From: Roseimicrobium sp. ORNL1
Lineage (GTDB): Bacteria > Verrucomicrobiota > Verrucomicrobiia > Verrucomicrobiales > Verrucomicrobiaceae
Reading direction: 5' to 3'
NCBI RefSeq assembly: GCF_011044495.1
Contig: NZ_CP049143.1
Location: 2,046,001-2,110,000 of the forward strand
Length of the DNA: 64,000 nt
Shown piece after piece: positions 1-64,000 of the stretch. A program made the position numbers and the translations under genes. The notes under the pieces are model-generated. The model searched no databases. It worked only from the letters and a program-made list of their open reading frames with translations, and was not told the DNA's origin. Position 1 is the first letter of the stretch. Each line of letters opens with the position of its first letter.

Positions 1-132
1 CTCAAGGGCGTGAAGTGGCTCCTCAAGCTCGGATTGTTCAAAACCATCCGCAGCAAGGATGGCCACATGCTTGTCAGACAGGTCTGTTTTCATGTGAGTG
101 AATCGGTGCCGGAAAATGAGGTGGATGCGTAG
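1..132 (+). CDS. C-terminal end of an unidentified protein (5' cut by window)
   Basis: An open frame runs from the first base to a TAG at 130-132 and gives the last 43 residues of a protein. The visible part has an amphipathic, Lys/Leu-rich start and an acidic tail ending in EVDA. No family can be named from so short a piece. It lies in the same direction as the L,D-transpeptidase that follows after 127 bases. That gap is G-rich and shows no terminator hairpin. Confidence 0.5.
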   Translation, partial: LKGVKWLLKLGLFKTIRSKDGHMLVRQVCFHVSESVPENEVDA

Positions 133-259
133 GGGGTGGGACTCGGGCCTGGTTCAGGGTTTGAGGATGAGGTGAATGGCGGGGGGAGTGGCTCGTCCAC
201 AGGGGGCGGACAATGCGATGTTAGTGATGTAGTGAACAATCCCCAACGAGACCCCTGAT

Positions 260-1258
260 ATGAAAGCCCCCCTGATGCCGGTGTTGTGTGGAATGGTCCT
301 GTGCGGCCTGATAGCGATGACGCGGAGCCTCGCGCAGGAGGCGGTGCCGAAGGCCATTCCGGTGGAGGACGTGAAGAAGAGCGAGGACCCGAAGAAGATT
401 GAGCGGCTGCAGGTGTATCTGGATCGCGAAGGGTTCCCACCCGGGCAGATCGATGGGAAATGGGGTGAGTTCACCGGGAAGGCGCTGGGGAGGTACCAGA
501 TGCATCGTGCCGGGGTGGCGGCCAATGCGGCGGTTGATTTGCCCGCGGACTTCGATGTCTTCACGGAGTACACCGTGGCGGAGGCGGACTTCAGCCAGGT
601 AGGCGTGGTGGGTGCTACGCCAGAAGAACAGTCGAAGCAGAAGTCGAGTCCCTATCCCACGATGGTGCATTTCTTGAAGGAGAAGTTTCATTGCGACGGG
701 GACTACCTTCGCAAGCTGAACCCGGGCCTGAACATGGATGACCTGAAGCCGGGTGACGTGGTGAAGGTGCCGAACGTGACGCCGTTCCTCATTGAAAAGC
801 TGAAGGTGAAGGATCGCATCCAGCCGAAGTCGCAATTCCAGAAGCGCAATCTCCGCGTGGATACGAAGGAGAAGATGCTGGATGTGATGGAGGACGGAAA
901 GGTGCTGGCATCATTCCCCATCACACCCGGGTCGGAGTCGCTGCCGGCACCGGTGGGCATGTGGGAAATCGAGACCATGACCACCCTGCCCCTTTTCCGC
1001 CGGGATGAGTCCATGCTGAAGACCGGTGTGCGTAGCGATGACTACCATCTCATTCCTCCGGGACCCTCCAGTGCGGTGGGGGTGCTCTGGATTCAGCTTA
1101 ATAAAAAGGGCATCGGCATCCATGGCACGAATAACTCGGAAACGATTGGCCGCGCCGCGAGCCATGGCTGCATCCGCCTTTCAAATTGGGACGCCATCCG
1201 CCTGAGTGAGATGGTGACGGACAAGATGGCGGTGGAGATTGTGGAGGGGGTGAAGTGA
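260..1258 (+). CDS. Exported L,D-transpeptidase (YkuD domain) with peptidoglycan-binding and LysM-like parts
   Basis: A 332-residue protein expected to cross-link peptidoglycan (3-3 links) or attach proteins to it in the periplasm. The N-terminus has a hydrophobic signal-like stretch ending near ARSLAQ-type residues at about 25. Residues about 45-80 (YLDREGFPPGQIDGKWGEFT) match a PG_binding_1 repeat. Residues about 135-175 (FHCDGDYLRKLNPGL, then LKPGDVVKVPN) look like LysM. The C-terminal YkuD domain has the HGTNN histidine and the SHGCIR motif, with Cys304 as the catalytic nucleophile. The ATG at 260 has no Shine-Dalgarno motif but gives the best signal sequence. Family assignment is firm; the exact wall reaction is inferred. 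Confidence 0.9.
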   Translation: MKAPLMPVLCGMVLCGLIAMTRSLAQEAVPKAIPVEDVKKSEDPKKIERLQVYLDREGFPPGQIDGKWGEFTGKALGRYQMHRAGVAANAAVDLPADFDVFTEYTVAEADFSQVGVVGATPEEQSKQKSSPYPTMVHFLKEKFHCDGDYLRKLNPGLNMDDLKPGDVVKVPNVTPFLIEKLKVKDRIQPKSQFQKRNLRVDTKEKMLDVMEDGKVLASFPITPGSESLPAPVGMWEIETMTTLPLFRRDESMLKTGVRSDDYHLIPPGPSSAVGVLWIQLNKKGIGIHGTNNSETIGRAASHGCIRLSNWDAIRLSEMVTDKMAVEIVEGVK

Positions 1259-1327
1259 GGGTGAGGAGTTAGAGGGAGGATTGTTGTTTCGGTGGCAAGA
1301 CGGATGGTGCGCCGGCGTTCTCGGTGG

Positions 1328-3163
1328 ATGCGTTTCCGATTGGTGTCGTTTGTTGTGAGTGTGATGGGGCTGCTGATGGCGGTGCTGCCAAGTGCGGTGC
1401 GTGCGGCGGAGCGGCCGAATATTTTGTGGCTCACGAGTGAGGACAACAGCCCCTACCTTGGGTGCTATGGGGACAAGCTCGCGAAGACGCCGCATTTGGA
1501 CAAGCTGGCGGAGCAGGGCGTGCGGTACCGGAATGCGTTTGCGAACTCGCCAGTGTGCTCGGCGGCGCGCACGACTTTGATCACCGGCATGAATGGCTGC
1601 GCGCTGGGGGTGCAGCATCATCGCAGCAAGGTAAGCATTCCGGAAGGCTTCCAACTCTATCCGGAAGTGTTGCGGGCCGCGGGCTACTACTGCACGAACA
1701 ACTCGAAGACGGACTACAATCTGCCGGATCGCAAGGATGTGTGGGACGAGAGCAGCAAGAATGCGCACTACAAGAACCGCGCGTCCAGCCAGCCATTCTT
1801 CGCTGTCTTCAACTTCACCACCACGCATGAAAGCCAGGTGGCGCCGAAGGAGGGGAAGACCGATTTCCGCATTCCGCCGGAGCAGATGACCTTGCCGCCA
1901 TACCATCCTGATACACCCGAGATTCGCCGGGATTGGGCGAACTACTATGACCAGATGACACTGATGGATGAGCAGGTGGGGAGGATGCTGGAGCAGCTGG
2001 AGAAAGCCGGGCTGGCGGAGGACACCATCGTCTTCTACTGCAGTGATCACGGAGGCGCGTTGCCAGGGGGCAAGCGGCACCTGCATGACTCCGGTACGCA
2101 TGTGCCGATGATTGTGCGCATCCCGGAGAAGTGGAAACAGTGGAGACCTGCGCAGCCGGGCGAGTGGGTGGAGAACCCGGTGAGCTTCGTGGATCTGCCG
2201 ACCACGTTCTTCAGCCTGTGCGGTGTGGAGACGCCGGCGAACTATCAGGGGCGCCCATTCCTTGGCGAAAAGAAGTCAGTGCTGCGTGATCACGTCTTCC
2301 TCTACCGCGGTCGCATGGATGCTCGGTATGACAATACGCGCGCCATTCGTGACAAGCAGTACCAGTACCTTAAGAATTATGCACCGCATCGTCCGTGGGG
2401 GCAGTACTATGAGTATGCCTTCGAGCAGCAGCCCAGCATGCGCTCCTGGTATGCGGAGTTTCTGGCGGGGCGATGCAACGAGGTGCAGTCTGCCTATTGG
2501 AAACCCAAGGCGCCGGAGGAACTGTATGAGATCGGAAGTGACCCATTTGAAATCAAGAACCTGGCGGGTGACTCTGCTCAGAAGGAACGCATCGCGGAAA
2601 TGCGCAAGAAGCTGCGCGCGGAGATGCTCGCGGTGCGGGACACGGGATTCATCCCGGAGGGCATGCATGAGAAGCTCGCGGGTGAGAAGACCATCTATGA
2701 CTATGCGCAGAGTGATGCTTATCCTCTGGAGCGCATCATCGACGTCGCGGATGTCGCGACTTCGAGAGACGCGTCCGCCTTACCACAACTGCTGAAGGCG
2801 ATGGAGGACCCGCATCCTGTGGTGCGGTATTGGGGTGCCATCGGCTGCCTCGTGCTTCAGAAGGATGCGGCCCCTGCGAAGGAGAAGCTGCTGGGACTCT
2901 TAAAGGATGAGTGGAATGACGTGCGCATCGCCGCGGCGGAGGCTCTGGGATGGCTCGGCGAGTCAGAGCAGCCTGCCAGCGTACTGGCGGAGGTCATTCA
3001 CAGGGGTTCCTTGTACGAGGTGGTCACGGCGCAGAATGCGCTCGATGCCATGCGTGCCGCCGGACATGTGCCGCTGGCGAGGGCGCAGGAGATCGTGCGC
3101 GGGGTGAAGTTTCAAGAGCCGGCGAATCGTGTGGCGGACTACCTGCTTTCGCTTGAGAAGTAG
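1328..3163 (+). CDS. Exported sulfatase (heparan N-sulfatase-like) with C-terminal HEAT repeats
   Basis: Type I sulfatase of the alkaline-phosphatase fold, hydrolysing a sulfate ester or sulfamate, probably on a polysaccharide outside the cytoplasm. The mature N-terminus has the metal-binding RPNILWLTSEDNS stretch. Cys77 in CSAAR is the site for conversion to formylglycine (C-x-P/A-x-R). A second metal motif, YCSDHGG, lies in the middle. The last ~130 residues (PQLLKAMEDPHPVVRYWGAI and following) form HEAT-like helical repeats, an extension beyond the catalytic unit. I chose the ATG at 1328 because it starts a classic signal peptide (MRFRLVSFVV...SAVRA). A GTG at 1292 preceded by AGGGAGGA and an ATG at 1304 are in frame and would add up to 12 basic residues. 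No maturase gene is in the window. Confidence 0.88.
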   Translation: MRFRLVSFVVSVMGLLMAVLPSAVRAAERPNILWLTSEDNSPYLGCYGDKLAKTPHLDKLAEQGVRYRNAFANSPVCSAARTTLITGMNGCALGVQHHRSKVSIPEGFQLYPEVLRAAGYYCTNNSKTDYNLPDRKDVWDESSKNAHYKNRASSQPFFAVFNFTTTHESQVAPKEGKTDFRIPPEQMTLPPYHPDTPEIRRDWANYYDQMTLMDEQVGRMLEQLEKAGLAEDTIVFYCSDHGGALPGGKRHLHDSGTHVPMIVRIPEKWKQWRPAQPGEWVENPVSFVDLPTTFFSLCGVETPANYQGRPFLGEKKSVLRDHVFLYRGRMDARYDNTRAIRDKQYQYLKNYAPHRPWGQYYEYAFEQQPSMRSWYAEFLAGRCNEVQSAYWKPKAPEELYEIGSDPFEIKNLAGDSAQKERIAEMRKKLRAEMLAVRDTGFIPEGMHEKLAGEKTIYDYAQSDAYPLERIIDVADVATSRDASALPQLLKAMEDPHPVVRYWGAIGCLVLQKDAAPAKEKLLGLLKDEWNDVRIAAAEALGWLGESEQPASVLAEVIHRGSLYEVVTAQNALDAMRAAGHVPLARAQEIVRGVKFQEPANRVADYLLSLEK

Positions 3164-3196
3164 AGGGACCACCTCTTTGCATACTCTGCCCTGATC

Positions 3197-4582
3197 ATGA
3201 GACATTTTGTATTGCTGTTTCTATTGCTTGCTTCGCTGTGCCCACGAATGGCTGCGGCTGAGGAGAAGCCAAACATCATCATCATTCTCGCGGATGATCT
3301 TGGCTGGGCGGACCTGCCTTCGTATGGCCATCCTTTTCATGAGACGCCGCATCTGGATCGCCTGGTGAAAGAGGGGATGCGTTTCACGCAATTCTACGCG
3401 GGGCCGGTATGCTCACCCACACGGGCCAACATGCAAAGCGGACAGGACCAGGCACGGTTTGGCATCACGCAGCATATTCCGGGGCATCGCAGGCCTTTTG
3501 CAAAACTCAGTGATCCCGAGGTGCCCAAGCAACTGCCACTGGAGGTAAAGACCTTTGCTGAGCGATTGGGAGCGGTAGGGTACAAGACGGGCTACTTCGG
3601 GAAGTGGCACCTGGGTGGTGAGGGTTTCGGCCCGGAGAAGCAGGGCTGGCAGACTGCGCTGGAGGCGAAGGGGAATGTGGTGTTGCCAAAAGTAAGTGGT
3701 AAACCGGAGCCGGAGCGTATGGCGGATTTCCTTTCGCAGAAGGCCACGGCGTTCATCGAGGAGCACAAGGAGGAGCCGTTCCTCCTGCAGGTCTCTCATG
3801 CGGCGGTGCACATCCCGCTTTCCACTACGCCAGCGCTTCAGGCGAAGTATGAGAGCAAGGCAAAGGCGGTGGGTTATCCGTGCAATCCTACCTACGCGGG
3901 ACTGCTGGAAGAGCTGGACCAGAGCGTTGGCCGCATCATGGATACGGTGGAGCGCACCGGACTCGCGGAGAAGACGCTCATCATCTTCCTCTCGGACAAT
4001 GGTGGACTGGAGCACGAGCAGAGCGGCAAGATCGTGACGACGAATCGACCACTACGTGGTGAGAAAGGTTCGCTGTACGAAGGTGGCATCCGGGTGCCGG
4101 CTATCATGCGCTGGACCGGTCATGTGCCGGCTGGCAGCGTGTGTGAGGTCCCGGCCATCACCACGGATCTGTATCCCACGCTGATGCGACTCGCGGGGGT
4201 GACTCTCAGCGACGCGGGTGCCGCGGGTTTGGATGGTACCAGCCTGGCCGCATTGCTGCAGGATCCGAAGGCGTCAATTGCACGTGACACGCTTTACTGG
4301 CATCTGCCGCACTATCACCACAGCACACCTGCCAGTGCCATCCGGCGTGGCGACTGGAAGTTGATTGAATTCTTCGAGAGCAATGAACTGGAGCTCTACA
4401 ATCTGAAAGCAAATGCCGGTGAGAAGCTGAATATGGCCGCGATGGAAAAGGCCAAGGTCCAGGAACTGCACGCAGCGCTCGTCGAGTGGCGGCAGAAGGT
4501 CGGCGCGAGGATGCCTGTGCCGAATCCGAATTATGATGCCGCGCGAGCGGATGAACTGGGCAAAGGGAAACGGGAGGAGTAA
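3197..4582 (+). CDS. Exported sulfatase (arylsulfatase A-like)
   Basis: A 461-residue sulfatase with a signal peptide (MRHFVLLFLLLASLCPRMAAA). The first metal site is IIIILADDLGWADL and the formylglycine motif is CSPTR with Cys72. GKWHLGG, further on, is the usual Lys/His segment of the active site, and FLSDNGGLEHEQ supplies further metal ligands. The length is normal for a single-domain sulfatase. It starts 33 bases after the preceding sulfatase and is likely cotranscribed with it. It differs enough from its two neighbours in sequence around the active site to suggest a different sulfated substrate. The exact substrate cannot be read from the sequence. Confidence 0.92.
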   Translation: MRHFVLLFLLLASLCPRMAAAEEKPNIIIILADDLGWADLPSYGHPFHETPHLDRLVKEGMRFTQFYAGPVCSPTRANMQSGQDQARFGITQHIPGHRRPFAKLSDPEVPKQLPLEVKTFAERLGAVGYKTGYFGKWHLGGEGFGPEKQGWQTALEAKGNVVLPKVSGKPEPERMADFLSQKATAFIEEHKEEPFLLQVSHAAVHIPLSTTPALQAKYESKAKAVGYPCNPTYAGLLEELDQSVGRIMDTVERTGLAEKTLIIFLSDNGGLEHEQSGKIVTTNRPLRGEKGSLYEGGIRVPAIMRWTGHVPAGSVCEVPAITTDLYPTLMRLAGVTLSDAGAAGLDGTSLAALLQDPKASIARDTLYWHLPHYHHSTPASAIRRGDWKLIEFFESNELELYNLKANAGEKLNMAAMEKAKVQELHAALVEWRQKVGARMPVPNPNYDAARADELGKGKREE

Positions 4583-4641
4583 GGCGTCACTTGGGCAGCA
4601 AAAGATGCAAGTGCACGGGGCCCTGCTTCGTCTAGCATCGG

Positions 4642-6417
4642 ATGATGTGCCGCATCTTTCTTTCTCTTGCCCTGACTATCGCGCTAGTTGCCCGGGTTTC
4701 CGGAGCCACCGGGAAGCCGGACATCATTGTCATCTTGAGCGATGACATGGGCTTCAGCGACATCGGGTGCTATGGCGGTGAAATTGAGACGCCGAACCTG
4801 GATGCCCTGGCGAAGGGGGGGCTGAAATACACGCAATTCTACAACACGGCACGCTGCTGCCCGACGCGCGCGTCCTTGCTCACGGGATTGTATCCGCATC
4901 AGGCTGGCATCGGGCACATGATGGATGACAAGGGACTGGATGGCTATCGCGGCGAACTCAGCCGCAATGGAGCGACCATGGCGGAGGTGGTGAAACCTGC
5001 GGGCTACCGCACCTACATGGTGGGCAAGTGGCATGTGACGAAGAAGGTCAATCCCCAAGGTGAGAACGAGAAGAGCAACTGGCCGCTGCAGCGTGGCTTT
5101 GAGCGCTTCTACGGCACGATCCACGGAGCGGGCAGCTTCTTTGACCCGAACTCGCTGGTAAAAGATAACACGCTCATCTCACCCTACGCAGACCCGGACT
5201 ACAAGCCAGAGCAGTACTACTACACAGATGCCATCAGCGACCACGCGGTGCGCTTCATTTCGGATCACGCGAAGGAGAACAAGGACAAGCCCCTCTTCAT
5301 GTACGTGGCCTACACCGCCGCGCACTGGCCCATGCATGCGAAGGAGTCGGACATGGCGAAGTACAAGGGAAAGTATGCCGGAGGCTATGATGCCGTGAGG
5401 GCTGCGCGATTGAAAAAGGCGAGGGCACTGGGCGTGGTCGATGCGGACTGGGCCATCACACCGCAAGCAGGTGGCAAGTGGGACGAGGTGAAGGACCGTG
5501 CGTATGAGGAGCGCTGCATGGAGGTGTATGCCGCGATGGTGGATTGCATGGACCAGGGCATCGGGCGCATCGTGGCGGAGCTGAAGAAGCAGGGCCGGTA
5601 TGAGAACACGCTCATCTTCTTCATGCAGGACAATGGCGGCTGCGCGGAGCCCATCGGCAGAGGCAAGGGGGGTGGCGCTGGAAATAAGAAGAAACCAAAT
5701 GCCAACGCCAATGCGAACAACACTGCGGGCCCTGTGCTGCGGCGCGCCGACAAGCCCACGCTGCCACCGCTGGCGGCAGAGTATCTCCAGCCCGACATGA
5801 TTCCCAAGCAGACACGCGATGGCTTTCCCATGCGCCAGGGTTATGGCGTCTTGCCGGGAGCGGCTGACACCTACTGCGGCTATGGCGAGGCGTGGGCGAA
5901 TGTGAGTAACACGCCCTTCCGCGAATACAAACACTGGGTGCATGAGGGCGGCATCAGCACACCGTTGATTGCCCACTGGCCTGCAGGCACGGACCGTCCT
6001 GGGCGGCTGGTCAAAGCGCCCGCCCACCTTATCGATATCATGGCCACGGTGGTGGATGTGAGTGGTGCACCTTATCCCAAGGAGCAGAATGACACCGCCA
6101 CCACTCCGATGGAGGGTGTGAGTCTGAAGGCGCCCTTTATGGGAGGAGATATAAGCCGTCCACAGCCCATCTTCTGGGAGCATGAAGGCAACCGCGCCGT
6201 ACGTGAAGGCAAGTGGAAACTGGTGGCGAAAGGACCCCGTGGCGCGTGGGAACTGTATGACATGGAAGCAGACCGAACAGAGCTGCACGACCTCGCTGCC
6301 CCACATCAGGATGTCGTCACGGACCTGGCTGCGAAGTGGGAGACTTGGGCGAAACGGGCCCAGGTGATTCCGTGGATCTGGGGTGCGCCGTATGAGGAAG
6401 AGCGAGCGGGCAGGTAA
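4642..6417 (+). CDS. Exported arylsulfatase (AslA/atsA-type) with a low-complexity insert
   Basis: A 591-residue sulfatase with a short signal peptide (MMCRIFLSLALTIALVARVSGA). It has the metal motif VILSDDMGFSDIGCYG, the formylglycine motif CCPTR (Cys72), GKWHVTK, and FFMQDNGGCAEP. Right after this last motif is an insert of about 27 residues, GRGKGGGAGNKKK followed by repeated Asn-Ala (NANANANN), which is probably a disordered surface loop. The C-terminal part (WKLVAKGPRGAWELYDM) is the standard sulfatase sub-domain. Two ATG codons lie side by side at the start and no Shine-Dalgarno motif is visible. It is third in a row of sulfatases and probably in the same operon. Confidence 0.92.
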   Translation: MMCRIFLSLALTIALVARVSGATGKPDIIVILSDDMGFSDIGCYGGEIETPNLDALAKGGLKYTQFYNTARCCPTRASLLTGLYPHQAGIGHMMDDKGLDGYRGELSRNGATMAEVVKPAGYRTYMVGKWHVTKKVNPQGENEKSNWPLQRGFERFYGTIHGAGSFFDPNSLVKDNTLISPYADPDYKPEQYYYTDAISDHAVRFISDHAKENKDKPLFMYVAYTAAHWPMHAKESDMAKYKGKYAGGYDAVRAARLKKARALGVVDADWAITPQAGGKWDEVKDRAYEERCMEVYAAMVDCMDQGIGRIVAELKKQGRYENTLIFFMQDNGGCAEPIGRGKGGGAGNKKKPNANANANNTAGPVLRRADKPTLPPLAAEYLQPDMIPKQTRDGFPMRQGYGVLPGAADTYCGYGEAWANVSNTPFREYKHWVHEGGISTPLIAHWPAGTDRPGRLVKAPAHLIDIMATVVDVSGAPYPKEQNDTATTPMEGVSLKAPFMGGDISRPQPIFWEHEGNRAVREGKWKLVAKGPRGAWELYDMEADRTELHDLAAPHQDVVTDLAAKWETWAKRAQVIPWIWGAPYEEERAGR

Positions 6418-6509
6418 TCCGCCATCCTAGAGTCTATTGCCGTTTCCGATAACGAAACTTGGGACTCTGGATTGACCCGTTTGCGGACTCTGGTACAACG
6501 GGGCTACTT

Positions 6510-9500
6510 ATGAAATTTCATGCCTTGGCGGCACGGCTGGTCCTGAGTGCGCTGGTTTGGGGAGGGAGCTACGCCCTTGCGGAGGAAGCTCCGCGCGCGG
6601 TGGCGCCGGAGGCGTCGGCGGCACTGGCGGAGCAGCGATTGAGGGAGTTTCCGGTGTTCAACCGGGCGTTCTATGGAGTGATGCTTGCTTGGGATGACTG
6701 GCAGGCGTTGGACAAGCGCTGGGCTGGAAAGCAGCAGGCCGAGCCCCGTTTCGCAATCTTGCGCGGGATGCTGGCGGAGCGGTTGGGGGATTTTGAGAGT
6801 GCGAGGCGGCACTATGCGGAAGGCCAGAAGACGGACTGGGCGCGGTACCACCAGGGGCGCTTTGCAGCGCTGATGGGAGACAAGGACCTGGCGGTATCCG
6901 AGCTCAAGGAGGTAGCGACGATGACCCGGGATCCGTGGCTCTTCCAGCAAGCAGCCCTGGCTCTTGGGGAAATCGCCATGCTGCGTGAGGGATACTCGGG
7001 AGGTGAAAAGGCCTATGCAGAGCTGTGGGAGCGCAGGCCGGAGTTCGCGATGCGCCTGCGCCTTTTGGAGCCCTTGTTGAGCCTGCGCGCGGAGAATGCA
7101 ATCGCGGCGGGATGGCTGGCCACACTGAAGCCGGCAGAGTCACCCGCCCAGGGAGCGGGTATCACGAGCCAGGCGGAGCAGGCGCTGCTGTACTTTGAGG
7201 GGCAGAAGCTCCTGACGGGCTACACGGAGCCTCCCCCCTGGGTCGCGGAAATCCTGAAGCGCCCAGGAACGGAGGCGCCGCTGGCCGCTGCGTGGATATT
7301 CAGCGCGAGCCCCTCCTACCTGCAACTCCTCCTGCCCGAGGCGGACGATCAATGGGCGGTCATGCAGCGTCTCAGCGAGAAAGGTGTGATGGATGATACC
7401 ATGGTGGGATGGTGGCTGACCGAGTGTCTGGTGCGCAAAGGTCCGGAGACTTTTCTGGCGGAGGCGGCCAGGCATCGGGATCGATTGCAAAAACAACCCC
7501 ATCTCTTCATGGAGGCATGCGAGCTGGTGACTGCAAAAGATGCGGAGCTGGTTCGGTCCCGGCTGATGAAAGAGATCTTTGCCGAGGCGCCACCTGCCGT
7601 GTGGAACTGCCTTTCTCTGGCCCTTCGTTCTCGAGCCGGTGAGACTGCGGTGGCTCTGAAGCAAGATGCCTTGCGAGCCTGGCAGGAAGTCCGGGATGGA
7701 GAATGGGTGTTGCCCCGTCGTCGCATCACGGAGATAGGTGTGCGCGGCCTGAGGTCTGCGTCTTCTCCCGTGTGGGGCCAGGACACACGCCTGCAAAGTG
7801 CGGGAATGGAGGAACCTCTGTCCCAAGTGATCTGGAATCTGCGTGGAAAGGAATTCACCTCCGCGCTGAAAGTTCGATTCCAACAACGTCTGCCGGATGC
7901 CCTGGGCTACGAGGCGAGCTATCCGGACACCATGCCGCATCCGCTCACCCTGGATCCCGCAAAGGAGCCGGCGCGAGTGCCGATCAAAACACTGGCTGGG
8001 GCGGTGTGGGGCATGGACCTGCGGCGTTATCTCTGGGAGCAGAGAAGCTTCTTTGGGCTGGAAGAGGCGGGGACGCTTGAGCCGATGAGAAAACAAGGGG
8101 GCGAGCAAGCCGTCTTTGCGACGCTGGTGGATGCGCCATTCGAGGCTTCGCTGAAGCATTGCAGTGAAGCTACGGACCTTGGCAAGGCATCCCTGCTGCC
8201 CCTGCTGGCCTTGCGGCAGAAGCAGGAGGATCAGAACAAGGTGTCCATCTACCGTACGCCGCTGTCGCAGGAGACGCGTGCCTTGAGGAGTGCGGCGCAT
8301 GTCCGGCTCGGGTCGGCCATTCGCACACGGCACCCCGAGTGGCTCCTGCTCGTCTGCCGGGATGGTGCGCCCCATGAGACGCTTCCTGCGGTGGATCCTG
8401 TAACTGTCGATGATCTGTTCGGGGCGATATACACCCACAACGTAAGTCGCGCGGAGTCTACCACCTCGGTGAATGCCGCGTGTGCGAAGCTGAACCCGGA
8501 GGTGGCAGAGGCCGGCAGGGCTGCAACCATCATGCGTGCCGCGTCTCTTCGGATGCTGGACCGTCTATTGCCGCACGGACTTGCGCACCTTTCGTGGCAG
8601 CCTTCCTTGAAGCGGGACTGGTCAGCCGCGCGCACTGTCGTTGCCAGGCACCCGGGGAAGGAGTCATTCTATGCCGCATCCGAACCGGCCCCGCTTTCAG
8701 AGTCGGCGCGGCGTTTGTCTCTTGCGGAAGAGATGCGAAACAGGGGAAGGGCACGGATGGTGACTCAGCCGAACCAGGGCCTCATGATCGGGTTCAGCAC
8801 AATTTATGGCATGGCGTGGAGTGTTCCCTTCGACGCCCGTGAAAGGGAGTTCAAGGAACTCCGCGATCGCATTCCCGCGGTGAAGGAATACGAGGCCATC
8901 CTGGAAGCGCAACGTGCCCTGCGCATGCCTGCTCCAGCTGGCTCTGCCAATGTCCCCCGCGGTCCGGCATGGTCCAGCCCCTCCGACGCCTTGTTCAAGG
9001 AAATCGGCAAGCGGCTTGCAACGGTGAAGACTCCACGCGCGCAGCACGCTCTGGCACTTCTGGAGCGTGCGGGTGGCTCTGAGAAGGCGGCGTTGGAAAT
9101 TGCCAAGGGCCTGGAGGGGCGCGAGGGAACGGCCGGCCTGCTGGCCGCAGCGATTGAGACTGGCAAATTCCCTCAAGGGACGTACCAGCCTTCGACCATC
9201 AACAAGGCGTACATCGCCCGCAGCAGTGTTGACATGGTGGAAGCCCTCGTGAGAGGCGAAGAAAACCTGCGGCACATTCGCAGGGGCAACGTGGAGCGAT
9301 TGATGGAGCTCCATATGCGCAGTCTCAGGGGTGTCAGGCAGGATGACTTGTGCAAAGACATGTACCAAAACCTCAAGTCTGCCAGAGAGGACGGAGCAGC
9401 CTTTGCCAGCAAGGCGCGGTTGATGGCGATGCTGGCCAGGAAGTTGAAACTTCCGGATGACGAGGCAACAGACGCAGAGCTGCTCGATCTGCAGCTCAAT

Positions 9501-12500
9501 CCAAACTGCGCGGACGCGTGGCTCTGGCGCGCCCGCCGCTATGCAAGCACCAAGAGTGCGAAGACCCAGGAAGAGCAGGCCCAGAATAGGAAGTGGGCCC
9601 AGGATCTCTTCATTGAGGGATTGAAGAGGATCGACTTTGAGAACGATCCCGGCATTTTCTACCTGTTGTATCCGCCTCACACGAACTGGTACAAGGAGAT
9701 GTTCCAGAGCAATCGCACGGATGAATTGGCCGATGCCCTGGGCCAGGCTCTTCAGGCCACGAGGCATCATCAAGCGCGGCCTACAGCCGAGGAGGTGCTC
9801 TCCGCGATCCTGGATTCACCTGACACCGGAGCCCGTCCTGGCCGGGTGCAGCGACTGCTGGACATCGTAGAAAAGAATCAGCCGCATCTGCTCCGCTTCA
9901 GATATTCGGACAATGTGCACCGGGTGGCTTCGCTGGAATATCAGAATGCGCCAGACTCCGCGACTGCGTTCGCCCGGGCACTGCTGCTCTCCCGGTGGCC
10001 AGAGGATACAGGCGTGGGCGCAGAGAAGACTCTGGAAACAAGCTTCAATGAATGCAAGCAGCAGACCAACCTGGGGTGGATATGGGGAGCACCTGAGTAT
10101 GTGGAGAAAAAAACGGAGGTCACCAGGATGATCGCCACGGCGCTGCGCGAACCGCACGGCACTTTTGTGGAGGACCTGTATCAGGTGGCGAAGGACTATC
10201 CCAAAGATGAGCAATCCATCACCGTGGCGTTGCTGGTGAAGGCCATGACCGGCCTGTTGCCGAAGGAGTATCTCTCGTTGCTGGACGACAGCGACGTCAT
10301 GACGCGCATGCGTGTGGCCTGGAAGGTAAGCGCTTATGCCCCGCCGGAGAATCTCCCGCGCCGTGAACTGGCGGCGATGATGGTCGCTGGTCTGAAGGCG
10401 AATTTGCAGGATCCGCAAGCGCGCAAGCAGGTGGTTGCAGGACTTTCCGTGGCGCCTCGACTGGCGAAGGAATTGGAGCGACTAGGGACAAAAGAAGAGC
10501 TTGGCGAGGCGGCGGATGCGGTGGCGGTGTTCATCAACGAATCGCGGAAGGACGCGAATTTCCGCTTTACCTTCGGTTGGCGTCCCCTTTCGGAGATGGT
10601 GCTGGCACACGGCGCGGAGGTCTATCAGGAGTCCCTGCTCCAGCTCTGGGAAGAGAGTCTGCTCGACGACTCGCTTGCGTCGCGGACGCGCCAGCCGTGG
10701 GTTAGCAGCGTTTTGATAGACTACGAGTCTGCCTATGAGCAGATAGGCACGCGCCATGGACTCTTTCTGGCCAGAGGGGCGCTGAGGTCATGGTCGGAGC
10801 AATGGAAGGTGCTTGAAGGGAATCGTTTTACCGATGTTGCTCTCTGGGCCGTCTCCAACGATACCTTCAGGCTGGTGACACTGCTCTTGAAGGCAGGTGC
10901 TGTCGACGAACTGGAAGCACTTTCCAAGAAGCTGGATGCGGTGCCTTCGGGTCCTGGAATGGAATACCTGACAGAGCTTGCGACAGCAGTCCACCGCGTC
11001 CAGGGGCTGATAGCCGGTGGAGAGGACAGCGTGCCGCTCGCTGTGCTGAACGGGGAGCCGCGGGCACACCTGGGCGAGAGATTCAGGGTTGCCTGGCACC
11101 TTGATGCTGCGCTTACTGAAACTTCCTCCAGTGAAGTTGAATTTCGCGAGGAGGGGAATGTTCTTCCTGCTGCGTTCTCCCAATCCCTCGAAGAACTGAT
11201 ACTGCCGCAGCTTGATGGGAAGTATGATCTGGAGATCTACGCAGGCGCTCGTGAGAGTGTCATGCGTCCGATCGTTTCGCTGAAGGGTGTTACCGCGACT
11301 GGCAGCGTGGAACTTCCTGATTTGCCCGTGTCCGGCTGGATGCGTGCGGTGGTGACGGCGAATCGTTCCGGCGTTTCCGGCTTTGGAGCGGCGACGAGGT
11401 TCAGCACGGCGCCAGCGTTGATGAATTCACAGACCATGCCAGGTGCGGACGTGGTCCAGTGGGGACAAGGTGCGCGGGAGCAGTACGGCGTGCCCATCTC
11501 GCGGGCTGTGCCCACCGTTCCCGGTGCTGAGTACCTGATCACTCTGGGCGAGGAATCCCGCACGTCCGCGGGTGTCACGCAAAGACTGGAGCGGGTAACT
11601 CTGGTGGGGCTGAACAGCCGCAAGGAACCCGTGGCAGTATGGCATGCGAATGAAGAACTGCGGGAGGGTCTATCTTCAGAACAGAACAGGTCCTGGGTGC
11701 TGAAACCAGACCAGTGGGTGGCCGTCGATGGATGGATGGGACGGAGGAACCTGCAGGAACAGGCAGATGGGGAGGCCATTGTTTATCTTGCGCTGGCAGC
11801 GCGAGGTGAAGCTGCAGGGGATCGGACTCTCCAGCCGTTGATGGTGCAGCCGTTTGGCAAATTCTCCGGAGCGGCGGCACCTGCCGTGCTTGAGTCGGAG
11901 TTTCTGGCGCCCTTGGGGTTTCACATGGGAGCCTGGCATGTGTCGCACAGTGTGCCACGTGCCGCATTTTCAGCGAAGGGGCACATCACGATATACGATA
12001 CCTCCACGGTACCCTGGAAGTTGCTGGGGATGCAACGATCCAACGCGATCCTGGGACGTGAGCTCATCTATGTCCTGAACGACAGCGAAGCGATCAGCCT
12101 GGAGATGCCCACGGGTGGCCGGAAAGGGTCGGCCATCCGGCGTATTCGCTGGACGGACAATCTGGAATACGAACAGCGCGAAAGGACCGAATTGCCCTTC
12201 ACGATGGAGGTGCGTGAGTTGCACCCTGAAGGGAAGGGGCTGCTCATGGTGGGAATGAACGAACGTTCGAATGAATTCCGCGCTGCGTGGATCGATTCCA
12301 ATGGCAAAGTGTCTGAACTCGTAACTGCGCGATCGGGACCGACTAGTGAAAAGCGCAAAATCGTCTGGTGGTCTGACGACGATCAAGTGGTGGTGCATGA
12401 CAATGGCACGCTCTTCCATCTCAGTGTGAAGGATGGCCTGAGTCTCGTGAAATCGGAGCCGGGGACAGCAAGTGCCGAGTCCATGCCCAAGGGGGCTACC

Positions 12501-12746
12501 AGGGGCAAGGGACTCCGTGCAGCCTATTGGAGTTTGATCAAGCCGCGTCTGCTCGCGCGGCAGGATCCTCATACGCGCGAAGTGCTGGCCACGTACATCC
12601 TGCCAGAGAATTGCAAAGGATCACCCATCTGGCTCGGGGAGGAGGATGGCTATGTCATTCTCGCGACCGTGGGGAACAATATTATCCGCGTGAAACCGCC
12701 GAAAACCGAAGAGAAGAAACCGAATGCTGAATCAGCACCGAGATAG
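6510..12746 (+). CDS. Very large exported protein of unknown function (2078 aa)
   Basis: I do not recognise this protein. The ATG at 6510 begins a good signal peptide (MKFHALAARLVLSALVW...ALA); an upstream in-frame GTG/ATG region at 6459 gives a poor N-terminus. The first ~200 residues are Ala/Leu/Glu-rich helices with TPR-like spacing (LRGMLAERLGDFESARRHY). Long helical stretches continue to about residue 1450. After that the sequence becomes beta-rich, with Ig-like or discoidin-like segments (about 1500-1780). The last 250 residues resemble a beta-propeller (repeats such as WWSDDDQVVVHDNGTLFHL). It follows the sulfatase genes in the same direction after a 92-base gap. It could be a scaffold or surface protein linked to the sulfatase operon, but that is inference. 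Confidence 0.85.
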   Translation: MKFHALAARLVLSALVWGGSYALAEEAPRAVAPEASAALAEQRLREFPVFNRAFYGVMLAWDDWQALDKRWAGKQQAEPRFAILRGMLAERLGDFESARRHYAEGQKTDWARYHQGRFAALMGDKDLAVSELKEVATMTRDPWLFQQAALALGEIAMLREGYSGGEKAYAELWERRPEFAMRLRLLEPLLSLRAENAIAAGWLATLKPAESPAQGAGITSQAEQALLYFEGQKLLTGYTEPPPWVAEILKRPGTEAPLAAAWIFSASPSYLQLLLPEADDQWAVMQRLSEKGVMDDTMVGWWLTECLVRKGPETFLAEAARHRDRLQKQPHLFMEACELVTAKDAELVRSRLMKEIFAEAPPAVWNCLSLALRSRAGETAVALKQDALRAWQEVRDGEWVLPRRRITEIGVRGLRSASSPVWGQDTRLQSAGMEEPLSQVIWNLRGKEFTSALKVRFQQRLPDALGYEASYPDTMPHPLTLDPAKEPARVPIKTLAGAVWGMDLRRYLWEQRSFFGLEEAGTLEPMRKQGGEQAVFATLVDAPFEASLKHCSEATDLGKASLLPLLALRQKQEDQNKVSIYRTPLSQETRALRSAAHVRLGSAIRTRHPEWLLLVCRDGAPHETLPAVDPVTVDDLFGAIYTHNVSRAESTTSVNAACAKLNPEVAEAGRAATIMRAASLRMLDRLLPHGLAHLSWQPSLKRDWSAARTVVARHPGKESFYAASEPAPLSESARRLSLAEEMRNRGRARMVTQPNQGLMIGFSTIYGMAWSVPFDAREREFKELRDRIPAVKEYEAILEAQRALRMPAPAGSANVPRGPAWSSPSDALFKEIGKRLATVKTPRAQHALALLERAGGSEKAALEIAKGLEGREGTAGLLAAAIETGKFPQGTYQPSTINKAYIARSSVDMVEALVRGEENLRHIRRGNVERLMELHMRSLRGVRQDDLCKDMYQNLKSAREDGAAFASKARLMAMLARKLKLPDDEATDAELLDLQLNPNCADAWLWRARRYASTKSAKTQEEQAQNRKWAQDLFIEGLKRIDFENDPGIFYLLYPPHTNWYKEMFQSNRTDELADALGQALQATRHHQARPTAEEVLSAILDSPDTGARPGRVQRLLDIVEKNQPHLLRFRYSDNVHRVASLEYQNAPDSATAFARALLLSRWPEDTGVGAEKTLETSFNECKQQTNLGWIWGAPEYVEKKTEVTRMIATALREPHGTFVEDLYQVAKDYPKDEQSITVALLVKAMTGLLPKEYLSLLDDSDVMTRMRVAWKVSAYAPPENLPRRELAAMMVAGLKANLQDPQARKQVVAGLSVAPRLAKELERLGTKEELGEAADAVAVFINESRKDANFRFTFGWRPLSEMVLAHGAEVYQESLLQLWEESLLDDSLASRTRQPWVSSVLIDYESAYEQIGTRHGLFLARGALRSWSEQWKVLEGNRFTDVALWAVSNDTFRLVTLLLKAGAVDELEALSKKLDAVPSGPGMEYLTELATAVHRVQGLIAGGEDSVPLAVLNGEPRAHLGERFRVAWHLDAALTETSSSEVEFREEGNVLPAAFSQSLEELILPQLDGKYDLEIYAGARESVMRPIVSLKGVTATGSVELPDLPVSGWMRAVVTANRSGVSGFGAATRFSTAPALMNSQTMPGADVVQWGQGAREQYGVPISRAVPTVPGAEYLITLGEESRTSAGVTQRLERVTLVGLNSRKEPVAVWHANEELREGLSSEQNRSWVLKPDQWVAVDGWMGRRNLQEQADGEAIVYLALAARGEAAGDRTLQPLMVQPFGKFSGAAAPAVLESEFLAPLGFHMGAWHVSHSVPRAAFSAKGHITIYDTSTVPWKLLGMQRSNAILGRELIYVLNDSEAISLEMPTGGRKGSAIRRIRWTDNLEYEQRERTELPFTMEVRELHPEGKGLLMVGMNERSNEFRAAWIDSNGKVSELVTARSGPTSEKRKIVWWSDDDQVVVHDNGTLFHLSVKDGLSLVKSEPGTASAESMPKGATRGKGLRAAYWSLIKPRLLARQDPHTREVLATYILPENCKGSPIWLGEEDGYVILATVGNNIIRVKPPKTEEKKPNAESAPR

Positions 12747-12774
12747 CCAGGTGAAGCCTTATCGCTGACACGGA

Positions 12775-14637
12775 TTATGATTCCATCATCCGCTTCGCGA
12801 CGAAGTATCCCTTGCTGTCTGTGCTACTGAACAAGGCGCGGAAGAGTTCGTTAGTTCTGGCTTCCACCAGTCTGCCGAGGTAGCTCACGAGTTCGGTGAT
12901 ACGGTCCACTTCGTCATGGGGGGTCATGGCATCTTCGATGATGCGTTGCGCGTGGGAAACGGCGCAGCTCAAGGCGAAGACGTCAGTGCCGATGTCCACG
13001 AGGCGGCCGAGCACGAGCTGTTGGCGCTCGAGCTTTGGGCCGAATTTCAGCATGGCGTGGAAGATGCCGCGGGCGAGGCGGCGGCTGCGGGAGCGCGCGA
13101 TGCGCATGGGCCAGTCCAACGAAGGATGCAAGGCGCGATCATCGTTGTCATCCGAGAAGGGAATCCACTTGGACGGGTACCATGTGGCGTAGTGTTTTCC
13201 GGCGCGGAAAAAGACTTTCGCGCGTTCCTTTAGCGGCAGGGTGGGATTGAACATGGCCGCGCCCAGGCGCAGATGCGGGTCCAGCATTTCACGCGCGATG
13301 AAGAGGCGCATGATTTCGCTGCTGCCTTCAAAGATGGTATTGATGCGGGCATCGCGGAAGAAGCGCTCCACGGCGATCGCGGGTTCACCACGGGCGCGGA
13401 GGCTGTCGGCGGTTTCATAACCTCGACCACCGCGGATTTGCATGGTGTCATCCACGATCTCCCAGCATTTTTCGGAACTCCAGAGCTTGGCCAGCGCGGC
13501 TTCGAGTCGCACATCGGCCATCTTGTCCTTGTCCACGAGGGAGCTTACGTAGCGCACCATGGCCTCCATGGCGAAGCGATGTGCACCCATGCGCGCGAGT
13601 TTGTCGGCGATGGCGGCGTGCTTGCCGATGGGGGCACCCCATTGTTCGCGTTTCTTCGCCCAGTCGGTCGAAACTTCCACGCAACGTTTCGCGAGGCCGG
13701 CGCAGGCAGCGGGCAGGGTGATGCGGCCAGTGTTCAGCGTGGTGAGCGCGACCTTGAGTCCGCGGCCTTCACCACCGAGGATGTTCGCACGTGGCACGCG
13801 CACATTGGTGAAACGCATCACGCCATTGTAGAGGGCGCGCAGACCCATGAAGTGGCAGCGTCGCACGACTTCCACACCGGGAGCATGAGCCTCTACGATG
13901 AAGGCGGTGGTGGCGTTGGGATGCTTCGGCGTGGGAGTCTTCGCCATCACGACGAGAAGCCCGGCCTTGGTGCCATTCGTGCACCAGAGCTTTTCCCCAT
14001 TGATGACGAAGTCATCTCCTTCTGGAAAGGCCAGGGTCTTCATGCGCGCCGGGTCAGAGCCCACGTCGGGCTCGGTCAAAGCAAAGGCGCTGATCTCCCC
14101 ACCGGCGCAGCGAGGCAGGTATTTGGCCTTTTGCTCTTCCGTGCCGAACATGAGCAGCGGTTGCGGCACGCCGATGGATTGATGTGCGGAGAGCAAGGCA
14201 GCGAGATTTCCGCAGTAGCTGCCGAGCAGCATGGCGGCGCGTGAGTAGTTCGTCTGGCTCAGGCCGAGTCCGCCGTACTTCATGGGGATCTTGATGCCGA
14301 AGGCGCCGAGCTTGCGCAGACCATCCATCACTTCATCCGGGATTTCGCCTTCGCGGTCGATGGCATCGGGATCGACGTGTTCATCCAGGAAACGCTTCAA
14401 GCGTGCAAGGAAGGCATCGCCTTGATCGCGATCCTCCAACGATTGCACGGGGAAGGGGAGCAGACGGGAGCTGTCCGGTGTGCCATTGAAGATGGAGGCG
14501 GCGAAGCCAAGATTGCGCTCGCGATCGTCGCGGGCAGCCTCGGTCATTTCCAGAGCAGCGCGCTGCCCTTCCGACATCTTGGAGGTGTCGATCACCGACT
14601 TCGTATTCTCATCGGGTGGGGTGTGAGTGGGTTTCAT
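12775..14637 (-). CDS. Acyl-CoA dehydrogenase (VLCAD/ACAD9-like, long form)
   Basis: Catalyses the first, FAD-dependent step of fatty-acid beta-oxidation in the cytoplasm. At 620 residues it is longer than the ~380-residue classical enzymes and carries a C-terminal helical extension, as in very-long-chain enzymes. Visible motifs are FALTEPDVGSDPA (FAD/substrate loop), the CTNGTKAG segment, and FEGSSEIMRL, whose Glu is the expected catalytic base. The N-terminal ~65 residues are polar and family-specific. The stop lies 28 bases from the end of the convergent 2078-residue gene. It is the last gene of a minus-strand beta-oxidation run that also encodes hydratase/dehydrogenase, thiolase and ligase. 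Confidence 0.93.
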   Translation of the reverse strand: MKPTHTPPDENTKSVIDTSKMSEGQRAALEMTEAARDDRERNLGFAASIFNGTPDSSRLLPFPVQSLEDRDQGDAFLARLKRFLDEHVDPDAIDREGEIPDEVMDGLRKLGAFGIKIPMKYGGLGLSQTNYSRAAMLLGSYCGNLAALLSAHQSIGVPQPLLMFGTEEQKAKYLPRCAGGEISAFALTEPDVGSDPARMKTLAFPEGDDFVINGEKLWCTNGTKAGLLVVMAKTPTPKHPNATTAFIVEAHAPGVEVVRRCHFMGLRALYNGVMRFTNVRVPRANILGGEGRGLKVALTTLNTGRITLPAACAGLAKRCVEVSTDWAKKREQWGAPIGKHAAIADKLARMGAHRFAMEAMVRYVSSLVDKDKMADVRLEAALAKLWSSEKCWEIVDDTMQIRGGRGYETADSLRARGEPAIAVERFFRDARINTIFEGSSEIMRLFIAREMLDPHLRLGAAMFNPTLPLKERAKVFFRAGKHYATWYPSKWIPFSDDNDDRALHPSLDWPMRIARSRSRRLARGIFHAMLKFGPKLERQQLVLGRLVDIGTDVFALSCAVSHAQRIIEDAMTPHDEVDRITELVSYLGRLVEARTNELFRALFSSTDSKGYFVAKRMMES

Positions 14638-14697
14638 GGCAGTCCACGGTGAAGGTGTGAAGTGATGTGTTTGCGAGCGACCTGCCCGCGAGATGGA

Positions 14698-16776
14698 TTA
14701 AGAGGAACTGGGGAACAAAGACTGGAAAGACGGGTAACCGGAGCCCAGCATCATCGCGAGCTCGATGTCTCCCGCACTGGAGGCCACGCCTTCCTCAAGG
14801 ACGAGGGCAGCTTCCCTTTGCATGAGGCCGTTCAAATGCTCCGCCATGGCATCCGTATTCGGGAAGACAGAAAGCGCGCGAGGCTTGAGCAGCTTCATCA
14901 CTTCAGGATTGGGCTGGTCGCCTGCCTTGCTTCCGAAGGCGAGGTAGAAGCCGCGGCCATTCTTTCGACCCAGCATGCCGGCATTCACCATGCTCGTGAG
15001 CAGCGTGGAGCGCGGGATGCGATCGCCAAAGGCATCGCGCATCGTCTTCTCCACATGCAGGGCCACATCGAAGCCGATTTCATCCAGCAGGCGCAGTGGT
15101 CCCATCGGCATGCCAAACTCCGTCATGGCATCATCCAGTGCCCAGGGATCACGCATGGATTCGGCAATCTGCACCGCGCCCAGGAGGTAGGGCATGAGGA
15201 TGCGGTTCACTACGAAGCCGGGTCGGTCCTGCACGAGGATGGGTGTCTTGCCCAGCGACTGCACAAACTTCACCGACGTGGCGATGACTTCGGGAGTGTT
15301 GTGCTTCGTCACGATAATCTCGACCAGCGGCATGAGGTGTGCCGGATTGAAGAAGTGCAGACCGATGACGCGCTCTGGGTGGGTCACGTCTGCTGCCATC
15401 TCGGTGACGGAGAGCGCGGAGGTGTTCGTGGCGAGCACGGTTGTCTCACTGCAGCGAGTGGCGAGATCTTTGAAGAGATTCTTCTTCACCTCCATGTCCT
15501 CCACCACGGCTTCGATGATGAGGTCCATGCGATGCAGTGGGACCTTGTCCGCTGTGGTGCCGATGCGGTCCATCGTTTCACGAGCCTGCTTGCTGGTGAA
15601 GGCGTGACTCTTCAGGCCGGTATGCACGAGCCTTTGAATATTGCCCATGCCACGCGCAAGGAACTCCGGCTTGGTGTCCGTCATGAGTACGCGCGTGCCT
15701 TTTCCGGCGATGGTGTAGGCAATGCCCGAGCCCATGACACCGGAGCCGATGACGGCGGCGTTCATCACGGGGTGTGGCGTGGCTCCCACGCAGGCCTTGG
15801 GCAGCTTCTTCGAAGCGACTTCCTTGCGCAGGAAGGCACCGATGAAGCGGCGCGTCATGTCGGTCGCGGTGAGCTCGCGAATGGCCTGCTGCTCCAGGGC
15901 GAGTGAGTGTTCGAAGGATTTTGCAGCTCCGCGTGTGATCACTTCCACGGCCTTCACCGGCGCGGCGGGATGTTTGCGAGTCCAGGGGAACTTGGCATGA
16001 ATCATCGCCTTGGAGCGGAGGCGCAGGTACTGCGGCATTGGCCAGATCTGCGTGAAATGGAAGTGGTGCTTTTTTACTCCGATGGGTTTGAAGGCGAGGC
16101 GCTTTGCCAGCACCTCCATGTTTTCCAGCGGCACCACCTCGTGCACCAGGCCGAGCCGCTTCGCGTGTTTCGCCTTCAGCAACTTGCCGCGGACGATGAG
16201 GTCCATCGCCTTTGGCAGGCCGATGAGGCGCGATAGTCTGGTGCAGCCACCCCACGCAGGTACAAGGCCGAGCTGTGTCTCCGGCAGACCGATGCGGGTG
16301 GCATCACTATCACTCGCGATGCGCCAATCGCAGGCCAGCGTCATTTCAAAGCCACCGCCCACGCAGGCGCCATGGATGAGCGCAATCTTTGGGATGCGCA
16401 GGGATTCGAGGTGGGTGAAGACATCCTGCCCGAGCGAGAGCAATTCATACAGCTCCTCCTGCGGCAATGTCTGCACGGCTTTGAGATCGGCACCAGCGAC
16501 GTAGACGCGGTCCTTGGCGCTGCGGATGACGAGCGCGCGGATATCCGTGTCGCGATGCAGCTCCTCGATGTGGCAGTCGAACTCATCCAGCGTGTCCAGG
16601 TTCCACACGTTCGCCCCGGAGTCCGGCGTATCGAAGGTGAGCCAGCAGATACCATCCGCATCCACTTCATGGCGGAAGCACTGCGTGCGGTGCACACGAT
16701 GCGCATGCGCGGGCTGCGGGCGCATGATGGTGTCTTCCACCGGGTCTTGTGTGGGATCGAGTACGAAAAGGTCCAT
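14698..16776 (-). CDS. fadJ: Fused enoyl-CoA hydratase / 3-hydroxyacyl-CoA dehydrogenase (FadJ/FadB type)
   Basis: A 692-residue bifunctional enzyme for the second and third steps of beta-oxidation. The N-terminal crotonase domain has the oxyanion-hole segment HGACVGGGFE and both catalytic glutamates (Glu144 in GGFEMTLACD, Glu166 in GLPETQLGL). The dehydrogenase half starts near residue 340 with the NAD-binding AVIGSGVMGSGIA and contains HFFNPAHLMPLVEI, where the His is catalytic. Length and order match FadJ/FadB alpha subunits. It lies 60 bases upstream of the acyl-CoA dehydrogenase gene in the direction of transcription and 60 bases downstream of the thiolase gene, so one operon is likely. 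FadB and FadJ cannot be told apart with certainty from sequence alone. Confidence 0.93.
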   Translation of the reverse strand: MDLFVLDPTQDPVEDTIMRPQPAHAHRVHRTQCFRHEVDADGICWLTFDTPDSGANVWNLDTLDEFDCHIEELHRDTDIRALVIRSAKDRVYVAGADLKAVQTLPQEELYELLSLGQDVFTHLESLRIPKIALIHGACVGGGFEMTLACDWRIASDSDATRIGLPETQLGLVPAWGGCTRLSRLIGLPKAMDLIVRGKLLKAKHAKRLGLVHEVVPLENMEVLAKRLAFKPIGVKKHHFHFTQIWPMPQYLRLRSKAMIHAKFPWTRKHPAAPVKAVEVITRGAAKSFEHSLALEQQAIRELTATDMTRRFIGAFLRKEVASKKLPKACVGATPHPVMNAAVIGSGVMGSGIAYTIAGKGTRVLMTDTKPEFLARGMGNIQRLVHTGLKSHAFTSKQARETMDRIGTTADKVPLHRMDLIIEAVVEDMEVKKNLFKDLATRCSETTVLATNTSALSVTEMAADVTHPERVIGLHFFNPAHLMPLVEIIVTKHNTPEVIATSVKFVQSLGKTPILVQDRPGFVVNRILMPYLLGAVQIAESMRDPWALDDAMTEFGMPMGPLRLLDEIGFDVALHVEKTMRDAFGDRIPRSTLLTSMVNAGMLGRKNGRGFYLAFGSKAGDQPNPEVMKLLKPRALSVFPNTDAMAEHLNGLMQREAALVLEEGVASSAGDIELAMMLGSGYPSFQSLFPSSS

Positions 16777-16836
16777 GGGGGAAGAGGAGTTATGAGTTAG
16801 GGGTTATGCGTTAGGGAAGGATGGAAGGGCTCTTGC

Positions 16837-18114
16837 TCAGAAGGATTCGAGGCAGACGGCACCGCCCTGGCCGCCACCCACGCAGAGGGTGACGAGTGCA
16901 CGCTTCTTGCCGGTGCGTTTGAGCTGCTTCAGCGCGGAGAGAATGAGGCGTGATCCTGTGGCGCCCACGGGGTGGCCGAGGGCGATGGAGCCACCTTGAG
17001 GATTGAGACGAGTTTCATCGACTTCGCCAAGGGGGGCGTCGAGGCCTGCGCGCTTTGCCGCAACCGGATCACGGAAACATTTCAATACCGCGAGTGCTTG
17101 CGCGGCGAAGGCCTCATTGAGTTCAATGAGATCTACGTCCGCCAGGTTCCATCCGGCGCGGTGCAACGCGAGCGCGCTGGCTTGCACGGGACCAAGTCCC
17201 ATGCGCTCAGGATCACAGCCGGTGTAGGCATAACTCACCATGCGGCCCAGGGGTTGCATGCCGAGCGAAGAAGCCTTTTCCTCGCTGCAAGCGATCATGG
17301 CCGCGGCGCCGTCTGAGATCTGTGAGGAATTGCCTGCGGTTACGGTGCCGGTAAGAGGATCAAAAATGGTGGGCAGCTTTGCGAGCTTTTGCACGGAACT
17401 GTCTGCGCGCACGCCGTTGTCCTGCATGATGGCTTTCACTTCGCGGGTGCCGGAGAAGGCGGGCACCATTTCCTCAGCAAGGAACATCGCGGCGGCTGCG
17501 GCCTTGAGGTGGGACTTCACCGCAAAGGCATCCTGCTCGGCGCGAGTGATGCCGAACTCGCGGGCGAGGACCTCGGCGGTCTCTCCCATATTCAGCTCGG
17601 CCACGGGATCGGTGAGGCCCATCTTCAGCGCGAGCAAGGGCATGAAGTCCTGCGGACGGAATGCGGCCATGGCGCGCGCCTTCGAGCCAAAGGTTTTCGC
17701 CCGGCCCAGCATGGCAAACTTCAGAGCGGCCTCATGACGGAAGAGCAGCGGCATCTGTGACATGTTTTCCACCCCGCCGACGAGGAAGACTTCACCCTGA
17801 CCAGCAACGAGCTTCTGATGCGCGGTGGTCACGGCCTCCATGCCGGAGGCGCAGTTGCGATGCACCGTCATGGAGGGCTTCTCTTTTGGAATGCCGGTGC
17901 GCAAGGCGATGACGCGCGAAATATTCGCCGCGTCGGCAGGTTGCCCGACGCAGCCGAAGATGGTCTCATCCACCAATGCGGGATCGAAGCCGCTGCGAAT
18001 GAGCGCGCCAGCAGCTGCGAGACGACCGAGGTCAGCGGCGTGCATCTCCGCCAGGGAGGAACCGGCCCGGCAGAAGGGCGTTCTGGCGCCATCGAGAATA
18101 ACCAGAGATTTCAT
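16837..18114 (-). CDS. Acetyl-CoA acyltransferase (thiolase) of fatty-acid oxidation
   Basis: A 425-residue thiolase that cleaves 3-ketoacyl-CoA to acetyl-CoA and a shortened acyl-CoA. The nucleophile is Cys88 in HRNCASGMEA. The general-base histidine is in LGHPVGATGS (about residue 380) and the second cysteine is Cys411 in LCVGGGQGGA. The start was set at the ATG at 18114 (MKSLVILDGARTPF), which matches thiolase N-termini. An in-frame start at 18147 would add 11 unlikely residues. Its partner is the FadJ-type protein encoded directly downstream. The family also includes biosynthetic thiolases, but the context supports a degradative FadA/FadI role. Confidence 0.93.
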   Translation of the reverse strand: MKSLVILDGARTPFCRAGSSLAEMHAADLGRLAAAGALIRSGFDPALVDETIFGCVGQPADAANISRVIALRTGIPKEKPSMTVHRNCASGMEAVTTAHQKLVAGQGEVFLVGGVENMSQMPLLFRHEAALKFAMLGRAKTFGSKARAMAAFRPQDFMPLLALKMGLTDPVAELNMGETAEVLAREFGITRAEQDAFAVKSHLKAAAAAMFLAEEMVPAFSGTREVKAIMQDNGVRADSSVQKLAKLPTIFDPLTGTVTAGNSSQISDGAAAMIACSEEKASSLGMQPLGRMVSYAYTGCDPERMGLGPVQASALALHRAGWNLADVDLIELNEAFAAQALAVLKCFRDPVAAKRAGLDAPLGEVDETRLNPQGGSIALGHPVGATGSRLILSALKQLKRTGKKRALVTLCVGGGQGGAVCLESF

Positions 18115-18189
18115 GGGAAAGATCAGGTTGGGATTGCATCCTGCCATCAGGGGCTCGCGCCCCCGGTGGTAAGTGGACGTCTCGGGAAG

Positions 18190-19719
18190 TCACTTCACAG
18201 ACGACTGCTGCGAAGACGACGAAGGGGAGGGGACGGAAGTGCCGGCCGCGCCCACTTTGGGGCGGCGGTCTGCCAGCTTTTCTTCCTTCAGCAAGCGGCC
18301 CACGCCGAGCAGTTCGCGCATTTCCGCGAGCGTGTGGAAGTGGATGGCGTTCGGCTTCAACTCGGTCACTTCCAGGAAGCGGCGATTCAGGTGCTCACGC
18401 AAGGTGCTCTCGCTGACGGCATCATCGGGTGTGACGTGCAGCAGCACTTCATCACACTCCAGAGGATCATCGTTGCGCTTGCGTAGCTCGATCTGCCAGG
18501 CGGCGACACCGCGCTGATCGTCGAGCAGGTGCTCCAGCATGTTGAAGTCCACCAGCGTGCCTTTCAGCTTGTCCAGGCTGAGGCTGCGGACCTCGCTCAC
18601 CCTCGAGATGGGGCCGATGAGGCGCGGGCAGTGGCGACCGCAGTGCGGGCACATGTCCCAGGTGATACCGCCCTCGGCGATATCCCCCGTGCGATAGCGC
18701 AACACCATGGTGCCGCGGGCATCCAGCGAGGTGTAGACGATTTCCCCGGGCGTACCATCCGGCACCACTTCTCCCGTTTTGGGATTGATGAGCTCGATGA
18801 TGCCGAGGTCTGGATACAGGTGGAATCCGCTCGCGCCTTCATGAGGCATGGTGGGGCACTCAGGCCAGGCCATCTTCGCCTCGGTAAAGGCGTAGGTGCT
18901 GATGATGTGCACGCCAAGCGAGCCGAGCTGGGCGCAGAGTTCACGCAGCTTCGCACGCAGGCCCTGGGGAGTCTTTTCACCGCCGAGGGTGATGCGCTTG
19001 ATGTTCGGCCAGCGGCGCTTCTCCTCCACGGCCTGACGGAGGACGTGGTACATGAAGGTGGGCATGCCGATGATGACATCGGGCTGGATGCGCTCGATGA
19101 GATTGATGTTTCCCTCGGTGCCGAGCGTCTTCCCGCCACCGGTGGAGAGCATGAAGGTGCCGAGTCCCAGTCCCGCATAGTGCGCCTGCCAGAAGGCGAG
19201 GTGTGGCGCGTAGGGGAACATGTTCACATGGCGGTACTCGCGGTCGCTGCGGCCCACTTCCATGATGCGCTTCCCGGCCAGCTCCAGATGAGCGAGGTCG
19301 TGCTTTGTGTAGACGAAGGGCACCGGATCGCTGCTGCGTCCTGTGGTGCTGGTCAGCAGGATGGGGCGGAACTCCGCCTCCAGCTTGTCCTTCGCATACT
19401 GCTTGCCGTGGAAGATGGCATTGAAGATGGTGCGCGGTTCGCGCGTGAGAATCTTCTGGTCAGGAATGAGCACAAACTCACGCTGTTTTTCCCGGGATTC
19501 TGTGAGGTCAACCTTGCTGGAGAGCGGGACCTTGGCCCAGTCTTCAAAGGAGCGGATGTCGTTCGGGCTGATCCCGTGCTCCTCGAACATCTTATGATAG
19601 TGCGCTGAAAAAGGCAGCACCCTATGTTTCAGATATTCGCGAAGGCGGCGAATCTGCCAGGATTTCCAGAACTCCGGCGTGCCGGCGTCCCACAGTGGAG
19701 AGGAGAGGAAGGGTTTCAT
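18190..19719 (-). CDS. Adenylate-forming acyl-CoA ligase, PaaK (phenylacetate-CoA ligase) family
   Basis: A 509-residue cytoplasmic AMP-forming ligase that would activate a carboxylic acid to its CoA ester. TSTTGRSSDPVPFVYT is the phosphate-binding loop, a variant of the usual SSGTTG motif. IISTYAFTEAK follows in the middle, and YRTGDIAEGG holds the ribose-binding Asp. A CPHCGRHCPR segment after it could bind zinc, as some PaaK-like proteins do. The C-terminus ends in a Ser/Gln-rich tail. It lies in the beta-oxidation run, so it may feed fatty or aryl acids to the enzymes encoded downstream. Classical fatty acyl-CoA ligases are a different branch of the superfamily, so the substrate is open. 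Confidence 0.85.
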   Translation of the reverse strand: MKPFLSSPLWDAGTPEFWKSWQIRRLREYLKHRVLPFSAHYHKMFEEHGISPNDIRSFEDWAKVPLSSKVDLTESREKQREFVLIPDQKILTREPRTIFNAIFHGKQYAKDKLEAEFRPILLTSTTGRSSDPVPFVYTKHDLAHLELAGKRIMEVGRSDREYRHVNMFPYAPHLAFWQAHYAGLGLGTFMLSTGGGKTLGTEGNINLIERIQPDVIIGMPTFMYHVLRQAVEEKRRWPNIKRITLGGEKTPQGLRAKLRELCAQLGSLGVHIISTYAFTEAKMAWPECPTMPHEGASGFHLYPDLGIIELINPKTGEVVPDGTPGEIVYTSLDARGTMVLRYRTGDIAEGGITWDMCPHCGRHCPRLIGPISRVSEVRSLSLDKLKGTLVDFNMLEHLLDDQRGVAAWQIELRKRNDDPLECDEVLLHVTPDDAVSESTLREHLNRRFLEVTELKPNAIHFHTLAEMRELLGVGRLLKEEKLADRRPKVGAAGTSVPSPSSSSQQSSVK

Positions 19720-19783
19720 GGCTGTTGTCGTTCATGAGGTTGGATTGATGGCGATGTTGATACATGATACAAAATGATGGGAG

Positions 19784-20884
19784 TCACTGCGGCTGGCCGC
19801 CCTCGGCGGCAGCGGCGACTGCATAGCCTGCCTGCTCGTCATTCGGTCCCAGGACCACTCCCGGGCGTGGCGGCTGCTCCGATGGTGACGGGGCCGCGGA
19901 GCGCGGAATCTGGAGCAGCTTCCGAATCTGCGGCAGTGCCTCCAGGGCGGCGGTGCGGCCCGATTCTATATAGCGATTGAAGTTTTCGAAGTCGTACCAG
20001 CGTGACTCCTGGCAGAAGGGATGGATGAGCACGTCGGCACGCGCGCCTTCATGCTCAATGACGCGGAGCTGTGAACTCGTCAGGCAGCGCTTGAAGGTAT
20101 CCAGCACATTGCCGTAGGCGAAGAGGTTCAGATTCCGGCTGAGGGACCCAAAGAAACGGGACACCATCGAAGAGGGAATGGGCGGCGGAATGGGATAGCT
20201 CTGCATCTTGCTGGAAGAGATGTCTTCCAGAGTGGGCATCACATTTACGGCTATAATATAGTCCAGATCCGCGACCTTGTGTAGCAATTCCACAGGAAGA
20301 GGCTCCGCGGCGCCGCCGTCGATCCAGCGTGCCTCATTCAGATAAACCGGTGACACGATGCCGGGAATGGCACAGCTCGCCTGCACCGCGGCCGCAGCCG
20401 GGGTGGTGGGAGGCAGTACTTCCCCTCGCACCGTGTCGAGATTGGTAGCCACCACATGCATGCGGGTGGCGAGGTCTCCCAGGGTCTTTTCACCCAGGGT
20501 GCGCTCCAGATGCTTGCGCACTTTGTGACCTCGAAGGAATCCTTGCAGCGGAGGCACGGCAAGATCGAGCAGGCGGATGAGCGTCCGGCGGTCGCGGATT
20601 TCAGAGGCCAGCTTGGCCAGTTCCTCCCCGGGGACGCCCGCTGCCCACAGCGTGCCTACGTAGGCTCCCATGCTGCTGCCCATGATGACAGAGATGGGTA
20701 TCTGTGCCTCCTCCAGGACCTGGATGACACCGATGTGTGCCAGGCCTCGCGCACCGCCGCAGGAGAGTACCAGACCTATTCTGGGGGGATCCTGGGCTGA
20801 GGCGGGAGCAGGGTCGTGAAATCGCTTCAGAAGTCCATCAATATTGAACCATGGGAAGCGCAGTATGGGCGAGGGGGCGCGCAT
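19784..20884 (-). CDS. Patatin-like phospholipase (RssA type)
   Basis: A 366-residue serine esterase/lipase. The oxyanion-hole motif is LSCGGARGLAHIG (residues 40-52). The nucleophile elbow is GSSMG with Ser71, and the catalytic Asp189 is in WIDGGAAEP, completing the Ser-Asp dyad. No signal peptide is seen, so it probably acts inside the cell on membrane lipids or acyl esters. The C-terminal ~60 residues are Pro/Ala/Gln-rich and not part of the fold. It is the first gene of the minus-strand block, 64 bases before the acyl-CoA ligase gene. That order suggests lipid hydrolysis, activation and beta-oxidation, which is inference. Confidence 0.9.
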   Translation of the reverse strand: MRAPSPILRFPWFNIDGLLKRFHDPAPASAQDPPRIGLVLSCGGARGLAHIGVIQVLEEAQIPISVIMGSSMGAYVGTLWAAGVPGEELAKLASEIRDRRTLIRLLDLAVPPLQGFLRGHKVRKHLERTLGEKTLGDLATRMHVVATNLDTVRGEVLPPTTPAAAAVQASCAIPGIVSPVYLNEARWIDGGAAEPLPVELLHKVADLDYIIAVNVMPTLEDISSSKMQSYPIPPPIPSSMVSRFFGSLSRNLNLFAYGNVLDTFKRCLTSSQLRVIEHEGARADVLIHPFCQESRWYDFENFNRYIESGRTAALEALPQIRKLLQIPRSAAPSPSEQPPRPGVVLGPNDEQAGYAVAAAAEGGQPQ

Positions 20885-20952
20885 GACTGTAAAAGGGGGT
20901 TCACTATGTTAGACATGCAGGTCGCTTCAAAATTCAAAAAATCAGAAGTAAA

Positions 20953-20983
20953 ACACCGAGTTATGGTGTGAGACAAAATGTCT
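20953..20983. promoter_or_regulatory. Two adjacent dyads in an AT-rich divergent intergenic region (candidate operators)
   Basis: Between the divergent patatin and CehA-like genes (20885-21099) the sequence turns AT-rich. Two inverted repeats sit side by side: ACACC-N7-GGTGT at 20953-20969 and AGACA-AAA-TGTCT at 20971-20983. Their size and placement fit binding sites for a dimeric regulator, or promoter-proximal structure. No regulator gene is adjacent, so this is only a candidate. Confidence 0.3.
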
Positions 20984-21099
20984 GAATCCATTGTCAAACG
21001 GCGCGCGAATATGACAGAAAGGGTGCTGGTTTCCGGGAGAGTTCGGAGCGAAAAAAATGTTGCTTGCTCCCGGTAGGTCGGAGCGTACGAGAGATTGCC

Positions 21100-23670
21100 A
21101 TGCGCATCCTCAAGCCCTTCTCCACCCTGCTAGCGTGTCTTTCCTTATCGACCTCTGTGTCCGCGGCCGAATCCTTTGAAATCGGCGAAGGCCGTGAAGG
21201 TGACCTGCCCCAAGGCAAGGAGGCGGATGGTATTCGTGGGGATTTTGTGCTGCGCAATGACAAGGTGGTGGCGTTGATTTCCCAGAATGCTCCCTTGCGT
21301 CGCGCGAACATGAGCACCTTCTACGGGGCGGACGGCGTGACCCCCGGCTGCCTGTATGACCTGACTCTGGCGGGCGCGCAGAATGACCAGCTCATCTACT
21401 TCGGTCCCGCTGGGCAGAAGGGGCAGGTCTCCTGGGTGCGGGTGGTGGCAGAAGATGATGAGAACGCTGCTTCTGTGGAAACGGTGACGACCGCAGCGAA
21501 GAATGACGGAATATATAAGCGGCACGAGTACCGCGTTCGTGATGGCGAGTACGGGATCTGGGTCATCACCACGCTGCGTAACGAGGGTAAGGAAAAAATC
21601 AAAACGAAGACCAAGGACGCCTGGACTCGCTTCAACGAAAGCGGCCAGAAGGATGGTATCCAGTGGGCAGATGCGGTGGACCCTCGCGACAAGGCTGGTT
21701 ATGCCTATGCCAATCTCCCGCTGGAAGACTGGAAGAAAGAGCCCCCTGCCGAAGAGGTGGAACTGGCACCGGGAGAGCAGGTGACCTGGGCGCGCTTCCT
21801 CGCGGTGGGAACCTCTCCTGCGGAAGCCTGGGGCCGCGTGCGTGAGAAGCGCGAGGGCAAGGAAGGCACGCTTGCGGTCAAGGTAGCGGACAAGGCGGGC
21901 CAGCCGGTAACCTCTGCTTCCGTCTCGCTCGTAGATGACAAGAACGTGCTCAAGGGATATCCCAATGAGAAGGGCGAAATCACGCTGACCCTCCCCACGG
22001 GCAAGCATCAAGTGGTGGTGGAAGATATGGGTCGGCCTGCGGTGATGCAGGAGGTGACGATTGCGGCTGGCAAGACGGTCAACATCTCTGCCGCGCTGGA
22101 GCCCGCCACGCGCCTGAAGTTCGCCATCACGGATGAGAGCGGACGCAGCATCCCGTGCAAGGCGCAGATTCTCGCGCAGGGCGAGACGCCGCCGGTGGAC
22201 CTGGGCCCCGTGATGCGCGCGCATGGTTGCCGTGACCAGTGGCACAGCGAGCGTGGTGACTTCACCGTGCAGGTGCCGCCTGGCAAGTACCGTGTGGTGG
22301 TGACGCGTGGAATTGAGCACAGTCACCTCGCGCAGGAAGTGACGCTGGCTCCGGGGCAGGAGATGGAGGTGAAGGGGACCCTGAAGAGGTTGGTCGACAG
22401 CACCGGCTGGGTGAGTGCGGACTTTCATAATCACTCCACGCAGAGCGGTGATAACATTTGCGGCACGCCGGATCGTCTGACGAACCTGGCGGCGGAGCAC
22501 ATCGAGTTTGCACCCACCACGGAGCACAACCGCATCTATGACTGGCGGCCCATCATCGAGAGCCTTGGCCTGCAGAATGACATCCAGACCGTGGTAGGCA
22601 TGGAACTCACAGGCAGTGCGTCGCACCTCAACTGTTTCCCGCTGACGGTGGAACCTTTCCTGCAGGACAATGGCGCGCCCGTCTACAATCTCGATGCACG
22701 CATCGCGGCGCTGACGCTGCGCGGCTGGCAGGGTGAGCGCGCGGACCGCTGGGTGCAGGTGAACCATCCGGACAACGCCTTCCTCTTCAATGATCGCAAT
22801 CTCGACAGCAAGCCGGACGGTGGTCTGGTGGGCATCGAAGCCATGGTGGATGGCATGGAGACGGAAAACTTCATCGGGGATGGTGTGCTGGCGGATTCCC
22901 CGTGGACGCTGAACCGTCCCAAGGGCGCCCTGGCCACGAAGGTGAACTATGTCCGCCAGTTCATCTGGCTGCAGCTTCTCAATGCGGGCTTCCGCGTGAA
23001 GCCGGTGGCAGTGGCCGATGCACACACAGTGTTTGGCAATGGCGTCGGTGGCTGGCGCATGTACCTGCCCAGCAAGACCGATGAACCGGCGAAGATCGAC
23101 TGGTCTGGTGACATCGCCGCGCAGGCGAAGGCGGGCCACTACTTCCTGACCACCGGACCGTTCCTCAATGTCACTACCGCAGATGGAAAGATGCCGGGTG
23201 ACGATGTCCGTGCGAATGGCGTGGTGCAGCTCAAGGTGAAGGTGCAGTGCACAGACTGGGTGAACATCGACCGCATCCAGGTGCTGGTGAACTCCCGCAA
23301 GGAACCCACGCTGAACTTCACCCGGAAATCACACCCTGAGATGTTCAAGGATGGTGTGGTACAGTTTGACCAGACCATTACGGTGCCTCTGCAAAAGGAC
23401 GCACACCTCATCGTGGTGGCCGTGGAGGAAGAAGGTGACCTGAAGACGGGCTATGGCAGCAGCGACCAATCTCGTCTGCGTCCCATGGCCTACCACACGC
23501 CCATCTATGTGGATGTGGACGGCAATGGCTTCCAAGCGAATGGCGATACGCTCGGTTACGACATTCCCGTGGCGAAGATGACGGTGGACACCGTGCGCGA
23601 AAAGCTGGGCCTGCCCCCCGAGGTCAAGCCCGCGGCACCGGCCAACGGTGCGACGAAGCCTGCTCCGTGA
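21100..23670 (+). CDS. Exported CehA/McbA-family metallohydrolase (PHP domain) with carboxypeptidase-regulatory-like repeats
   Basis: An 856-residue exported protein. The ATG at 21100 starts a signal peptide (MRILKPFSTLLACLSLSTSVSA); the in-frame TTG at 21064 is less likely. Residues about 20-265 form an unassigned beta-rich region. Two beta-sandwich segments of the carboxypeptidase regulatory type follow (VADKAGQPVTSASVSLVDDK and ITDESGRSIPCKAQI). The PHP-type metal domain begins with ADFHNHSTQSGDN (His443, His445), followed by FAPTTEHN, GMELTG and VADAH, which are expected metal ligands. CehA and McbA hydrolyse carbaryl, but most family members have unknown substrates. The gene ends at a strong bidirectional terminator shared with osmC. 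Confidence 0.85.
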   Translation: MRILKPFSTLLACLSLSTSVSAAESFEIGEGREGDLPQGKEADGIRGDFVLRNDKVVALISQNAPLRRANMSTFYGADGVTPGCLYDLTLAGAQNDQLIYFGPAGQKGQVSWVRVVAEDDENAASVETVTTAAKNDGIYKRHEYRVRDGEYGIWVITTLRNEGKEKIKTKTKDAWTRFNESGQKDGIQWADAVDPRDKAGYAYANLPLEDWKKEPPAEEVELAPGEQVTWARFLAVGTSPAEAWGRVREKREGKEGTLAVKVADKAGQPVTSASVSLVDDKNVLKGYPNEKGEITLTLPTGKHQVVVEDMGRPAVMQEVTIAAGKTVNISAALEPATRLKFAITDESGRSIPCKAQILAQGETPPVDLGPVMRAHGCRDQWHSERGDFTVQVPPGKYRVVVTRGIEHSHLAQEVTLAPGQEMEVKGTLKRLVDSTGWVSADFHNHSTQSGDNICGTPDRLTNLAAEHIEFAPTTEHNRIYDWRPIIESLGLQNDIQTVVGMELTGSASHLNCFPLTVEPFLQDNGAPVYNLDARIAALTLRGWQGERADRWVQVNHPDNAFLFNDRNLDSKPDGGLVGIEAMVDGMETENFIGDGVLADSPWTLNRPKGALATKVNYVRQFIWLQLLNAGFRVKPVAVADAHTVFGNGVGGWRMYLPSKTDEPAKIDWSGDIAAQAKAGHYFLTTGPFLNVTTADGKMPGDDVRANGVVQLKVKVQCTDWVNIDRIQVLVNSRKEPTLNFTRKSHPEMFKDGVVQFDQTITVPLQKDAHLIVVAVEEEGDLKTGYGSSDQSRLRPMAYHTPIYVDVDGNGFQANGDTLGYDIPVAKMTVDTVREKLGLPPEVKPAAPANGATKPAP

Positions 23671-23683
23671 GATGTGTAGCACA

Positions 23684-23719
23684 ACAAAAGCGGCGGCTCG
23701 TGTGAGCCGCCTCTTTTGT
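23684..23719. terminator. Bidirectional rho-independent terminator between convergent genes
   Basis: A near-perfect stem: ACAAAAG-C-GGCGGCTC, loop GTGT, GAGCCGCC-T-CTTTTGT. The 8-bp G/C core is flanked by A-rich and T-rich arms, so it gives a U-tract on either strand. It lies 13 bases after the CehA-like stop and 27 bases after the osmC stop, serving both. Confidence 0.85.
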
Positions 23720-23746
23720 TTTGGGCAAAGTCTCTCGTGCGCCAGG

Positions 23747-24172
23747 CTACGCTTCCAGCGTGGCAGTCATCGTGATCTTGGCATTCAGCAGTTTCGAGAT
23801 GGGGCAGTTCGCCTTGGCGGCCTCAGCGGCCTCCTGGAAGGCGGTTTCATCCGCACCAGGAATGGTGACCTTCACATCGAGGTGGCTTGCGGTGACCTGA
23901 AATCCATCACCCACCTTCTCAAGGGTGACCGTGGCTTCGGTCTCGATCTTCTGCGGCGTCATGTTGGCCATGCCGAGGATCATGGAGAGTGCCATGGAGA
24001 AACATCCAGCGTGCGCTGCGCCGACCAGTTCTTCGGGGTTCGTGCCCTTTTCACCCTCGAAGCGGGTGCGGAAGGAGTAGGGGACACCGGAGAGCACTCC
24101 GGAACCGGTGGTGATGGTTCCGCTTCCGTCCTTGAGACCGCCGTTCCAGATTGCTGATGCTTTTTGTTTCAT
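23747..24172 (-). CDS. osmC: OsmC family peroxiredoxin
   Basis: A 141-residue thiol-dependent hydroperoxide reductase that detoxifies organic hydroperoxides in the cytoplasm as a dimer. The sequence closely follows E. coli-type OsmC, with EGEKGTNPEELVGAAHAGCFSMALS carried at residues 39-63. The peroxidatic Cys57 and the resolving Cys123 (KANCPISKLL) are both present. Length is normal. It is monocistronic: it ends at a bidirectional terminator and starts divergently from the ceramidase-like gene. The leader has no Shine-Dalgarno motif. Confidence 0.94.
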   Translation of the reverse strand: MKQKASAIWNGGLKDGSGTITTGSGVLSGVPYSFRTRFEGEKGTNPEELVGAAHAGCFSMALSMILGMANMTPQKIETEATVTLEKVGDGFQVTASHLDVKVTIPGADETAFQEAAEAAKANCPISKLLNAKITMTATLEA

Positions 24173-24199
24173 GGTCTTTCAGCATCGCATGGGTCGTGG

Positions 24200-24215
24200 A
24201 AATTGGCTGCAATTT
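24200..24215. promoter_or_regulatory. Dyad upstream of osmC (candidate operator)
   Basis: AAATTG-GCTG-CAATTT is a perfect 6-bp dyad 28 bases before the osmC start, in the 213-base divergent gap. The position suits an operator for a redox or stress regulator. It is followed on the plus strand by a run of T, so a small hairpin terminator of an unseen transcript is the alternative. Confidence 0.3.
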
Positions 24216-24385
24216 TTTGTAGTCAGATTTGCCTTAAAAGATTGGAAGTGAAAGAACGGTGGGACTGGCTGGGTAGGTCAGGCATCGACCATTTGCCCGT
24301 TGATTCATCAGGTTGCCCATCCGCCATGTCCCACCTCACTTTTTTCTCAGGTCTCCGTCAGTCCAACTCCGGTCGCCCTGGAGTC

Positions 24386-25909
24386 ATGTGCCCTCGGCGT
24401 ATATCAAGGCTGATGGTGCTGCTGCTGCCGGTACTGATGGCATGGAGTGGGTTGGCGGTGCGTGTACAGGCAGCAACATTGCAAGCGGGCGCCGCACGTG
24501 TGGAGATCACCGACCGCACCACGCCCGTGATGAATGACCCGCTCTATGCAAAGGCTCTGGTGCTCAAGAGCGAGAACACCACCGTGGTGCTCATCACACT
24601 GGATGTGGTCTCAATTGGCGAGATAGGCCGCATCGGGAACGGTTTCCTCGCGACGGTGCGCGGTGAGTTGCGGAAGGAGCTCGGCATCGCGCCGGAGTGT
24701 GTGGTCATCAACACAAGCCACTGTCACGGGATTCCACGACCCGACACCGCGGCGCTGACCGTGCAAGCGGTGAAGGAGGCCTGGAAAAAGCTGGCTCCGG
24801 CTCGCGTAGCCACGGGCAGGGGGAGCGAGCAACGCATCAGTGAGAACCGCCGCATCAAGATGAAGGACGGCAGCGAGGTGGACATGCGCCGTGCCTATCC
24901 GCTGCCACGGGATGAAGATGTGAAGGCAGTTGGGCCGATTGATCCGGAGATCGGTATTCTCCGTGTGGACCATGCCGATGGCCGGCCGCTCGCGGTGGTG
25001 TACAACTTCGCGTGCCATCCCATCATGAATCCACCCAGCACGGGGAACTCAGCGGACTACCCCGGCTTTGCGTCCAAGGTGATCGAGGATGATCTTGGCA
25101 ACGGCGCAGTGGCGTTGTTCATCCAGGGATGTGGTGGGGACATCAATCCCGTGGGCTACAAAGGCGTTGCTTATCCTCCGCAGGCGGAGCCACTGGGGAC
25201 GATGCTGGGCCTCAGTGTCATGAAATCTGTGAGGGAGATGAAGACCAACGCGGATGCGGCCCTGGGGGTCACAAGAACGACGATTGCCCTCCCACGCGCG
25301 GCGGACTTTGAGCGACGGATCGCTGCGAATGAAGCGGAGCAGGTGAAGCTCACGAAGTCTCTCCGCGGCACCAATCTCAACTTCAAATCTTTTCTGCCGC
25401 TGCTGATGCAGCATCGTCTTTCCCCCGAGCAACCGGCCGCGCATGCCCAGCAGTACCTGCATCAAGGGGCGAATGGCAGGGAGGACTATACCCGCCTGGA
25501 TGCGGACAACCGCACGAGCATTGAGGCGTATTTGTACAACATCGAGGTTATGGAGAAACTCACGCGATTGAATGCCAACCTCTCGTTGTTGAAGAAACAT
25601 CAGGCGCAAACTGTTGCCGCAGGCAATACCACGCTGGATGTGGAGATGGCCGCTGTGCGCGTGGGAGACTTTCGCATGGTGACGTTTCCCGGTGAGGTGA
25701 CTGTGGAGGTGGGCCTCAATATCAAGAAGGCCGCGCCGCATCCGCACTGCTTTGTCGCGGGTTATACGAATGGCTACATCTACTACACACCCACCGCGGC
25801 CCAGCGGGGCAACACGGGCTATGCGCAGGAGGATTGTGACACCCTGGTCGCGCCGGAGTGGCAGGCGTTGTTTGAGAAACGCGCGCTGGAAATGTTAAAG
25901 GGCTTGTGA
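24386..25909 (+). CDS. Exported neutral/alkaline ceramidase-like protein
   Basis: A 507-residue protein resembling the N-terminal catalytic region of neutral/alkaline non-lysosomal ceramidases. Such proteins in PVC bacteria often have unknown hydrolase roles. LQAGAARVEITDRT opens the mature part, NTSHCHGIP matches the zinc-binding histidine pair, and FACHPIMN and FIQGCGGDINPVGY are further family motifs. The ATG at 24386 gives a signal peptide (MCPRRISRLMVLLLPVLMAW...VQA); a frame open from 24164 adds an implausible N-terminus. The C-terminal Ig-like domain of true ceramidases seems absent, so an activity on another amide or ester is possible. No operon partner is evident. Confidence 0.75.
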   Translation: MCPRRISRLMVLLLPVLMAWSGLAVRVQAATLQAGAARVEITDRTTPVMNDPLYAKALVLKSENTTVVLITLDVVSIGEIGRIGNGFLATVRGELRKELGIAPECVVINTSHCHGIPRPDTAALTVQAVKEAWKKLAPARVATGRGSEQRISENRRIKMKDGSEVDMRRAYPLPRDEDVKAVGPIDPEIGILRVDHADGRPLAVVYNFACHPIMNPPSTGNSADYPGFASKVIEDDLGNGAVALFIQGCGGDINPVGYKGVAYPPQAEPLGTMLGLSVMKSVREMKTNADAALGVTRTTIALPRAADFERRIAANEAEQVKLTKSLRGTNLNFKSFLPLLMQHRLSPEQPAAHAQQYLHQGANGREDYTRLDADNRTSIEAYLYNIEVMEKLTRLNANLSLLKKHQAQTVAAGNTTLDVEMAAVRVGDFRMVTFPGEVTVEVGLNIKKAAPHPHCFVAGYTNGYIYYTPTAAQRGNTGYAQEDCDTLVAPEWQALFEKRALEMLKGL

Positions 25910-26011
25910 GTTTTCAAAGACCGGACTGTAATCACTGTCCGTATCGAATCTGAATTGCACGGCTGCGGACGTCCGTGGTCGATGTGTTCATACACTCAGC
26001 CCAATCTTCCC

Positions 26012-27031
26012 ATGAAAAGCAGCTTTCAAGGATTCGCCGCCCCGGAAAAAGGAAAGAAACTCGAGTCGTTCTCCTTCGACCCCGGCGAGTTACGCGATGA
26101 ACAGGTGGAGGTCGCCGTGGAGTACTGCGGCGTGTGTCACAGCGACCTCTCCATGATCGACAATGATTGGGGACAGTCTGTGTATCCTCTGGTGCCGGGG
26201 CATGAGATCGTGGGGCGCATCGTGGCGGCTGGCGACCACGTGAAGGGCGTCAAGGTGGGACAGCGCGTAGGGATAGGGTGGTACTCGGAGAGCTGCATGT
26301 CGTGTACGCAGTGCCTCTCGGGGAACCACAACCTGTGTCCCAATGCGGAGCAGACGATTGTGAACCGTCATGGGGGCTTCGCCAATCGTGTGCGCGCCCA
26401 CTGGGCCTGGGCCACGCCGCTGCCCGATCAACTGGATGAGACGAGTGCGGGTCCACTCTTCTGTGGTGGCATCACCGTGTTTAATCCCATCGTCCAGTTC
26501 GGGGTGCGTCCGACGGATCGTGTGGGTGTGATTGGCATCGGTGGACTGGGCCACATGGCGGTGCAGTTTCTCAGCAAATGGGGCTGTGAGGTCTTTGCTT
26601 TCACCTCAAGTGATTCCAAGAGGGACGAGGCGATGAAGATGGGCGCACACCACGTGGTGAGCTCACGCGATGCTGGCCAACTCAAGAAGATTGCAGGCTC
26701 ACTCGATTTCATCATTAGCACCGTGAATGTCTCCATGCCGTGGGATGCGATCCTCAGCAGCCTCGCGCCGAGGGGGCGGCTGCATTTGGTGGGGGCGGTG
26801 TTGGAGCCCATCCCGGTTGCGGCATTTTCCCTCATCGGAGGGCAGAAGAGCATTTCAGGCTCCCCGGTGGGTGGCCCGGCCACCGTGGCGAAGATGCTGG
26901 ACTTCGCGGCCCGGCATGGGATTCCGCCGATCACGGAGGAGTTCCCCTTGAGCCAGGTGAATGAAGCGCTCGATCACCTGCGCGCGGGCAAGGCGCGGTA
27001 TCGCGTGGTGCTGAAGAACGACCTCGGTTGA
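26012..27031 (+). CDS. Zinc-dependent alcohol dehydrogenase (cinnamyl-alcohol-dehydrogenase / YahK type)
   Basis: A 339-residue NADP-type medium-chain dehydrogenase that reduces aldehydes or oxidises alcohols. CGVCHSDLSMID holds the catalytic zinc Cys42 and PGHEIVG holds the next zinc ligands. SCMSCTQCLSGNHNLC has the C-x2-C-x2-C-x7-C structural zinc site. GIGGLGHMAVQF is the dinucleotide-binding loop. The ATG at 26012 was chosen because family members begin close to KSSFQGFAA; a GTG or ATG frame from 25955 adds 19 residues without similarity. The protein is cytoplasmic. Its neighbours do not hint at the substrate. Confidence 0.93.
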   Translation: MKSSFQGFAAPEKGKKLESFSFDPGELRDEQVEVAVEYCGVCHSDLSMIDNDWGQSVYPLVPGHEIVGRIVAAGDHVKGVKVGQRVGIGWYSESCMSCTQCLSGNHNLCPNAEQTIVNRHGGFANRVRAHWAWATPLPDQLDETSAGPLFCGGITVFNPIVQFGVRPTDRVGVIGIGGLGHMAVQFLSKWGCEVFAFTSSDSKRDEAMKMGAHHVVSSRDAGQLKKIAGSLDFIISTVNVSMPWDAILSSLAPRGRLHLVGAVLEPIPVAAFSLIGGQKSISGSPVGGPATVAKMLDFAARHGIPPITEEFPLSQVNEALDHLRAGKARYRVVLKNDLG

Positions 27032-27080
27032 CGGGCATTGATGCTCGTCGACGCACGGAGCTGGGCATCTGGCCCCGTTG

Positions 27081-27096
27081 TACCCTTTTCAGGGTA
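27081..27096 (+). terminator. Weak terminator-like hairpin after the alcohol dehydrogenase gene
   Basis: TACCCT-TTTC-AGGGTA forms a 6-bp stem with a 4-base loop, 50 bases after the stop and followed by a broken T-rich stretch. It would separate the dehydrogenase from the methyltransferase gene, but the stem is short. Confidence 0.35.
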
Positions 27097-27140
27097 GTGG
27101 TGTTTCTTGTGCGGCTGTGAATTCTCCATGATACTGCCTC

Positions 27141-27908
27141 ATGTCTGACGTATCCCGTGCTCCTGAGAAACGTTTCTCCAATCGTGTCGCGGACTATGTG
27201 AAGTACCGCCCCGGGTATCCGCCTGAAATCCTGGACTTGCTCCGGGAGAAGACGGGTCTGAATGCGGGGTCGGTGGTGGCAGACATCGGCTCGGGCACGG
27301 GTATCTCAGCGGAGTTCCTGCTGCGCGAGGGATGCACCGTTCATGCAGTCGAGCCGAATGCGGACATGCGCGTTGCTGCCGAGTCGATGTTGGGTGGCAG
27401 GCAGGGATTCCACAGCGTAGCGGGTTCCGCGACGGCTACCACGCTGCCGGATCATTCGGTCGATCTGATTGTGGCGGCCCAGGCGTTTCACTGGTTCGCC
27501 GGAGAGGCGACGCGCGCGGAGTTTGATCGCATCCTGGATCCGGACGGCTGGGTGGCGCTCATCTGGAATGTCCGCAAGGTGGACTCCACGCCCTTCCTCG
27601 TGGCGTATGAGTCGCTGCTGCTGAAACATGCCACGGACTACGGGCAGGTACGCTACGAACTGGTGGATGAGAAGGTGCTCGCGAGCTTCTTCCGGGATGG
27701 GAAGTTCACTTCCACATCCTTTCCCAATGCCCAACAATTCGACTACGAAGGACTCAAGGGGCGGCTGCTCTCCTCTTCGTATGCGCCTGCGGCAGGACAG
27801 CCGGGGCATGAGGAGATGATTGCTGAGTTGGAGCGCATCTTCAGTGAGCACCAGGTCGGCAGTAAAGTGGCGATCGACTACGACACGTGGGTGCATTGGG
27901 GACGATGA
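27141..27908 (+). CDS. Class I SAM-dependent methyltransferase
   Basis: A 255-residue cytoplasmic methyltransferase of the Methyltransf_11 type. Motif I is VADIGSGTGIS (residues 46-56), followed by the acidic loop VEPNADM. LPDHSVDLIVAAQAFHWF is motif IV, with the HWF triplet typical of small-molecule and TAM-like methyltransferases. The substrate cannot be told. The start ATG at 27141 fits family N-termini (RFSNRVADYVKYRPGYP). Confidence 0.9.
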   Translation: MSDVSRAPEKRFSNRVADYVKYRPGYPPEILDLLREKTGLNAGSVVADIGSGTGISAEFLLREGCTVHAVEPNADMRVAAESMLGGRQGFHSVAGSATATTLPDHSVDLIVAAQAFHWFAGEATRAEFDRILDPDGWVALIWNVRKVDSTPFLVAYESLLLKHATDYGQVRYELVDEKVLASFFRDGKFTSTSFPNAQQFDYEGLKGRLLSSSYAPAAGQPGHEEMIAELERIFSEHQVGSKVAIDYDTWVHWGR

Positions 27909-28000
27909 GGCATTTTGCAATGCCGGATGTCCTGTGAGGTAAACGGGTTTTTCCGTAGTACGGCTTTTTTTGAGTTCCGGTTCAGCCCGTGCTTGATGTG

Positions 28001-28762
28001 ATGCCAAGCATCCCACCAAACTACGTGAACACACCTCCCGCCTACCCGTCGTCCGTTCCGCCACAACCTCCCCAAAAGAAGAGTGCCCTGCCGTGGATCA
28101 TCGGTGGATGTGGATGTTTGTTCCTTCTGGGGCTGGTGGGACTGGGAATCATTGGATTTGCCTTCTACGCCGCGCAGAAAGCCGAGAGCAAAGGACACAC
28201 TGTAATCATCCCTGCCGCTGATTGGAAAAGCTACAACAGCATGTCGGGAAACATCCCGGCAGACATGCAGGAGCATCTGGTGCCATTCACTTTCAGCTAC
28301 CCGCCCCAGTTCGAAATTGTGCGGAGCTCAGGCAACTTTGTGAAGGTGGAGGAGGGCACGGCACCCGGCACCGACGACAATTTTACGTTTGAAAACTTCG
28401 GCGTGGGATACTTCAACATCCCGAGTGATGGCGTGGATGCGGTGGCGATGCCGATGCTCATTGCGCAACTCGGCTCGCAATTCGCCGCCGGCTTTCCCGG
28501 GTACCGTGAAGTCTCGCAGTTCGAGGAAGAGGTGTCAGGCTACAAGGGGCGGGCCATGATCTTCGAGTCGGAGCTCAAGGGCACGCCGAGAGGCGACGTG
28601 AAGGTCTTCGGCAAACTGGTGATGGTGCGCAAGCCGGGTGCGACCAAGGGGGTGACCATCATCATGCTGGCAACCACTGCAGACCCGGAGATCAAGACCG
28701 TCTATGACGTGGGCGTGAAAGGTGACCTGCCGGGAATCATCCAGTCGTTCCAGTTGAATTGA
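28001..28762 (+). CDS. One-pass membrane protein of unknown function
   Basis: A 253-residue protein I do not recognise. It has a Pro/Tyr-rich cytoplasmic head (PPNYVNTPPAYPSSVPPQPP). One strongly hydrophobic segment at about residues 28-57 contains CGCLFLLGLVGLGIIGFAFY. A folded extracytoplasmic domain of ~190 residues follows, containing TFSYPPQFEIV and several beta-strand-like stretches. That arrangement resembles small PVC membrane proteins with a soluble PsbP- or Mog1-like domain, but the match is not certain. An in-frame GTG at 27989 would add four residues. Confidence 0.75.
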   Translation: MPSIPPNYVNTPPAYPSSVPPQPPQKKSALPWIIGGCGCLFLLGLVGLGIIGFAFYAAQKAESKGHTVIIPAADWKSYNSMSGNIPADMQEHLVPFTFSYPPQFEIVRSSGNFVKVEEGTAPGTDDNFTFENFGVGYFNIPSDGVDAVAMPMLIAQLGSQFAAGFPGYREVSQFEEEVSGYKGRAMIFESELKGTPRGDVKVFGKLVMVRKPGATKGVTIIMLATTADPEIKTVYDVGVKGDLPGIIQSFQLN

Positions 28763-28792
28763 GCGACGGAGTCCCTTCCTGCATCGTCAATG

Positions 28793-28818
28793 CCAGCCGG
28801 AGCTAACCCTCCGGCTGG
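28793..28818. terminator. Strong hairpin overlapping the stop codon between convergent genes
   Basis: CCAGCCGGAG and CTCCGGCTGG form a perfect 10-bp G/C-rich stem with the six-base loop CTAACC. The minus-strand stop codon TAG (28803-28805) lies in the loop, and one arm encodes the last residues of the nucleoside-hydrolase fusion. It lies 30 bases after the plus-strand stop. There is no clear T-tract on either side, so a terminator role is likely but not certain. Confidence 0.4.
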
Positions 28819-31800
28819 ATATCCAGGGTGGCGAGTTTCCCAGGTGGAAGTTTGAGAGACAGCCTGGAGAAAGGACCTGCTTTAACCTCGATGGCAGGCA
28901 GCGTGCTCACGTTGCCTGCTTCCTTCAGTGAGGCCTTGTACCTGCCTGGCTTCAGCAGCCGGAGTTCGGCTTCGAGAAAGCGGTCTTCCTTGCCAAAGTG
29001 GAAGAGCTCTGCGGTGAGGTGGTTGGTATTCGCTTTCGTCACGAATACCGCGATGTCCTTCGCTGGCGTGAGCCATCGCACGGCCATCTGAGGGAAACGC
29101 GGGGCATTGGTGTCGCCGCTCACCATGCGGTAGAGCAGTTCGTGTTTTGGCAGGGTCACGCCCTTGTAGTCGTCGAATTTGTAGTCCTCTGCGAGGAATT
29201 GGGCGAAGCGCATCACGCGGTCCGTGGAGCGTACTTCGCTGGTGAAACCGGCGAAGTTCACGCGCAAGGCTTTCGCACTGTCGCGCAGGGCAGCGGTGAT
29301 TTCTTCGCGGCCTGAGGCATCCGAGCGCAGAGTGTACTGGGCGCTCTCCAGCGCGAGCAATTCGTCGAACTCAGTTGTGCCAGTGAGTGCCTTGCAACGA
29401 GCGAGGGACTTCACCAGTGCGCCGAAGTTGCTGTTCGCATTCTCGCGCGGCCCGAGGTTCTCCGCGCACCATGCTTCGCTGCCGGGCTTCGCATGGGTGG
29501 TTCCCTTTTCCCTCAGCCACTTCAGGCGCATGGCGGCCATGGAGCGCAGGGGTTGCAGGTACTTGTCCTTGCCGGTCTTCACATGGGCAATGATGAGGGC
29601 ATCGGTGAGCTCAGTGATGACGCTTGGCCAGATGTAGTAGGAGTGCATGTAGCCGCCGGGCTTTACCGGTTCCCACCATGGTTTCTCGGCCCCTGCGGCG
29701 GCGCCATCCGGCCAGCGGATGGAGGACGGCAGGATGCCGGCGGGTTTGCCATTCTCTGCACGCGCAGTGGCGTCCACCCAGGTGTCCAGCCATGCGGGTA
29801 GCACTTCATCGAGTACGGAGTCATTCTGCTGCTGCCAGATGAGGAATGCAGGGTGCAGCGCGCCCACGTTCGCCATCACATCAAACGCCCGCGTGGGCAC
29901 GGGGCTGGTGTCGGTGGCGCTGAAGTAGAAGCTCTTGAACTGAAGCTGGCCGCGCTCGTTCTTTCCCGTCCAGGCGTCCCGCATGAAGGGCCCCATCTTC
30001 AGCGCCCAATCCTTCCATCGTTGGTTCTCGGGCTCCAGCGCCATCAGGGGAATGAGATTATCCGTGGTGTCTTCCGCTGCGTGCTCCACGTCCGTGATTT
30101 CCTGGTTGAAGCCGCCTTTGAGATGGGGGCGGTTCATGGCGGATTTGGAGAACTTGAGCTGGGCTTCGAGGGACTTCTTGTCCTCGAATCCCATCAGCAC
30201 GACTGCCCACCAGCGCCACATCTCGCAGTCGTCCCCCCAGCCACCGCCAAACTGGCCATCCTCGCGCTGGCGGTGGTCAATCCACCAGTGGATGATGTCC
30301 CGCAGGCGCTCAATCTGTTCGCGCTGCAGCACGGCCCATTCAGGAGCATCAGGTGTATCAGGAAATGATTTCTCCCAGGGGATGGCCTGTCCCAGATACA
30401 TGCCGGGGATGGGATTCTCCGGAAAGGCCTTCTGAAAGCGACGGAAGTCCTCGCAGGCACGCTGATGCAGTTTTGGTCCCTCCACCGGGTGACTTCGGAT
30501 GGTGCTGTTCTCAATCAACTGCCACGCACGCATGCGGCCCTGGTACAGCGCGGTGATGGGATAGAGCCGTGATTTTTCGGAAATGCCGAAGTCATACGCG
30601 TCCCATTGTTTGCTGTAGAATTTGAGGCCGCCCTGCATCCACTTTTCTACGAAGGCGGCGAGCGTGGCGGCTTCGGCGCGTTGTTCCGAGCTGAGGACGG
30701 GATCCATGGACATCTCCAAGAGCAGGCGATGTCGTTCTTCTTCGTTCTGAGTATTGCCTGCTTTCTTCCAATGTCCCGAATAGTCGGGGAATGAAAACGG
30801 GAGCCGGTGACGGGTCTCCTTGATCGGAGGACTGTCCTCTTGGGTGAGGATGCCTTCCCTGAGGTTGTCGGCACTCTTGTCTTGTTCCTTGATGCTCGCC
30901 GCGGGCGGTTGGATCAGCAGTTCATCCAGCACGGACTCGACGTAGGCATCATTCGGCTTTCCGGAGACGTCCTTCTTCTTGAGCAGGTAGGACTGGTCTT
31001 TGTCGGGGCTGGACTTCCACTCAAAGGTCATGTCGTCCTTGAGGTCCATGTAGCCGGTGGACTGGATGTCCCAGTAGTCGCGGTGGCCACGCACGGCGTA
31101 GAGCACGGTGGCAAGGTCTGCAACGTGACGGTCCTTCGCCGTGCCACCGAAGTAGTGCTCGTAGGATCGTCGGACAGGATTGTTCATGGGCGTGTTCGCA
31201 AGGCTGCTGCCAATCTGCAGGCCGCTGGGAACAGAACACACCTCCCGGCCAGCGAAGACGATGGGCGTGGGCCACTCTCGGATCACCTTCAAGACAGAGC
31301 CGGGCTCGCGGGTGAAGTTCACATTGCCGAGCTTGAGGTCATCCTTCGCGGGTGAGCCGATGAAGTTGCCACCCATGCACACATAGAGCTTCACCTTCTG
31401 CTTCACGAGGTCGGCTCCGGAGGCATGGCTGCCCTCAGCGGGAAGCTCAAGCAGGTTTCGCAGGTTCGTGAGATAGCCCACGGTGACAATGGTCACGGTC
31501 TGGTCGGGCTGCTTCTCGAGGATGTCGCGATAGACCAGCGCGGCATCAGGGACATCGGCGGTGGACTTGAGCGATTGCGGAAACTCTTTCGCAATCTGAT
31601 CCACATACTTTGAGGGATGGCTCTTGCCGTTTTTCTTCGGCGCTCCGATGGGAAGGTCGGGCCTGCCGTAGTACGCATTGATCGCGGCCACGGTAGGTGC
31701 CGCGCCGGGGTGGGTGACGCTCACCACCGTAGCCAGGATTTCGCACTCACCGCGATCTGCGAGCGCGTGGAGCACGGCCATGGCTCCCGCATCATCGCAA

Positions 31801-31946
31801 TCGGTGTCCATGTCCGTGTCGAAGAGGATCTTCGGAATGGGTGAGGATGATTGGGCATGGCCCTGCGCGAGTGCGGAGGAAGAGAGGGCCACAGCCAGCA
31901 AGCACAGGCCGGGAAAACGGAACAGGGAGAGGAAAGCCGCCAACAT
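28803..31946 (-). CDS. Exported two-part protein: nucleoside-hydrolase-like domain fused to a large helical domain
   Basis: A 1047-residue protein with a signal peptide (LCLLAVALSSSALAQ). Residues about 38-345 belong to the inosine-uridine nucleoside hydrolase superfamily. The Asp-rich calcium motif is ILFDTDMDTDCDDAGAM (residues 40-56), and IVTVGYLTNLRNLLE and VCMGGNF follow as in family members. From about 380 to 920 the sequence is Trp-rich and helical (IIHWWIDHRQREDGQFGGGWGDD), suggesting an alpha/alpha toroid like those of glycan-active enzymes. A short beta-sandwich-like tail (FLEAELRLLKPGRYKASLKE) ends the protein. Secreted nucleoside-hydrolase-like proteins in PVC bacteria may act on glycosides other than nucleosides, so the substrate is open. 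It is the 3' end of the 24-kb minus-strand locus. Confidence 0.85.
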   Translation of the reverse strand: MLAAFLSLFRFPGLCLLAVALSSSALAQGHAQSSSPIPKILFDTDMDTDCDDAGAMAVLHALADRGECEILATVVSVTHPGAAPTVAAINAYYGRPDLPIGAPKKNGKSHPSKYVDQIAKEFPQSLKSTADVPDAALVYRDILEKQPDQTVTIVTVGYLTNLRNLLELPAEGSHASGADLVKQKVKLYVCMGGNFIGSPAKDDLKLGNVNFTREPGSVLKVIREWPTPIVFAGREVCSVPSGLQIGSSLANTPMNNPVRRSYEHYFGGTAKDRHVADLATVLYAVRGHRDYWDIQSTGYMDLKDDMTFEWKSSPDKDQSYLLKKKDVSGKPNDAYVESVLDELLIQPPAASIKEQDKSADNLREGILTQEDSPPIKETRHRLPFSFPDYSGHWKKAGNTQNEEERHRLLLEMSMDPVLSSEQRAEAATLAAFVEKWMQGGLKFYSKQWDAYDFGISEKSRLYPITALYQGRMRAWQLIENSTIRSHPVEGPKLHQRACEDFRRFQKAFPENPIPGMYLGQAIPWEKSFPDTPDAPEWAVLQREQIERLRDIIHWWIDHRQREDGQFGGGWGDDCEMWRWWAVVLMGFEDKKSLEAQLKFSKSAMNRPHLKGGFNQEITDVEHAAEDTTDNLIPLMALEPENQRWKDWALKMGPFMRDAWTGKNERGQLQFKSFYFSATDTSPVPTRAFDVMANVGALHPAFLIWQQQNDSVLDEVLPAWLDTWVDATARAENGKPAGILPSSIRWPDGAAAGAEKPWWEPVKPGGYMHSYYIWPSVITELTDALIIAHVKTGKDKYLQPLRSMAAMRLKWLREKGTTHAKPGSEAWCAENLGPRENANSNFGALVKSLARCKALTGTTEFDELLALESAQYTLRSDASGREEITAALRDSAKALRVNFAGFTSEVRSTDRVMRFAQFLAEDYKFDDYKGVTLPKHELLYRMVSGDTNAPRFPQMAVRWLTPAKDIAVFVTKANTNHLTAELFHFGKEDRFLEAELRLLKPGRYKASLKEAGNVSTLPAIEVKAGPFSRLSLKLPPGKLATLDIQPEG

Positions 31947-32055
31947 GGGTGATGGCGATGATACGGAGAAAGTGGGCGTGTCTTTTTAAGAACTGAAGAT
32001 GGCAGTCCAAGGCCTTCGGCATTCGCTCGCACACCTGACCTGACTGCTTGAAGCT

Positions 32056-34092
32056 TTACTTCACCCTGCTCGCAAAACCGCGCAGCACGAGGCGCATGTA
32101 CGAGCCGGGTACGGATTTGCCGGGCACAGCATTAGCCTCCCAGAAGTCGGTGGAGGACAGCACCTTCTTTTGTGCCAGAAGTGCAACCGCCTCCTGGTGC
32201 GTGGATGCGTCACCCAGCGTGCGCGCCATGCCAAGCAGCAGCGGTCCGACTTTCTCGCCTTCGCAGCGTTCGCCTTTGACCGCATGCTTGAGCCAGTAGT
32301 CGGGTGAGGTGATAAGGTCCTTTTTCGCCAGCACCTGCAGGTCCGCTGCAAGCTCGGCTTCGGGCGCTGAGGCTGCGGCGGTATCTGGCGCAGAGGTGGT
32401 GGTACGCGCTGGGCGATCGAGGATTTGTTTGTCTGCGAGAAGACGTTCGCGGAGCTTCGCGTAAGGCACCTCCTGAATAGCTGTCTTCTGCTCGATGGCG
32501 AGACTCGCTGCCGTGGCGGCTGCTTGTCCCAGCATCATGAACACCGGTTCCATGCGGATGGAACCATAGGCCGCATGGGAAGATGAAAGGCAGCCGGGCA
32601 CGAGCAGATTGGTGCACTCCTCTGCACGTGGGCGGATGGCGCGATAGCTGATGGGGAAGGATTTCGAGCCGACAAAAAATCCGCGCTCGCGATGCAACAC
32701 GCCCTTCTCGTCGATATACAGGGTGACGCCGTGGGAATCGAGCGGATAGGAACCGATAGCCACACCGTCCTCCGCCGTCCTGGCACCCTTGGCATCGTGC
32801 TCAGTGACCACATAGTCGCTGATCATGCGGCGGGCTTCGCGCACATAAAGCTGGAAGGGAAAGTGGCTGTTGTCAGTGAACTCATCCTTGGGCAGGCCCC
32901 AGCACTGCATTTCATCCCGCACTTCCTGAGGCAGGCGTGGGTCGGTGGCCAGGAACCAGAGCAATCCCAGGGTGTAGTTCTTGTGCAGCTCCCAGATTTC
33001 CTGGCGCTTTGCGTAATCCGCCTCCGGCCAGTCGTAGCTCGCACCGTACATGTCGCTGCCGAATTCACTGCCGCAGTTCGAGTCCGTCTTGCGATTGGGC
33101 ACGAGTTCGAAGTTGATGCCGAGGTCGCCACCGTTTCCTCGCAGGCCGATGGCGGCATGCTTGCGTGGGCCGGGGCGCACATTCTTCATGGTCGCGATGT
33201 GCCGGGCGAGCAGTTCGTAGTCGAGCGGGTTGTAGCTCGGCGGCTTGGTGAGCGGAACGCGGTTCTCCGGCACGTCGGTGAGGCTGATGCGGAAATTGTA
33301 AGCCTGCACGCGGTGGTCACCGGTGCCTTTGGGGCCGGGTGGCTTGGCTTCCACGCGGGGAAGCAATCCACTCTTGGGATCACCGGCGACGACATACGGG
33401 CTGACTTTCGGAAAGGGAGCGGGCGTGAAGGGGAAGGCGCCATTGAGCGACTCCTCGTACTGGCTGTTTGGCTCGCGGCCCACGATGTACTTCACACCGG
33501 CTTTCGCCATGAGGTCGCCCTCATAGGTGGCATCGATGAACATCGTCGCCTTGAACTCGCGACCACTTTCCATGACAATGGAGGTGATGCGCGGGCCGTC
33601 CCTGCGCACGCCGTTCTTCAGATCGAGGCGTTCGTTGAAGACCACTTGCACGCCTGCTTCGCGCGCCATGTCATTGAAGACTTTCTCCGCGGCGCTTGGC
33701 TCGAAGAGGAACTGCGATTTGATCTCCTCCATGCGCTTCCCGTCCACACCCCAGATCTTTGGGAGCCAGTTGAGGAACTCCTCGCGTGTGCCCGTCTTCC
33801 AGGACGTGGGCTCTGTGTAGTGAAGGTAGACCCTCTGGTAGAACTCCCGTGCCAGTCCACCGATGGTATCGGTGGAGCCATTGTCCGTCATACCCAGGCC
33901 ACTGGCACTCATGCCACCCAGATGTTTGCCGGGCTCGACGATGGTGACACGTTTACCCATGCGCGCTGCCTGCACCGCAGAGGTGACGCCTGCGGAAGTG
34001 CCGCCGTAGACGATGATGTCCGTGGGTTCGTCCGCTCGTGTTTCAAAGACATGAAGGAGAAGGAAGGCCGCGAGAAGAAGGAGGCGTTTCAT
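32056..34092 (-). CDS. Exported FAD-dependent oxidoreductase (FAD_oxidored family), paralogue 1
   Basis: A 678-residue protein. The signal peptide is MKRLLLLAAFLLLHVFETRA, which fixes the start at 34092; a longer frame from 34308 is spurious. The dinucleotide-binding motif is DIIVYGGTSAGVTSAVQAAR, followed by KHLGGMSASGLGMTD. A conserved segment, ATYEGDLMAKAGVKYIVGRE, and IRMEPVFMMLGQAAATAASLA near the end are shared with the two other paralogues in this window (36343-38022 and 62347-64000). About 90 extra C-terminal residues look like a helical pair (LAKKDLITSPDYWLKHA). Family members are common in PVC glycan loci. The redox reaction is not established. Confidence 0.9.
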   Translation of the reverse strand: MKRLLLLAAFLLLHVFETRADEPTDIIVYGGTSAGVTSAVQAARMGKRVTIVEPGKHLGGMSASGLGMTDNGSTDTIGGLAREFYQRVYLHYTEPTSWKTGTREEFLNWLPKIWGVDGKRMEEIKSQFLFEPSAAEKVFNDMAREAGVQVVFNERLDLKNGVRRDGPRITSIVMESGREFKATMFIDATYEGDLMAKAGVKYIVGREPNSQYEESLNGAFPFTPAPFPKVSPYVVAGDPKSGLLPRVEAKPPGPKGTGDHRVQAYNFRISLTDVPENRVPLTKPPSYNPLDYELLARHIATMKNVRPGPRKHAAIGLRGNGGDLGINFELVPNRKTDSNCGSEFGSDMYGASYDWPEADYAKRQEIWELHKNYTLGLLWFLATDPRLPQEVRDEMQCWGLPKDEFTDNSHFPFQLYVREARRMISDYVVTEHDAKGARTAEDGVAIGSYPLDSHGVTLYIDEKGVLHRERGFFVGSKSFPISYRAIRPRAEECTNLLVPGCLSSSHAAYGSIRMEPVFMMLGQAAATAASLAIEQKTAIQEVPYAKLRERLLADKQILDRPARTTTSAPDTAAASAPEAELAADLQVLAKKDLITSPDYWLKHAVKGERCEGEKVGPLLLGMARTLGDASTHQEAVALLAQKKVLSSTDFWEANAVPGKSVPGSYMRLVLRGFASRVK

Positions 34093-34246
34093 GAGCAGAC
34101 AGTCGGAAGGTGAAACGGGGCGAAGGAGGGCAATATGCGTGGACGTTTTCGCCGAGAGGTCCCTCACGACTGGACCTCCAAGTGTGTCGATGATGCGGCG
34201 GGTGTGTGACGACTCGCGGCAGCCCAATCTTTCCACTGCCGCGTGC

Positions 34247-34642
34247 CTAATTGTGGGTTCCGAGAAGGCGTGAGATGGCAGTATAAAATCCGTATACTGC
34301 CAGCGCACCTACAAATAGGGAGAGGAGGCACCCAAGGGAACGTCGCCACGCGCTCTTCGCAGTGGACTTTTGGAGTGTATCGAGGCTGTGCTCAGAGATC
34401 ACTTCAAACACCAGAGAACCTCGCGACTTGGGAGAGTGTTCTTCGGTGACGTAGTGCTCAACCCTTCCGTCGCCCTTGTCTGCCAGGGACTGCAGGTCTA
34501 CGGCAAGATTCCGAAGATCTGTGGGGGTGGTTAGCACCACGGTGTTGCTATAGCCAGGATGCCCGGACTCGGTGCGGAGGACGTAGCGATTCCTCGGTGA
34601 GGAAGTTTTGCCCGTTCCGTCTTCTTGTTCCTGGGAGTTCAT
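34247..34642 (-). CDS. Small C-terminally anchored membrane protein, unknown function
   Basis: A 131-residue protein I cannot assign. The first ~95 residues are polar, with Ser/Thr- and Glu-rich stretches. Near the end is one hydrophobic segment (LGCLLSLFVGALAVYGFYTAI), so it may be tail-anchored with its N-terminus in the cytoplasm. The base composition is less G+C-rich than the neighbours. It starts 10 bases after the stop of the deacetylase-like gene encoded just upstream on the minus strand, which supports a real gene in the same transcript. It interrupts two enzyme genes of the locus. Confidence 0.6.
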   Translation of the reverse strand: MNSQEQEDGTGKTSSPRNRYVLRTESGHPGYSNTVVLTTPTDLRNLAVDLQSLADKGDGRVEHYVTEEHSPKSRGSLVFEVISEHSLDTLQKSTAKSAWRRSLGCLLSLFVGALAVYGFYTAISRLLGTHN

Positions 34643-34651
34643 CGCAGGTGA

Positions 34652-35482
34652 CTACTTCGCCGTCGTCTGCTCCTTGAGCAACTCAGACGGTGTCAGGAAG
34701 CGGCAACCTTGATCACGGAGATACAGCACCGCCTTCTTGAAGTTCTCAAAGCGCGCGTCATCCCATTGATTCGGATGTCCCTGGATGACGAAGTAGGGTA
34801 CGGAGTCCTTCTTCGTCTCGTAGGTCTTTTGCACATTTTCCGGATTGGGAACGAAGAGCGGCTTCTCCAGCTCCATGAGGCGCTGCACCACGAACTTGCT
34901 GGTGGTCACACCCTTCGGCGGTCCGTAGTAGAAGACCATCTTGATTTCCGGGATTCCGTCGAGTGCCTTGTACGTGGTGCCGTCGATGGCGGTGCTGTGC
35001 GGACCGAAAGCCATCATTTCAATGCCGGTCTTCTGCTTCACGAGGTCGATCGACTTGCGGAACATCGCAGCCTGCTCCTCCGGCGTGCCGCCCATGTATT
35101 CCGCTGTGCGACCATTCACCTTCATCTCCGGGGGGAGCAGGCGAGCGTAGTAGCCGTGGTGCCAAATCTCGAGATACCCCTTGGCGACGTGTTCCTTGAT
35201 CCAGTCGACGTAGGCCGGGCAGTCGCCTTCCAAGGAGTCGCTGAGAATGCCGTAGGAATATTTGAGTTTCTCACCCTCCAGGAAATCTGCGGTGCGCTGG
35301 AAGCGAGGCGAGACCGAGGCGGTCGGTGGCTTGCCGCCTTTCACGAGGTCATCGAGCTTCAGCACGATGGCGAGGGGCTTCTTGGCGGACTCGGTGGCGG
35401 CGGGAGCCTGGGCAAATGCAGTGGCATTGGCAAGCAGGGCAAACGCGAGACAGGCAACGGCGAAGAAGGAAAGCGGCTTCAT
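34652..35482 (-). CDS. Exported polysaccharide-deacetylase-like protein (NodB fold)
   Basis: A 276-residue protein with a clear signal peptide (MKPLSFFAVACLAFALLANATAFA). Features that point to a metal-dependent NodB-fold deacetylase are LKLDDL (paired Asp), LEIWHHGYYARLL (His pair), FGPHSTAIDG and IQGHPNQWDD near the C-terminus. The motifs are looser than in classical NodB enzymes, so a related hydrolase is possible. It is encoded 12 bases after the HpcH/HpaI-type aldolase gene and is likely cotranscribed. It may remove N- or O-acyl groups from extracellular glycan. Confidence 0.78.
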   Translation of the reverse strand: MKPLSFFAVACLAFALLANATAFAQAPAATESAKKPLAIVLKLDDLVKGGKPPTASVSPRFQRTADFLEGEKLKYSYGILSDSLEGDCPAYVDWIKEHVAKGYLEIWHHGYYARLLPPEMKVNGRTAEYMGGTPEEQAAMFRKSIDLVKQKTGIEMMAFGPHSTAIDGTTYKALDGIPEIKMVFYYGPPKGVTTSKFVVQRLMELEKPLFVPNPENVQKTYETKKDSVPYFVIQGHPNQWDDARFENFKKAVLYLRDQGCRFLTPSELLKEQTTAK

Positions 35483-35494
35483 GCGAGGAGATGC

Positions 35495-36310
35495 CTAGAT
35501 GTTGATTGCCGCGGCCTGAGATTTCGAGACATTTCTGATCCCGGCGGCTTCTTTCACGGCCGCGAGCTCCAGCGGCAGGTGTTTTTTGAAAAGCAGGATG
35601 TCCGCGCTGTGGATGAGCAGGTTTGCCCCCAGCTTCAAGAAACGGGCCTGCTGCTCGATGCTGCCCCAGAAGTGAATGCCCGCGCCGATACCCGCTGCTC
35701 GCGCCTTGCGGAAGATGGTTTCACAGGCGGCGAGGAAGTCCGGATGGTCGTACTGCTCCGGCACGCCGAGATTGCATGAGAGATCGTGCGGACCGATGAG
35801 CACGGCATCGAGTCCGGGAACGGCGAGAATGTCATCCAGCGCATCGATGGCGGGCTGGCTTTCGATGTTCACAATGAGCAAGCGGTCGGCAGCGGCTGAG
35901 GTGATGTATTCGTGGAGGTTGGGCTCCGCGGCAGCGCCGTCCAGCATGGACTGCAGCTTGCCACCTTTGATGGGCCGCAACTTTACCGCGCCACGCAGGG
36001 CCTGCACCTGAGCGGTAGTCTCGATGTAAGGAGCGATGATGCCAGCGGCGCCTCCATCCAGCACCATAGTGGCCTCATAGGGACTGGGCGAGGGGATACG
36101 CACCAGCGGCGCGAGCCCCATGCTGCCGTAGATCTGGCACATCCAGGAGAGTTGCTCGCGATCGAGCGCGATGTGTTCCGTGTCGATGAAGACGAAATCC
36201 AACCCGCAACTCCGCACCGCCTCCGGCCACCGTGGGGAGGGAGAGACAATCAACGTGCCAAAGACGTGTTGTCCCTCGTGGAGGGCGGCGGAGAGTTCGC
36301 GGGCATTCAT
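35495..36310 (-). CDS. HpcH/HpaI-family aldolase (class II pyruvate aldolase)
   Basis: A 271-residue cytoplasmic aldolase that would cleave a 4-hydroxy-2-oxo acid to pyruvate (or a related keto acid) and an aldehyde. FVFIDTEHIALDREQL near residue 40 contains the family DxEH motif, and LVRIPSPSPYEA follows. NIESQPAIDALDDI and VLIGPHDLSCNLGVPEQ hold the metal-binding Glu and Asp. The ATG at 36310 (MNARELSAAL) matches family N-termini; the frame open to 36595 is shadow sequence of the next gene. No signal peptide is seen, unlike most neighbours. It may process a sugar acid released from the glycan degraded by the locus. Confidence 0.88.
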   Translation of the reverse strand: MNARELSAALHEGQHVFGTLIVSPSPRWPEAVRSCGLDFVFIDTEHIALDREQLSWMCQIYGSMGLAPLVRIPSPSPYEATMVLDGGAAGIIAPYIETTAQVQALRGAVKLRPIKGGKLQSMLDGAAAEPNLHEYITSAAADRLLIVNIESQPAIDALDDILAVPGLDAVLIGPHDLSCNLGVPEQYDHPDFLAACETIFRKARAAGIGAGIHFWGSIEQQARFLKLGANLLIHSADILLFKKHLPLELAAVKEAAGIRNVSKSQAAAINI

Positions 36311-36342
36311 CGAGCAGGAACGAAGGGGCGCTATTTGCGTGG

Positions 36343-38022
36343 TTACTTTTTCTTCTTGGTTTTCTCGGAGGCCTCCTGCATCTCCTTCGTCCACTCCAGC
36401 ACCTGGTGGTCGGCGATGAGTCTCTCGCGAAGCTTGGCGTAGTCCACCTTTTGCACAGACGTGCCGGTATCGATGGCCTGCACTGCGGCAGTCGCGGCGG
36501 ACTGGCCGAGAATCATGAACACCGGTTCCATGCGGATGGAACCGTACGCCACGTGCGTGGAGGAGAGGCACACGGAGACGAGCAGATTCGAGCACTCGGA
36601 TTCACGCGGTACGATGCTACGGTAGCTCACGGGGTAGGGATGCGGCACTTTGATCTCGATGCAACCCTCAGCCTTCACCTTGCCATCTACGAGGACACGC
36701 GAGGTGTGGTGGGAGTCCATGGTGTAGCTGGCGAGACCCACGCTGTCAGGCACCACTTCCCGGCTGTCGCAGTTCTTTTGCGTCATCACGTAGTCAGAAA
36801 CCATCCGGCGGCCTTCACGCACATAGAGCTCGTGTGGCCAGCCATTGGTCTCGGCGAATTCGCCCTTCGGCAGGCCGAAGCCATTGGTGAACTCGCGTAC
36901 CATTTCCGGCAGCTTCTCATCATGCGCGAGGAACCACATCATGCCCTGCTGGTAGGTCACGTGCTGCTGGAAGATTTTTTCGCGCGTCTCATAGTCCGCA
37001 TCCGGCCAGTCATTGCTGGCGCCGACGAAGTCCGTGGAGATGGGGCCGGCGTTGTTACAATCGCCGATATTGAGCTTCACGGGGCCGCTGCCGTAGGTGA
37101 ACTTCCACTCGGCATTCGGGTCTGTCGTGAGGTAACGCTCCAGCAGGGCGAAGTCGCCGCGGTTGTAGCCTTCCGGCTTGGGCCACGCGATGCCATCTGC
37201 GGCCTTCACCGCCCACATGCGGAAGTTGTAAGCCTGCACGAGTTTGTCGCCGGTACCGGGCGCGGGCAGCGGACCATCGGTGATGCCGGGCAGCAATCCG
37301 CTGCTGGAATCGCCGGGCTTAACATGCGGGTCCACGGGGAAGCGAAACTGGTGGGTCTTCGCGAGTTGGAAGCCATTCACCGTTTCGCCATAGGTGCTGT
37401 TGTCCTCGCGACCCACGAAGTACTTCACGCCGGCTCGTGCGAAGAGGTCACCCTCATAGGTGGCATCGATGAACATCTTGGCTTCGATGCGATTGCCGTT
37501 TTCAAAGACGAGCGCGGTGATGCGGTTGCCATCCTTCTCCACGGTCTTGAGGCGATGCTCGTAGTAGACAGGCACATTGGCCGTGCTGAGCATCTTCTGG
37601 AAGATGACCTCGGCCTGGGAAGGACGGAAGCCCAGCTCGCCGCTCACATCATTCATGGCCTCGCGCTTCGCGGTGCTGGCGCTTTTCAGGAACTCCGCAC
37701 CCATGCCGCCGATGGAGCGTGCATTCCCCACGTCTACCGCGGTGAGGCCACCGGAGGTCATGCCACCCACATGACGGCGGAAGACAGCAAGCGCCGCCTT
37801 CTTCCCAAGGCGATGCGCCTGCGTCGCGGCGGCCACGCCACCGGGAGTGCCACCGTACACGCACACATCCACCTGGATGGTCTGCGCGGGATTCGCCGCT
37901 GGCACGGGGTAGTAGTAGCGAAGACCGGGGTTCGGCGTGGCAGGGCCGTCAGCAGCAGACGCCAGGGAGGCGGTACAGACGCACGTGGCCGCTGTGGCGA
38001 GGGAGAGAAGCAGGCGATTCAT
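36343..38022 (-). CDS. Exported FAD-dependent oxidoreductase (FAD_oxidored family), paralogue 2
   Basis: A 559-residue relative of the protein at 32056-34092. The signal peptide MNRLLLSLATAATCVCTASLASA sets the start at 38022. VDVCVYGGTPGGVAAATQAH is the FAD-binding loop and VGGMTSGGLTAVDVG follows. ATYEGDLFARAGVKYFVGRE and IRMEPVFMILGQSAATAAVQA are the shared segments. It lacks the C-terminal extra regions of the other two copies, and the terminal residues are Lys-rich (EKTKKKK). It lies 32 bases before the aldolase gene in the direction of transcription, so the two may be coupled. Confidence 0.9.
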   Translation of the reverse strand: MNRLLLSLATAATCVCTASLASAADGPATPNPGLRYYYPVPAANPAQTIQVDVCVYGGTPGGVAAATQAHRLGKKAALAVFRRHVGGMTSGGLTAVDVGNARSIGGMGAEFLKSASTAKREAMNDVSGELGFRPSQAEVIFQKMLSTANVPVYYEHRLKTVEKDGNRITALVFENGNRIEAKMFIDATYEGDLFARAGVKYFVGREDNSTYGETVNGFQLAKTHQFRFPVDPHVKPGDSSSGLLPGITDGPLPAPGTGDKLVQAYNFRMWAVKAADGIAWPKPEGYNRGDFALLERYLTTDPNAEWKFTYGSGPVKLNIGDCNNAGPISTDFVGASNDWPDADYETREKIFQQHVTYQQGMMWFLAHDEKLPEMVREFTNGFGLPKGEFAETNGWPHELYVREGRRMVSDYVMTQKNCDSREVVPDSVGLASYTMDSHHTSRVLVDGKVKAEGCIEIKVPHPYPVSYRSIVPRESECSNLLVSVCLSSTHVAYGSIRMEPVFMILGQSAATAAVQAIDTGTSVQKVDYAKLRERLIADHQVLEWTKEMQEASEKTKKKK

Positions 38023-38078
38023 AAAGAATTCAGTCCGTGGGATGGTTTTTTGGACGGGAGAACTGGGGGAGGTCATTC

Positions 38079-39608
38079 TCATGACGGCTTGCCGGCGATC
38101 GCAGCGAGACTGAAGAGTTTTGCGTTCTTGAGTTCAATCAAGATGCGCACCGGGCGGTCTGTGGGGACGGTGGCTCCCGACTTCCATGAGGCTTCCCATT
38201 GCGTGGCGTCTTCGCGTAGTCCGCTACTCTCATCGAGACTGAGCCCCGGGATGGGTGAACCGTTTGCCTCCAGCGTCGCGATGCGTACAAGCCCATGCTT
38301 TCCTGTGGCGGCATTGATGATGAGGCGGGTAGAAGTGAGGTGGAGGGGAATGGTCTGCACGCTGCCTATTGCGTCTTTTGCATCCAGTGAAGCAAAGCCG
38401 TGCCTCCGCCAGACAGCGCGACCGATGGCATTGCGTTTCTCTGGAAGCGCTCCTCCATGGGAAGTCGTGAGTCCCGTGTAGTACATCCACGTTTCATCTC
38501 CCACGTGCACCGCCGTGCTCGATACGCTGAGGATGGTGCCAGCGTCAAAGCCACCCGGTGCGCCGCGCGCGATGACCGGAACACGCGGCTCCGTACGCTG
38601 CCAGTGGAGTCCATCTGCGCTCGTGATCAGCTGGACATCAATGTAGCCATCCGTGGGACTCTGACCTTTGGGGAAGGGGATGGACTTGCCTTCCGGTGAG
38701 AGGTTCTTGCGGTCGGGCGCAGTGACGCGGAAGATGGCGGGGAAGCCGAGATAGCCCGCAGCATGCGGGAGCACGGACATGTTGTTCACCTCGGTGCGCT
38801 GCTTGGGTTCGGTGATCCAGTCGTCATCAGCTTCGTCCGGGGCGAAGGTGAGTTCCGCCTTGCTCCAGGTCGCAAAATCCTTGCTGCGTGAAAGCCACAC
38901 CGTGCGACGCGACGTGCCGCGGATGGTGGCGTGCAAGCGATGGTAGGCGAGGTAGTCTCCGGTGGTGGGGTCTTGCGCGAGGCTGATGTTGTCTCCCTCG
39001 GGAAAGATGGGTTTCTTGTCCGGATAGCTGGTCCACTTCAGGCCGTCGGGTGAGACGGCCGCGTAGTAGTCACCTCCGAAGTAGCCGAGCATCTTCCAGC
39101 GCTTGGCCGGGTCCGTCTCGTGCTTGTCTAGCAGCACGCTGGGACTGTGCAGGTCAAATACGATGTTGTTCGCCTTGGAACCGGCGAAAGCGTGCAGATT
39201 CAGCACAGGCTTCTCCCACGTGATGCCGTCTCGCGAGGTGGCATACAGCACCACATCATAGCGGTTCCGCCGGAATCCAGGAACCGCGATGTCCTTGATA
39301 TTCGGGATGGCTTCCTGCCGGGTGAGGTACCACATGCGGAAGCCCCCGCTGGATTCATCCGGATAGACGGAACCGTGGATGTAGACCCGGTCGCCTTCCC
39401 AGAATTTATCCGCCTGCAGCACCGGCGTGGTGGACTGTTTTGCGGGATGAATGGTACGTGTGACGCCGCTCTTTGAGGAGATGCCGCTGTCGTCCGCGAA
39501 GAGCAGCGGCAACTCGCCCAAGTTGATACTCCTCTCCTCTGCTGAGGCGCCTGTGCTCGTGAAGAGATGCAGACACCAGGTGATGCTGAGGCAGAGGAGC
39601 AGGCGCAT
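38079..39608 (-). CDS. Exported beta-propeller glycosidase-like protein
   Basis: A 509-residue exported protein (signal peptide MRLLLCLSITWCLHLFTSTGASA, start at 39608). It has repeated blade motifs such as YATSRDGITWEKPVL, AAVSPDGLKWTSYPDKKP, WLSRSKDFATWSKAEL and ITSADGLHWQRTEP. These resemble GH32/GH43-type or BNR-like five- or six-bladed propellers. The C-terminal ~130 residues are a beta-sandwich-like domain (LTSTRLIINAATGKHGLVRI). No catalytic residues can be fixed by eye. It ends 9 bases before the next gene's last codon region (39617) and belongs to the minus-strand run. Confidence 0.8.
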   Translation of the reverse strand: MRLLLCLSITWCLHLFTSTGASAEERSINLGELPLLFADDSGISSKSGVTRTIHPAKQSTTPVLQADKFWEGDRVYIHGSVYPDESSGGFRMWYLTRQEAIPNIKDIAVPGFRRNRYDVVLYATSRDGITWEKPVLNLHAFAGSKANNIVFDLHSPSVLLDKHETDPAKRWKMLGYFGGDYYAAVSPDGLKWTSYPDKKPIFPEGDNISLAQDPTTGDYLAYHRLHATIRGTSRRTVWLSRSKDFATWSKAELTFAPDEADDDWITEPKQRTEVNNMSVLPHAAGYLGFPAIFRVTAPDRKNLSPEGKSIPFPKGQSPTDGYIDVQLITSADGLHWQRTEPRVPVIARGAPGGFDAGTILSVSSTAVHVGDETWMYYTGLTTSHGGALPEKRNAIGRAVWRRHGFASLDAKDAIGSVQTIPLHLTSTRLIINAATGKHGLVRIATLEANGSPIPGLSLDESSGLREDATQWEASWKSGATVPTDRPVRILIELKNAKLFSLAAIAGKPS

Positions 39609-39616
39609 GCGACGTG

Positions 39617-40627
39617 CTATGGGGTGGTGTCTTCCTGCAGCATGATCTCCGGGCCACTGGGCAGGGCGTCGTAGCGTGCGGTGCCGTTGCTCACGGGTAC
39701 GGTGACCTTTTGCGTGCCTTGCGTGACGCTGCACTTCTTCCATGAGGAAGGCACCGTGGTGACGAGGGTGAGTGTCTGGTCGTAGAGTTTCGGGTCCGCC
39801 TTGGTGGAGAGTTGGAGGCGGATGGATTTGTCATTGGATTCCAGGACCTTCACCTCGGCGCTGTCGTGTTCCGTGAGGTACTGGTGATAGGTGATGTGGT
39901 CGGTCACCCAGAGTGCGCCTTTTTCCGAGCGTTCCTTCAAGCCATCCAGTAACGGGAAGAAGACCGTCTGAGCGAGCGGCCAGAAGTCCTGGTACTTCAC
40001 TACGGGGCCCACACGCTCCACGCCATGGACCACGAGGTACTCCATGTCTTTTGCGGCGATGGCCTTGTCCGCCAGCGCGAGCATCTCCTCGGTCGTCTTC
40101 AGGTGGTAGACCGCGCCGTGCCCGGTGAAGGGAGGGCGGTCGATGAGTTGATGCTTCTTCAGCAGGGTGGCTTCCTCTTCATTCGTGATGTTCCAGGTTC
40201 CGGGTTTCGTTCCCGGTCTCGCGTAGGAGACGAGCTTGTCCTTGGTTTGCGGGACGATGGTGCGGATGTAGCTGGCGTTCTCGCCGATTTCATACTCGCC
40301 ATGTTGTGCGTCCTTGATGCCACCATGTGTCATGGTGTGCACCCCATACACCATGCCCTGCTTCCACAGTTCCTTTTCCCACTTGTCGGCGTGGACCTTG
40401 TACTCGCCCTTGGCGGGGCAGATGTAGAAGGTGGCGGTCAGGCCGCGCTTTACCAACTCCGGCGCCGCCACCTGCCAGTGGCTCGGCCAGCTGTCATCAA
40501 ACATCAGGAGGAAGACCGCGGTGCGATCGTCCTTCCATTTCGCGATGCGAGTGTCACCGGGCGACTGTCCGAAGGCAGCGGTGCAGGCGAGGAGAAGGGA
40601 GAGGGCGGAGGCAAGCAGGAGGCGCAT
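39617..40627 (-). CDS. Exported polysaccharide deacetylase (NodB homology domain)
   Basis: A 336-residue exported enzyme (signal MRLLLASALSLLLACTAAFG, start at 40627). VFLLMFDDSWPSH carries motif 1 with its Asp pair, and YGVHTMTHGG carries motif 2 (H-T-x-x-H), so the divalent-metal site looks intact. SYARPGTKPGTWN corresponds to motif 3 and VVHGVERVGP to a later histidine loop. About 90 C-terminal residues form a beta-rich tail (KSIRLQLSTKADPKLYDQTL). It probably deacetylates an extracellular glycan and, unlike the second deacetylase at 34652, keeps canonical motifs. Confidence 0.88.
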   Translation of the reverse strand: MRLLLASALSLLLACTAAFGQSPGDTRIAKWKDDRTAVFLLMFDDSWPSHWQVAAPELVKRGLTATFYICPAKGEYKVHADKWEKELWKQGMVYGVHTMTHGGIKDAQHGEYEIGENASYIRTIVPQTKDKLVSYARPGTKPGTWNITNEEEATLLKKHQLIDRPPFTGHGAVYHLKTTEEMLALADKAIAAKDMEYLVVHGVERVGPVVKYQDFWPLAQTVFFPLLDGLKERSEKGALWVTDHITYHQYLTEHDSAEVKVLESNDKSIRLQLSTKADPKLYDQTLTLVTTVPSSWKKCSVTQGTQKVTVPVSNGTARYDALPSGPEIMLQEDTTP

Positions 40628-40653
40628 GGTGTGCGAAAGACGATTGAGCCGGC

Positions 40654-41451
40654 TCAACTCTTAGGCTTCGCTGCGGGCGCTGCAGGTGCCACGGGCAGGG
40701 CACCGCTGGCTTTCATGCTGGCAAGGATGGTGGCCTTGTTCTTTGCCCAGTCGGCATTTGGCGTGGCCTCCCAGACCTTGAAGTTGCGTGCCGCGCTCTC
40801 CACACCGGCCACGAACATGACGCTGCACTTCGCGGAGGTGATGAGCGGATGCTGGCCGGTCATGGTCTTGCCATCCACGGTGACGGTCATTTCATCGCCC
40901 AGAATCTCGAAGAGCACGGTGTGCCATTTGCCCAGCGCCATCGGGGTCAGTGTCTGGCCCAGGGGCACAGTCTTGTCGGGACCACCGTGGTCGTTGTCGT
41001 CCTTCCGGATGTTGAAGCCCTTTTCATCGATGCCCACGCTGCAGACATAGTCTTTCGTATCCGTGGTGCGTACTAGTACGTAGCGTTTAGGCCGGCCATC
41101 CATGGGCACATCATGCATCTGCACTTCGCACTGAATGACGACATCCTTGAAGTCGAAGCCGTAGGACGCGGTGGCGGGATGCTGCACGGCGGGATTTTCC
41201 TTCCCGACGAACGTTCCATCTACCACGTCCCAGTGACCGCCACGCGCGGCGGAGTTGTAGCGCCATGCCTTGAAGCCGCTGGCGAATCCATTCGACTTGC
41301 CATCGAAGGGCGGCAGGGGCTTTTCAAAATCCTGCTGCACGAGGAGCTTGCCTCGTGTGGTCATGAGAGTGGGCAGCAGGTCCTCTGCGCTCGCAATCGT
41401 TGTGCCGAGTGCGAGACAGAGGAGGGGTAGGAGGAGACGTGGCAGTTGCAT
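40654..41451 (-). CDS. Exported DUF1080-like (concanavalin/LamG-type) protein
   Basis: A 265-residue protein with signal peptide MQLPRLLLPLLCLALGTTIASA. Its body has the pattern of DUF1080 (3-keto-disaccharide hydrolase-like, concanavalin-fold) proteins, which are abundant in Planctomycetes and Verrucomicrobia: LLVQQDFEKPLPPF at the start, WDVVDGTFVGKE, and LGKWHTVLFEILGDEMTVTVDG at about 170-190. The tail is Ala/Pro/Lys-rich. Some DUF1080 proteins act on keto-glycosides and others may only bind glycan. Its place between deacetylases and sialidases supports a glycan role. Confidence 0.8.
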   Translation of the reverse strand: MQLPRLLLPLLCLALGTTIASAEDLLPTLMTTRGKLLVQQDFEKPLPPFDGKSNGFASGFKAWRYNSAARGGHWDVVDGTFVGKENPAVQHPATASYGFDFKDVVIQCEVQMHDVPMDGRPKRYVLVRTTDTKDYVCSVGIDEKGFNIRKDDNDHGGPDKTVPLGQTLTPMALGKWHTVLFEILGDEMTVTVDGKTMTGQHPLITSAKCSVMFVAGVESAARNFKVWEATPNADWAKNKATILASMKASGALPVAPAAPAAKPKS

Positions 41452-41510
41452 GATGCCCCAAGTCTGAATGACGAAATCCGAATGTCGAATGACGAATGGA
41501 GGGCGTTGGC

Positions 41511-44500
41511 TTATCGGCGCTCCTTGGCTAACTTGTCCGTTTCCTGCAGGTTGAAGCGGGCGCTGACCACGGAGTTCTGCTCGGGCCCTTCGCGATACTT
41601 GATGTAGGTGGTCGCGACGAAGGTGCCGTCCGGCAGCAGTTCCAGCCCGGGGTAACCGCAGTCGCCGCCCTTGTAGCTGTGGAGGAGTTTCAGGCGGTAC
41701 TGCCCATCGCGGCCCGCGATGATGTCCTCATACTTGCCGACCCACGCCACGAAATGAGTCTTCGTGGGGCTCTTCAGCCCAGTGTCGCGGAAGCAGACCA
41801 CGAGTCTGCCGTCCTCTGCGTAGTGAGCCATATGGCGATCGCCATGCAGGCCGGCGGGAAGGGGCTTGGCTTGGGACCAGGTCTGGCCCTCGTTGTCGCT
41901 GGTCATATAGAGCGCTACTCGTTGTTCGTTCTCGCGGATGAGGCAGAGCAGTTGTTTGCCATTGGGAGAGCGGACGAGTTGGGGTTCGCAAGGTTTGAGA
42001 TCTCCCATGTCGAGGATGATCTTCCAGGGGCTCCACGTGAAGCCACCATCTTCAGAGATGCTCTGGGTCAGGATGTTGGATTTCTTGTCCTTGGTCTCGC
42101 CGGGGCGGCGGATGTTGGTGAGGCCAAGCAGCTTCTTTCCACCTTCGATGGGAACGATGGTGCAGAAGGGCATGACGCAGGTGAGCTTGTTCGAAGTCAT
42201 GGGGGACCAGGTCTTGCCTTCGTCCTCTGAAACGGATTGATGCATGGCGCCATCTGGTCCCTGACCGGCGAAGACAAACAGGCGTACCTTGCCCTGCGGA
42301 TCTGTGAGGCGGTAGATGGAGGGGCAGTTCTTCACGGTCTTCCAGCTCTCCGGCACCGGGAGGAGTTGGCTCCAGGTCTTGCCGCCATCATCGCTACGCT
42401 TGAGCGGTCCACAGGTGCCTCCGTGCTTGTAGGTCCACACACAGTACATGGTCTTTCCATCCGGCAGGAGCACGGTGGTGGGGTGACCTTGATACTCCTC
42501 CGGCGTGCCCTGGGCGATGACCACCTGACGCGCGGTGTCCTTTGAAAGATCCACAGCGGCCGCGGGCTTGGGCGCGAAGATGTCCTCCAGCGGCCAGGTG
42601 TCTGTGCGGAAGGGGGAGGCGGGGAGGCCTGCACCGTTGTAGAGATTGCAAACCGGGCTGCTTTCCCAGGCGTAGCGCACCGCGACCGGATTGGGTGTAT
42701 CAGGACTGGATACCGCGATCCTATCGCCTTCAATCACGGCGGTGGCGGGTTTCCACACCTTGTCCTTGCCCGCGATGAGGAAGCTCTTCAGCGGTCCATC
42801 CTTGGCCACGAGTCCGCCATTGGTGTGATCGAAGGAGATGACCACTTTGCTATTCAGGGTTTCCGAGCCCTTGTAGAGCGGACCGGAGGTGGCGGGTACG
42901 TCCTTCTTGTACACGGTGCCGAGCGCCCAGTAGGAGAGTCGCTGGCCCACGCCCTGCTTGTTGCGGGGGTGATTGTCATTCGCCTCGCCGATGTCCACCG
43001 TGATGGCCATGCCAGTATTCTTCACCTTCAGGCTTTCCAGCATCGCTTCGCGCACGAGAGGACGGTAGCCCACGTGCTGGAAGTTCGGGAGCTGCACCCA
43101 GGCGAAGGGCATGTCAGGATTGCCAAAACGTGCGCGCCAGTCGCTCACGAGCAACGGAAGCTGGGTCTTGTACAGCGTGGCCTTCTCAAGACCGGAGCAG
43201 TTGTGCTCGCCCTGGTACCAGATGGCGCCCCGAAGCGCGTAGGGCAGCAGCGGGGCGATCATGCCATTGTAGAGATTTGCCGGATGATTCTGGTCGCGTG
43301 CGGGCTGCTTGTTCAGCTTGGGGCGAGCGGGCGGCTTGACGGCGGTCAGCTTGGCGTCCTTCACTTTCACCTTCCACGCTTCATCGGCCATCAGCCACTT
43401 CGCGTGCACGGCATCGGCATCGTAGGCGAGTTCGTCGGTGGCCCACTGATTCAGCTTCGCCTTCAGGGCGGGTACCTTGGCCTGGGCGTCTTCACTGGTC
43501 CATGCGGCGATGTCGGTACCGCCCCATGAGGAATTGATCATACCCACGGGCTGCTTCAGGGCGAGGTGGAGATCGCGCCCGAAGAAGTAGGCAACGGCGG
43601 AGAAGGTTCCCACTGTTTCTGGTGAGGCGATCACCCATGAGCCCTCGCAATCGGCCTGCAACGCGCGCTGGGCATTCTGCTTCACGGTGAACATGCGAAG
43701 CTCCGGCAGGGCTGCCGCTTGCCGCTCCTCTTCAGGATACTGGCCGCGGGAGAACATGTACGCCATGTTTGACTGGCCCGAGGCGAGCCACACTTCACCC
43801 ACGAGCACATCTTTGATGGTGGAGGTCTTGGCTGCGGTCTTCACCACCATTTCGGAGGGCTTCGCGGAGGTCTTGAATTTGCCGAGGCGAATCAGCCACT
43901 TGCCGCTGACATCAGCCTTGATGGTTTTGGATACACTATTGAAGGTCACGGTGACATCTTCGTATGGCACGGCCCAGCCCCACACGGGAATGATGGTGTC
44001 TGACTGCAGCACCATGTGATCGGAGAAGATGGCAGGCAGGGAGAGTTCCTGTTTCCAGTCATCGGTGCGGAAAGGCGCGGCGGGGAGCCCCGCGCCATTG
44101 TAGAGGGATGCGATGGGGTTGTCCGTCCACGCATAACGAGCCGCGACGGGTTGCGCGATTTCCGGATGGGAGAGCACCACGGTGTCCTTTACCAGGGCTG
44201 CATCGGCGGTGTGCCACTTGCGGTCGGATCCCGCGATTTGGAAGCCCTCAAGCGAGCCGCTTTTGGCCTTCAATCCGCCATCCGTACCGGTGAATGTGAG
44301 GGTCACTTTGCCGTCTTTCACGTCACGACTGGCGAGGCGCGGCCCTGAGGATACGACATCCTTCACCTTGTAGACGTCACCGAGTGCCCAGGCGGCGAGA
44401 CGTTTGCCCACGGCTTGTTTGTTTCTGGGGTGCACATCGCGCACTTCACCCACATCGATGGTCACGGCCATGCCGGTGTGGGGCACCGTTTTGAGAGTCT

Positions 44501-45575
44501 TGTCCTGTGCTTCGCGAACATCGACCCACGATGGGGAACGTTGGATGTTCGGAAGCTGTACAAATCCGAAGGGCAGCTCCGGTTGATTCCAGCGGGTGCG
44601 CCAGTCTTTGATGAGCAGGGGAAGCTGCGTCTCGTAGAAGCGCGTGAGTTGCGGGCTCGCATTGCTCTCGCCCTGGTACCAGATGATGCCGCGGATGGCG
44701 TAGGGGACGAGCGGCGCAATCTTTCCATTGAAGAGATTCCCCAGCACGGTGGCGCGCTCATGAGAGGCGACAGGATCGCGGGGGGTGCGCGTGGGCAGCG
44801 GTTTGCCTTCTGCCTTGGCACGCTCGACACCTTCTTTGAAAAGGGTGACCTGCTGCTCGAACTTTGCCTTTTCCGCGGCCGCATCGAAGGCGGCGCGTGT
44901 GGCGTCATTTTGCGTGATAAAGTCCTTCAACGCCGGTTCCTTCTGTTGTTCTTCCGCGCTGATCCAGGCCTCGATGCGTGTGCCGCCTACGGAGGAGTTG
45001 ATAAGTCCTACCGGAGTGCCGAGCTTCTGATGCAGTTCCCGACCGAAGAAATAGGCCGTGGCAGAGAAACTGCCAACTGTATCGGGTGAGCACACATGCC
45101 ACGCACCTTTGCCTTCCTCCTGCGGTGACGCTGCGCCGGGAGATGACTCAATGTACATGCGTACCTGGGGCAGGTTCGCGTTCTTCTTTTCCTCCTCGAA
45201 GTTCAACGCGCTGCTGACTCGCATGCCCATGTTGGACTGGCCGGAGCAGAGCCAGGTTTCACCGACCAGAATGTCCTTCACGGTGATCATGTTCTTGCCT
45301 TTGGCGACGAGTGTTTGCGGCTCCTTGGTGGCCGCCAGTTTTTCGAGAGTGACCTTCCACTTGCCTGACTCATCAGCCTTCGCAGTAGCGGATTGGCCTG
45401 CGATGGTGATGGAGACCTCTTCCCCGGGGTCTGCTTTGCCCCACACTGGGACGGGCACTCCTGATTGCAGGACGGCGTGATCGGAGAACAGGGAGTTCAG
45501 CTTCACATTTGCCCGAGCGCCCGTGGTGGCGCACGCAGCGAGCAAGGTAGCGAGGAAGATGGAACGTCGTTTCAT
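41511..45575 (-). CDS. Fusion protein: two sialate O-acetylesterase modules plus a sialidase-like propeller
   Basis: A 1354-residue exported protein (signal MKRRSIFLATLLAACATTGARA). Module 1 (about 24-505) has the SGNH-hydrolase nucleophile Ser114 in SGQSNM, WYQGESN near 299-305, and DVHPRNK with His382. Module 2 (about 512-995) repeats this order: SGQSNM with Ser602, WYQGEHN near 787, and DNHPRNK with His869. Both catalytic sites look intact. Module 3 (about 1015-1354) is a sialidase-like propeller with Asp-box motifs (SDDGGKTW, SEDEGKTW, SEDGGFTW, SDNEGQTW). It lacks a recognisable RIP arginine motif. Removing 9-O-acetyl groups and sugar in one chain would suit an acetylated sialo- or related glycan. 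Such a double-esterase fusion is unusual. Confidence 0.9.
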   Translation of the reverse strand: MKRRSIFLATLLAACATTGARANVKLNSLFSDHAVLQSGVPVPVWGKADPGEEVSITIAGQSATAKADESGKWKVTLEKLAATKEPQTLVAKGKNMITVKDILVGETWLCSGQSNMGMRVSSALNFEEEKKNANLPQVRMYIESSPGAASPQEEGKGAWHVCSPDTVGSFSATAYFFGRELHQKLGTPVGLINSSVGGTRIEAWISAEEQQKEPALKDFITQNDATRAAFDAAAEKAKFEQQVTLFKEGVERAKAEGKPLPTRTPRDPVASHERATVLGNLFNGKIAPLVPYAIRGIIWYQGESNASPQLTRFYETQLPLLIKDWRTRWNQPELPFGFVQLPNIQRSPSWVDVREAQDKTLKTVPHTGMAVTIDVGEVRDVHPRNKQAVGKRLAAWALGDVYKVKDVVSSGPRLASRDVKDGKVTLTFTGTDGGLKAKSGSLEGFQIAGSDRKWHTADAALVKDTVVLSHPEIAQPVAARYAWTDNPIASLYNGAGLPAAPFRTDDWKQELSLPAIFSDHMVLQSDTIIPVWGWAVPYEDVTVTFNSVSKTIKADVSGKWLIRLGKFKTSAKPSEMVVKTAAKTSTIKDVLVGEVWLASGQSNMAYMFSRGQYPEEERQAAALPELRMFTVKQNAQRALQADCEGSWVIASPETVGTFSAVAYFFGRDLHLALKQPVGMINSSWGGTDIAAWTSEDAQAKVPALKAKLNQWATDELAYDADAVHAKWLMADEAWKVKVKDAKLTAVKPPARPKLNKQPARDQNHPANLYNGMIAPLLPYALRGAIWYQGEHNCSGLEKATLYKTQLPLLVSDWRARFGNPDMPFAWVQLPNFQHVGYRPLVREAMLESLKVKNTGMAITVDIGEANDNHPRNKQGVGQRLSYWALGTVYKKDVPATSGPLYKGSETLNSKVVISFDHTNGGLVAKDGPLKSFLIAGKDKVWKPATAVIEGDRIAVSSPDTPNPVAVRYAWESSPVCNLYNGAGLPASPFRTDTWPLEDIFAPKPAAAVDLSKDTARQVVIAQGTPEEYQGHPTTVLLPDGKTMYCVWTYKHGGTCGPLKRSDDGGKTWSQLLPVPESWKTVKNCPSIYRLTDPQGKVRLFVFAGQGPDGAMHQSVSEDEGKTWSPMTSNKLTCVMPFCTIVPIEGGKKLLGLTNIRRPGETKDKKSNILTQSISEDGGFTWSPWKIILDMGDLKPCEPQLVRSPNGKQLLCLIRENEQRVALYMTSDNEGQTWSQAKPLPAGLHGDRHMAHYAEDGRLVVCFRDTGLKSPTKTHFVAWVGKYEDIIAGRDGQYRLKLLHSYKGGDCGYPGLELLPDGTFVATTYIKYREGPEQNSVVSARFNLQETDKLAKERR

Positions 45576-45694
45576 GGAAAGAGGAGGTGTGGCGGCAGAA
45601 CGATATGGAGAAGCCGTGAGCAGTGCAGAAAGGCGTTGGCGAAAGACGATCTCGAATGGGTGGATCTCTCAGCGAATGATGGCTCGTGAATGCA

Positions 45695-46879
45695 CTAGGG
45701 GGCAGAACCAGGTTGGGCCGGATGCGAAGCCGTGAGCCATTCAAGATTGAAGCGGGCTACGGTGAGGCGCTTATCGCGCTCGTAGAAGCAGAGGATGGTT
45801 CCGTCCGGCAGCACAGCGAGGTCGGAGTAGGCGCTCGGACCTTCTTCAAGGGTGCGGTTCACTGGCCAAGTCCTGCCGTCGTCGTAACTGATCTTGATGG
45901 AGAGATTGCGCCGCTTGCCGCGACCGCCGGGGATGGGCTTGCCTTCCGCGTCGACTTCGAGGGAGTGTGGATTGCTGAAAATGAGCGTGCCCGGCTTCTT
46001 CGGATAGGCCACGAGGCCACCCATGCAAATAGGTTCCCACAGGGCATCATCGAAGACTGGCTTGCTCCAGCCGGTAGCGCCATCCGCACTCGTGGTGACG
46101 AGGCGACGGCTGACCTTGGATACACTGCGGGTGTTCAGCATCACGCGCCCGTCGGAGAGTTCGGCGACGGAGGTCTCATTGGGGTTCTTGAGTTCGCCCT
46201 CGTTGGGCAGAGGGATCTCGCCAGCTTTCCATGTCGTGCCTCCATCAGCACTGTAAATGGTGCCAGCCATGGAAGGCGCGTGGTCCCCAGGCTTCTTTCC
46301 GTAGGCAAGCCACACCGGCACTACGAGGCGTCCGCTTTTGATCTGGATGCCGTGGCCGGGACCGGTGGCGAGTACGTTCCACGGGCACTTCGGGCGGAAG
46401 GCCTCGAACGCCGAGGTGATTTCCACCGGTTTCGAGAACGTGAGGCCATCATCCGTGCTGCGCATGTAGAAGCAGCGCGCGTAGTTGATGCAGTACAGAA
46501 AGTGAATGGTCTTGCCATCGCGATCGACGATGGCCACGGGATTGTTCACGGTCTGCTCCTTCGCGCCTTCTTCGTCGTGCTTGTGGGGATTGCCCTCAAT
46601 GCGCTCACCGCTGTGCGCGATATGTTGTGGTGCCGACCACGTCTTGCCACCGTCCGTGCTGCGTCGCAGGTGCACTTCGATCTCGCCCCAGTCCGAGCCT
46701 GCCTTGCGACGGGCTTCGCTGTAGGCGAGTACGGTGCCCTTCGTGGTGACGACGATGCCGGGAATGCGGTAGAGGGCCGAGCCGCCTTCGCCACCGGCGA
46801 AGAGGTCGAGCTTTTCGATGGCGGGTTCAGCGGCGAAGACTTGCAGGGAAAGTAGACAGGTGAGGAAAGCGTAGCGCAT
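45695..46879 (-). CDS. Exported sialidase (exo-alpha-sialidase family), RIP motif intact
   Basis: A 394-residue GH33-type protein with signal peptide MRYAFLTCLLSLQVFA; the ATG at 46879 replaces a spurious longer frame from 46954. LYRIPGIVVTTKGT holds the F/YRIP motif, whose Arg binds the sialic acid carboxylate. Five Asp-box or Asp-box-like repeats are visible (STDGGKTW, STDDGLTF, SADGGTTW, SADGATGW, SYDDGRTW), as expected for the six-bladed propeller. NETSVAELSDGRVMLNTRS matches the family segment before a further binding arginine. It is the most canonical sialidase of the group, but PVC relatives can have other glycan specificities. Confidence 0.9.
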   Translation of the reverse strand: MRYAFLTCLLSLQVFAAEPAIEKLDLFAGGEGGSALYRIPGIVVTTKGTVLAYSEARRKAGSDWGEIEVHLRRSTDGGKTWSAPQHIAHSGERIEGNPHKHDEEGAKEQTVNNPVAIVDRDGKTIHFLYCINYARCFYMRSTDDGLTFSKPVEITSAFEAFRPKCPWNVLATGPGHGIQIKSGRLVVPVWLAYGKKPGDHAPSMAGTIYSADGGTTWKAGEIPLPNEGELKNPNETSVAELSDGRVMLNTRSVSKVSRRLVTTSADGATGWSKPVFDDALWEPICMGGLVAYPKKPGTLIFSNPHSLEVDAEGKPIPGGRGKRRNLSIKISYDDGRTWPVNRTLEEGPSAYSDLAVLPDGTILCFYERDKRLTVARFNLEWLTASHPAQPGSAP

Positions 46880-46914
46880 GCGGGGGATTTGGTGAGGTGA
46901 CGTGACGCGTGCTA

Positions 46915-48141
46915 CTACTTCTGCTGAGACACATCCTTGCCATCCGTGAGCCACTCCAGGTTGAAGCGAGCTACGGTGAGACGGTCACCGGCGAAGCCAG
47001 CCTTCTCTCCGCGTCCGTAGAAGCAGAGGATGGTGCCATTCTTGGTCACAGCGATGTCGCTATACGCGCTCCACTCGGGTTCGATGGATTTGTTGACGGC
47101 CCAAGTCTTGCCTTCGTCATAGCTGACTTTCACAGAGACATTGCGGCGGTCGCGATTCTTGCCGGGTTCTTCCTTGCCAGTGGCCTTCTTGAGGTTGTCC
47201 GGGTTGCTGAAGAGGATGCGGTTTTTGCCGCCGGTGGCTTCCGAGGAGTAGCGCACGATGGCACCCATGCAGATGGGCTCGAGCAAGGCGTCATCAAATT
47301 TCGGCGTGCTCCAGCCGGTGGCGCCGTCCTTGCTGATGGTGACAAGGCGGCGATGGGCCTTCGATTCGCTGCGTACATTCAGCATCACACTGCCGTCCGC
47401 GAGCTCGATGGCCACGGTCTCATTCGGATTGATCCATTCCTCCGTGCAGGGTACGGCGACTTCACCCGCGTGCCAGGTCTTGCCCTGGTCATCGCTGTAG
47501 ATGGTGGAGGTTACGGAAGGCCGATGCGCATTCCCACCTGTTCCAGTGGAGAGCCACACAGGCACTACGAGTCTGCCGCTTTTCGTTTGGATGCTGTGAT
47601 TTGGACCCGTGGCGAGCACCTTCCAGTCATAGTCCTTTTTGAACTTCTCAAACGTGCTCGTGATCTCGACCGGTGCGCTCCACGTGAGGCCGTCATCTTT
47701 GCTCTGCTGGTAGAAGCAGCGCATGTACTCAACGCAAAAGAGCATGTGCACCGTGCCGTCCTTGTCTGCGATGAGAACCGGGTTGTTGTAAGTCACGTCC
47801 TTAGGGTCCACGTTCTTCATCACCAACGAGAAGGGATTTTTCGTGTGTGGACCGGGCACGTTCGCGATCTTTTTCGCTTCGCTCCAGGTCTTGCCGTCAT
47901 CGGTGGAGCGGCGCAGCAGGATGTCGATTTGATCCCAGTCGCCGCCCTTCAAGCGTGCCTCGCACCAGGCAAGCACAGTCCCTTTGGCGGTGACCACGAT
48001 GCCGGGGATGTGCTGGAGCTTGTAGCCATTTTCGCCGGCCTTGAAGAGGTCGAGCTTTTCAAGGAAGGGTTCGGCGGCGCGGGCAGGCGTGGTGGAGGCG
48101 AGCGCCAGTGAAAGGAAGGTACAACAAGCGAGGAGTTTCAT
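46915..48141 (-). CDS. Exported sialidase-family protein with altered RIP motif (HIP)
   Basis: A 408-residue protein with signal peptide MKLLACCTFLSLALASTTPARA. It resembles the adjacent sialidase closely (LEKLDLFKAGENGYK, ILLRRSTDDGKTW, NETVAIELADGSVMLNVRSE). However, the YRIP motif reads LQHIPGIVVTAKGT: His, encoded by CAC, replaces the Arg that holds the sialate carboxylate. Asp boxes are kept (STDDGKTW, SKDDGLTW, SDDQGKTW, SKDGATGW). The gene is probably a tandem duplicate of the one at 45695 that has changed substrate. Whether it is still catalytic cannot be told from sequence. Confidence 0.88.
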   Translation of the reverse strand: MKLLACCTFLSLALASTTPARAAEPFLEKLDLFKAGENGYKLQHIPGIVVTAKGTVLAWCEARLKGGDWDQIDILLRRSTDDGKTWSEAKKIANVPGPHTKNPFSLVMKNVDPKDVTYNNPVLIADKDGTVHMLFCVEYMRCFYQQSKDDGLTWSAPVEITSTFEKFKKDYDWKVLATGPNHSIQTKSGRLVVPVWLSTGTGGNAHRPSVTSTIYSDDQGKTWHAGEVAVPCTEEWINPNETVAIELADGSVMLNVRSESKAHRRLVTISKDGATGWSTPKFDDALLEPICMGAIVRYSSEATGGKNRILFSNPDNLKKATGKEEPGKNRDRRNVSVKVSYDEGKTWAVNKSIEPEWSAYSDIAVTKNGTILCFYGRGEKAGFAGDRLTVARFNLEWLTDGKDVSQQK

Positions 48142-48205
48142 GAGGAAGGAAGGGGCAGAGTAGGGGAGTGATGGAAATCAATGTGAGCGATGCAGGCGGC
48201 AGTGG

Positions 48206-48964
48206 TCACCACTCACCATGACGCTGGAACTTCTCTTTGACGTTCTCACCAAACTTCGCGGCAGCGGCGTTGAGTCCGTCGAGAATCTCCCGCGTGCTCT
48301 TGCCCGCGGTGTCGCGAGCAGCGGGAATGACGGTCAAGCACTCATTGGCATCCATGAAGCGGGATGCCTCCAGCAGGTTGGGTTGCTCATGCTCCGGCAC
48401 CACAAGGAAACCGTGCTTGTCCGCATGAATGAGATCTCCCGGCGATACCTTGCGGCCGAAGACCTCCACTTCGCAATTCCAACGCACGGGGTGGGAGTAG
48501 GCATGCCCCACGCAGAGGCGGCGGGCGAGGGCCTTGAACCCGGCATTGGTCATTTCGTCGAGGTCGCGAATGGCGCCGTCCGTGATGGTGCCCACGCAAC
48601 CGAGGGCGCGGTGCATGTTGCTGTTCACCTCGCCCCAGAAGGCACCGTAGGTGTTGGGCTTGTCGAGATCCTGCACGATCACGATCTTGGGTCCGGGAAT
48701 GCTGGCCACATAGTCGCGATATTCGGTCCAGCCTTTGGGGTTCTCATCGCGATGGCTCTTCTCACCTGGCTGGATGACAACTGTTACAGCGTAGCCCACC
48801 ATGGGGCCCATCTGGGGCATGAAGTCGCGCGTCTCTTCAGGGTTGAAGGCTTCGCGTGCGATGTTGCGCTTGGTGACCTGTTCCCAACCATTGTAGATGG
48901 TGGGGGTGTTCCAGCGTTTCAGTTGAAGGAGGTCGGCGTGGGTGATGGGGCGGGTTGAACTCAT
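48206..48964 (-). CDS. RraA-family protein (4-hydroxy-4-methyl-2-oxoglutarate aldolase / oxaloacetate decarboxylase-like)
   Basis: A 252-residue cytoplasmic protein. The start was set at 48964 (MSSTRPITHADLLQLKRW); the frame open to 49105 overlaps another gene and has no similarity. GCVGTITDGAIRDLDEMTNAGF is the signature region and includes the DGxxRD motif that binds metal and substrate. PGDLIHADKHGFLVVP is also conserved. RraA-like proteins include aldolases that release pyruvate, oxaloacetate decarboxylases and RNase E regulators. In a catabolic locus that also encodes an HpcH/HpaI aldolase, a keto-acid lyase is the better guess. Confidence 0.85.
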   Translation of the reverse strand: MSSTRPITHADLLQLKRWNTPTIYNGWEQVTKRNIAREAFNPEETRDFMPQMGPMVGYAVTVVIQPGEKSHRDENPKGWTEYRDYVASIPGPKIVIVQDLDKPNTYGAFWGEVNSNMHRALGCVGTITDGAIRDLDEMTNAGFKALARRLCVGHAYSHPVRWNCEVEVFGRKVSPGDLIHADKHGFLVVPEHEQPNLLEASRFMDANECLTVIPAARDTAGKSTREILDGLNAAAAKFGENVKEKFQRHGEW

Positions 48965-49019
48965 GGAGATGAAATGAAAAGAGAAAGGCAGGGGACAGAG
49001 AGATGAGATGTGTGAGCTT

Positions 49020-50243
49020 CTATTTTGAAGAGCCGAGTTTCGCGGTTGCAGTTTCATTCGGCTTCGCCCAATGGATGCGGGCGAGGAGGACGCGATTGGC
49101 TTCATCCAGGCGATCTTTGGGAAAGCTCGCTTCGGAGGTGACGACCCAGGTTTCCTGCGGGTTCAGGTCCATCACACCGAAGTTTCCGAGGTCGACGCCC
49201 GTCTCTGGCATGAGCACCTGCTCCGTCTTGCGCAGTACACACAGCTTTTCAAGGTCCACCTGCGCAATGAAGAGCGGGGCACGATGACGAAAGACGTGGT
49301 CGTTGTTCGCGCCGCGTCGGGTGTAGACAAGATAAAGTCCGTCACTGTGTGTCACCCAGTGCTGCTGGGTATTGTAGCTGCCGAGCACTTGGCCGTCGTC
49401 ATACCTCCACTCGACGATGGGTTCGTAATTGATGCCATCCTTGCTGCGCGCCACGAAGGCAGACTTGTCTGCGCGCATGGTGACGAAGTAGCTGCCGTCA
49501 ATACCAGCCACTGAGGGCTCGTACAGGCCGCGTCCGCCGGCGTCCCCCGTGGTGAGTTCCGAACCGTGTTCCTTGTAGGTGAGCGTTTTCCCATCAAAAC
49601 CACAGCGCGCCACGATGGTGGTATACTGGCGGGTCTTGGGATCCTTTCGATAGCGGATGGGCAGAAGGATCTCGCCGTTCTCCAGATCAAAGCGCTGATG
49701 GCAGCCCGCATTCGCCTCCAGCATGGGTCTGCCCTCGCGATCCTTCTCGGGGAGTTGCACGATGTTCAGCCCACTCCATGCCTGCGTCTTGGGGTCGTAT
49801 ACGGTGTAGGACACCCGCTCCCGAGCCCGGTCCTCCGTCTTGCCATCGCGGAAGTTGAAGGTCTTTCCCGTGGCCAACACGACGCCGGTCTTCGCGTGCC
49901 ACTGCGGACACACATCGCCAATGACGATGTCATATCCATCTGCCTGCCTGGCCCGGCGCAGGTTCTCGATGTGGACAGGTGTTTTCCACGCGCGCCCGAG
50001 ATCCTCGCTGAAGACATGGAGCATGTCACGATAGCCATGCGCGCCGGTGAGTTCCGTCTCCTGGGTAGTGAGGATGACTTGCTGGGGAGTGCCGGCGATG
50101 ATCGCGGTGCGAGACTGCGTGAAGTGCAGTCCCTTTTTCCCCGTGAGGATCGTCTGGTGCTCAATGCGATAGGCAGCCGACTCCTCCCCATGGGTAGAAG
50201 CGACCAAGGCAAGTACAAGCGTAGAAATGGCGAAGCGAAACAT
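49020..50243 (-). CDS. Exported sialidase-like propeller protein, divergent
   Basis: A 407-residue exported protein (signal MFRFAISTLVLALVASTHG). The ATG at 50243 is preferred to an in-frame TTG at 50258. Blade-like repeats are present (VFSEDLGRAWKTP, FVARSKDGINYEPIV), but Asp boxes are degenerate and no RIP motif is seen (FTQSRTAIIAGTPQQ at that place). It fits the sialidase/BNR superfamily as a distant member. The function may be binding or hydrolysis of a non-sialic sugar. It lies between the RraA-family gene and further propeller genes in the same direction. Confidence 0.78.
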   Translation of the reverse strand: MFRFAISTLVLALVASTHGEESAAYRIEHQTILTGKKGLHFTQSRTAIIAGTPQQVILTTQETELTGAHGYRDMLHVFSEDLGRAWKTPVHIENLRRARQADGYDIVIGDVCPQWHAKTGVVLATGKTFNFRDGKTEDRARERVSYTVYDPKTQAWSGLNIVQLPEKDREGRPMLEANAGCHQRFDLENGEILLPIRYRKDPKTRQYTTIVARCGFDGKTLTYKEHGSELTTGDAGGRGLYEPSVAGIDGSYFVTMRADKSAFVARSKDGINYEPIVEWRYDDGQVLGSYNTQQHWVTHSDGLYLVYTRRGANNDHVFRHRAPLFIAQVDLEKLCVLRKTEQVLMPETGVDLGNFGVMDLNPQETWVVTSEASFPKDRLDEANRVLLARIHWAKPNETATAKLGSSK

Positions 50244-50281
50244 GAGGAAGAAACGCAAGGTGCGTTGAGAACGTGCAGGAC

Positions 50282-51631
50282 TTATCGCGCAGTGACCTTA
50301 GCCGCTTCGCGCTCCAAATCTCCCTGGGTGGGAAGATATGGAATCGCCGACTCCTTCAATGTGAGATGGAGCACCTGCTGCCAGCGATGCGGCAGGAAGA
50401 GGTGCATGACTTCACCATCCATGAAGGCATCCAGATAGGAGCACTGGTGATTGAAGCCGCCCACCGCGAGATTTGCCTCCACGGCATTCACCATGGCAAA
50501 GCGCGGTTCTGTCCAGGTGTGCCCGCCATCCGCGGTCGTGGAGATCCACAGCTCCGTGCGCATCTTCATGGTCTCTGCCTTGTCACTCAGTTCGCCCGGC
50601 TTGGTCTTGGGCACACGGCGATGATGGAAGGCGGCGAGTGTCTTCCCATCCGAGAGCGGGAAGAGCATGGGCGGAGCATCGGGGTGCACGAGCGGGCAGG
50701 GGGAGGGCTTGGTCCAGGTCTTGCCATCATCCTCGCTCCACGCGGTGAAGAGATGGCCCTGCGGCGTGCGGGTCATGAAGAGCACCTTACCCTTGCCGAG
50801 ATTGATGGGGCGACCTTCATCCATGCGGTCGAATCCCTCCGCGTACCATCCATTCGGCCGCGAACCGGGGAGCAGGGTCCAGGTCTTGCCCTTGTCCTCC
50901 GAGCGCAGGAGGTATTGTTTGGTCTTGAGGGGCTTCACCGACCAATCCGCAAGGTGCGAGCCCAGCAGCCACGTGCCGGCATCGGTCTCTGTCATGCGCA
51001 TGACAGACATACCAAGGAAACCGGGATCGTTCTGCGGCTTGATGAGCGCCACTTCGGACCAGGTGTGGCCGTCATCATCAGAATAGCGATAGCCGATGGG
51101 CGCATTCTCCTGCTGGCCATCCTTCCACGAATATTTGTCCGGGATGGGTTGTGTGCCGAAGGCGTAGATGCGGTTGGTGCCTTTGGGGATGAAGGGGATG
51201 AAACCATGCTGGCTGTAGGGGATGTCATACGCCACGGTGGGTCCCTGCCACGTGAGGCCGCGATCCTTGGAGCGATAGGCGAGCATGACATTCATCTTCT
51301 CGCCCTTGCTCTTGGCATAGTGATCACCTTCAGGGAAGAGCAGGAGGAAGTCGCCGTTGGGCGTGATGGTCGCGCGTGTTTCGAGAATGCGTGACTTCGT
51401 GCGATGCACCACCTGCCCTTCGATGGCTGCGGCAGTGACCAGACCGAGCGACTCACGGAGCTTCAGCTCAGGAGGCAGTGCCGCGGTGCGGAGTTGCATC
51501 TGCTGAATGGAAACTGTTTCCGCGATGGGCAGAGGCGGCAGCGCTGGTGCCGGTTCTGCCGACCATGCACATGGAATGTTCGCAGTGACAGAGACAATGA
51601 CACAGGCCAGGAAGAGTAAGGAAGCTTTCAT
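50282..51631 (-). CDS. Exported sialidase-family (BNR-repeat) protein
   Basis: A 449-residue exported protein (signal MKASLLFLACVIVSVTANIPCAWS). Good Asp boxes are YRSKDRGLTW, YSDDDGHTW, RSEDKGKTW, WSEDDGKTW and TTADGGHTW, giving a six-bladed propeller. The segment where RIP is expected reads ILETRATITPNGDFLLLFPEG: an Arg is present but the motif is changed. Its start codon overlaps the stop of the next sialidase gene upstream by an ATGA arrangement (51628-51631), so the two are translationally coupled. It is therefore likely to work together with that enzyme. Confidence 0.86.
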   Translation of the reverse strand: MKASLLFLACVIVSVTANIPCAWSAEPAPALPPLPIAETVSIQQMQLRTAALPPELKLRESLGLVTAAAIEGQVVHRTKSRILETRATITPNGDFLLLFPEGDHYAKSKGEKMNVMLAYRSKDRGLTWQGPTVAYDIPYSQHGFIPFIPKGTNRIYAFGTQPIPDKYSWKDGQQENAPIGYRYSDDDGHTWSEVALIKPQNDPGFLGMSVMRMTETDAGTWLLGSHLADWSVKPLKTKQYLLRSEDKGKTWTLLPGSRPNGWYAEGFDRMDEGRPINLGKGKVLFMTRTPQGHLFTAWSEDDGKTWTKPSPCPLVHPDAPPMLFPLSDGKTLAAFHHRRVPKTKPGELSDKAETMKMRTELWISTTADGGHTWTEPRFAMVNAVEANLAVGGFNHQCSYLDAFMDGEVMHLFLPHRWQQVLHLTLKESAIPYLPTQGDLEREAAKVTAR

Positions 51632-52914
51632 GGTGAGGAAGCAGGTATTGCGGAAGCGCCGAGCGAGTCGCGTCCATCGGTGAGCCATTCGAGATTGAAT
51701 CGGACAAAGTGCAGCTCATCCCAGTAGTGCGTGCTGCCCTTGGGCCCGCGCTCATAGATGAAACCAACGGTCATGTCATCCAGCACGACCATGTCTGAGT
51801 AGGAGGAAGGGTGTGGCCAGATGGTCTTGCCCGCCGTCCAGGTGGCGCCCTCATCATAGCTCAGGCGCACGGTGAGATTGTAGCGGCCATACGGGTGCTC
51901 GGGCTGGCGGTAAGGAGACGCAGGACTGGAAAAGAGGAGGCGGTTCTTTCCCTGCTTCTCCGCAAGCGTGAAACGCTCCACCGGTCCATGACAGCGGGGC
52001 GAGATGAGTTCCTCAGCGCGCTTCGGAGCGGTCCACGTTTCACCACCATCTTTGCTGATGGCAGTAAGATGGCGGATGTTGTCCGGCGCATCGGTACTGC
52101 TTTCGTTGCGAGACATCACCATGAGAGAGCAGTCCGCCAGTTCCACGAGCTGGCACTCGCTGGTGTGCATGCCGATGTTTCCGCCGAGCTTCCACGTCGC
52201 GCCGTGGTCATCGCTGTAAAAGGAATGCGCGAAACTGCGCAGTCGTCCCTTGCCAATGTCTTCACGATGTCGCGCAGACACCACGAGTCGGCCAGCCTTG
52301 GGTCCCTTGCTGAGTTGCACCATGCCATTTCCCGGGCCGCAGCCGTAGCGCTGCACCCAGTCCTTTTCCCACATGGCCATGCGGCCTTTGGGATTTGCCG
52401 GCTCCTCGGCATCGGACTTGCCCTTGAGCGCATCCCACTCGGGCTTTGTCACCTGTTCATGGATGGACACCGGCCCCTGCCAGGTGCGGCCATGGTCGGT
52501 GCTGGTGAAGTGGACGAACTTCTTCTTGTCCCGCAGGAAGAAGAGCCACAGCTTTCCGTTGCTGTGGTCCATGCCTACGGTGATGTCGGTGGAGACGCCC
52601 TTCTCGTCGTCGAAGATCATCTGCTCAGCACCCCACGTCCCGCCTTTGTCGGAGCTGCGCTTCAGCACGATGTCGTGATTGCCAATGTCACCCGGGCCAT
52701 CGTTGCGCTTCTCCGCAAAGACCAGGAGGTCTCCATTCTGTGCCTGCAGGATGGCGGGGATGCGGTAGTTCGGCTTGTTGTCCGGAGTCACCGGGAAGAG
52801 GCACACAGTCTGAAAAAGTGGCTCCGCGGCAGACGCGAACGGAGACACCGCCAGCAGCGCGCACAGTACAGAGCCGCTGAGGGAGGGGAAATGGAGTTGC
52901 CGCCGGGGGAACAT
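51628..52914 (-). CDS. Exported sialidase (exo-alpha-sialidase family), first gene of the minus-strand locus
   Basis: A 428-residue protein with a signal peptide ending at SPFASA. PNYRIPAILQAQNGDLLVFAE has an intact RIP motif followed by the family AExR-like segment (AEKRND). Asp boxes include SSDKGGTW, STDHGRTW, SDDHGATW, SKDGGETW and SYDEGATW. SRNESSTDAPDNIRHLTAIS and the ERGPKGSTHY tail match bacterial sialidases, and the tail Tyr lies in the expected nucleophile region. It is one of two copies in the locus that keep the RIP arginine. It is divergent from the histidine kinase gene across a 175-base gap. Confidence 0.9.
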   Translation of the reverse strand: MFPRRQLHFPSLSGSVLCALLAVSPFASAAEPLFQTVCLFPVTPDNKPNYRIPAILQAQNGDLLVFAEKRNDGPGDIGNHDIVLKRSSDKGGTWGAEQMIFDDEKGVSTDITVGMDHSNGKLWLFFLRDKKKFVHFTSTDHGRTWQGPVSIHEQVTKPEWDALKGKSDAEEPANPKGRMAMWEKDWVQRYGCGPGNGMVQLSKGPKAGRLVVSARHREDIGKGRLRSFAHSFYSDDHGATWKLGGNIGMHTSECQLVELADCSLMVMSRNESSTDAPDNIRHLTAISKDGGETWTAPKRAEELISPRCHGPVERFTLAEKQGKNRLLFSSPASPYRQPEHPYGRYNLTVRLSYDEGATWTAGKTIWPHPSSYSDMVVLDDMTVGFIYERGPKGSTHYWDELHFVRFNLEWLTDGRDSLGASAIPASSP

Positions 52915-52972
52915 GCGTGAGTGAGAAAGCGGTAGAATAGCGTGAAGGGAACGATGCCGACCAGAGGACCTA

Positions 52973-52995
52973 ACTGGTGAAGGTTGCTAACCAGT
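52973..52995. promoter_or_regulatory. Inverted repeat upstream of the kinase sigma-54 promoter (candidate activator site)
   Basis: ACTGGT and ACCAGT form an inverted repeat with 11 bases between them, with a smaller GGTT-GCT-AACC dyad inside. It ends about 50 bases before the -24/-12 element at 53045. That is a workable, if short, distance for an enhancer-binding activator. It does not clearly match the dyad at 57177, so a shared site is not shown. Confidence 0.3.
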
Positions 52996-53044
52996 GGGGT
53001 TCATCACACCTCGCAAGCCGCAAACCTGCCCGGCCAGGAAACCT

Positions 53045-53061
53045 TTGGCATGATGGGTGCT
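53045..53061 (+). promoter_or_regulatory. Candidate sigma-54 (-24/-12) promoter of the kinase/regulator operon
   Basis: TTGGCATGATGGGTGCT matches the consensus YTGGCACG-N4-TTGCW with GG at 53047-53048, GC at 53059-53060 and exactly ten bases between. Transcription would begin near 53072, 18 bases before the ATG at 53090. That also rules out the in-frame GTG at 53057. The operon encodes a sigma-54 activator, so autoregulation is plausible. Confidence 0.55.
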
Positions 53062-53089
53062 GTTCTCACGCTCAGCGCGTCGCGCCCTC

Positions 53090-55558
53090 ATGCCCTCCCT
53101 CCAGTCCCGAAGCTCGCCCGCCAGGGCACCTGCCATGCTGGCACTGGTGCTGGGGGTGCTTTTGTCTACTGCTCTCGGCGTTTTTCTTCGTCGTGGGCAG
53201 GACCACGTGTGGGAGGAAGAAGTGCGGATGCTGGCGCAGGACCGTGTGGAGGTGATTCAGGGGCAGATCCTCCGCTCCATGGAGGTGTTGCACGCCGTGG
53301 CGGCCTTCTTTGATGCGCATCCCGATGCGACGCGTGCTGAGTTCCGCGTTTTTGTGGATCGCGCTCTTTCACGACAGCCAGAGTTGCAGGCGCTGGCGTG
53401 GGATCCGCGTGTGCCCGGCAGTGAGCGCAGTGCGTGGGAAAATCGAGCGCGCGCGGAGGGCTTTCCCACATTTGGATTCACGGAGGAGAAGGCGCACGAG
53501 GAAGGTGTCATCGTGCCCGCAGCGGCACGAGATGAGTATTTCCCGGTGTATTATCTGGAGAGCCTCCAGCGGAATGTTGCGGCTCTGGGATTCGACGTCG
53601 GGGCAGAGCCCAGACGACGCGAGGCGCTGGAGCGTGCGCGGGATGCTGCCCAACCGTGTGCCACTGTGCCCATTCGCCTGGCACAGGAGCCTGGATCACA
53701 AAAAGGCTTCATCGTCTTCCTCCCGGTTTATTCCGAAACATCGCCACCTGCCACGGTGGAAGCACGACGCGATGCGCTACGCGGCTTTGCCACGGCCGTG
53801 TTCCGCATTGGTGACCTTGTGAATCTTTCCCTGCGAACGGTGGGCGAGAATGGTGTGGCCCTTACAGTTTATGATCAAGCGGATGGCTCCCTGCTCTACC
53901 GGCAGGTGGGGGATCGCCTGCCGAATCGCCCTGCGTGGCAATCCTCGGTGGAGGTCGCGGGGCGTCATTGGACGCTGAGCTTCGAGCCGATCAAAGGATT
54001 CGTTGCGCCGGCATCAGATACACTGCTGTGGCTGGCGCCGGGCTCTGCCATGCTCATCACGCTGTTGCTATCCAGTTATCTGTGGAGCAGTGCGCGTCGT
54101 GCGGCGGAGCTGCGGCGCTCGCATGAATCGCTGGAAACCGAGGTGCTCGTGCGCAAGCAGGCGGAGGCTGCGGCAGAGTCTGCCAACCGGGCGAAGTCGG
54201 AATTCATCGCGAACATGAGCCACGAGATCCGCACCCCGATGAATGCCATCATCGGGTACTCGCAGATTCTCGCAAGGGATGCGACATTGCCCCCCTTCCA
54301 TCGAGACGCGGTGGCCACCATCTTGAGCAGTGGCGATCACCTGCTGCACATCATCAACGAGATTCTGGATCTCTCAAAGATCGATGCCGGGCGGATGGAA
54401 CTGGAGCCGGTGGATTTTGAGCTCTCTGCGCTGATTCGCGAGTTGGAGGCCATGTTCCACCACCCGTGTGAGGAGAAGAAGCTCGGTCTTCGCATCGAGG
54501 CCGCCCCATTGGATCAACTCACCTGGGTGCATGGAGATGAAGGAAAGCTCCGACAAGTATTGATCAATCTCCTGGCGAATGCCGTGAAGTTCACTGCGCG
54601 CGGGCGCGTGACCCTGCGCGTGCTGCAGGGTGAGGCGGATCACTGGCGCTTCGAAGTGGAGGATACGGGCATGGGGATTGAGCCAGAGGTGCAGGCACAG
54701 ATCTTTGAGCCTTTCCAACAAGGACCCGGGGCGCGGGGCAGGGGAGGCACAGGGCTGGGACTGGCCATCGCACGGCGGCAGGTGGAGATCATGAGTGGCA
54801 AGCTGGAGGTACGGTCTGAGCTCGAGGTGGGTTCTTGCTTCGCGGTATCTGTGGCGTTGCCAGCCGCAGCCATTGCGCGAGGTCATGCACCGCCTGTCTT
54901 GCGCGAGGTGAAGAGTCTTGCCGACGGTTGCCGCGTGCGTGCACTGGTGGTGGATGATATTGCGGAGAATCGCGAGGTGCTCTCCACCATGCTCACACTG
55001 ATTGGTTGTGAGGTGGTGCTCGCCGAGAACGGCCGCCAGGCACTCGAGGCAGTGCGCGTATCCCGACCGCAGATCGTCTTCATGGACATGCGCATGCCCG
55101 AGTTGGACGGCGTGGAGGCCACGCGTCGCATCGCAGAAGAGTTCGGAGAGACAGGCGTGAAGGTCGTGGCAACTTCCGCCTCGGCGCTCTCGCATGAAAA
55201 GGAGCAATACCTCAAGGCAGGTTGCGATGATTTCGTAGCCAAGCCCTTTCGCGCAGAGCGCATCTACGCTTGTTTGCTGCACCTGCCTGCCGTGGAGTTC
55301 GTCTATAAGGAACGGCCTGCTGCGGATGAATCAGGTGAGACCATCGACTTGCGTCAGCTTGCCCTGCCCGAGGACCTCGCCAGTCGTCTTGCCGTGGCGG
55401 CAGAGTTGCACAGCGCCACCGTGCTGAAGAGCTGTCTCGGCGAGGTGGAGAAGCTGGGCCCTGCCGGCGAACGCCTCGCGCAGCACCTGCGGGGATTCCT
55501 CGCGAGCTATGACATGAAGTCCATCCAGCGACTTGTCGCCCAGATACCCGTCACCTGA
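53090..55558 (+). CDS. Hybrid sensor histidine kinase with CHASE domain and C-terminal receiver
   Basis: An 822-residue membrane kinase. A first transmembrane segment ([17 protein letters not shown]) and a second near residues 311-331 ([19 protein letters not shown]) bracket a periplasmic CHASE domain ([18 protein letters not shown]), which senses an external small ligand. HisKA has the phospho-acceptor His378 in [18 protein letters not shown]. The ATPase boxes are LLANAVKF (N), DTGMGI (G1), FEPF (F) and GGTGLGLAI (G2). A receiver follows ([11 protein letters not shown]) with phospho-acceptor Asp666 in [11 protein letters not shown], and a helical tail ends the protein. The sigma-54 regulator gene starts 10 bases downstream, so the two form a pair. 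Start chosen at the ATG at 53090. Confidence 0.92.
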
Positions 55559-55568
55559 TTCGATTCTG

Positions 55569-57068
55569 ATGAAGCCTCAAGCACGCATCCTGATAGTAGA
55601 TGATACACCTGCCAGCCTCTCTTTGCTGGCCAGCGTGCTGGAACCGCAGGGACACGAAGTGCTCACTGCCTCCCATGGCAAGGATGCCTTGCAACTGGCG
55701 GCACGCGCCCTGCCGGACCTGATCCTGCTGGATGTCATGATGCCAGGGCACGATGGCTTCTCCGTCTGCCGCATGCTGAAGCGTGAGCCGGAAACCGCGC
55801 ACATCCCTGTCATCTTCATCACCAGCCGCCAGGAGACAGAGAGCGTGCTGAGTGGTTTTCGTGTGGGTGCCGTGGATTACATCGGTAAGCCGTACCAAGC
55901 TGAGGAAGTGGTGACTCGTGTAGCCACGCATCTGAAGATCAGCCTGCTCACGCGTGAACTTCAGGAGCGCAATGCCGCTCTGGAGGAAGAGATGCGACGC
56001 CGCGGCGAGGCCGAGCGTGCCAGGGAACGCGCCGACCAGCGACTCTCCACCCTGATGTCCCGCGAAGCTCAGCGCTGGGGTCTGGCCGGGTTTGTGGGAG
56101 AAAGTCCGCATCTGAAGCGCATCATCCAGGATATCGAGCGGCTGCAGCACTTCGGGAAAACGAGCGTGCTGGTCACCGGCGAGAGTGGCACGGGGAAGGA
56201 ACTCGTAGCGCGTGCCATTCACCATCACAGCCCGCGTGCTTCGGGCGCGTTCATTCCCGTGAACTGCGTGGCGGTCCCGACAGATCTCGCCGAGTCGCTC
56301 TTCTTCGGTCACATGAAAGGATCCTTTACGGGAGCCACATCGGATCGCAAAGGCTACTTCGAGCTCGCCGACGGAGGCACCCTCTTCCTCGATGAAATCG
56401 GCGACATGCCGGCCTCACTTCAAGCGAAGCTCCTGCGCGTACTGGAGGACGGGGAAGTGACCCCCGTGGGCGCGAATCAACCGCGGCGTGTGGACGTGCG
56501 CGTCATCAGCGCCACGAATGCGAACCTGCCCGGCAAGATTGCGAATGGTGACTTCCGCCAGGACCTCTATTTCCGCCTGGCTCGCTACACCGTGCAGACG
56601 CCGCCATTGCGCGAACGGCCGGAGGATCTGCCTCTGCTGGCAAAACATTTCCTGCAGATCTTCTCAGATGAAATGGGCGTGCCAGTGCCAGGCATCACGG
56701 CGGATGCTCTGCGCACACTGCAAGCCTACGCATTCCCCGGAAATGTGCGTGAGATGAAGAATGTGATGGAGCGTGCGCTCATTCTCAGCGCCGGTAGTCC
56801 CGTGCAGAAGGAGCATCTGCAGTTGTTTCAGGAGCGCGGGGCGAACGAGGGAAATGCGGCGTACGATCTCCCCCGGGCCAACTCCCATGGTGAACTTGCC
56901 TCTGTGCCACCATCGACCTCGCTGGGAGACATTCCCTTCGATCTCGAATCTGCCGAGCACGTGCTCATTCAGCGAGCGCTCGAGCACACAGGTGGCAATG
57001 TCGCAGAAGCGGCACGATTGCTGAAGGTGAACCGGAGCCGGATCTACCGGAAGTTTCCGAATGCGTGA
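55569..57068 (+). CDS. Sigma-54-dependent response regulator (REC, AAA+, Fis-type HTH)
   Basis: A 499-residue NtrC-family activator. The receiver domain (residues 1-125) has the acidic pair in IVDDTP, the phospho-acceptor Asp55 in LILLDVMMPG, and Lys in YIGKPYQ. A coiled-coil linker follows (about 128-160). The AAA+ domain has Walker A GESGTGKE (204-211), the sigma-54 contact loop GSFTGA (251-256, where the usual form is GAFTGA) and Walker B TLFLDEIGD. The C-terminal helix-turn-helix is GGNVAEAARLLKVNRSRIYR. It should be phosphorylated by the kinase encoded just upstream and drive the -24/-12 promoters of this cluster. A start at 55533 is possible but overlaps the kinase gene and lacks similarity. 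Confidence 0.94.
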   Translation: MKPQARILIVDDTPASLSLLASVLEPQGHEVLTASHGKDALQLAARALPDLILLDVMMPGHDGFSVCRMLKREPETAHIPVIFITSRQETESVLSGFRVGAVDYIGKPYQAEEVVTRVATHLKISLLTRELQERNAALEEEMRRRGEAERARERADQRLSTLMSREAQRWGLAGFVGESPHLKRIIQDIERLQHFGKTSVLVTGESGTGKELVARAIHHHSPRASGAFIPVNCVAVPTDLAESLFFGHMKGSFTGATSDRKGYFELADGGTLFLDEIGDMPASLQAKLLRVLEDGEVTPVGANQPRRVDVRVISATNANLPGKIANGDFRQDLYFRLARYTVQTPPLRERPEDLPLLAKHFLQIFSDEMGVPVPGITADALRTLQAYAFPGNVREMKNVMERALILSAGSPVQKEHLQLFQERGANEGNAAYDLPRANSHGELASVPPSTSLGDIPFDLESAEHVLIQRALEHTGGNVAEAARLLKVNRSRIYRKFPNA

Positions 57069-57076
57069 GTGAGATT

Positions 57077-57136
57077 GTAGCTACGGCTTTAGCCGTACTG
57101 TCTGCAGCCGACTGATTCGACTGAAGTCGAGGCTAC
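57077..57136. repeat. REP/BIME-like double-palindrome element
   Basis: A 60-base element bounded by GTAGC and GCTAC in inverted orientation. It holds two short perfect palindromes: TACGGC-TTTA-GCCGTA (57082-57097) and TCGACT-GA-AGTCGA (57117-57130). It lies just 9 bases after the stop of the response-regulator gene. The layout is that of dispersed extragenic palindromes; it may also end or stabilise the regulator transcript. Confidence 0.5.
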
Positions 57137-57176
57137 TTTGAAGGCTTACGCTCACGCGTCCTGCGTCGCCACACCC

Positions 57177-57193
57177 TGTTGCGCCACGCAACA
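57177..57193. promoter_or_regulatory. Perfect dyad upstream of the porin-operon sigma-54 promoter (candidate activator site)
   Basis: TGTTGCG-CCA-CGCAACA is a perfect inverted repeat with 7-bp arms, centred about 100 bases upstream of the -24/-12 element at 57280. That is the usual place for the upstream activating sequence of NtrC-type proteins. A further half-site, TGCAACA, follows at 57196. The regulator encoded directly upstream is the natural candidate to bind it. Confidence 0.45.
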
Positions 57194-57279
57194 CCTGCAA
57201 CACATCTAGGCGTCCCATCAATGTCGGGGTTGTGTAAGTAATGCGCTCTGTTTCAGCGATCTGCGACTCGCGTAATCAC

Positions 57280-57296
57280 TTGGCATCGCCTGTGCA
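57280..57296 (+). promoter_or_regulatory. Candidate sigma-54 (-24/-12) promoter of the porin-amidase-permease operon
   Basis: TTGGCATCGCCTGTGCA has GG at 57282-57283 and GC at 57294-57295 with ten bases between, and agrees with the consensus at most fixed positions. It shares TTGGCAT and the GTGC core with the element before the kinase gene. The start of transcription would be near 57307, 43 bases before the ATG at 57350. Confidence 0.65.
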
Positions 57297-57349
57297 AATC
57301 TCCGCACACGTTGACACCAACTCTCCCACTTACCCTCCATCAACCATCC

Positions 57350-58294
57350 ATGAATCTACTCTCAAAGAAGTGTCTCTCTCACAGCCTCGCTACCCTGGCG
57401 GTAGCAGGCGCATTGCTCTCTGGTACTCCACAGCTCTTCGCAGGCGCGCCCAGCACCAAAGGAGTGGTGCCGGTAGAAACGAAGCCCGCTGATCCCTGGA
57501 TCCACGCACTGCTGCAAGTGGACATCTCGGACCACTACATCACCCCACGCGGTCTGAATGTGGAAAACGAAGGCGTCATCTTCCAGCCCCTCTTCCTGGT
57601 CTTCTGGACGCTCTACTCCGAGCCGGATGCCTTCCTGCAGGACATCACCCTGACCACCGGGGTCTGGAGTTCCTTCCACACCAACAAGTCGGGTGCTGAC
57701 CCCGGCTACTGGAATGAGTTCGACCCCATCGCGGGACTTGGCTTCAAGTTCGACGGGGGCGTGAAGCTCGACCTGAACTATACCGCCTTCAAAAGCATGG
57801 TGGATTCCTATCCCACCTCGCAGCACATGGAGATCAAGCTCTCCTATGATGACTCGAAGCTCTGGGGCGGTGGCTTCGCCCTGAATCCCTCGGTGGCCTA
57901 CTGGCAGGAACTCGAGGACAAGGCGACGGTCGTGTTCGACCCAAGCAAGTCCGATGAGTCCTTCTATTTCACCATCGGCATCAATCCCACCTTCAAGGCG
58001 GGTCCGGTGAAGCTTGAGTTCCCCACCTTCATCAATCTGGTGGGTGACGACTTCTACCAGCAATTCGACGGCAGCCCCGGCGGCGATGGACTCGCAGTCT
58101 TCTGCACGGGCGTGAAGGCCAGCATTCCACTCACGTTCGTCCCGAAGGACTATGGGTTCTGGAGCCTCTACGCAGGGGTGAAGTACTACCACCTGGACAA
58201 TCAGGGCCTGCTGGACGGCAACAAGGTGCTGACGCCTAACGAGCATCGTGAGGACCTCGTGCAGTTCCACGGCGGCATTTCCATCTTCTTCTAG
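57350..58294 (+). CDS. Outer-membrane beta-barrel protein (porin-like), unknown substrate
   Basis: A 314-residue exported protein. The signal peptide ends near TPQLFAG, and the start is the ATG at 57350. The body alternates aromatic and polar residues in strand-like stretches (WGGGFALNPSVAYWQEL, SFYFTIGINPTFKAGPVKLE, FWSLYAGVKYY). It ends in ISIFF, with the C-terminal Phe typical of outer-membrane barrels recognised by BamA. It has no closer family I can name. As first gene after a candidate sigma-54 promoter and ahead of an amidase and a permease gene, it probably lets their substrate cross the outer membrane. Confidence 0.78.
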   Translation: MNLLSKKCLSHSLATLAVAGALLSGTPQLFAGAPSTKGVVPVETKPADPWIHALLQVDISDHYITPRGLNVENEGVIFQPLFLVFWTLYSEPDAFLQDITLTTGVWSSFHTNKSGADPGYWNEFDPIAGLGFKFDGGVKLDLNYTAFKSMVDSYPTSQHMEIKLSYDDSKLWGGGFALNPSVAYWQELEDKATVVFDPSKSDESFYFTIGINPTFKAGPVKLEFPTFINLVGDDFYQQFDGSPGGDGLAVFCTGVKASIPLTFVPKDYGFWSLYAGVKYYHLDNQGLLDGNKVLTPNEHREDLVQFHGGISIFF

Positions 58295-58360
58295 GCTCGA
58301 AGGTTGCTCCACGAACCGCAGAACAGCCCAACCCCACCGACTGACCTGGAGACTTCTTTT

Positions 58361-59035
58361 ATGGACATCGCGAGCATCGCTGCCGAACCGTATCCCTTCG
58401 AATTCAAACCGGACAAGTGTGCCCTGCTGATCATCGACATGCAGCGAGATTTCCTGGAGCCGGGTGGATTTGGAGAGATGCTGGGCAACGATGTCTCGCA
58501 ACTCCGCCGCACCATCGAGCCGAATCAGAAACTACTCGAAGCCTGGCGCGCGGCGGGACTCCAGGTCATGCACACCCGTGAGGGGCACCGCCCGGATCTC
58601 AGCGACCTGCCGCCTGCCAAGAAGGTGCGTGGCAAGAGCGAGAAGACCATCGGTGATGAAGGTCCCATGGGCCGCATCCTCATCCGTGGTGAAGCCGGGC
58701 ATGACATCATCCCCGAGTTGTATCCTCTGCCCGAGGAGCCGGTGATCGACAAGCCGGGCAAGGGCGCGTTCTTCGCCACGGACCTTCAGGCCATCCTGCA
58801 GAATCGTGGCATCCAGCAACTCGTGGTCACGGGCGTCACCACGGAGGTGTGTGTGAATACCACCGTGCGTGAGGCCAATGATCGCGGCTACGAGTGCCTC
58901 GTGCCGGAGGACTGCGTGGGCTCCTACTTCCCAGTCTTCCAGGAGATGGGGCTGAACATGATCAAGGCCCAGGGCGGCATCTTCGGCTGGGTCACCACCT
59001 CTTCAGAGATCATTACCGCGTTGGATCGCGCCTAG
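58361..59035 (+). CDS. Isochorismatase-family cysteine hydrolase (amidase), paralogue 1
   Basis: A 224-residue cytoplasmic amidohydrolase. The catalytic triad is visible: Asp26 in LLIIDMQRDF, Lys131 in VIDKPGKGAFFATDL and Cys164 in [33 protein letters not shown] and the IKAQGGIFG segment are shared with the second copy at 60874. The family includes N-carbamoylsarcosine, ureidoacrylate, biuret and triuret amidohydrolases, and the [14 protein letters not shown]-type members are closest to the ureide-hydrolysing branch. The start is the ATG at 58361; a frame open from 58304 adds residues without similarity. The gene lies between the porin and permease genes and is probably cotranscribed with both. 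Confidence 0.88.
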   Translation: MDIASIAAEPYPFEFKPDKCALLIIDMQRDFLEPGGFGEMLGNDVSQLRRTIEPNQKLLEAWRAAGLQVMHTREGHRPDLSDLPPAKKVRGKSEKTIGDEGPMGRILIRGEAGHDIIPELYPLPEEPVIDKPGKGAFFATDLQAILQNRGIQQLVVTGVTTEVCVNTTVREANDRGYECLVPEDCVGSYFPVFQEMGLNMIKAQGGIFGWVTTSSEIITALDRA

Positions 59036-59119
59036 AGATCACTCCCTTCATCAAGATCACGACATCATCTCATTTCATCTCAGCACGCATCATCAGCCAT
59101 CCATGCAATTGCCACCACC

Positions 59120-60712
59120 ATGAGCACCTCAACAGACTTCAAACCCAAAATCTGGGCACCAGGTGACTGGAACGCCTTTTTTGGATTCGGGACCAATATC
59201 CTGGTCAACTTACTGACGCTCACCACGCTGCTGCTGTACGTGGTGAAAATGCCCCCGGAGATCGTCTTCGGTCGCATCCTCCCCGCCACCGGCGTGATGC
59301 TCTGCCTGAGCACGATGTACTACGCCTGGCTGGCCTACAGGCTGGCGAAGAAGACCGGCCGCACGGATGTGTGTGCCCTGCCTTCCGGTACCAGTGTGCC
59401 TCACATGTTTGTGGTGACCTTCGTCATCATGCTGCCCATTGCCCTGTCGACCGGGGATCCCATCAAAGGTTGGGAGGCAGGACTCACGTGGGTGTTCATC
59501 CAGAGTTTCGTACTCATGGTTGGCGGCTTTATCGCGCCCATCATTCGGAAGATTACTCCTCGTGCCGCGCTGCTTGGCACCCTGGCAGGTGTTTCCATCA
59601 GTTTCATCTCCATGAGCCCCGCGCTCAACATGTTCATGACGCCTGTCATCGGCGTGGTGTGCTTTGCCATCATTCTGCTGAGCTGGTTCGGCGGTGTGCG
59701 CTACTTCCGCGGCATTCCCGCCGGTCTCGTCGCCATCGGCGTGGGCAGCATCATCGCATGGGGCTCGAATCTGTTCGGTCTGAACTACGGCGGCATGAGC
59801 CTGGAAAAGCTCACCCAGTCCTTTACGAATTTCGGCTTCTCCATTCCGCTGCCTGCCTTCGGACACATCTTTTCCGGCTTTGAATTCCTCGGCGTGATTC
59901 TCGTCACGGCCATTCCCTTCGGCATCTACGATCTTGTGGAAGCTCTCGATAACGTGGAGAGCGCGGCGGTCGCGGGAGATGAGTTCCCCACTACGCGAGT
60001 GCTCACTGCGGACGGTGTCATCAGTCTCATCGGTTGCTGCCTGGGCAATCCGTTCATCAATGCGGTGTACATCGGTCACCCCGGTTGGAAGTCCATGGGC
60101 GGTCGCATCGGTTACTCTGCCGCGACCGGGATTGTGGTCATCATCCTCTGTACCTTTGGCATCATCTCACTGATGTCCTCCCTGATTCCCATCGTGGCCA
60201 TCTCGCCCATCCTGCTCTACATCGGCATGCTGATTGGTGCGCAGGCCTTCCAGGAGACACCCAAGTCCCATGCGCCAGCCATCATCCTATCCCTGACACC
60301 GCACCTCGCGGCCTGGGGCAAGATGCTCATCGATAACTCACTCGGTGCTGCCGGTACGAATGCCGCCGCCGTGGGCGTGGACAAGCTGGGACAGGTGGGT
60401 GTGCTTTATCACGGTCTGGAGATCATGGGGGGCGGTGCCATCTTGAGCGGGGTGATTCTGGCCGCCGTGGCAGCCTTCATCATCGACCGAAAGTTCATGA
60501 AGGCCGCGTACTTCTCAGGCGCTGGCGCGGTGATGACTTTCTTCGGGCTCATGCACGGCGAGAAGATTGGGATCAACATGTCCCCGGTCGTTGCCATCAG
60601 CTATCTTATGGTGACGGCGATACTCATCGGTTGCGCGAAGTTTGCCGTGGTAGCTCCGAAGCCCGCGGAAGAGCCCGAACATGAGTCCGACGCCCTGCCG
60701 GATGCCGCCTAG
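59120..60712 (+). CDS. NCS2-type permease (xanthine/uracil-like transporter)
   Basis: A 530-residue inner-membrane transporter with about 12-14 hydrophobic segments. It resembles the nucleobase-cation symporter-2/AzgA fold: a conserved [14 protein letters not shown] near the start, the [13 protein letters not shown] region, and [18 protein letters not shown] later. The C-terminus is acidic ([13 protein letters not shown]). Its substrate should be the small nitrogen compound attacked by the neighbouring amidases rather than necessarily a nucleobase. It is followed by a strong terminator hairpin at 60794-60823 and starts 84 bases after the first amidase gene. Confidence 0.86.
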
Positions 60713-60793
60713 GCAATGCTTCTTGCCAGTCACTTTCCCTACACCCTTTTGATTCCTCTTTTCTTCGTTGTGCCTGGTCTGGTGTGAAGTGCG

Positions 60794-60823
60794 GGCGATC
60801 CGGTGGGAAACTACCGGATCGCC
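60794..60823 (+). terminator. Terminator hairpin after the permease gene
   Basis: GGCGATCCGGT and ACCGGATCGCC form a perfect 11-bp stem with an 8-base loop, followed by a T/C-rich stretch. It lies 81 bases after the permease stop and just before the third -24/-12 element, so it should separate the permease operon from the second amidase gene. Confidence 0.75.
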
Positions 60824-60836
60824 ATTTCCTTTCTCC

Positions 60837-60853
60837 TTGGAACATCATTTGCT
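60837..60853 (+). promoter_or_regulatory. Candidate sigma-54 (-24/-12) promoter of the second amidase gene
   Basis: TTGGAACATCATTTGCT has GG at 60839-60840, GC at 60851-60852, ten bases between, and a full TTTGCT -12 half. The predicted transcription start (near 60864) is only 10 bases before the ATG at 60874, so the leader would be very short. It sits right after the terminator of the permease operon. Confidence 0.5.
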
Positions 60854-60873
60854 TTCCAACCTCAATCTCACGT

Positions 60874-61554
60874 ATGGCTTTCGTCGAATCTGATCCGTAT
60901 CCCTGGCCCTATGACGGTGACCTCCGTCCTGAAAACACCGCTTTCCTCGTCATCGACATGCAGACGGACTTCTGTGGTCCCGGCGGCTATGTGGACAAGA
61001 TGGGGTATGACATCTCCCTCACACGCGCTCCTATTGAGCCCATCCAGAAAGTCTTCGCCGCCACGCGTGCGAAGGGGTACCACGTGATGCACACACGCGA
61101 GGGACATCGCCCCGACCTCTCTGACTTGCCTGAGAATAAACTGTGGCGCAGCCAGCGCATTGGCGCGGGCATTGGTGATGCAGGTCCCTGTGGGCGCATC
61201 CTCACGCGTGGCGAGCCAGGCTGGGACATTATTCCGGAACTCGCTCCTCTCCCAGGTGAAGCTATCATCGACAAGCCGGGCAAGGGCTCCTTCTACGCCA
61301 CCGACCTCGACATGCTGCTGCGACGCAAGGGCATCCGGAACATAGTGCTCGCGGGAATCACCACGGATGTGTGCGTGCACACTACCATGCGCGAGGCCAA
61401 TGACCGCGGCTACGAATGCTTGCTGCTCGCGGACTGCACGGGCGCCACGGATGTGGGCAACTACACTTCCGCGCTCAAGATGATCAAGATGCAGGGTGGT
61501 GTCTTCGGTGCCGTGAGTGATTCGACGGCATTCATCAAGGCCATTACGGAATGA
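60874..61554 (+). CDS. Isochorismatase-family amidohydrolase, biuret/triuret-hydrolase-like
   Basis: A 226-residue cytoplasmic amidase with catalytic Asp28 ([12 protein letters not shown]), Lys134 ([15 protein letters not shown]) and Cys167 ([19 protein letters not shown]). Gln207 in KMQGGVFG lies near the C-terminus. The spacings Asp-106-Lys-33-Cys-40-Gln equal those I recall for Rhizobium biuret hydrolase (Asp36, Lys142, Cys175, Gln215), and the DPYPWPYDG start also fits that enzyme. This is memory, not a search. Biuret or triuret hydrolysis would release ammonia and allophanate or carboxybiuret. No allophanate hydrolase gene is in the window. The start is the ATG at 60874; the frame from 60784 runs through the terminator hairpin and promoter. 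Confidence 0.88.
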
Positions 61555-61651
61555 CCCGTCGTATGAGTGAGGATTCAGCCCTGAACCTGAAATTGATGGA
61601 GAAAACTTTCACTCGCCATGGGATGCGGTTTTCCTATGCTGCCGCATCATC

Positions 61652-62089
61652 GTGACTGCCCCCGACCCGACCCCAGCACCGCCGGCCTTTCCGCACATCG
61701 AGCTGAAGGATCTCTTCAACATCGTCCAGCACGAGGAGAACCTGCCCTGGCAGTACTTCCGCGATGGCGTGGATATCGTGCGCCTCTATGGCGACGGCAT
61801 CACCGGTCCCACCGCGGCGCTGATACGCTTCCGTCGTGAGGGACGCGTGCCCACACACTATCACGATGGCTGGGAGCACATCTTCGTGCTCGCCGGCAGC
61901 CAGCGCGACCAGAGCGGTACCATCCATGCCGGGACCTTGCGCATCCACCCGCCCGGCACGCATCACAGCGTGGTGAGCGAGGCGGGCTGCATCGTACTCG
62001 CCATCTATGAGAAGCCGGTGAAGTTTCTTGGAGAGAAAGCAGGCGGTGCCGCAGCAGTGGCAAAGGGTGAATCGGAAGAGCGAGAGTAG
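61652..62089 (+). CDS. Small cupin-domain protein
   Basis: A 145-residue single-domain cupin. Motif 1 is THYHDGWEHIFVLAG, with two His and a Glu as metal ligands. Motif 2 is GTLRIHPPGTHHSV. The type is close to ChrR-like or small quercetinase-like cupins. The frame has a GTG start at 61652 and no in-frame ATG. Ninety-seven bases separate it from the second amidase gene with no terminator between, so it may be the last gene of that transcript. Whether it is an enzyme or a binding protein is unknown. Confidence 0.72.
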   Translation: MTAPDPTPAPPAFPHIELKDLFNIVQHEENLPWQYFRDGVDIVRLYGDGITGPTAALIRFRREGRVPTHYHDGWEHIFVLAGSQRDQSGTIHAGTLRIHPPGTHHSVVSEAGCIVLAIYEKPVKFLGEKAGGAAAVAKGESEERE

Positions 62090-62166
62090 CAGAGGGCGAT
62101 TGGATATGTCTTCCCTGCCATCGTGATTGCTACCGCAGTGCGTGGCTTCTCGTTGGTGATATAACC

Positions 62167-62236
62167 CGCGCTTTGCGTCTTGGAGAGCGGTGGCAAAGGC
62201 CTCCCTTGAGGCCGCTACACCGCTTTGAGCGGAGCG
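62167..62236. repeat. Palindrome-rich intergenic element (candidate dispersed repeat)
   Basis: A nested inverted repeat sits at its centre (62186-62224): AGCGGTG pairs with CACCGCT, and inside it GGCCTC-CCTT-GAGGCC forms a second stem. The flanks CGCTTTGCG and CGCTTTGAGCG also look related in inverted order. No coding frame is supported here. It has the look of a small mobile palindromic element or REP. Confidence 0.4.
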
Positions 62237-62250
62237 ATTCGGCGTGAATT

Positions 62251-62286
62251 GAAAAGGGCGCGTTGACCATTCAACGCGCCCTTCTC
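62251..62286 (-). terminator. Terminator of the third FAD oxidoreductase gene
   Basis: AAGGGCGCGTTGA and TCAACGCGCCCTT form a perfect 13-bp stem with loop CCAT (62254-62283). Read on the minus strand it is followed by TTTTC, and it lies about 60 bases after the minus-strand stop at 62347. It is a convincing rho-independent terminator for that gene. Confidence 0.8.
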
Positions 62287-62346
62287 ACGATCTTCACTGG
62301 AAAGTTTGCGTGACCAGTGTCCTGGGTCACGCCATCGCACTTTCTT

Positions 62347-64000
62347 TTACTTCGTCACCGGTACCCACTGCACTGCATCGATCACCACATAGCCTTGCGT
62401 GCCCTTGTTGGAGATGGTCACGGTGGAGGGCTTGCCTGCGGCGAAGTCAAAGGTGCCGAGCGACACAAAGAGACCGTCGATGGTGGGAGGCTTGCGCTGA
62501 TCCACGGTCACCTTCTCCACGCCGCCCGCGTGCTCGATTTCCACGGGCACGGAGGAAGCGCGGTTGTTGTTCGCGGGATAAGCAAGACGCACTTCGTATT
62601 TGCCGGGCTTCGGAATGATGGCTTCGAAGGTGGCTGTCACCGTTTTGGTCTTGTCATTGCCATCGTGCTGATAGCCATTTTCCACGAAGACTTTGGCCGA
62701 GCCGCTTTCCTCCCACTCGCCGGTCACCTTGGCCCGCTGGTCATCGATGACCACGCCTTCGAGTTTGCCGGCGTCCTTGCCCTTGCTGGAGGTAGGGCCG
62801 CTGTAGTGCAGCACCTGGCCGTCCTTGAGCAGGCGTTCCTTGAGCTTTTCATAAGGCACATCCTGCACGGGGATGTTGCTGTCGATGGCCATCACAGCCG
62901 CTGTGGCTGCGCTCTGGGCCAGGATCATGAACACGGGCTCCATGCGGATGCTGCCAAAGGCGATGTGCGTGCTGGAGACGCACACAGGCACGAAGAGGTT
63001 GTCCGCCTGGCCCTTTTTCGGCACCAGTGAACCGTAGGCGATTTCATACGGGCCCTTCGTGCTCACGCCGATGTCGCCCTCGTTCTGCACGTAGCCTTCT
63101 GGGGTGATGTAGCGTTGCACATTGTGCGAGTCGATGGTGTAGCTGCCCATGCCCACGGAGTCCGGGGTGGGGCGTTGCTTGGTGAGTTCCAGTTCCGTCA
63201 TCACGTAGTTGCCAATCATGCGACGCGCTTCGCGGATGTAGAGCTGCGGGGACCAGTTGCCATTGTCCTTGTACTCGTCCTTCGGCAGGCCCCACTTCTT
63301 CATTTCGTCCTGCACATCCTTGGGCACGCGAGGATCGTTGGCAATGAACCACAGCCAGCCCTGCTGGTAGGTCTGGTGCTCCTTGATGATCTCCTTGCGG
63401 CGCTCATAAGAGGCATCCGGATAGTCGTAGTTGAGGCCGATGTTGTCCGTGCTGAAGGGGCCGTGGTTGTTCGTGTCCGTCTTGTGGTTCGGAATCGGGT
63501 CGAACTTGCCAAACGTCTCGCGCCAGCCGGCGTCGAAGACGCGGAGGAGCAGTTCGTATTGCTTCGCGTCATAACCTTCCGGCTTGGGGAAGGGGATGCG
63601 GTTCTCCGGATGGTCCGTGAGGCACATGCGGAAGCAGTAGGCCTGCACGCGCTTGTCACCGGCACCGTATTCGCCCACGGGCTCGGCGCTTACGCGGGCT
63701 ACCACGCCGCTCTTCGGGTCGCCAGGCACCACATAGGCGCTGATGGGCTTCTTCACCGCACCGAAGTGATGGCGGTGATGCAGCACGCCCACCTGGATAC
63801 CGTTCCACTTTTCGCCGTACACGCTGTTCGCTTCGCGGCCCACGTGGTAGTCCACCTTCGCGGCAGCCATGAGGTCGCCCTCATAGGTGGCGTCGATGAA
63901 CATCTTCCCGCCGTACGTATTGCCGCTCAGCGTGGTGATGGAAGTGATGCGTCCACCTTCCTTCTTCACGCCCTTCTCGCGGTCCAGCCACTCGTCCCGC
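62347..64000 (-). CDS. FAD-dependent oxidoreductase with C-terminal golvesin-like domain, paralogue 3 (5' cut by window)
   Basis: The visible 550 residues continue beyond the right edge; the frame is open to 64000 and reads RDEWLDREKG before the first internal GTG. ATYEGDLMAAAKVDYHVGRE and IRMEPVFMILAQSAATAAVMA are the segments shared with the copies at 32056 and 36343, so the lost N-terminus should hold the FAD-binding loop. The last ~130 residues (VVIDDQRAKVTGEWEESG, then KPGKYEVRLAYPANNNRASSVP) form a golvesin/xanthan-lyase-like carbohydrate-binding domain. The other two copies lack it. This supports binding to a glycan or cell surface. Confidence 0.88.
   Translation of the reverse strand, partial: RDEWLDREKGVKKEGGRITSITTLSGNTYGGKMFIDATYEGDLMAAAKVDYHVGREANSVYGEKWNGIQVGVLHHRHHFGAVKKPISAYVVPGDPKSGVVARVSAEPVGEYGAGDKRVQAYCFRMCLTDHPENRIPFPKPEGYDAKQYELLLRVFDAGWRETFGKFDPIPNHKTDTNNHGPFSTDNIGLNYDYPDASYERRKEIIKEHQTYQQGWLWFIANDPRVPKDVQDEMKKWGLPKDEYKDNGNWSPQLYIREARRMIGNYVMTELELTKQRPTPDSVGMGSYTIDSHNVQRYITPEGYVQNEGDIGVSTKGPYEIAYGSLVPKKGQADNLFVPVCVSSTHIAFGSIRMEPVFMILAQSAATAAVMAIDSNIPVQDVPYEKLKERLLKDGQVLHYSGPTSSKGKDAGKLEGVVIDDQRAKVTGEWEESGSAKVFVENGYQHDGNDKTKTVTATFEAIIPKPGKYEVRLAYPANNNRASSVPVEIEHAGGVEKVTVDQRKPPTIDGLFVSLGTFDFAAGKPSTVTISNKGTQGYVVIDAVQWVPVTK

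Follow-up and report, generated by a model that had tools for sequence, protein, structure and literature searches.

The gene at 46915-48141 of the window, the whole 64,000-nt stretch of Roseimicrobium sp. ORNL1 DNA analysed here, is, as judged from sequence, the local member of a single-origin GH33-like subfamily, mostly from Verrucomicrobiota, in which a histidine takes the place of the first arginine (Arg1) of the sialidase arginine triad. We refer to this subfamily as the HIP clade. The pattern of kept and changed residues makes it most likely, with moderate confidence on our part, that the HIP protein is an active, exo-acting ketosidase of nonulosonates whose pocket is remodelled on the carboxylate side; a step from this remodelling to a new substrate is plausible. 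A large and stable natural clade without Arg1 offers a ready-made test of the role of each triad arginine, and a new ketosidase specificity might come from it. HIP genes of Verrucomicrobiota that are automatically annotated as "sialidase" may be mislabelled.

A histidine at the RIP arginine of a sialidase-type propeller

The window holds the HIP gene and two further GH33-like paralogues:

46915..48141, minus strand, GH33-like protein with His for the RIP arginine, ORF of 408 aa
48010..48012, minus strand, His44 of this protein, codon CAC, at the place of triad Arg1 (sequence and aligned relatives)
45695..46879, minus strand, neighbouring GH33-like paralogue with RIP intact, likely start ATG at 46879 (ORF listed to 46954)
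51628..52914, minus strand, third GH33-like protein with RIP intact

The motif reads YKLQHIPGIVV in the HIP protein, ALYRIPGIVV in the neighbour at 45695 and NYRIPAIL in the third paralogue. The Arg-to-His replacement relative to this neighbour, with CAC as the codon, had been reported in the first-pass annotation and was confirmed when both ORFs were re-read. Read by eye, the 408-aa protein has an apparent signal peptide. BNR, BNR_2 and BNR_3 Pfam matches lie above cut-off, and Asp-box (BNR) repeats are thus present; a sequence comparison with solved proteins places GH33 sialidases nearest (best E 2.2e-28). The structure model (pLDDT 95.6) matches 2ber with a Z score of 44.6 and an rmsd of 2.3 over 328 residues, and its best Foldseek match is 1eur (E 2.6e-27), so that the protein is predicted to fold as an ordinary sialidase-type beta-propeller of GH33. 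Note that no GH156 or GH181 entry was named among the 50 matches listed in the structure comparisons, which excludes nothing. The earlier statement that the rest of the propeller is kept thus holds, on the predicted fold, the Asp-box matches and the retained catalytic residues described below.

Spread and single origin of the HIP clade

The comparison with related sialidase-like sequences that the annotation had proposed was run. Among 114 distinct sequences, residue 44, read in fetched loci only, is His in 67 and Arg in 43; 4 sequences lack the position, and no third residue occurs. Both His codons are used (CAC in 63 of the 67 copies, CAT in 4). Identity to the window protein is 68.6-93.4% for the His copies and at most 63.7% for the Arg copies. 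Four short rows were set aside from the locus survey. A scan of a species-genome collection returned 62 relatives, a set biased to close kin because the search patterns were drawn from the window protein.

In a sample of the phylum, 23 of 387 genomes match at 1e-50, and in the window's own family, Verrucomicrobiaceae, 60 of 68 match at 1e-100. Counted by hand, a match in the identity band of the His form (displayed at at least 68%) is found in 57 of the 68 family genomes, and in 45 of the 47 that reach 90% completeness with no more than 5% contamination. An Arg-type relative (49-65%) accompanies it at 1e-100 in 35 of these 57 genomes and is not seen at that threshold in the other 22, by the same hand count. 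Most His rows are labelled Verrucomicrobiota. Three are labelled otherwise, L046 as Singulisphaera (Planctomycetota) and L008 and L009 as Lentisphaerae; all three are metagenome bins, and their taxon labels may therefore be unsure. Two tandem His-clade copies lie within one locus at L014, L016 and L018.

In a tree of 89 rows, fewer than the sequences available (L060 lacks position 44 there and L127 is absent), all 49 His rows group together and require one change, with support of 100/100 and recovery in 100% of 200 bootstrap trees. The sister rows, L050 and L012 4221-5408, are both of Arg type (joint group 99/95). Note that the tool warned of long branches among the distant Arg-type rows.

Kept and changed positions of the active site

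The positions that bear on catalysis and on the pocket are, in the window protein:

47938..47940, minus strand, Asp68, acid/base position, kept in 67/67 His copies
47419..47421, minus strand, Glu241, Glu of the Tyr/Glu nucleophile pair, kept in 67/67 His copies
47371..47373, minus strand, Arg257, triad Arg2, kept in 67/67 His copies
47146..47148, minus strand, Arg332, triad Arg3, kept in 65/65 His copies
47062..47064, minus strand, Tyr360, nucleophile position, kept in 65/65 His copies
47014..47016, minus strand, Gly376, codon GGA, Glu in Arg-type relatives (aligned relatives)
47965..47967, minus strand, Trp59, in 67/67 of the His clade

The [Y/F]RIP hallmark of GH33, which carries triad Arg1, is absent from the window protein and from the 67 distinct HIP copies. 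The second conserved GH33 active-site Glu is absent as well: position 376, which lies 16 residues past the catalytic Tyr, is Glu in 36/36 aligned Arg-type rows (3 gaps), and among 65 His rows it is Gly in 61, Ser in 3, Asp in 1 and Glu in none. Because both features are lacking, we do not file the window protein as a sialidase; its predicted fold and its sequence mark it as a homologue of GH33. The same 16-residue spacing separates Y314 from the conserved Glu, E330, in the sialidase of Oerskovia (O. paurometabola) (PMC9782813). From the strand limits of the model, positions 360 and 376 probably face each other across a hairpin. In sialidases, the conserved Glu 16 residues past the Tyr supports Arg1. 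The passages of the sialidase literature searched for a Glu-Arg1 contact held no statement of it.

In a joint alignment of 65 of the 67 His and 42 of the 43 Arg rows that remained after a length cut, positions 44, 59, 123, 133 and 376 separate the His clade from all three of the closest full-length Arg-type rows. These rows, L012 4221-5408, L050 and L127, were picked by identity, and L129 (62%) was removed from them as it covers residues 21-87 only. Within the His clade, position 123 is Leu in 61/65 and position 133 is Met in 62/65; the invariant Trp at position 59 is replaced in the 43 Arg-type rows by Tyr (22), Phe (14) or other residues (7).

The annotation had also raised, as a possible refutation, an Arg from another loop that might fill the place of Arg1. 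An arginine unique to the clade is not found in the alignment; two basic residues are candidates for this role. Lys101 and Arg330, the latter two residues before Arg332, occur in every one of the 65 His rows but in few of the 42 Arg rows, where the position of Lys101 holds 2 Lys, 3 Arg and 20 gaps and that of Arg330 holds 9 Arg. Two of the three closest full-length Arg-type rows have a basic residue at each of these positions as well, and both residues therefore seem to predate the loss of Arg1; judging from the alignment, they could have allowed this loss and are candidate compensators. Nearly invariant basic positions of the His clade are also found at 109, 281, 328 and 333.

Gene neighbourhoods in the window and in other genomes

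The HIP gene is one of a run of genes on the minus strand:

48206..49105, minus strand, RraA-like aldolase, a recurrent neighbour of the His clade
49020..50258, minus strand, protein without Pfam or NCBIfam match (c6), a recurrent neighbour
50282..51688, minus strand, BNR-repeat protein
41511..45575, minus strand, one protein with SASA (carbohydrate esterase) matches in 4 stretches and a C-terminal BNR domain
35495..36595, minus strand, HpcH/HpaI-type aldolase, nearby on the same strand
32056-34308 and 36343-38082, minus strand, two PF12831 FAD-dependent oxidoreductases of the same gene run

A polysaccharide deacetylase belongs to the same run, and the short gaps between the genes suggest that the run around 46915-48141 is a single operon. 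The best models of the HpcH/HpaI-type aldolase include 2-keto-3-deoxy-L-rhamnonate and 2-dehydro-3-deoxyglucarate aldolases, all below cut-off. Divergent from the sialidase cluster, at 53057-57068 on the plus strand, lie genes named by eye as a hybrid sensor kinase and a sigma-54-type response regulator.

Several of these neighbours recur elsewhere. In a survey of 29 loci that includes the window, an RraA-like gene is present at 14, the c6-type protein stands beside His-clade genes at 9, and relatives of the PF12831 oxidoreductases, some only about 30% alike, are near them at 8. In a larger count of 58 distinct His loci (at least 7 kb long, gene anywhere in the locus, window itself left out), RraA-like genes occur at 30, GntR/LacI-type regulators at 25, HpcH/HpaI-type aldolases at 9, lyase-like genes at 7 and mutarotase-like genes at 5. 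Loci with only the Arg form, whose lengths differ, have an RraA-like gene in 3/12 and the regulator in 0/12.

The solved protein nearest to the lyase is N-acetylneuraminate lyase 5afd (E 1.2e-65), with its NCBIfam match below cut-off, and the best NCBIfam models of the kelch protein (mutarotase-like) are N-acetylneuraminate epimerase and mutarotase, also below cut-off. Lyase- and mutarotase-like genes are also found at the Arg-type loci L061 and L063, and mutarotase-like ones at L065, L090 and L139; their presence thus speaks for sialic-acid catabolism in general and not for the His form. As the lyase copies belong to two groups of the tree and the mutarotase copies come from a single genus, the independent events behind them are few. 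A lyase neighbour at L138 was a weak match and disappeared at a stricter threshold. The window itself has neither gene, and homologues are found elsewhere in its genome, for the lyase at C1:5993672 (59%) and for the mutarotase at C1:2452793 (51%). Among the neighbours identified at these loci, none pointing to uronic-acid glycosides was seen.

Comparison with known enzymes

With the GH33 exo-sialidases (Micromonospora viridifaciens 2ber/1eus, C. perfringens NanI, T. forsythia NanH), the HIP clade has in common the propeller, the Asp boxes, the catalytic Asp, Tyr and Glu and two triad arginines; it differs from them by Arg1 to His and by Gly for the Glu 16 residues past the Tyr. The R212 mutant of NanH is reported to be inactive (PMC9472817), and 35R of TcTS is listed with the residues described as highly or absolutely conserved in GH33 as a whole (PMC10095477). 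We infer that R212 of NanH corresponds to Arg1, because it precedes the catalytic D237 by 25 residues.

Incomplete triads are described in two other families. GH181, a distant relative of GH33 (Akkermansia Amuc_1547), is a sialidase with Arg, Arg and Gln (PMC10067855) and resembles the HIP clade in having one triad Arg replaced, in its case by Gln. However, as described there, the residues replaced in GH181 are the third Arg and the Tyr nucleophile, and the enzyme inverts, whereas in the HIP clade it is the first Arg that has changed and the Tyr is retained; where GH181 has Gln at both the nucleophile and the third Arg, the window protein has Tyr360 and Arg332. In GH156 (EnvSia156), the carboxylate is held by Arg, Arg and Asn (PMC6811678); this sialidase is described as an inverting enzyme with Asp/His catalysis and a fold other than the sialidase propeller, the type that the HIP model matches. 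Within GH33, the fungal Kdnases (Aspergillus and others) are reported to act on another nine-carbon acid and to keep the Arg triad (PMC11727334), unlike the HIP clade with its missing Arg1. A Kdo hydrolase named for rhamnogalacturonan II degradation (PMC11214529) is a GH33 member acting on a 2-ulosonic acid other than sialic acid. With the Kdnases and the Kdo hydrolase in the family, a changed acid within GH33 is not without precedent. The titles and abstract openings searched named no His-form sialidase and no natural clade without Arg1.

Possible functions of the HIP protein

That the HIP protein is an ordinary Neu5Ac exo-sialidase, with a clamp made of two Arg and the His and a specificity that has not really changed, is possible though unlikely. 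The GH156 and GH181 sialidases work with an Asn or a Gln beside two Arg, the catalytic residues are kept in the HIP clade, the invariant Arg330 and Lys101 could assist, and lyase-like and sialate-mutarotase-like genes adjoin the gene at some loci. Moreover, the His form may be the sole close sialidase in the 22 of 57 His-band genomes without an Arg-type row at 1e-100. Against this, the Arg1 mutant of NanH is inactive, the other 35 of these genomes have an Arg-type relative (49-65%) as well, and five positions changed together. It appears improbable that the protein is a ketosidase whose substrate is a 2-ulosonic acid other than a nonulosonate, such as Kdo or a 3-deoxy-ulosonic acid related to it from plants or bacteria. 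With the rhamnogalacturonan II hydrolase, GH33 already reaches Kdo (PMC11214529), and RraA-like and HpcH/HpaI-type aldolases, the latter with below-cut-off models for 2-keto-3-deoxy-acid aldolases, are near the gene, but the lyase-like and mutarotase-like neighbours suit sialic acids better.

The loss of Arg1 and of the Glu conserved in Arg-type rows, together with the inactive NanH mutant, would also agree with a non-catalytic glycan-binding protein that retained the propeller. We regard this as very improbable, since a lectin would be free to lose the Asp, Glu, Tyr and two other Arg that are invariant in 65-67 copies. Decay or a sequencing error has a practically negligible probability, the same His being present in 67 distinct copies at 68.6-93.4% identity as well as in the window, with both codons in use. 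Apparent pseudogene stops in the His copies L148 and L058 turned out to lie at residues 400-402, the natural end, which the match had overrun. The earlier view that the replacement is not decay is thus well supported by the single origin of the clade, the strict retention of the other catalytic residues and the His-band match present in 57 of the family's 68 genomes.

The companion proposal of the first-pass annotation, a change of substrate, is no more than plausible, given the joint change of Arg44 and Glu376 and the further differences at positions 59, 123 and 133. Losing one Arg does not require a particular new sugar, nor does it point to one, as GH156 and GH181 do without the full triad and the fungal Kdnases keep it. 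Activity itself is argued against by the inactive NanH mutant and by the conservation of TcTS 35R, and argued for by the two-Arg clamps of GH181 and GH156. In the mechanism we favour, that of a remodelled nonulosonate ketosidase, the protein would be an active, secreted, retaining exo-ketosidase on a sugar of the sialic-acid class. Arg257 and Arg332 would hold the carboxylate, and His44, perhaps with Arg330 or Lys101, would complete the clamp. The changed carboxylate/C3 side would suit a substrate or a linkage on which ordinary sialidases act badly, and the freed sugar could be opened and cleaved by the mutarotase- and lyase-type enzymes adjoining the gene in some genomes. It counts against this picture that such lyase- and mutarotase-like neighbours occur at a minority of the His loci, and that they and the RraA-like genes are also present at some Arg-type loci. 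A more specific version, which we put forward as a doubtful conjecture, is that the HIP clade comprises retaining ketosidases of undescribed specificity for nonulosonic acids with a modified carboxylate or with a group on C3, the joint removal of Arg1 and of the conserved Glu opening the carboxylate/C3 face and so allowing that specificity. In RgNanH, Arg1 (Arg257 in that enzyme's numbering) also contacts an axial C3 hydroxyl of siastatin B (PMC4510645), so that removal of Arg1 would alter exactly this face.
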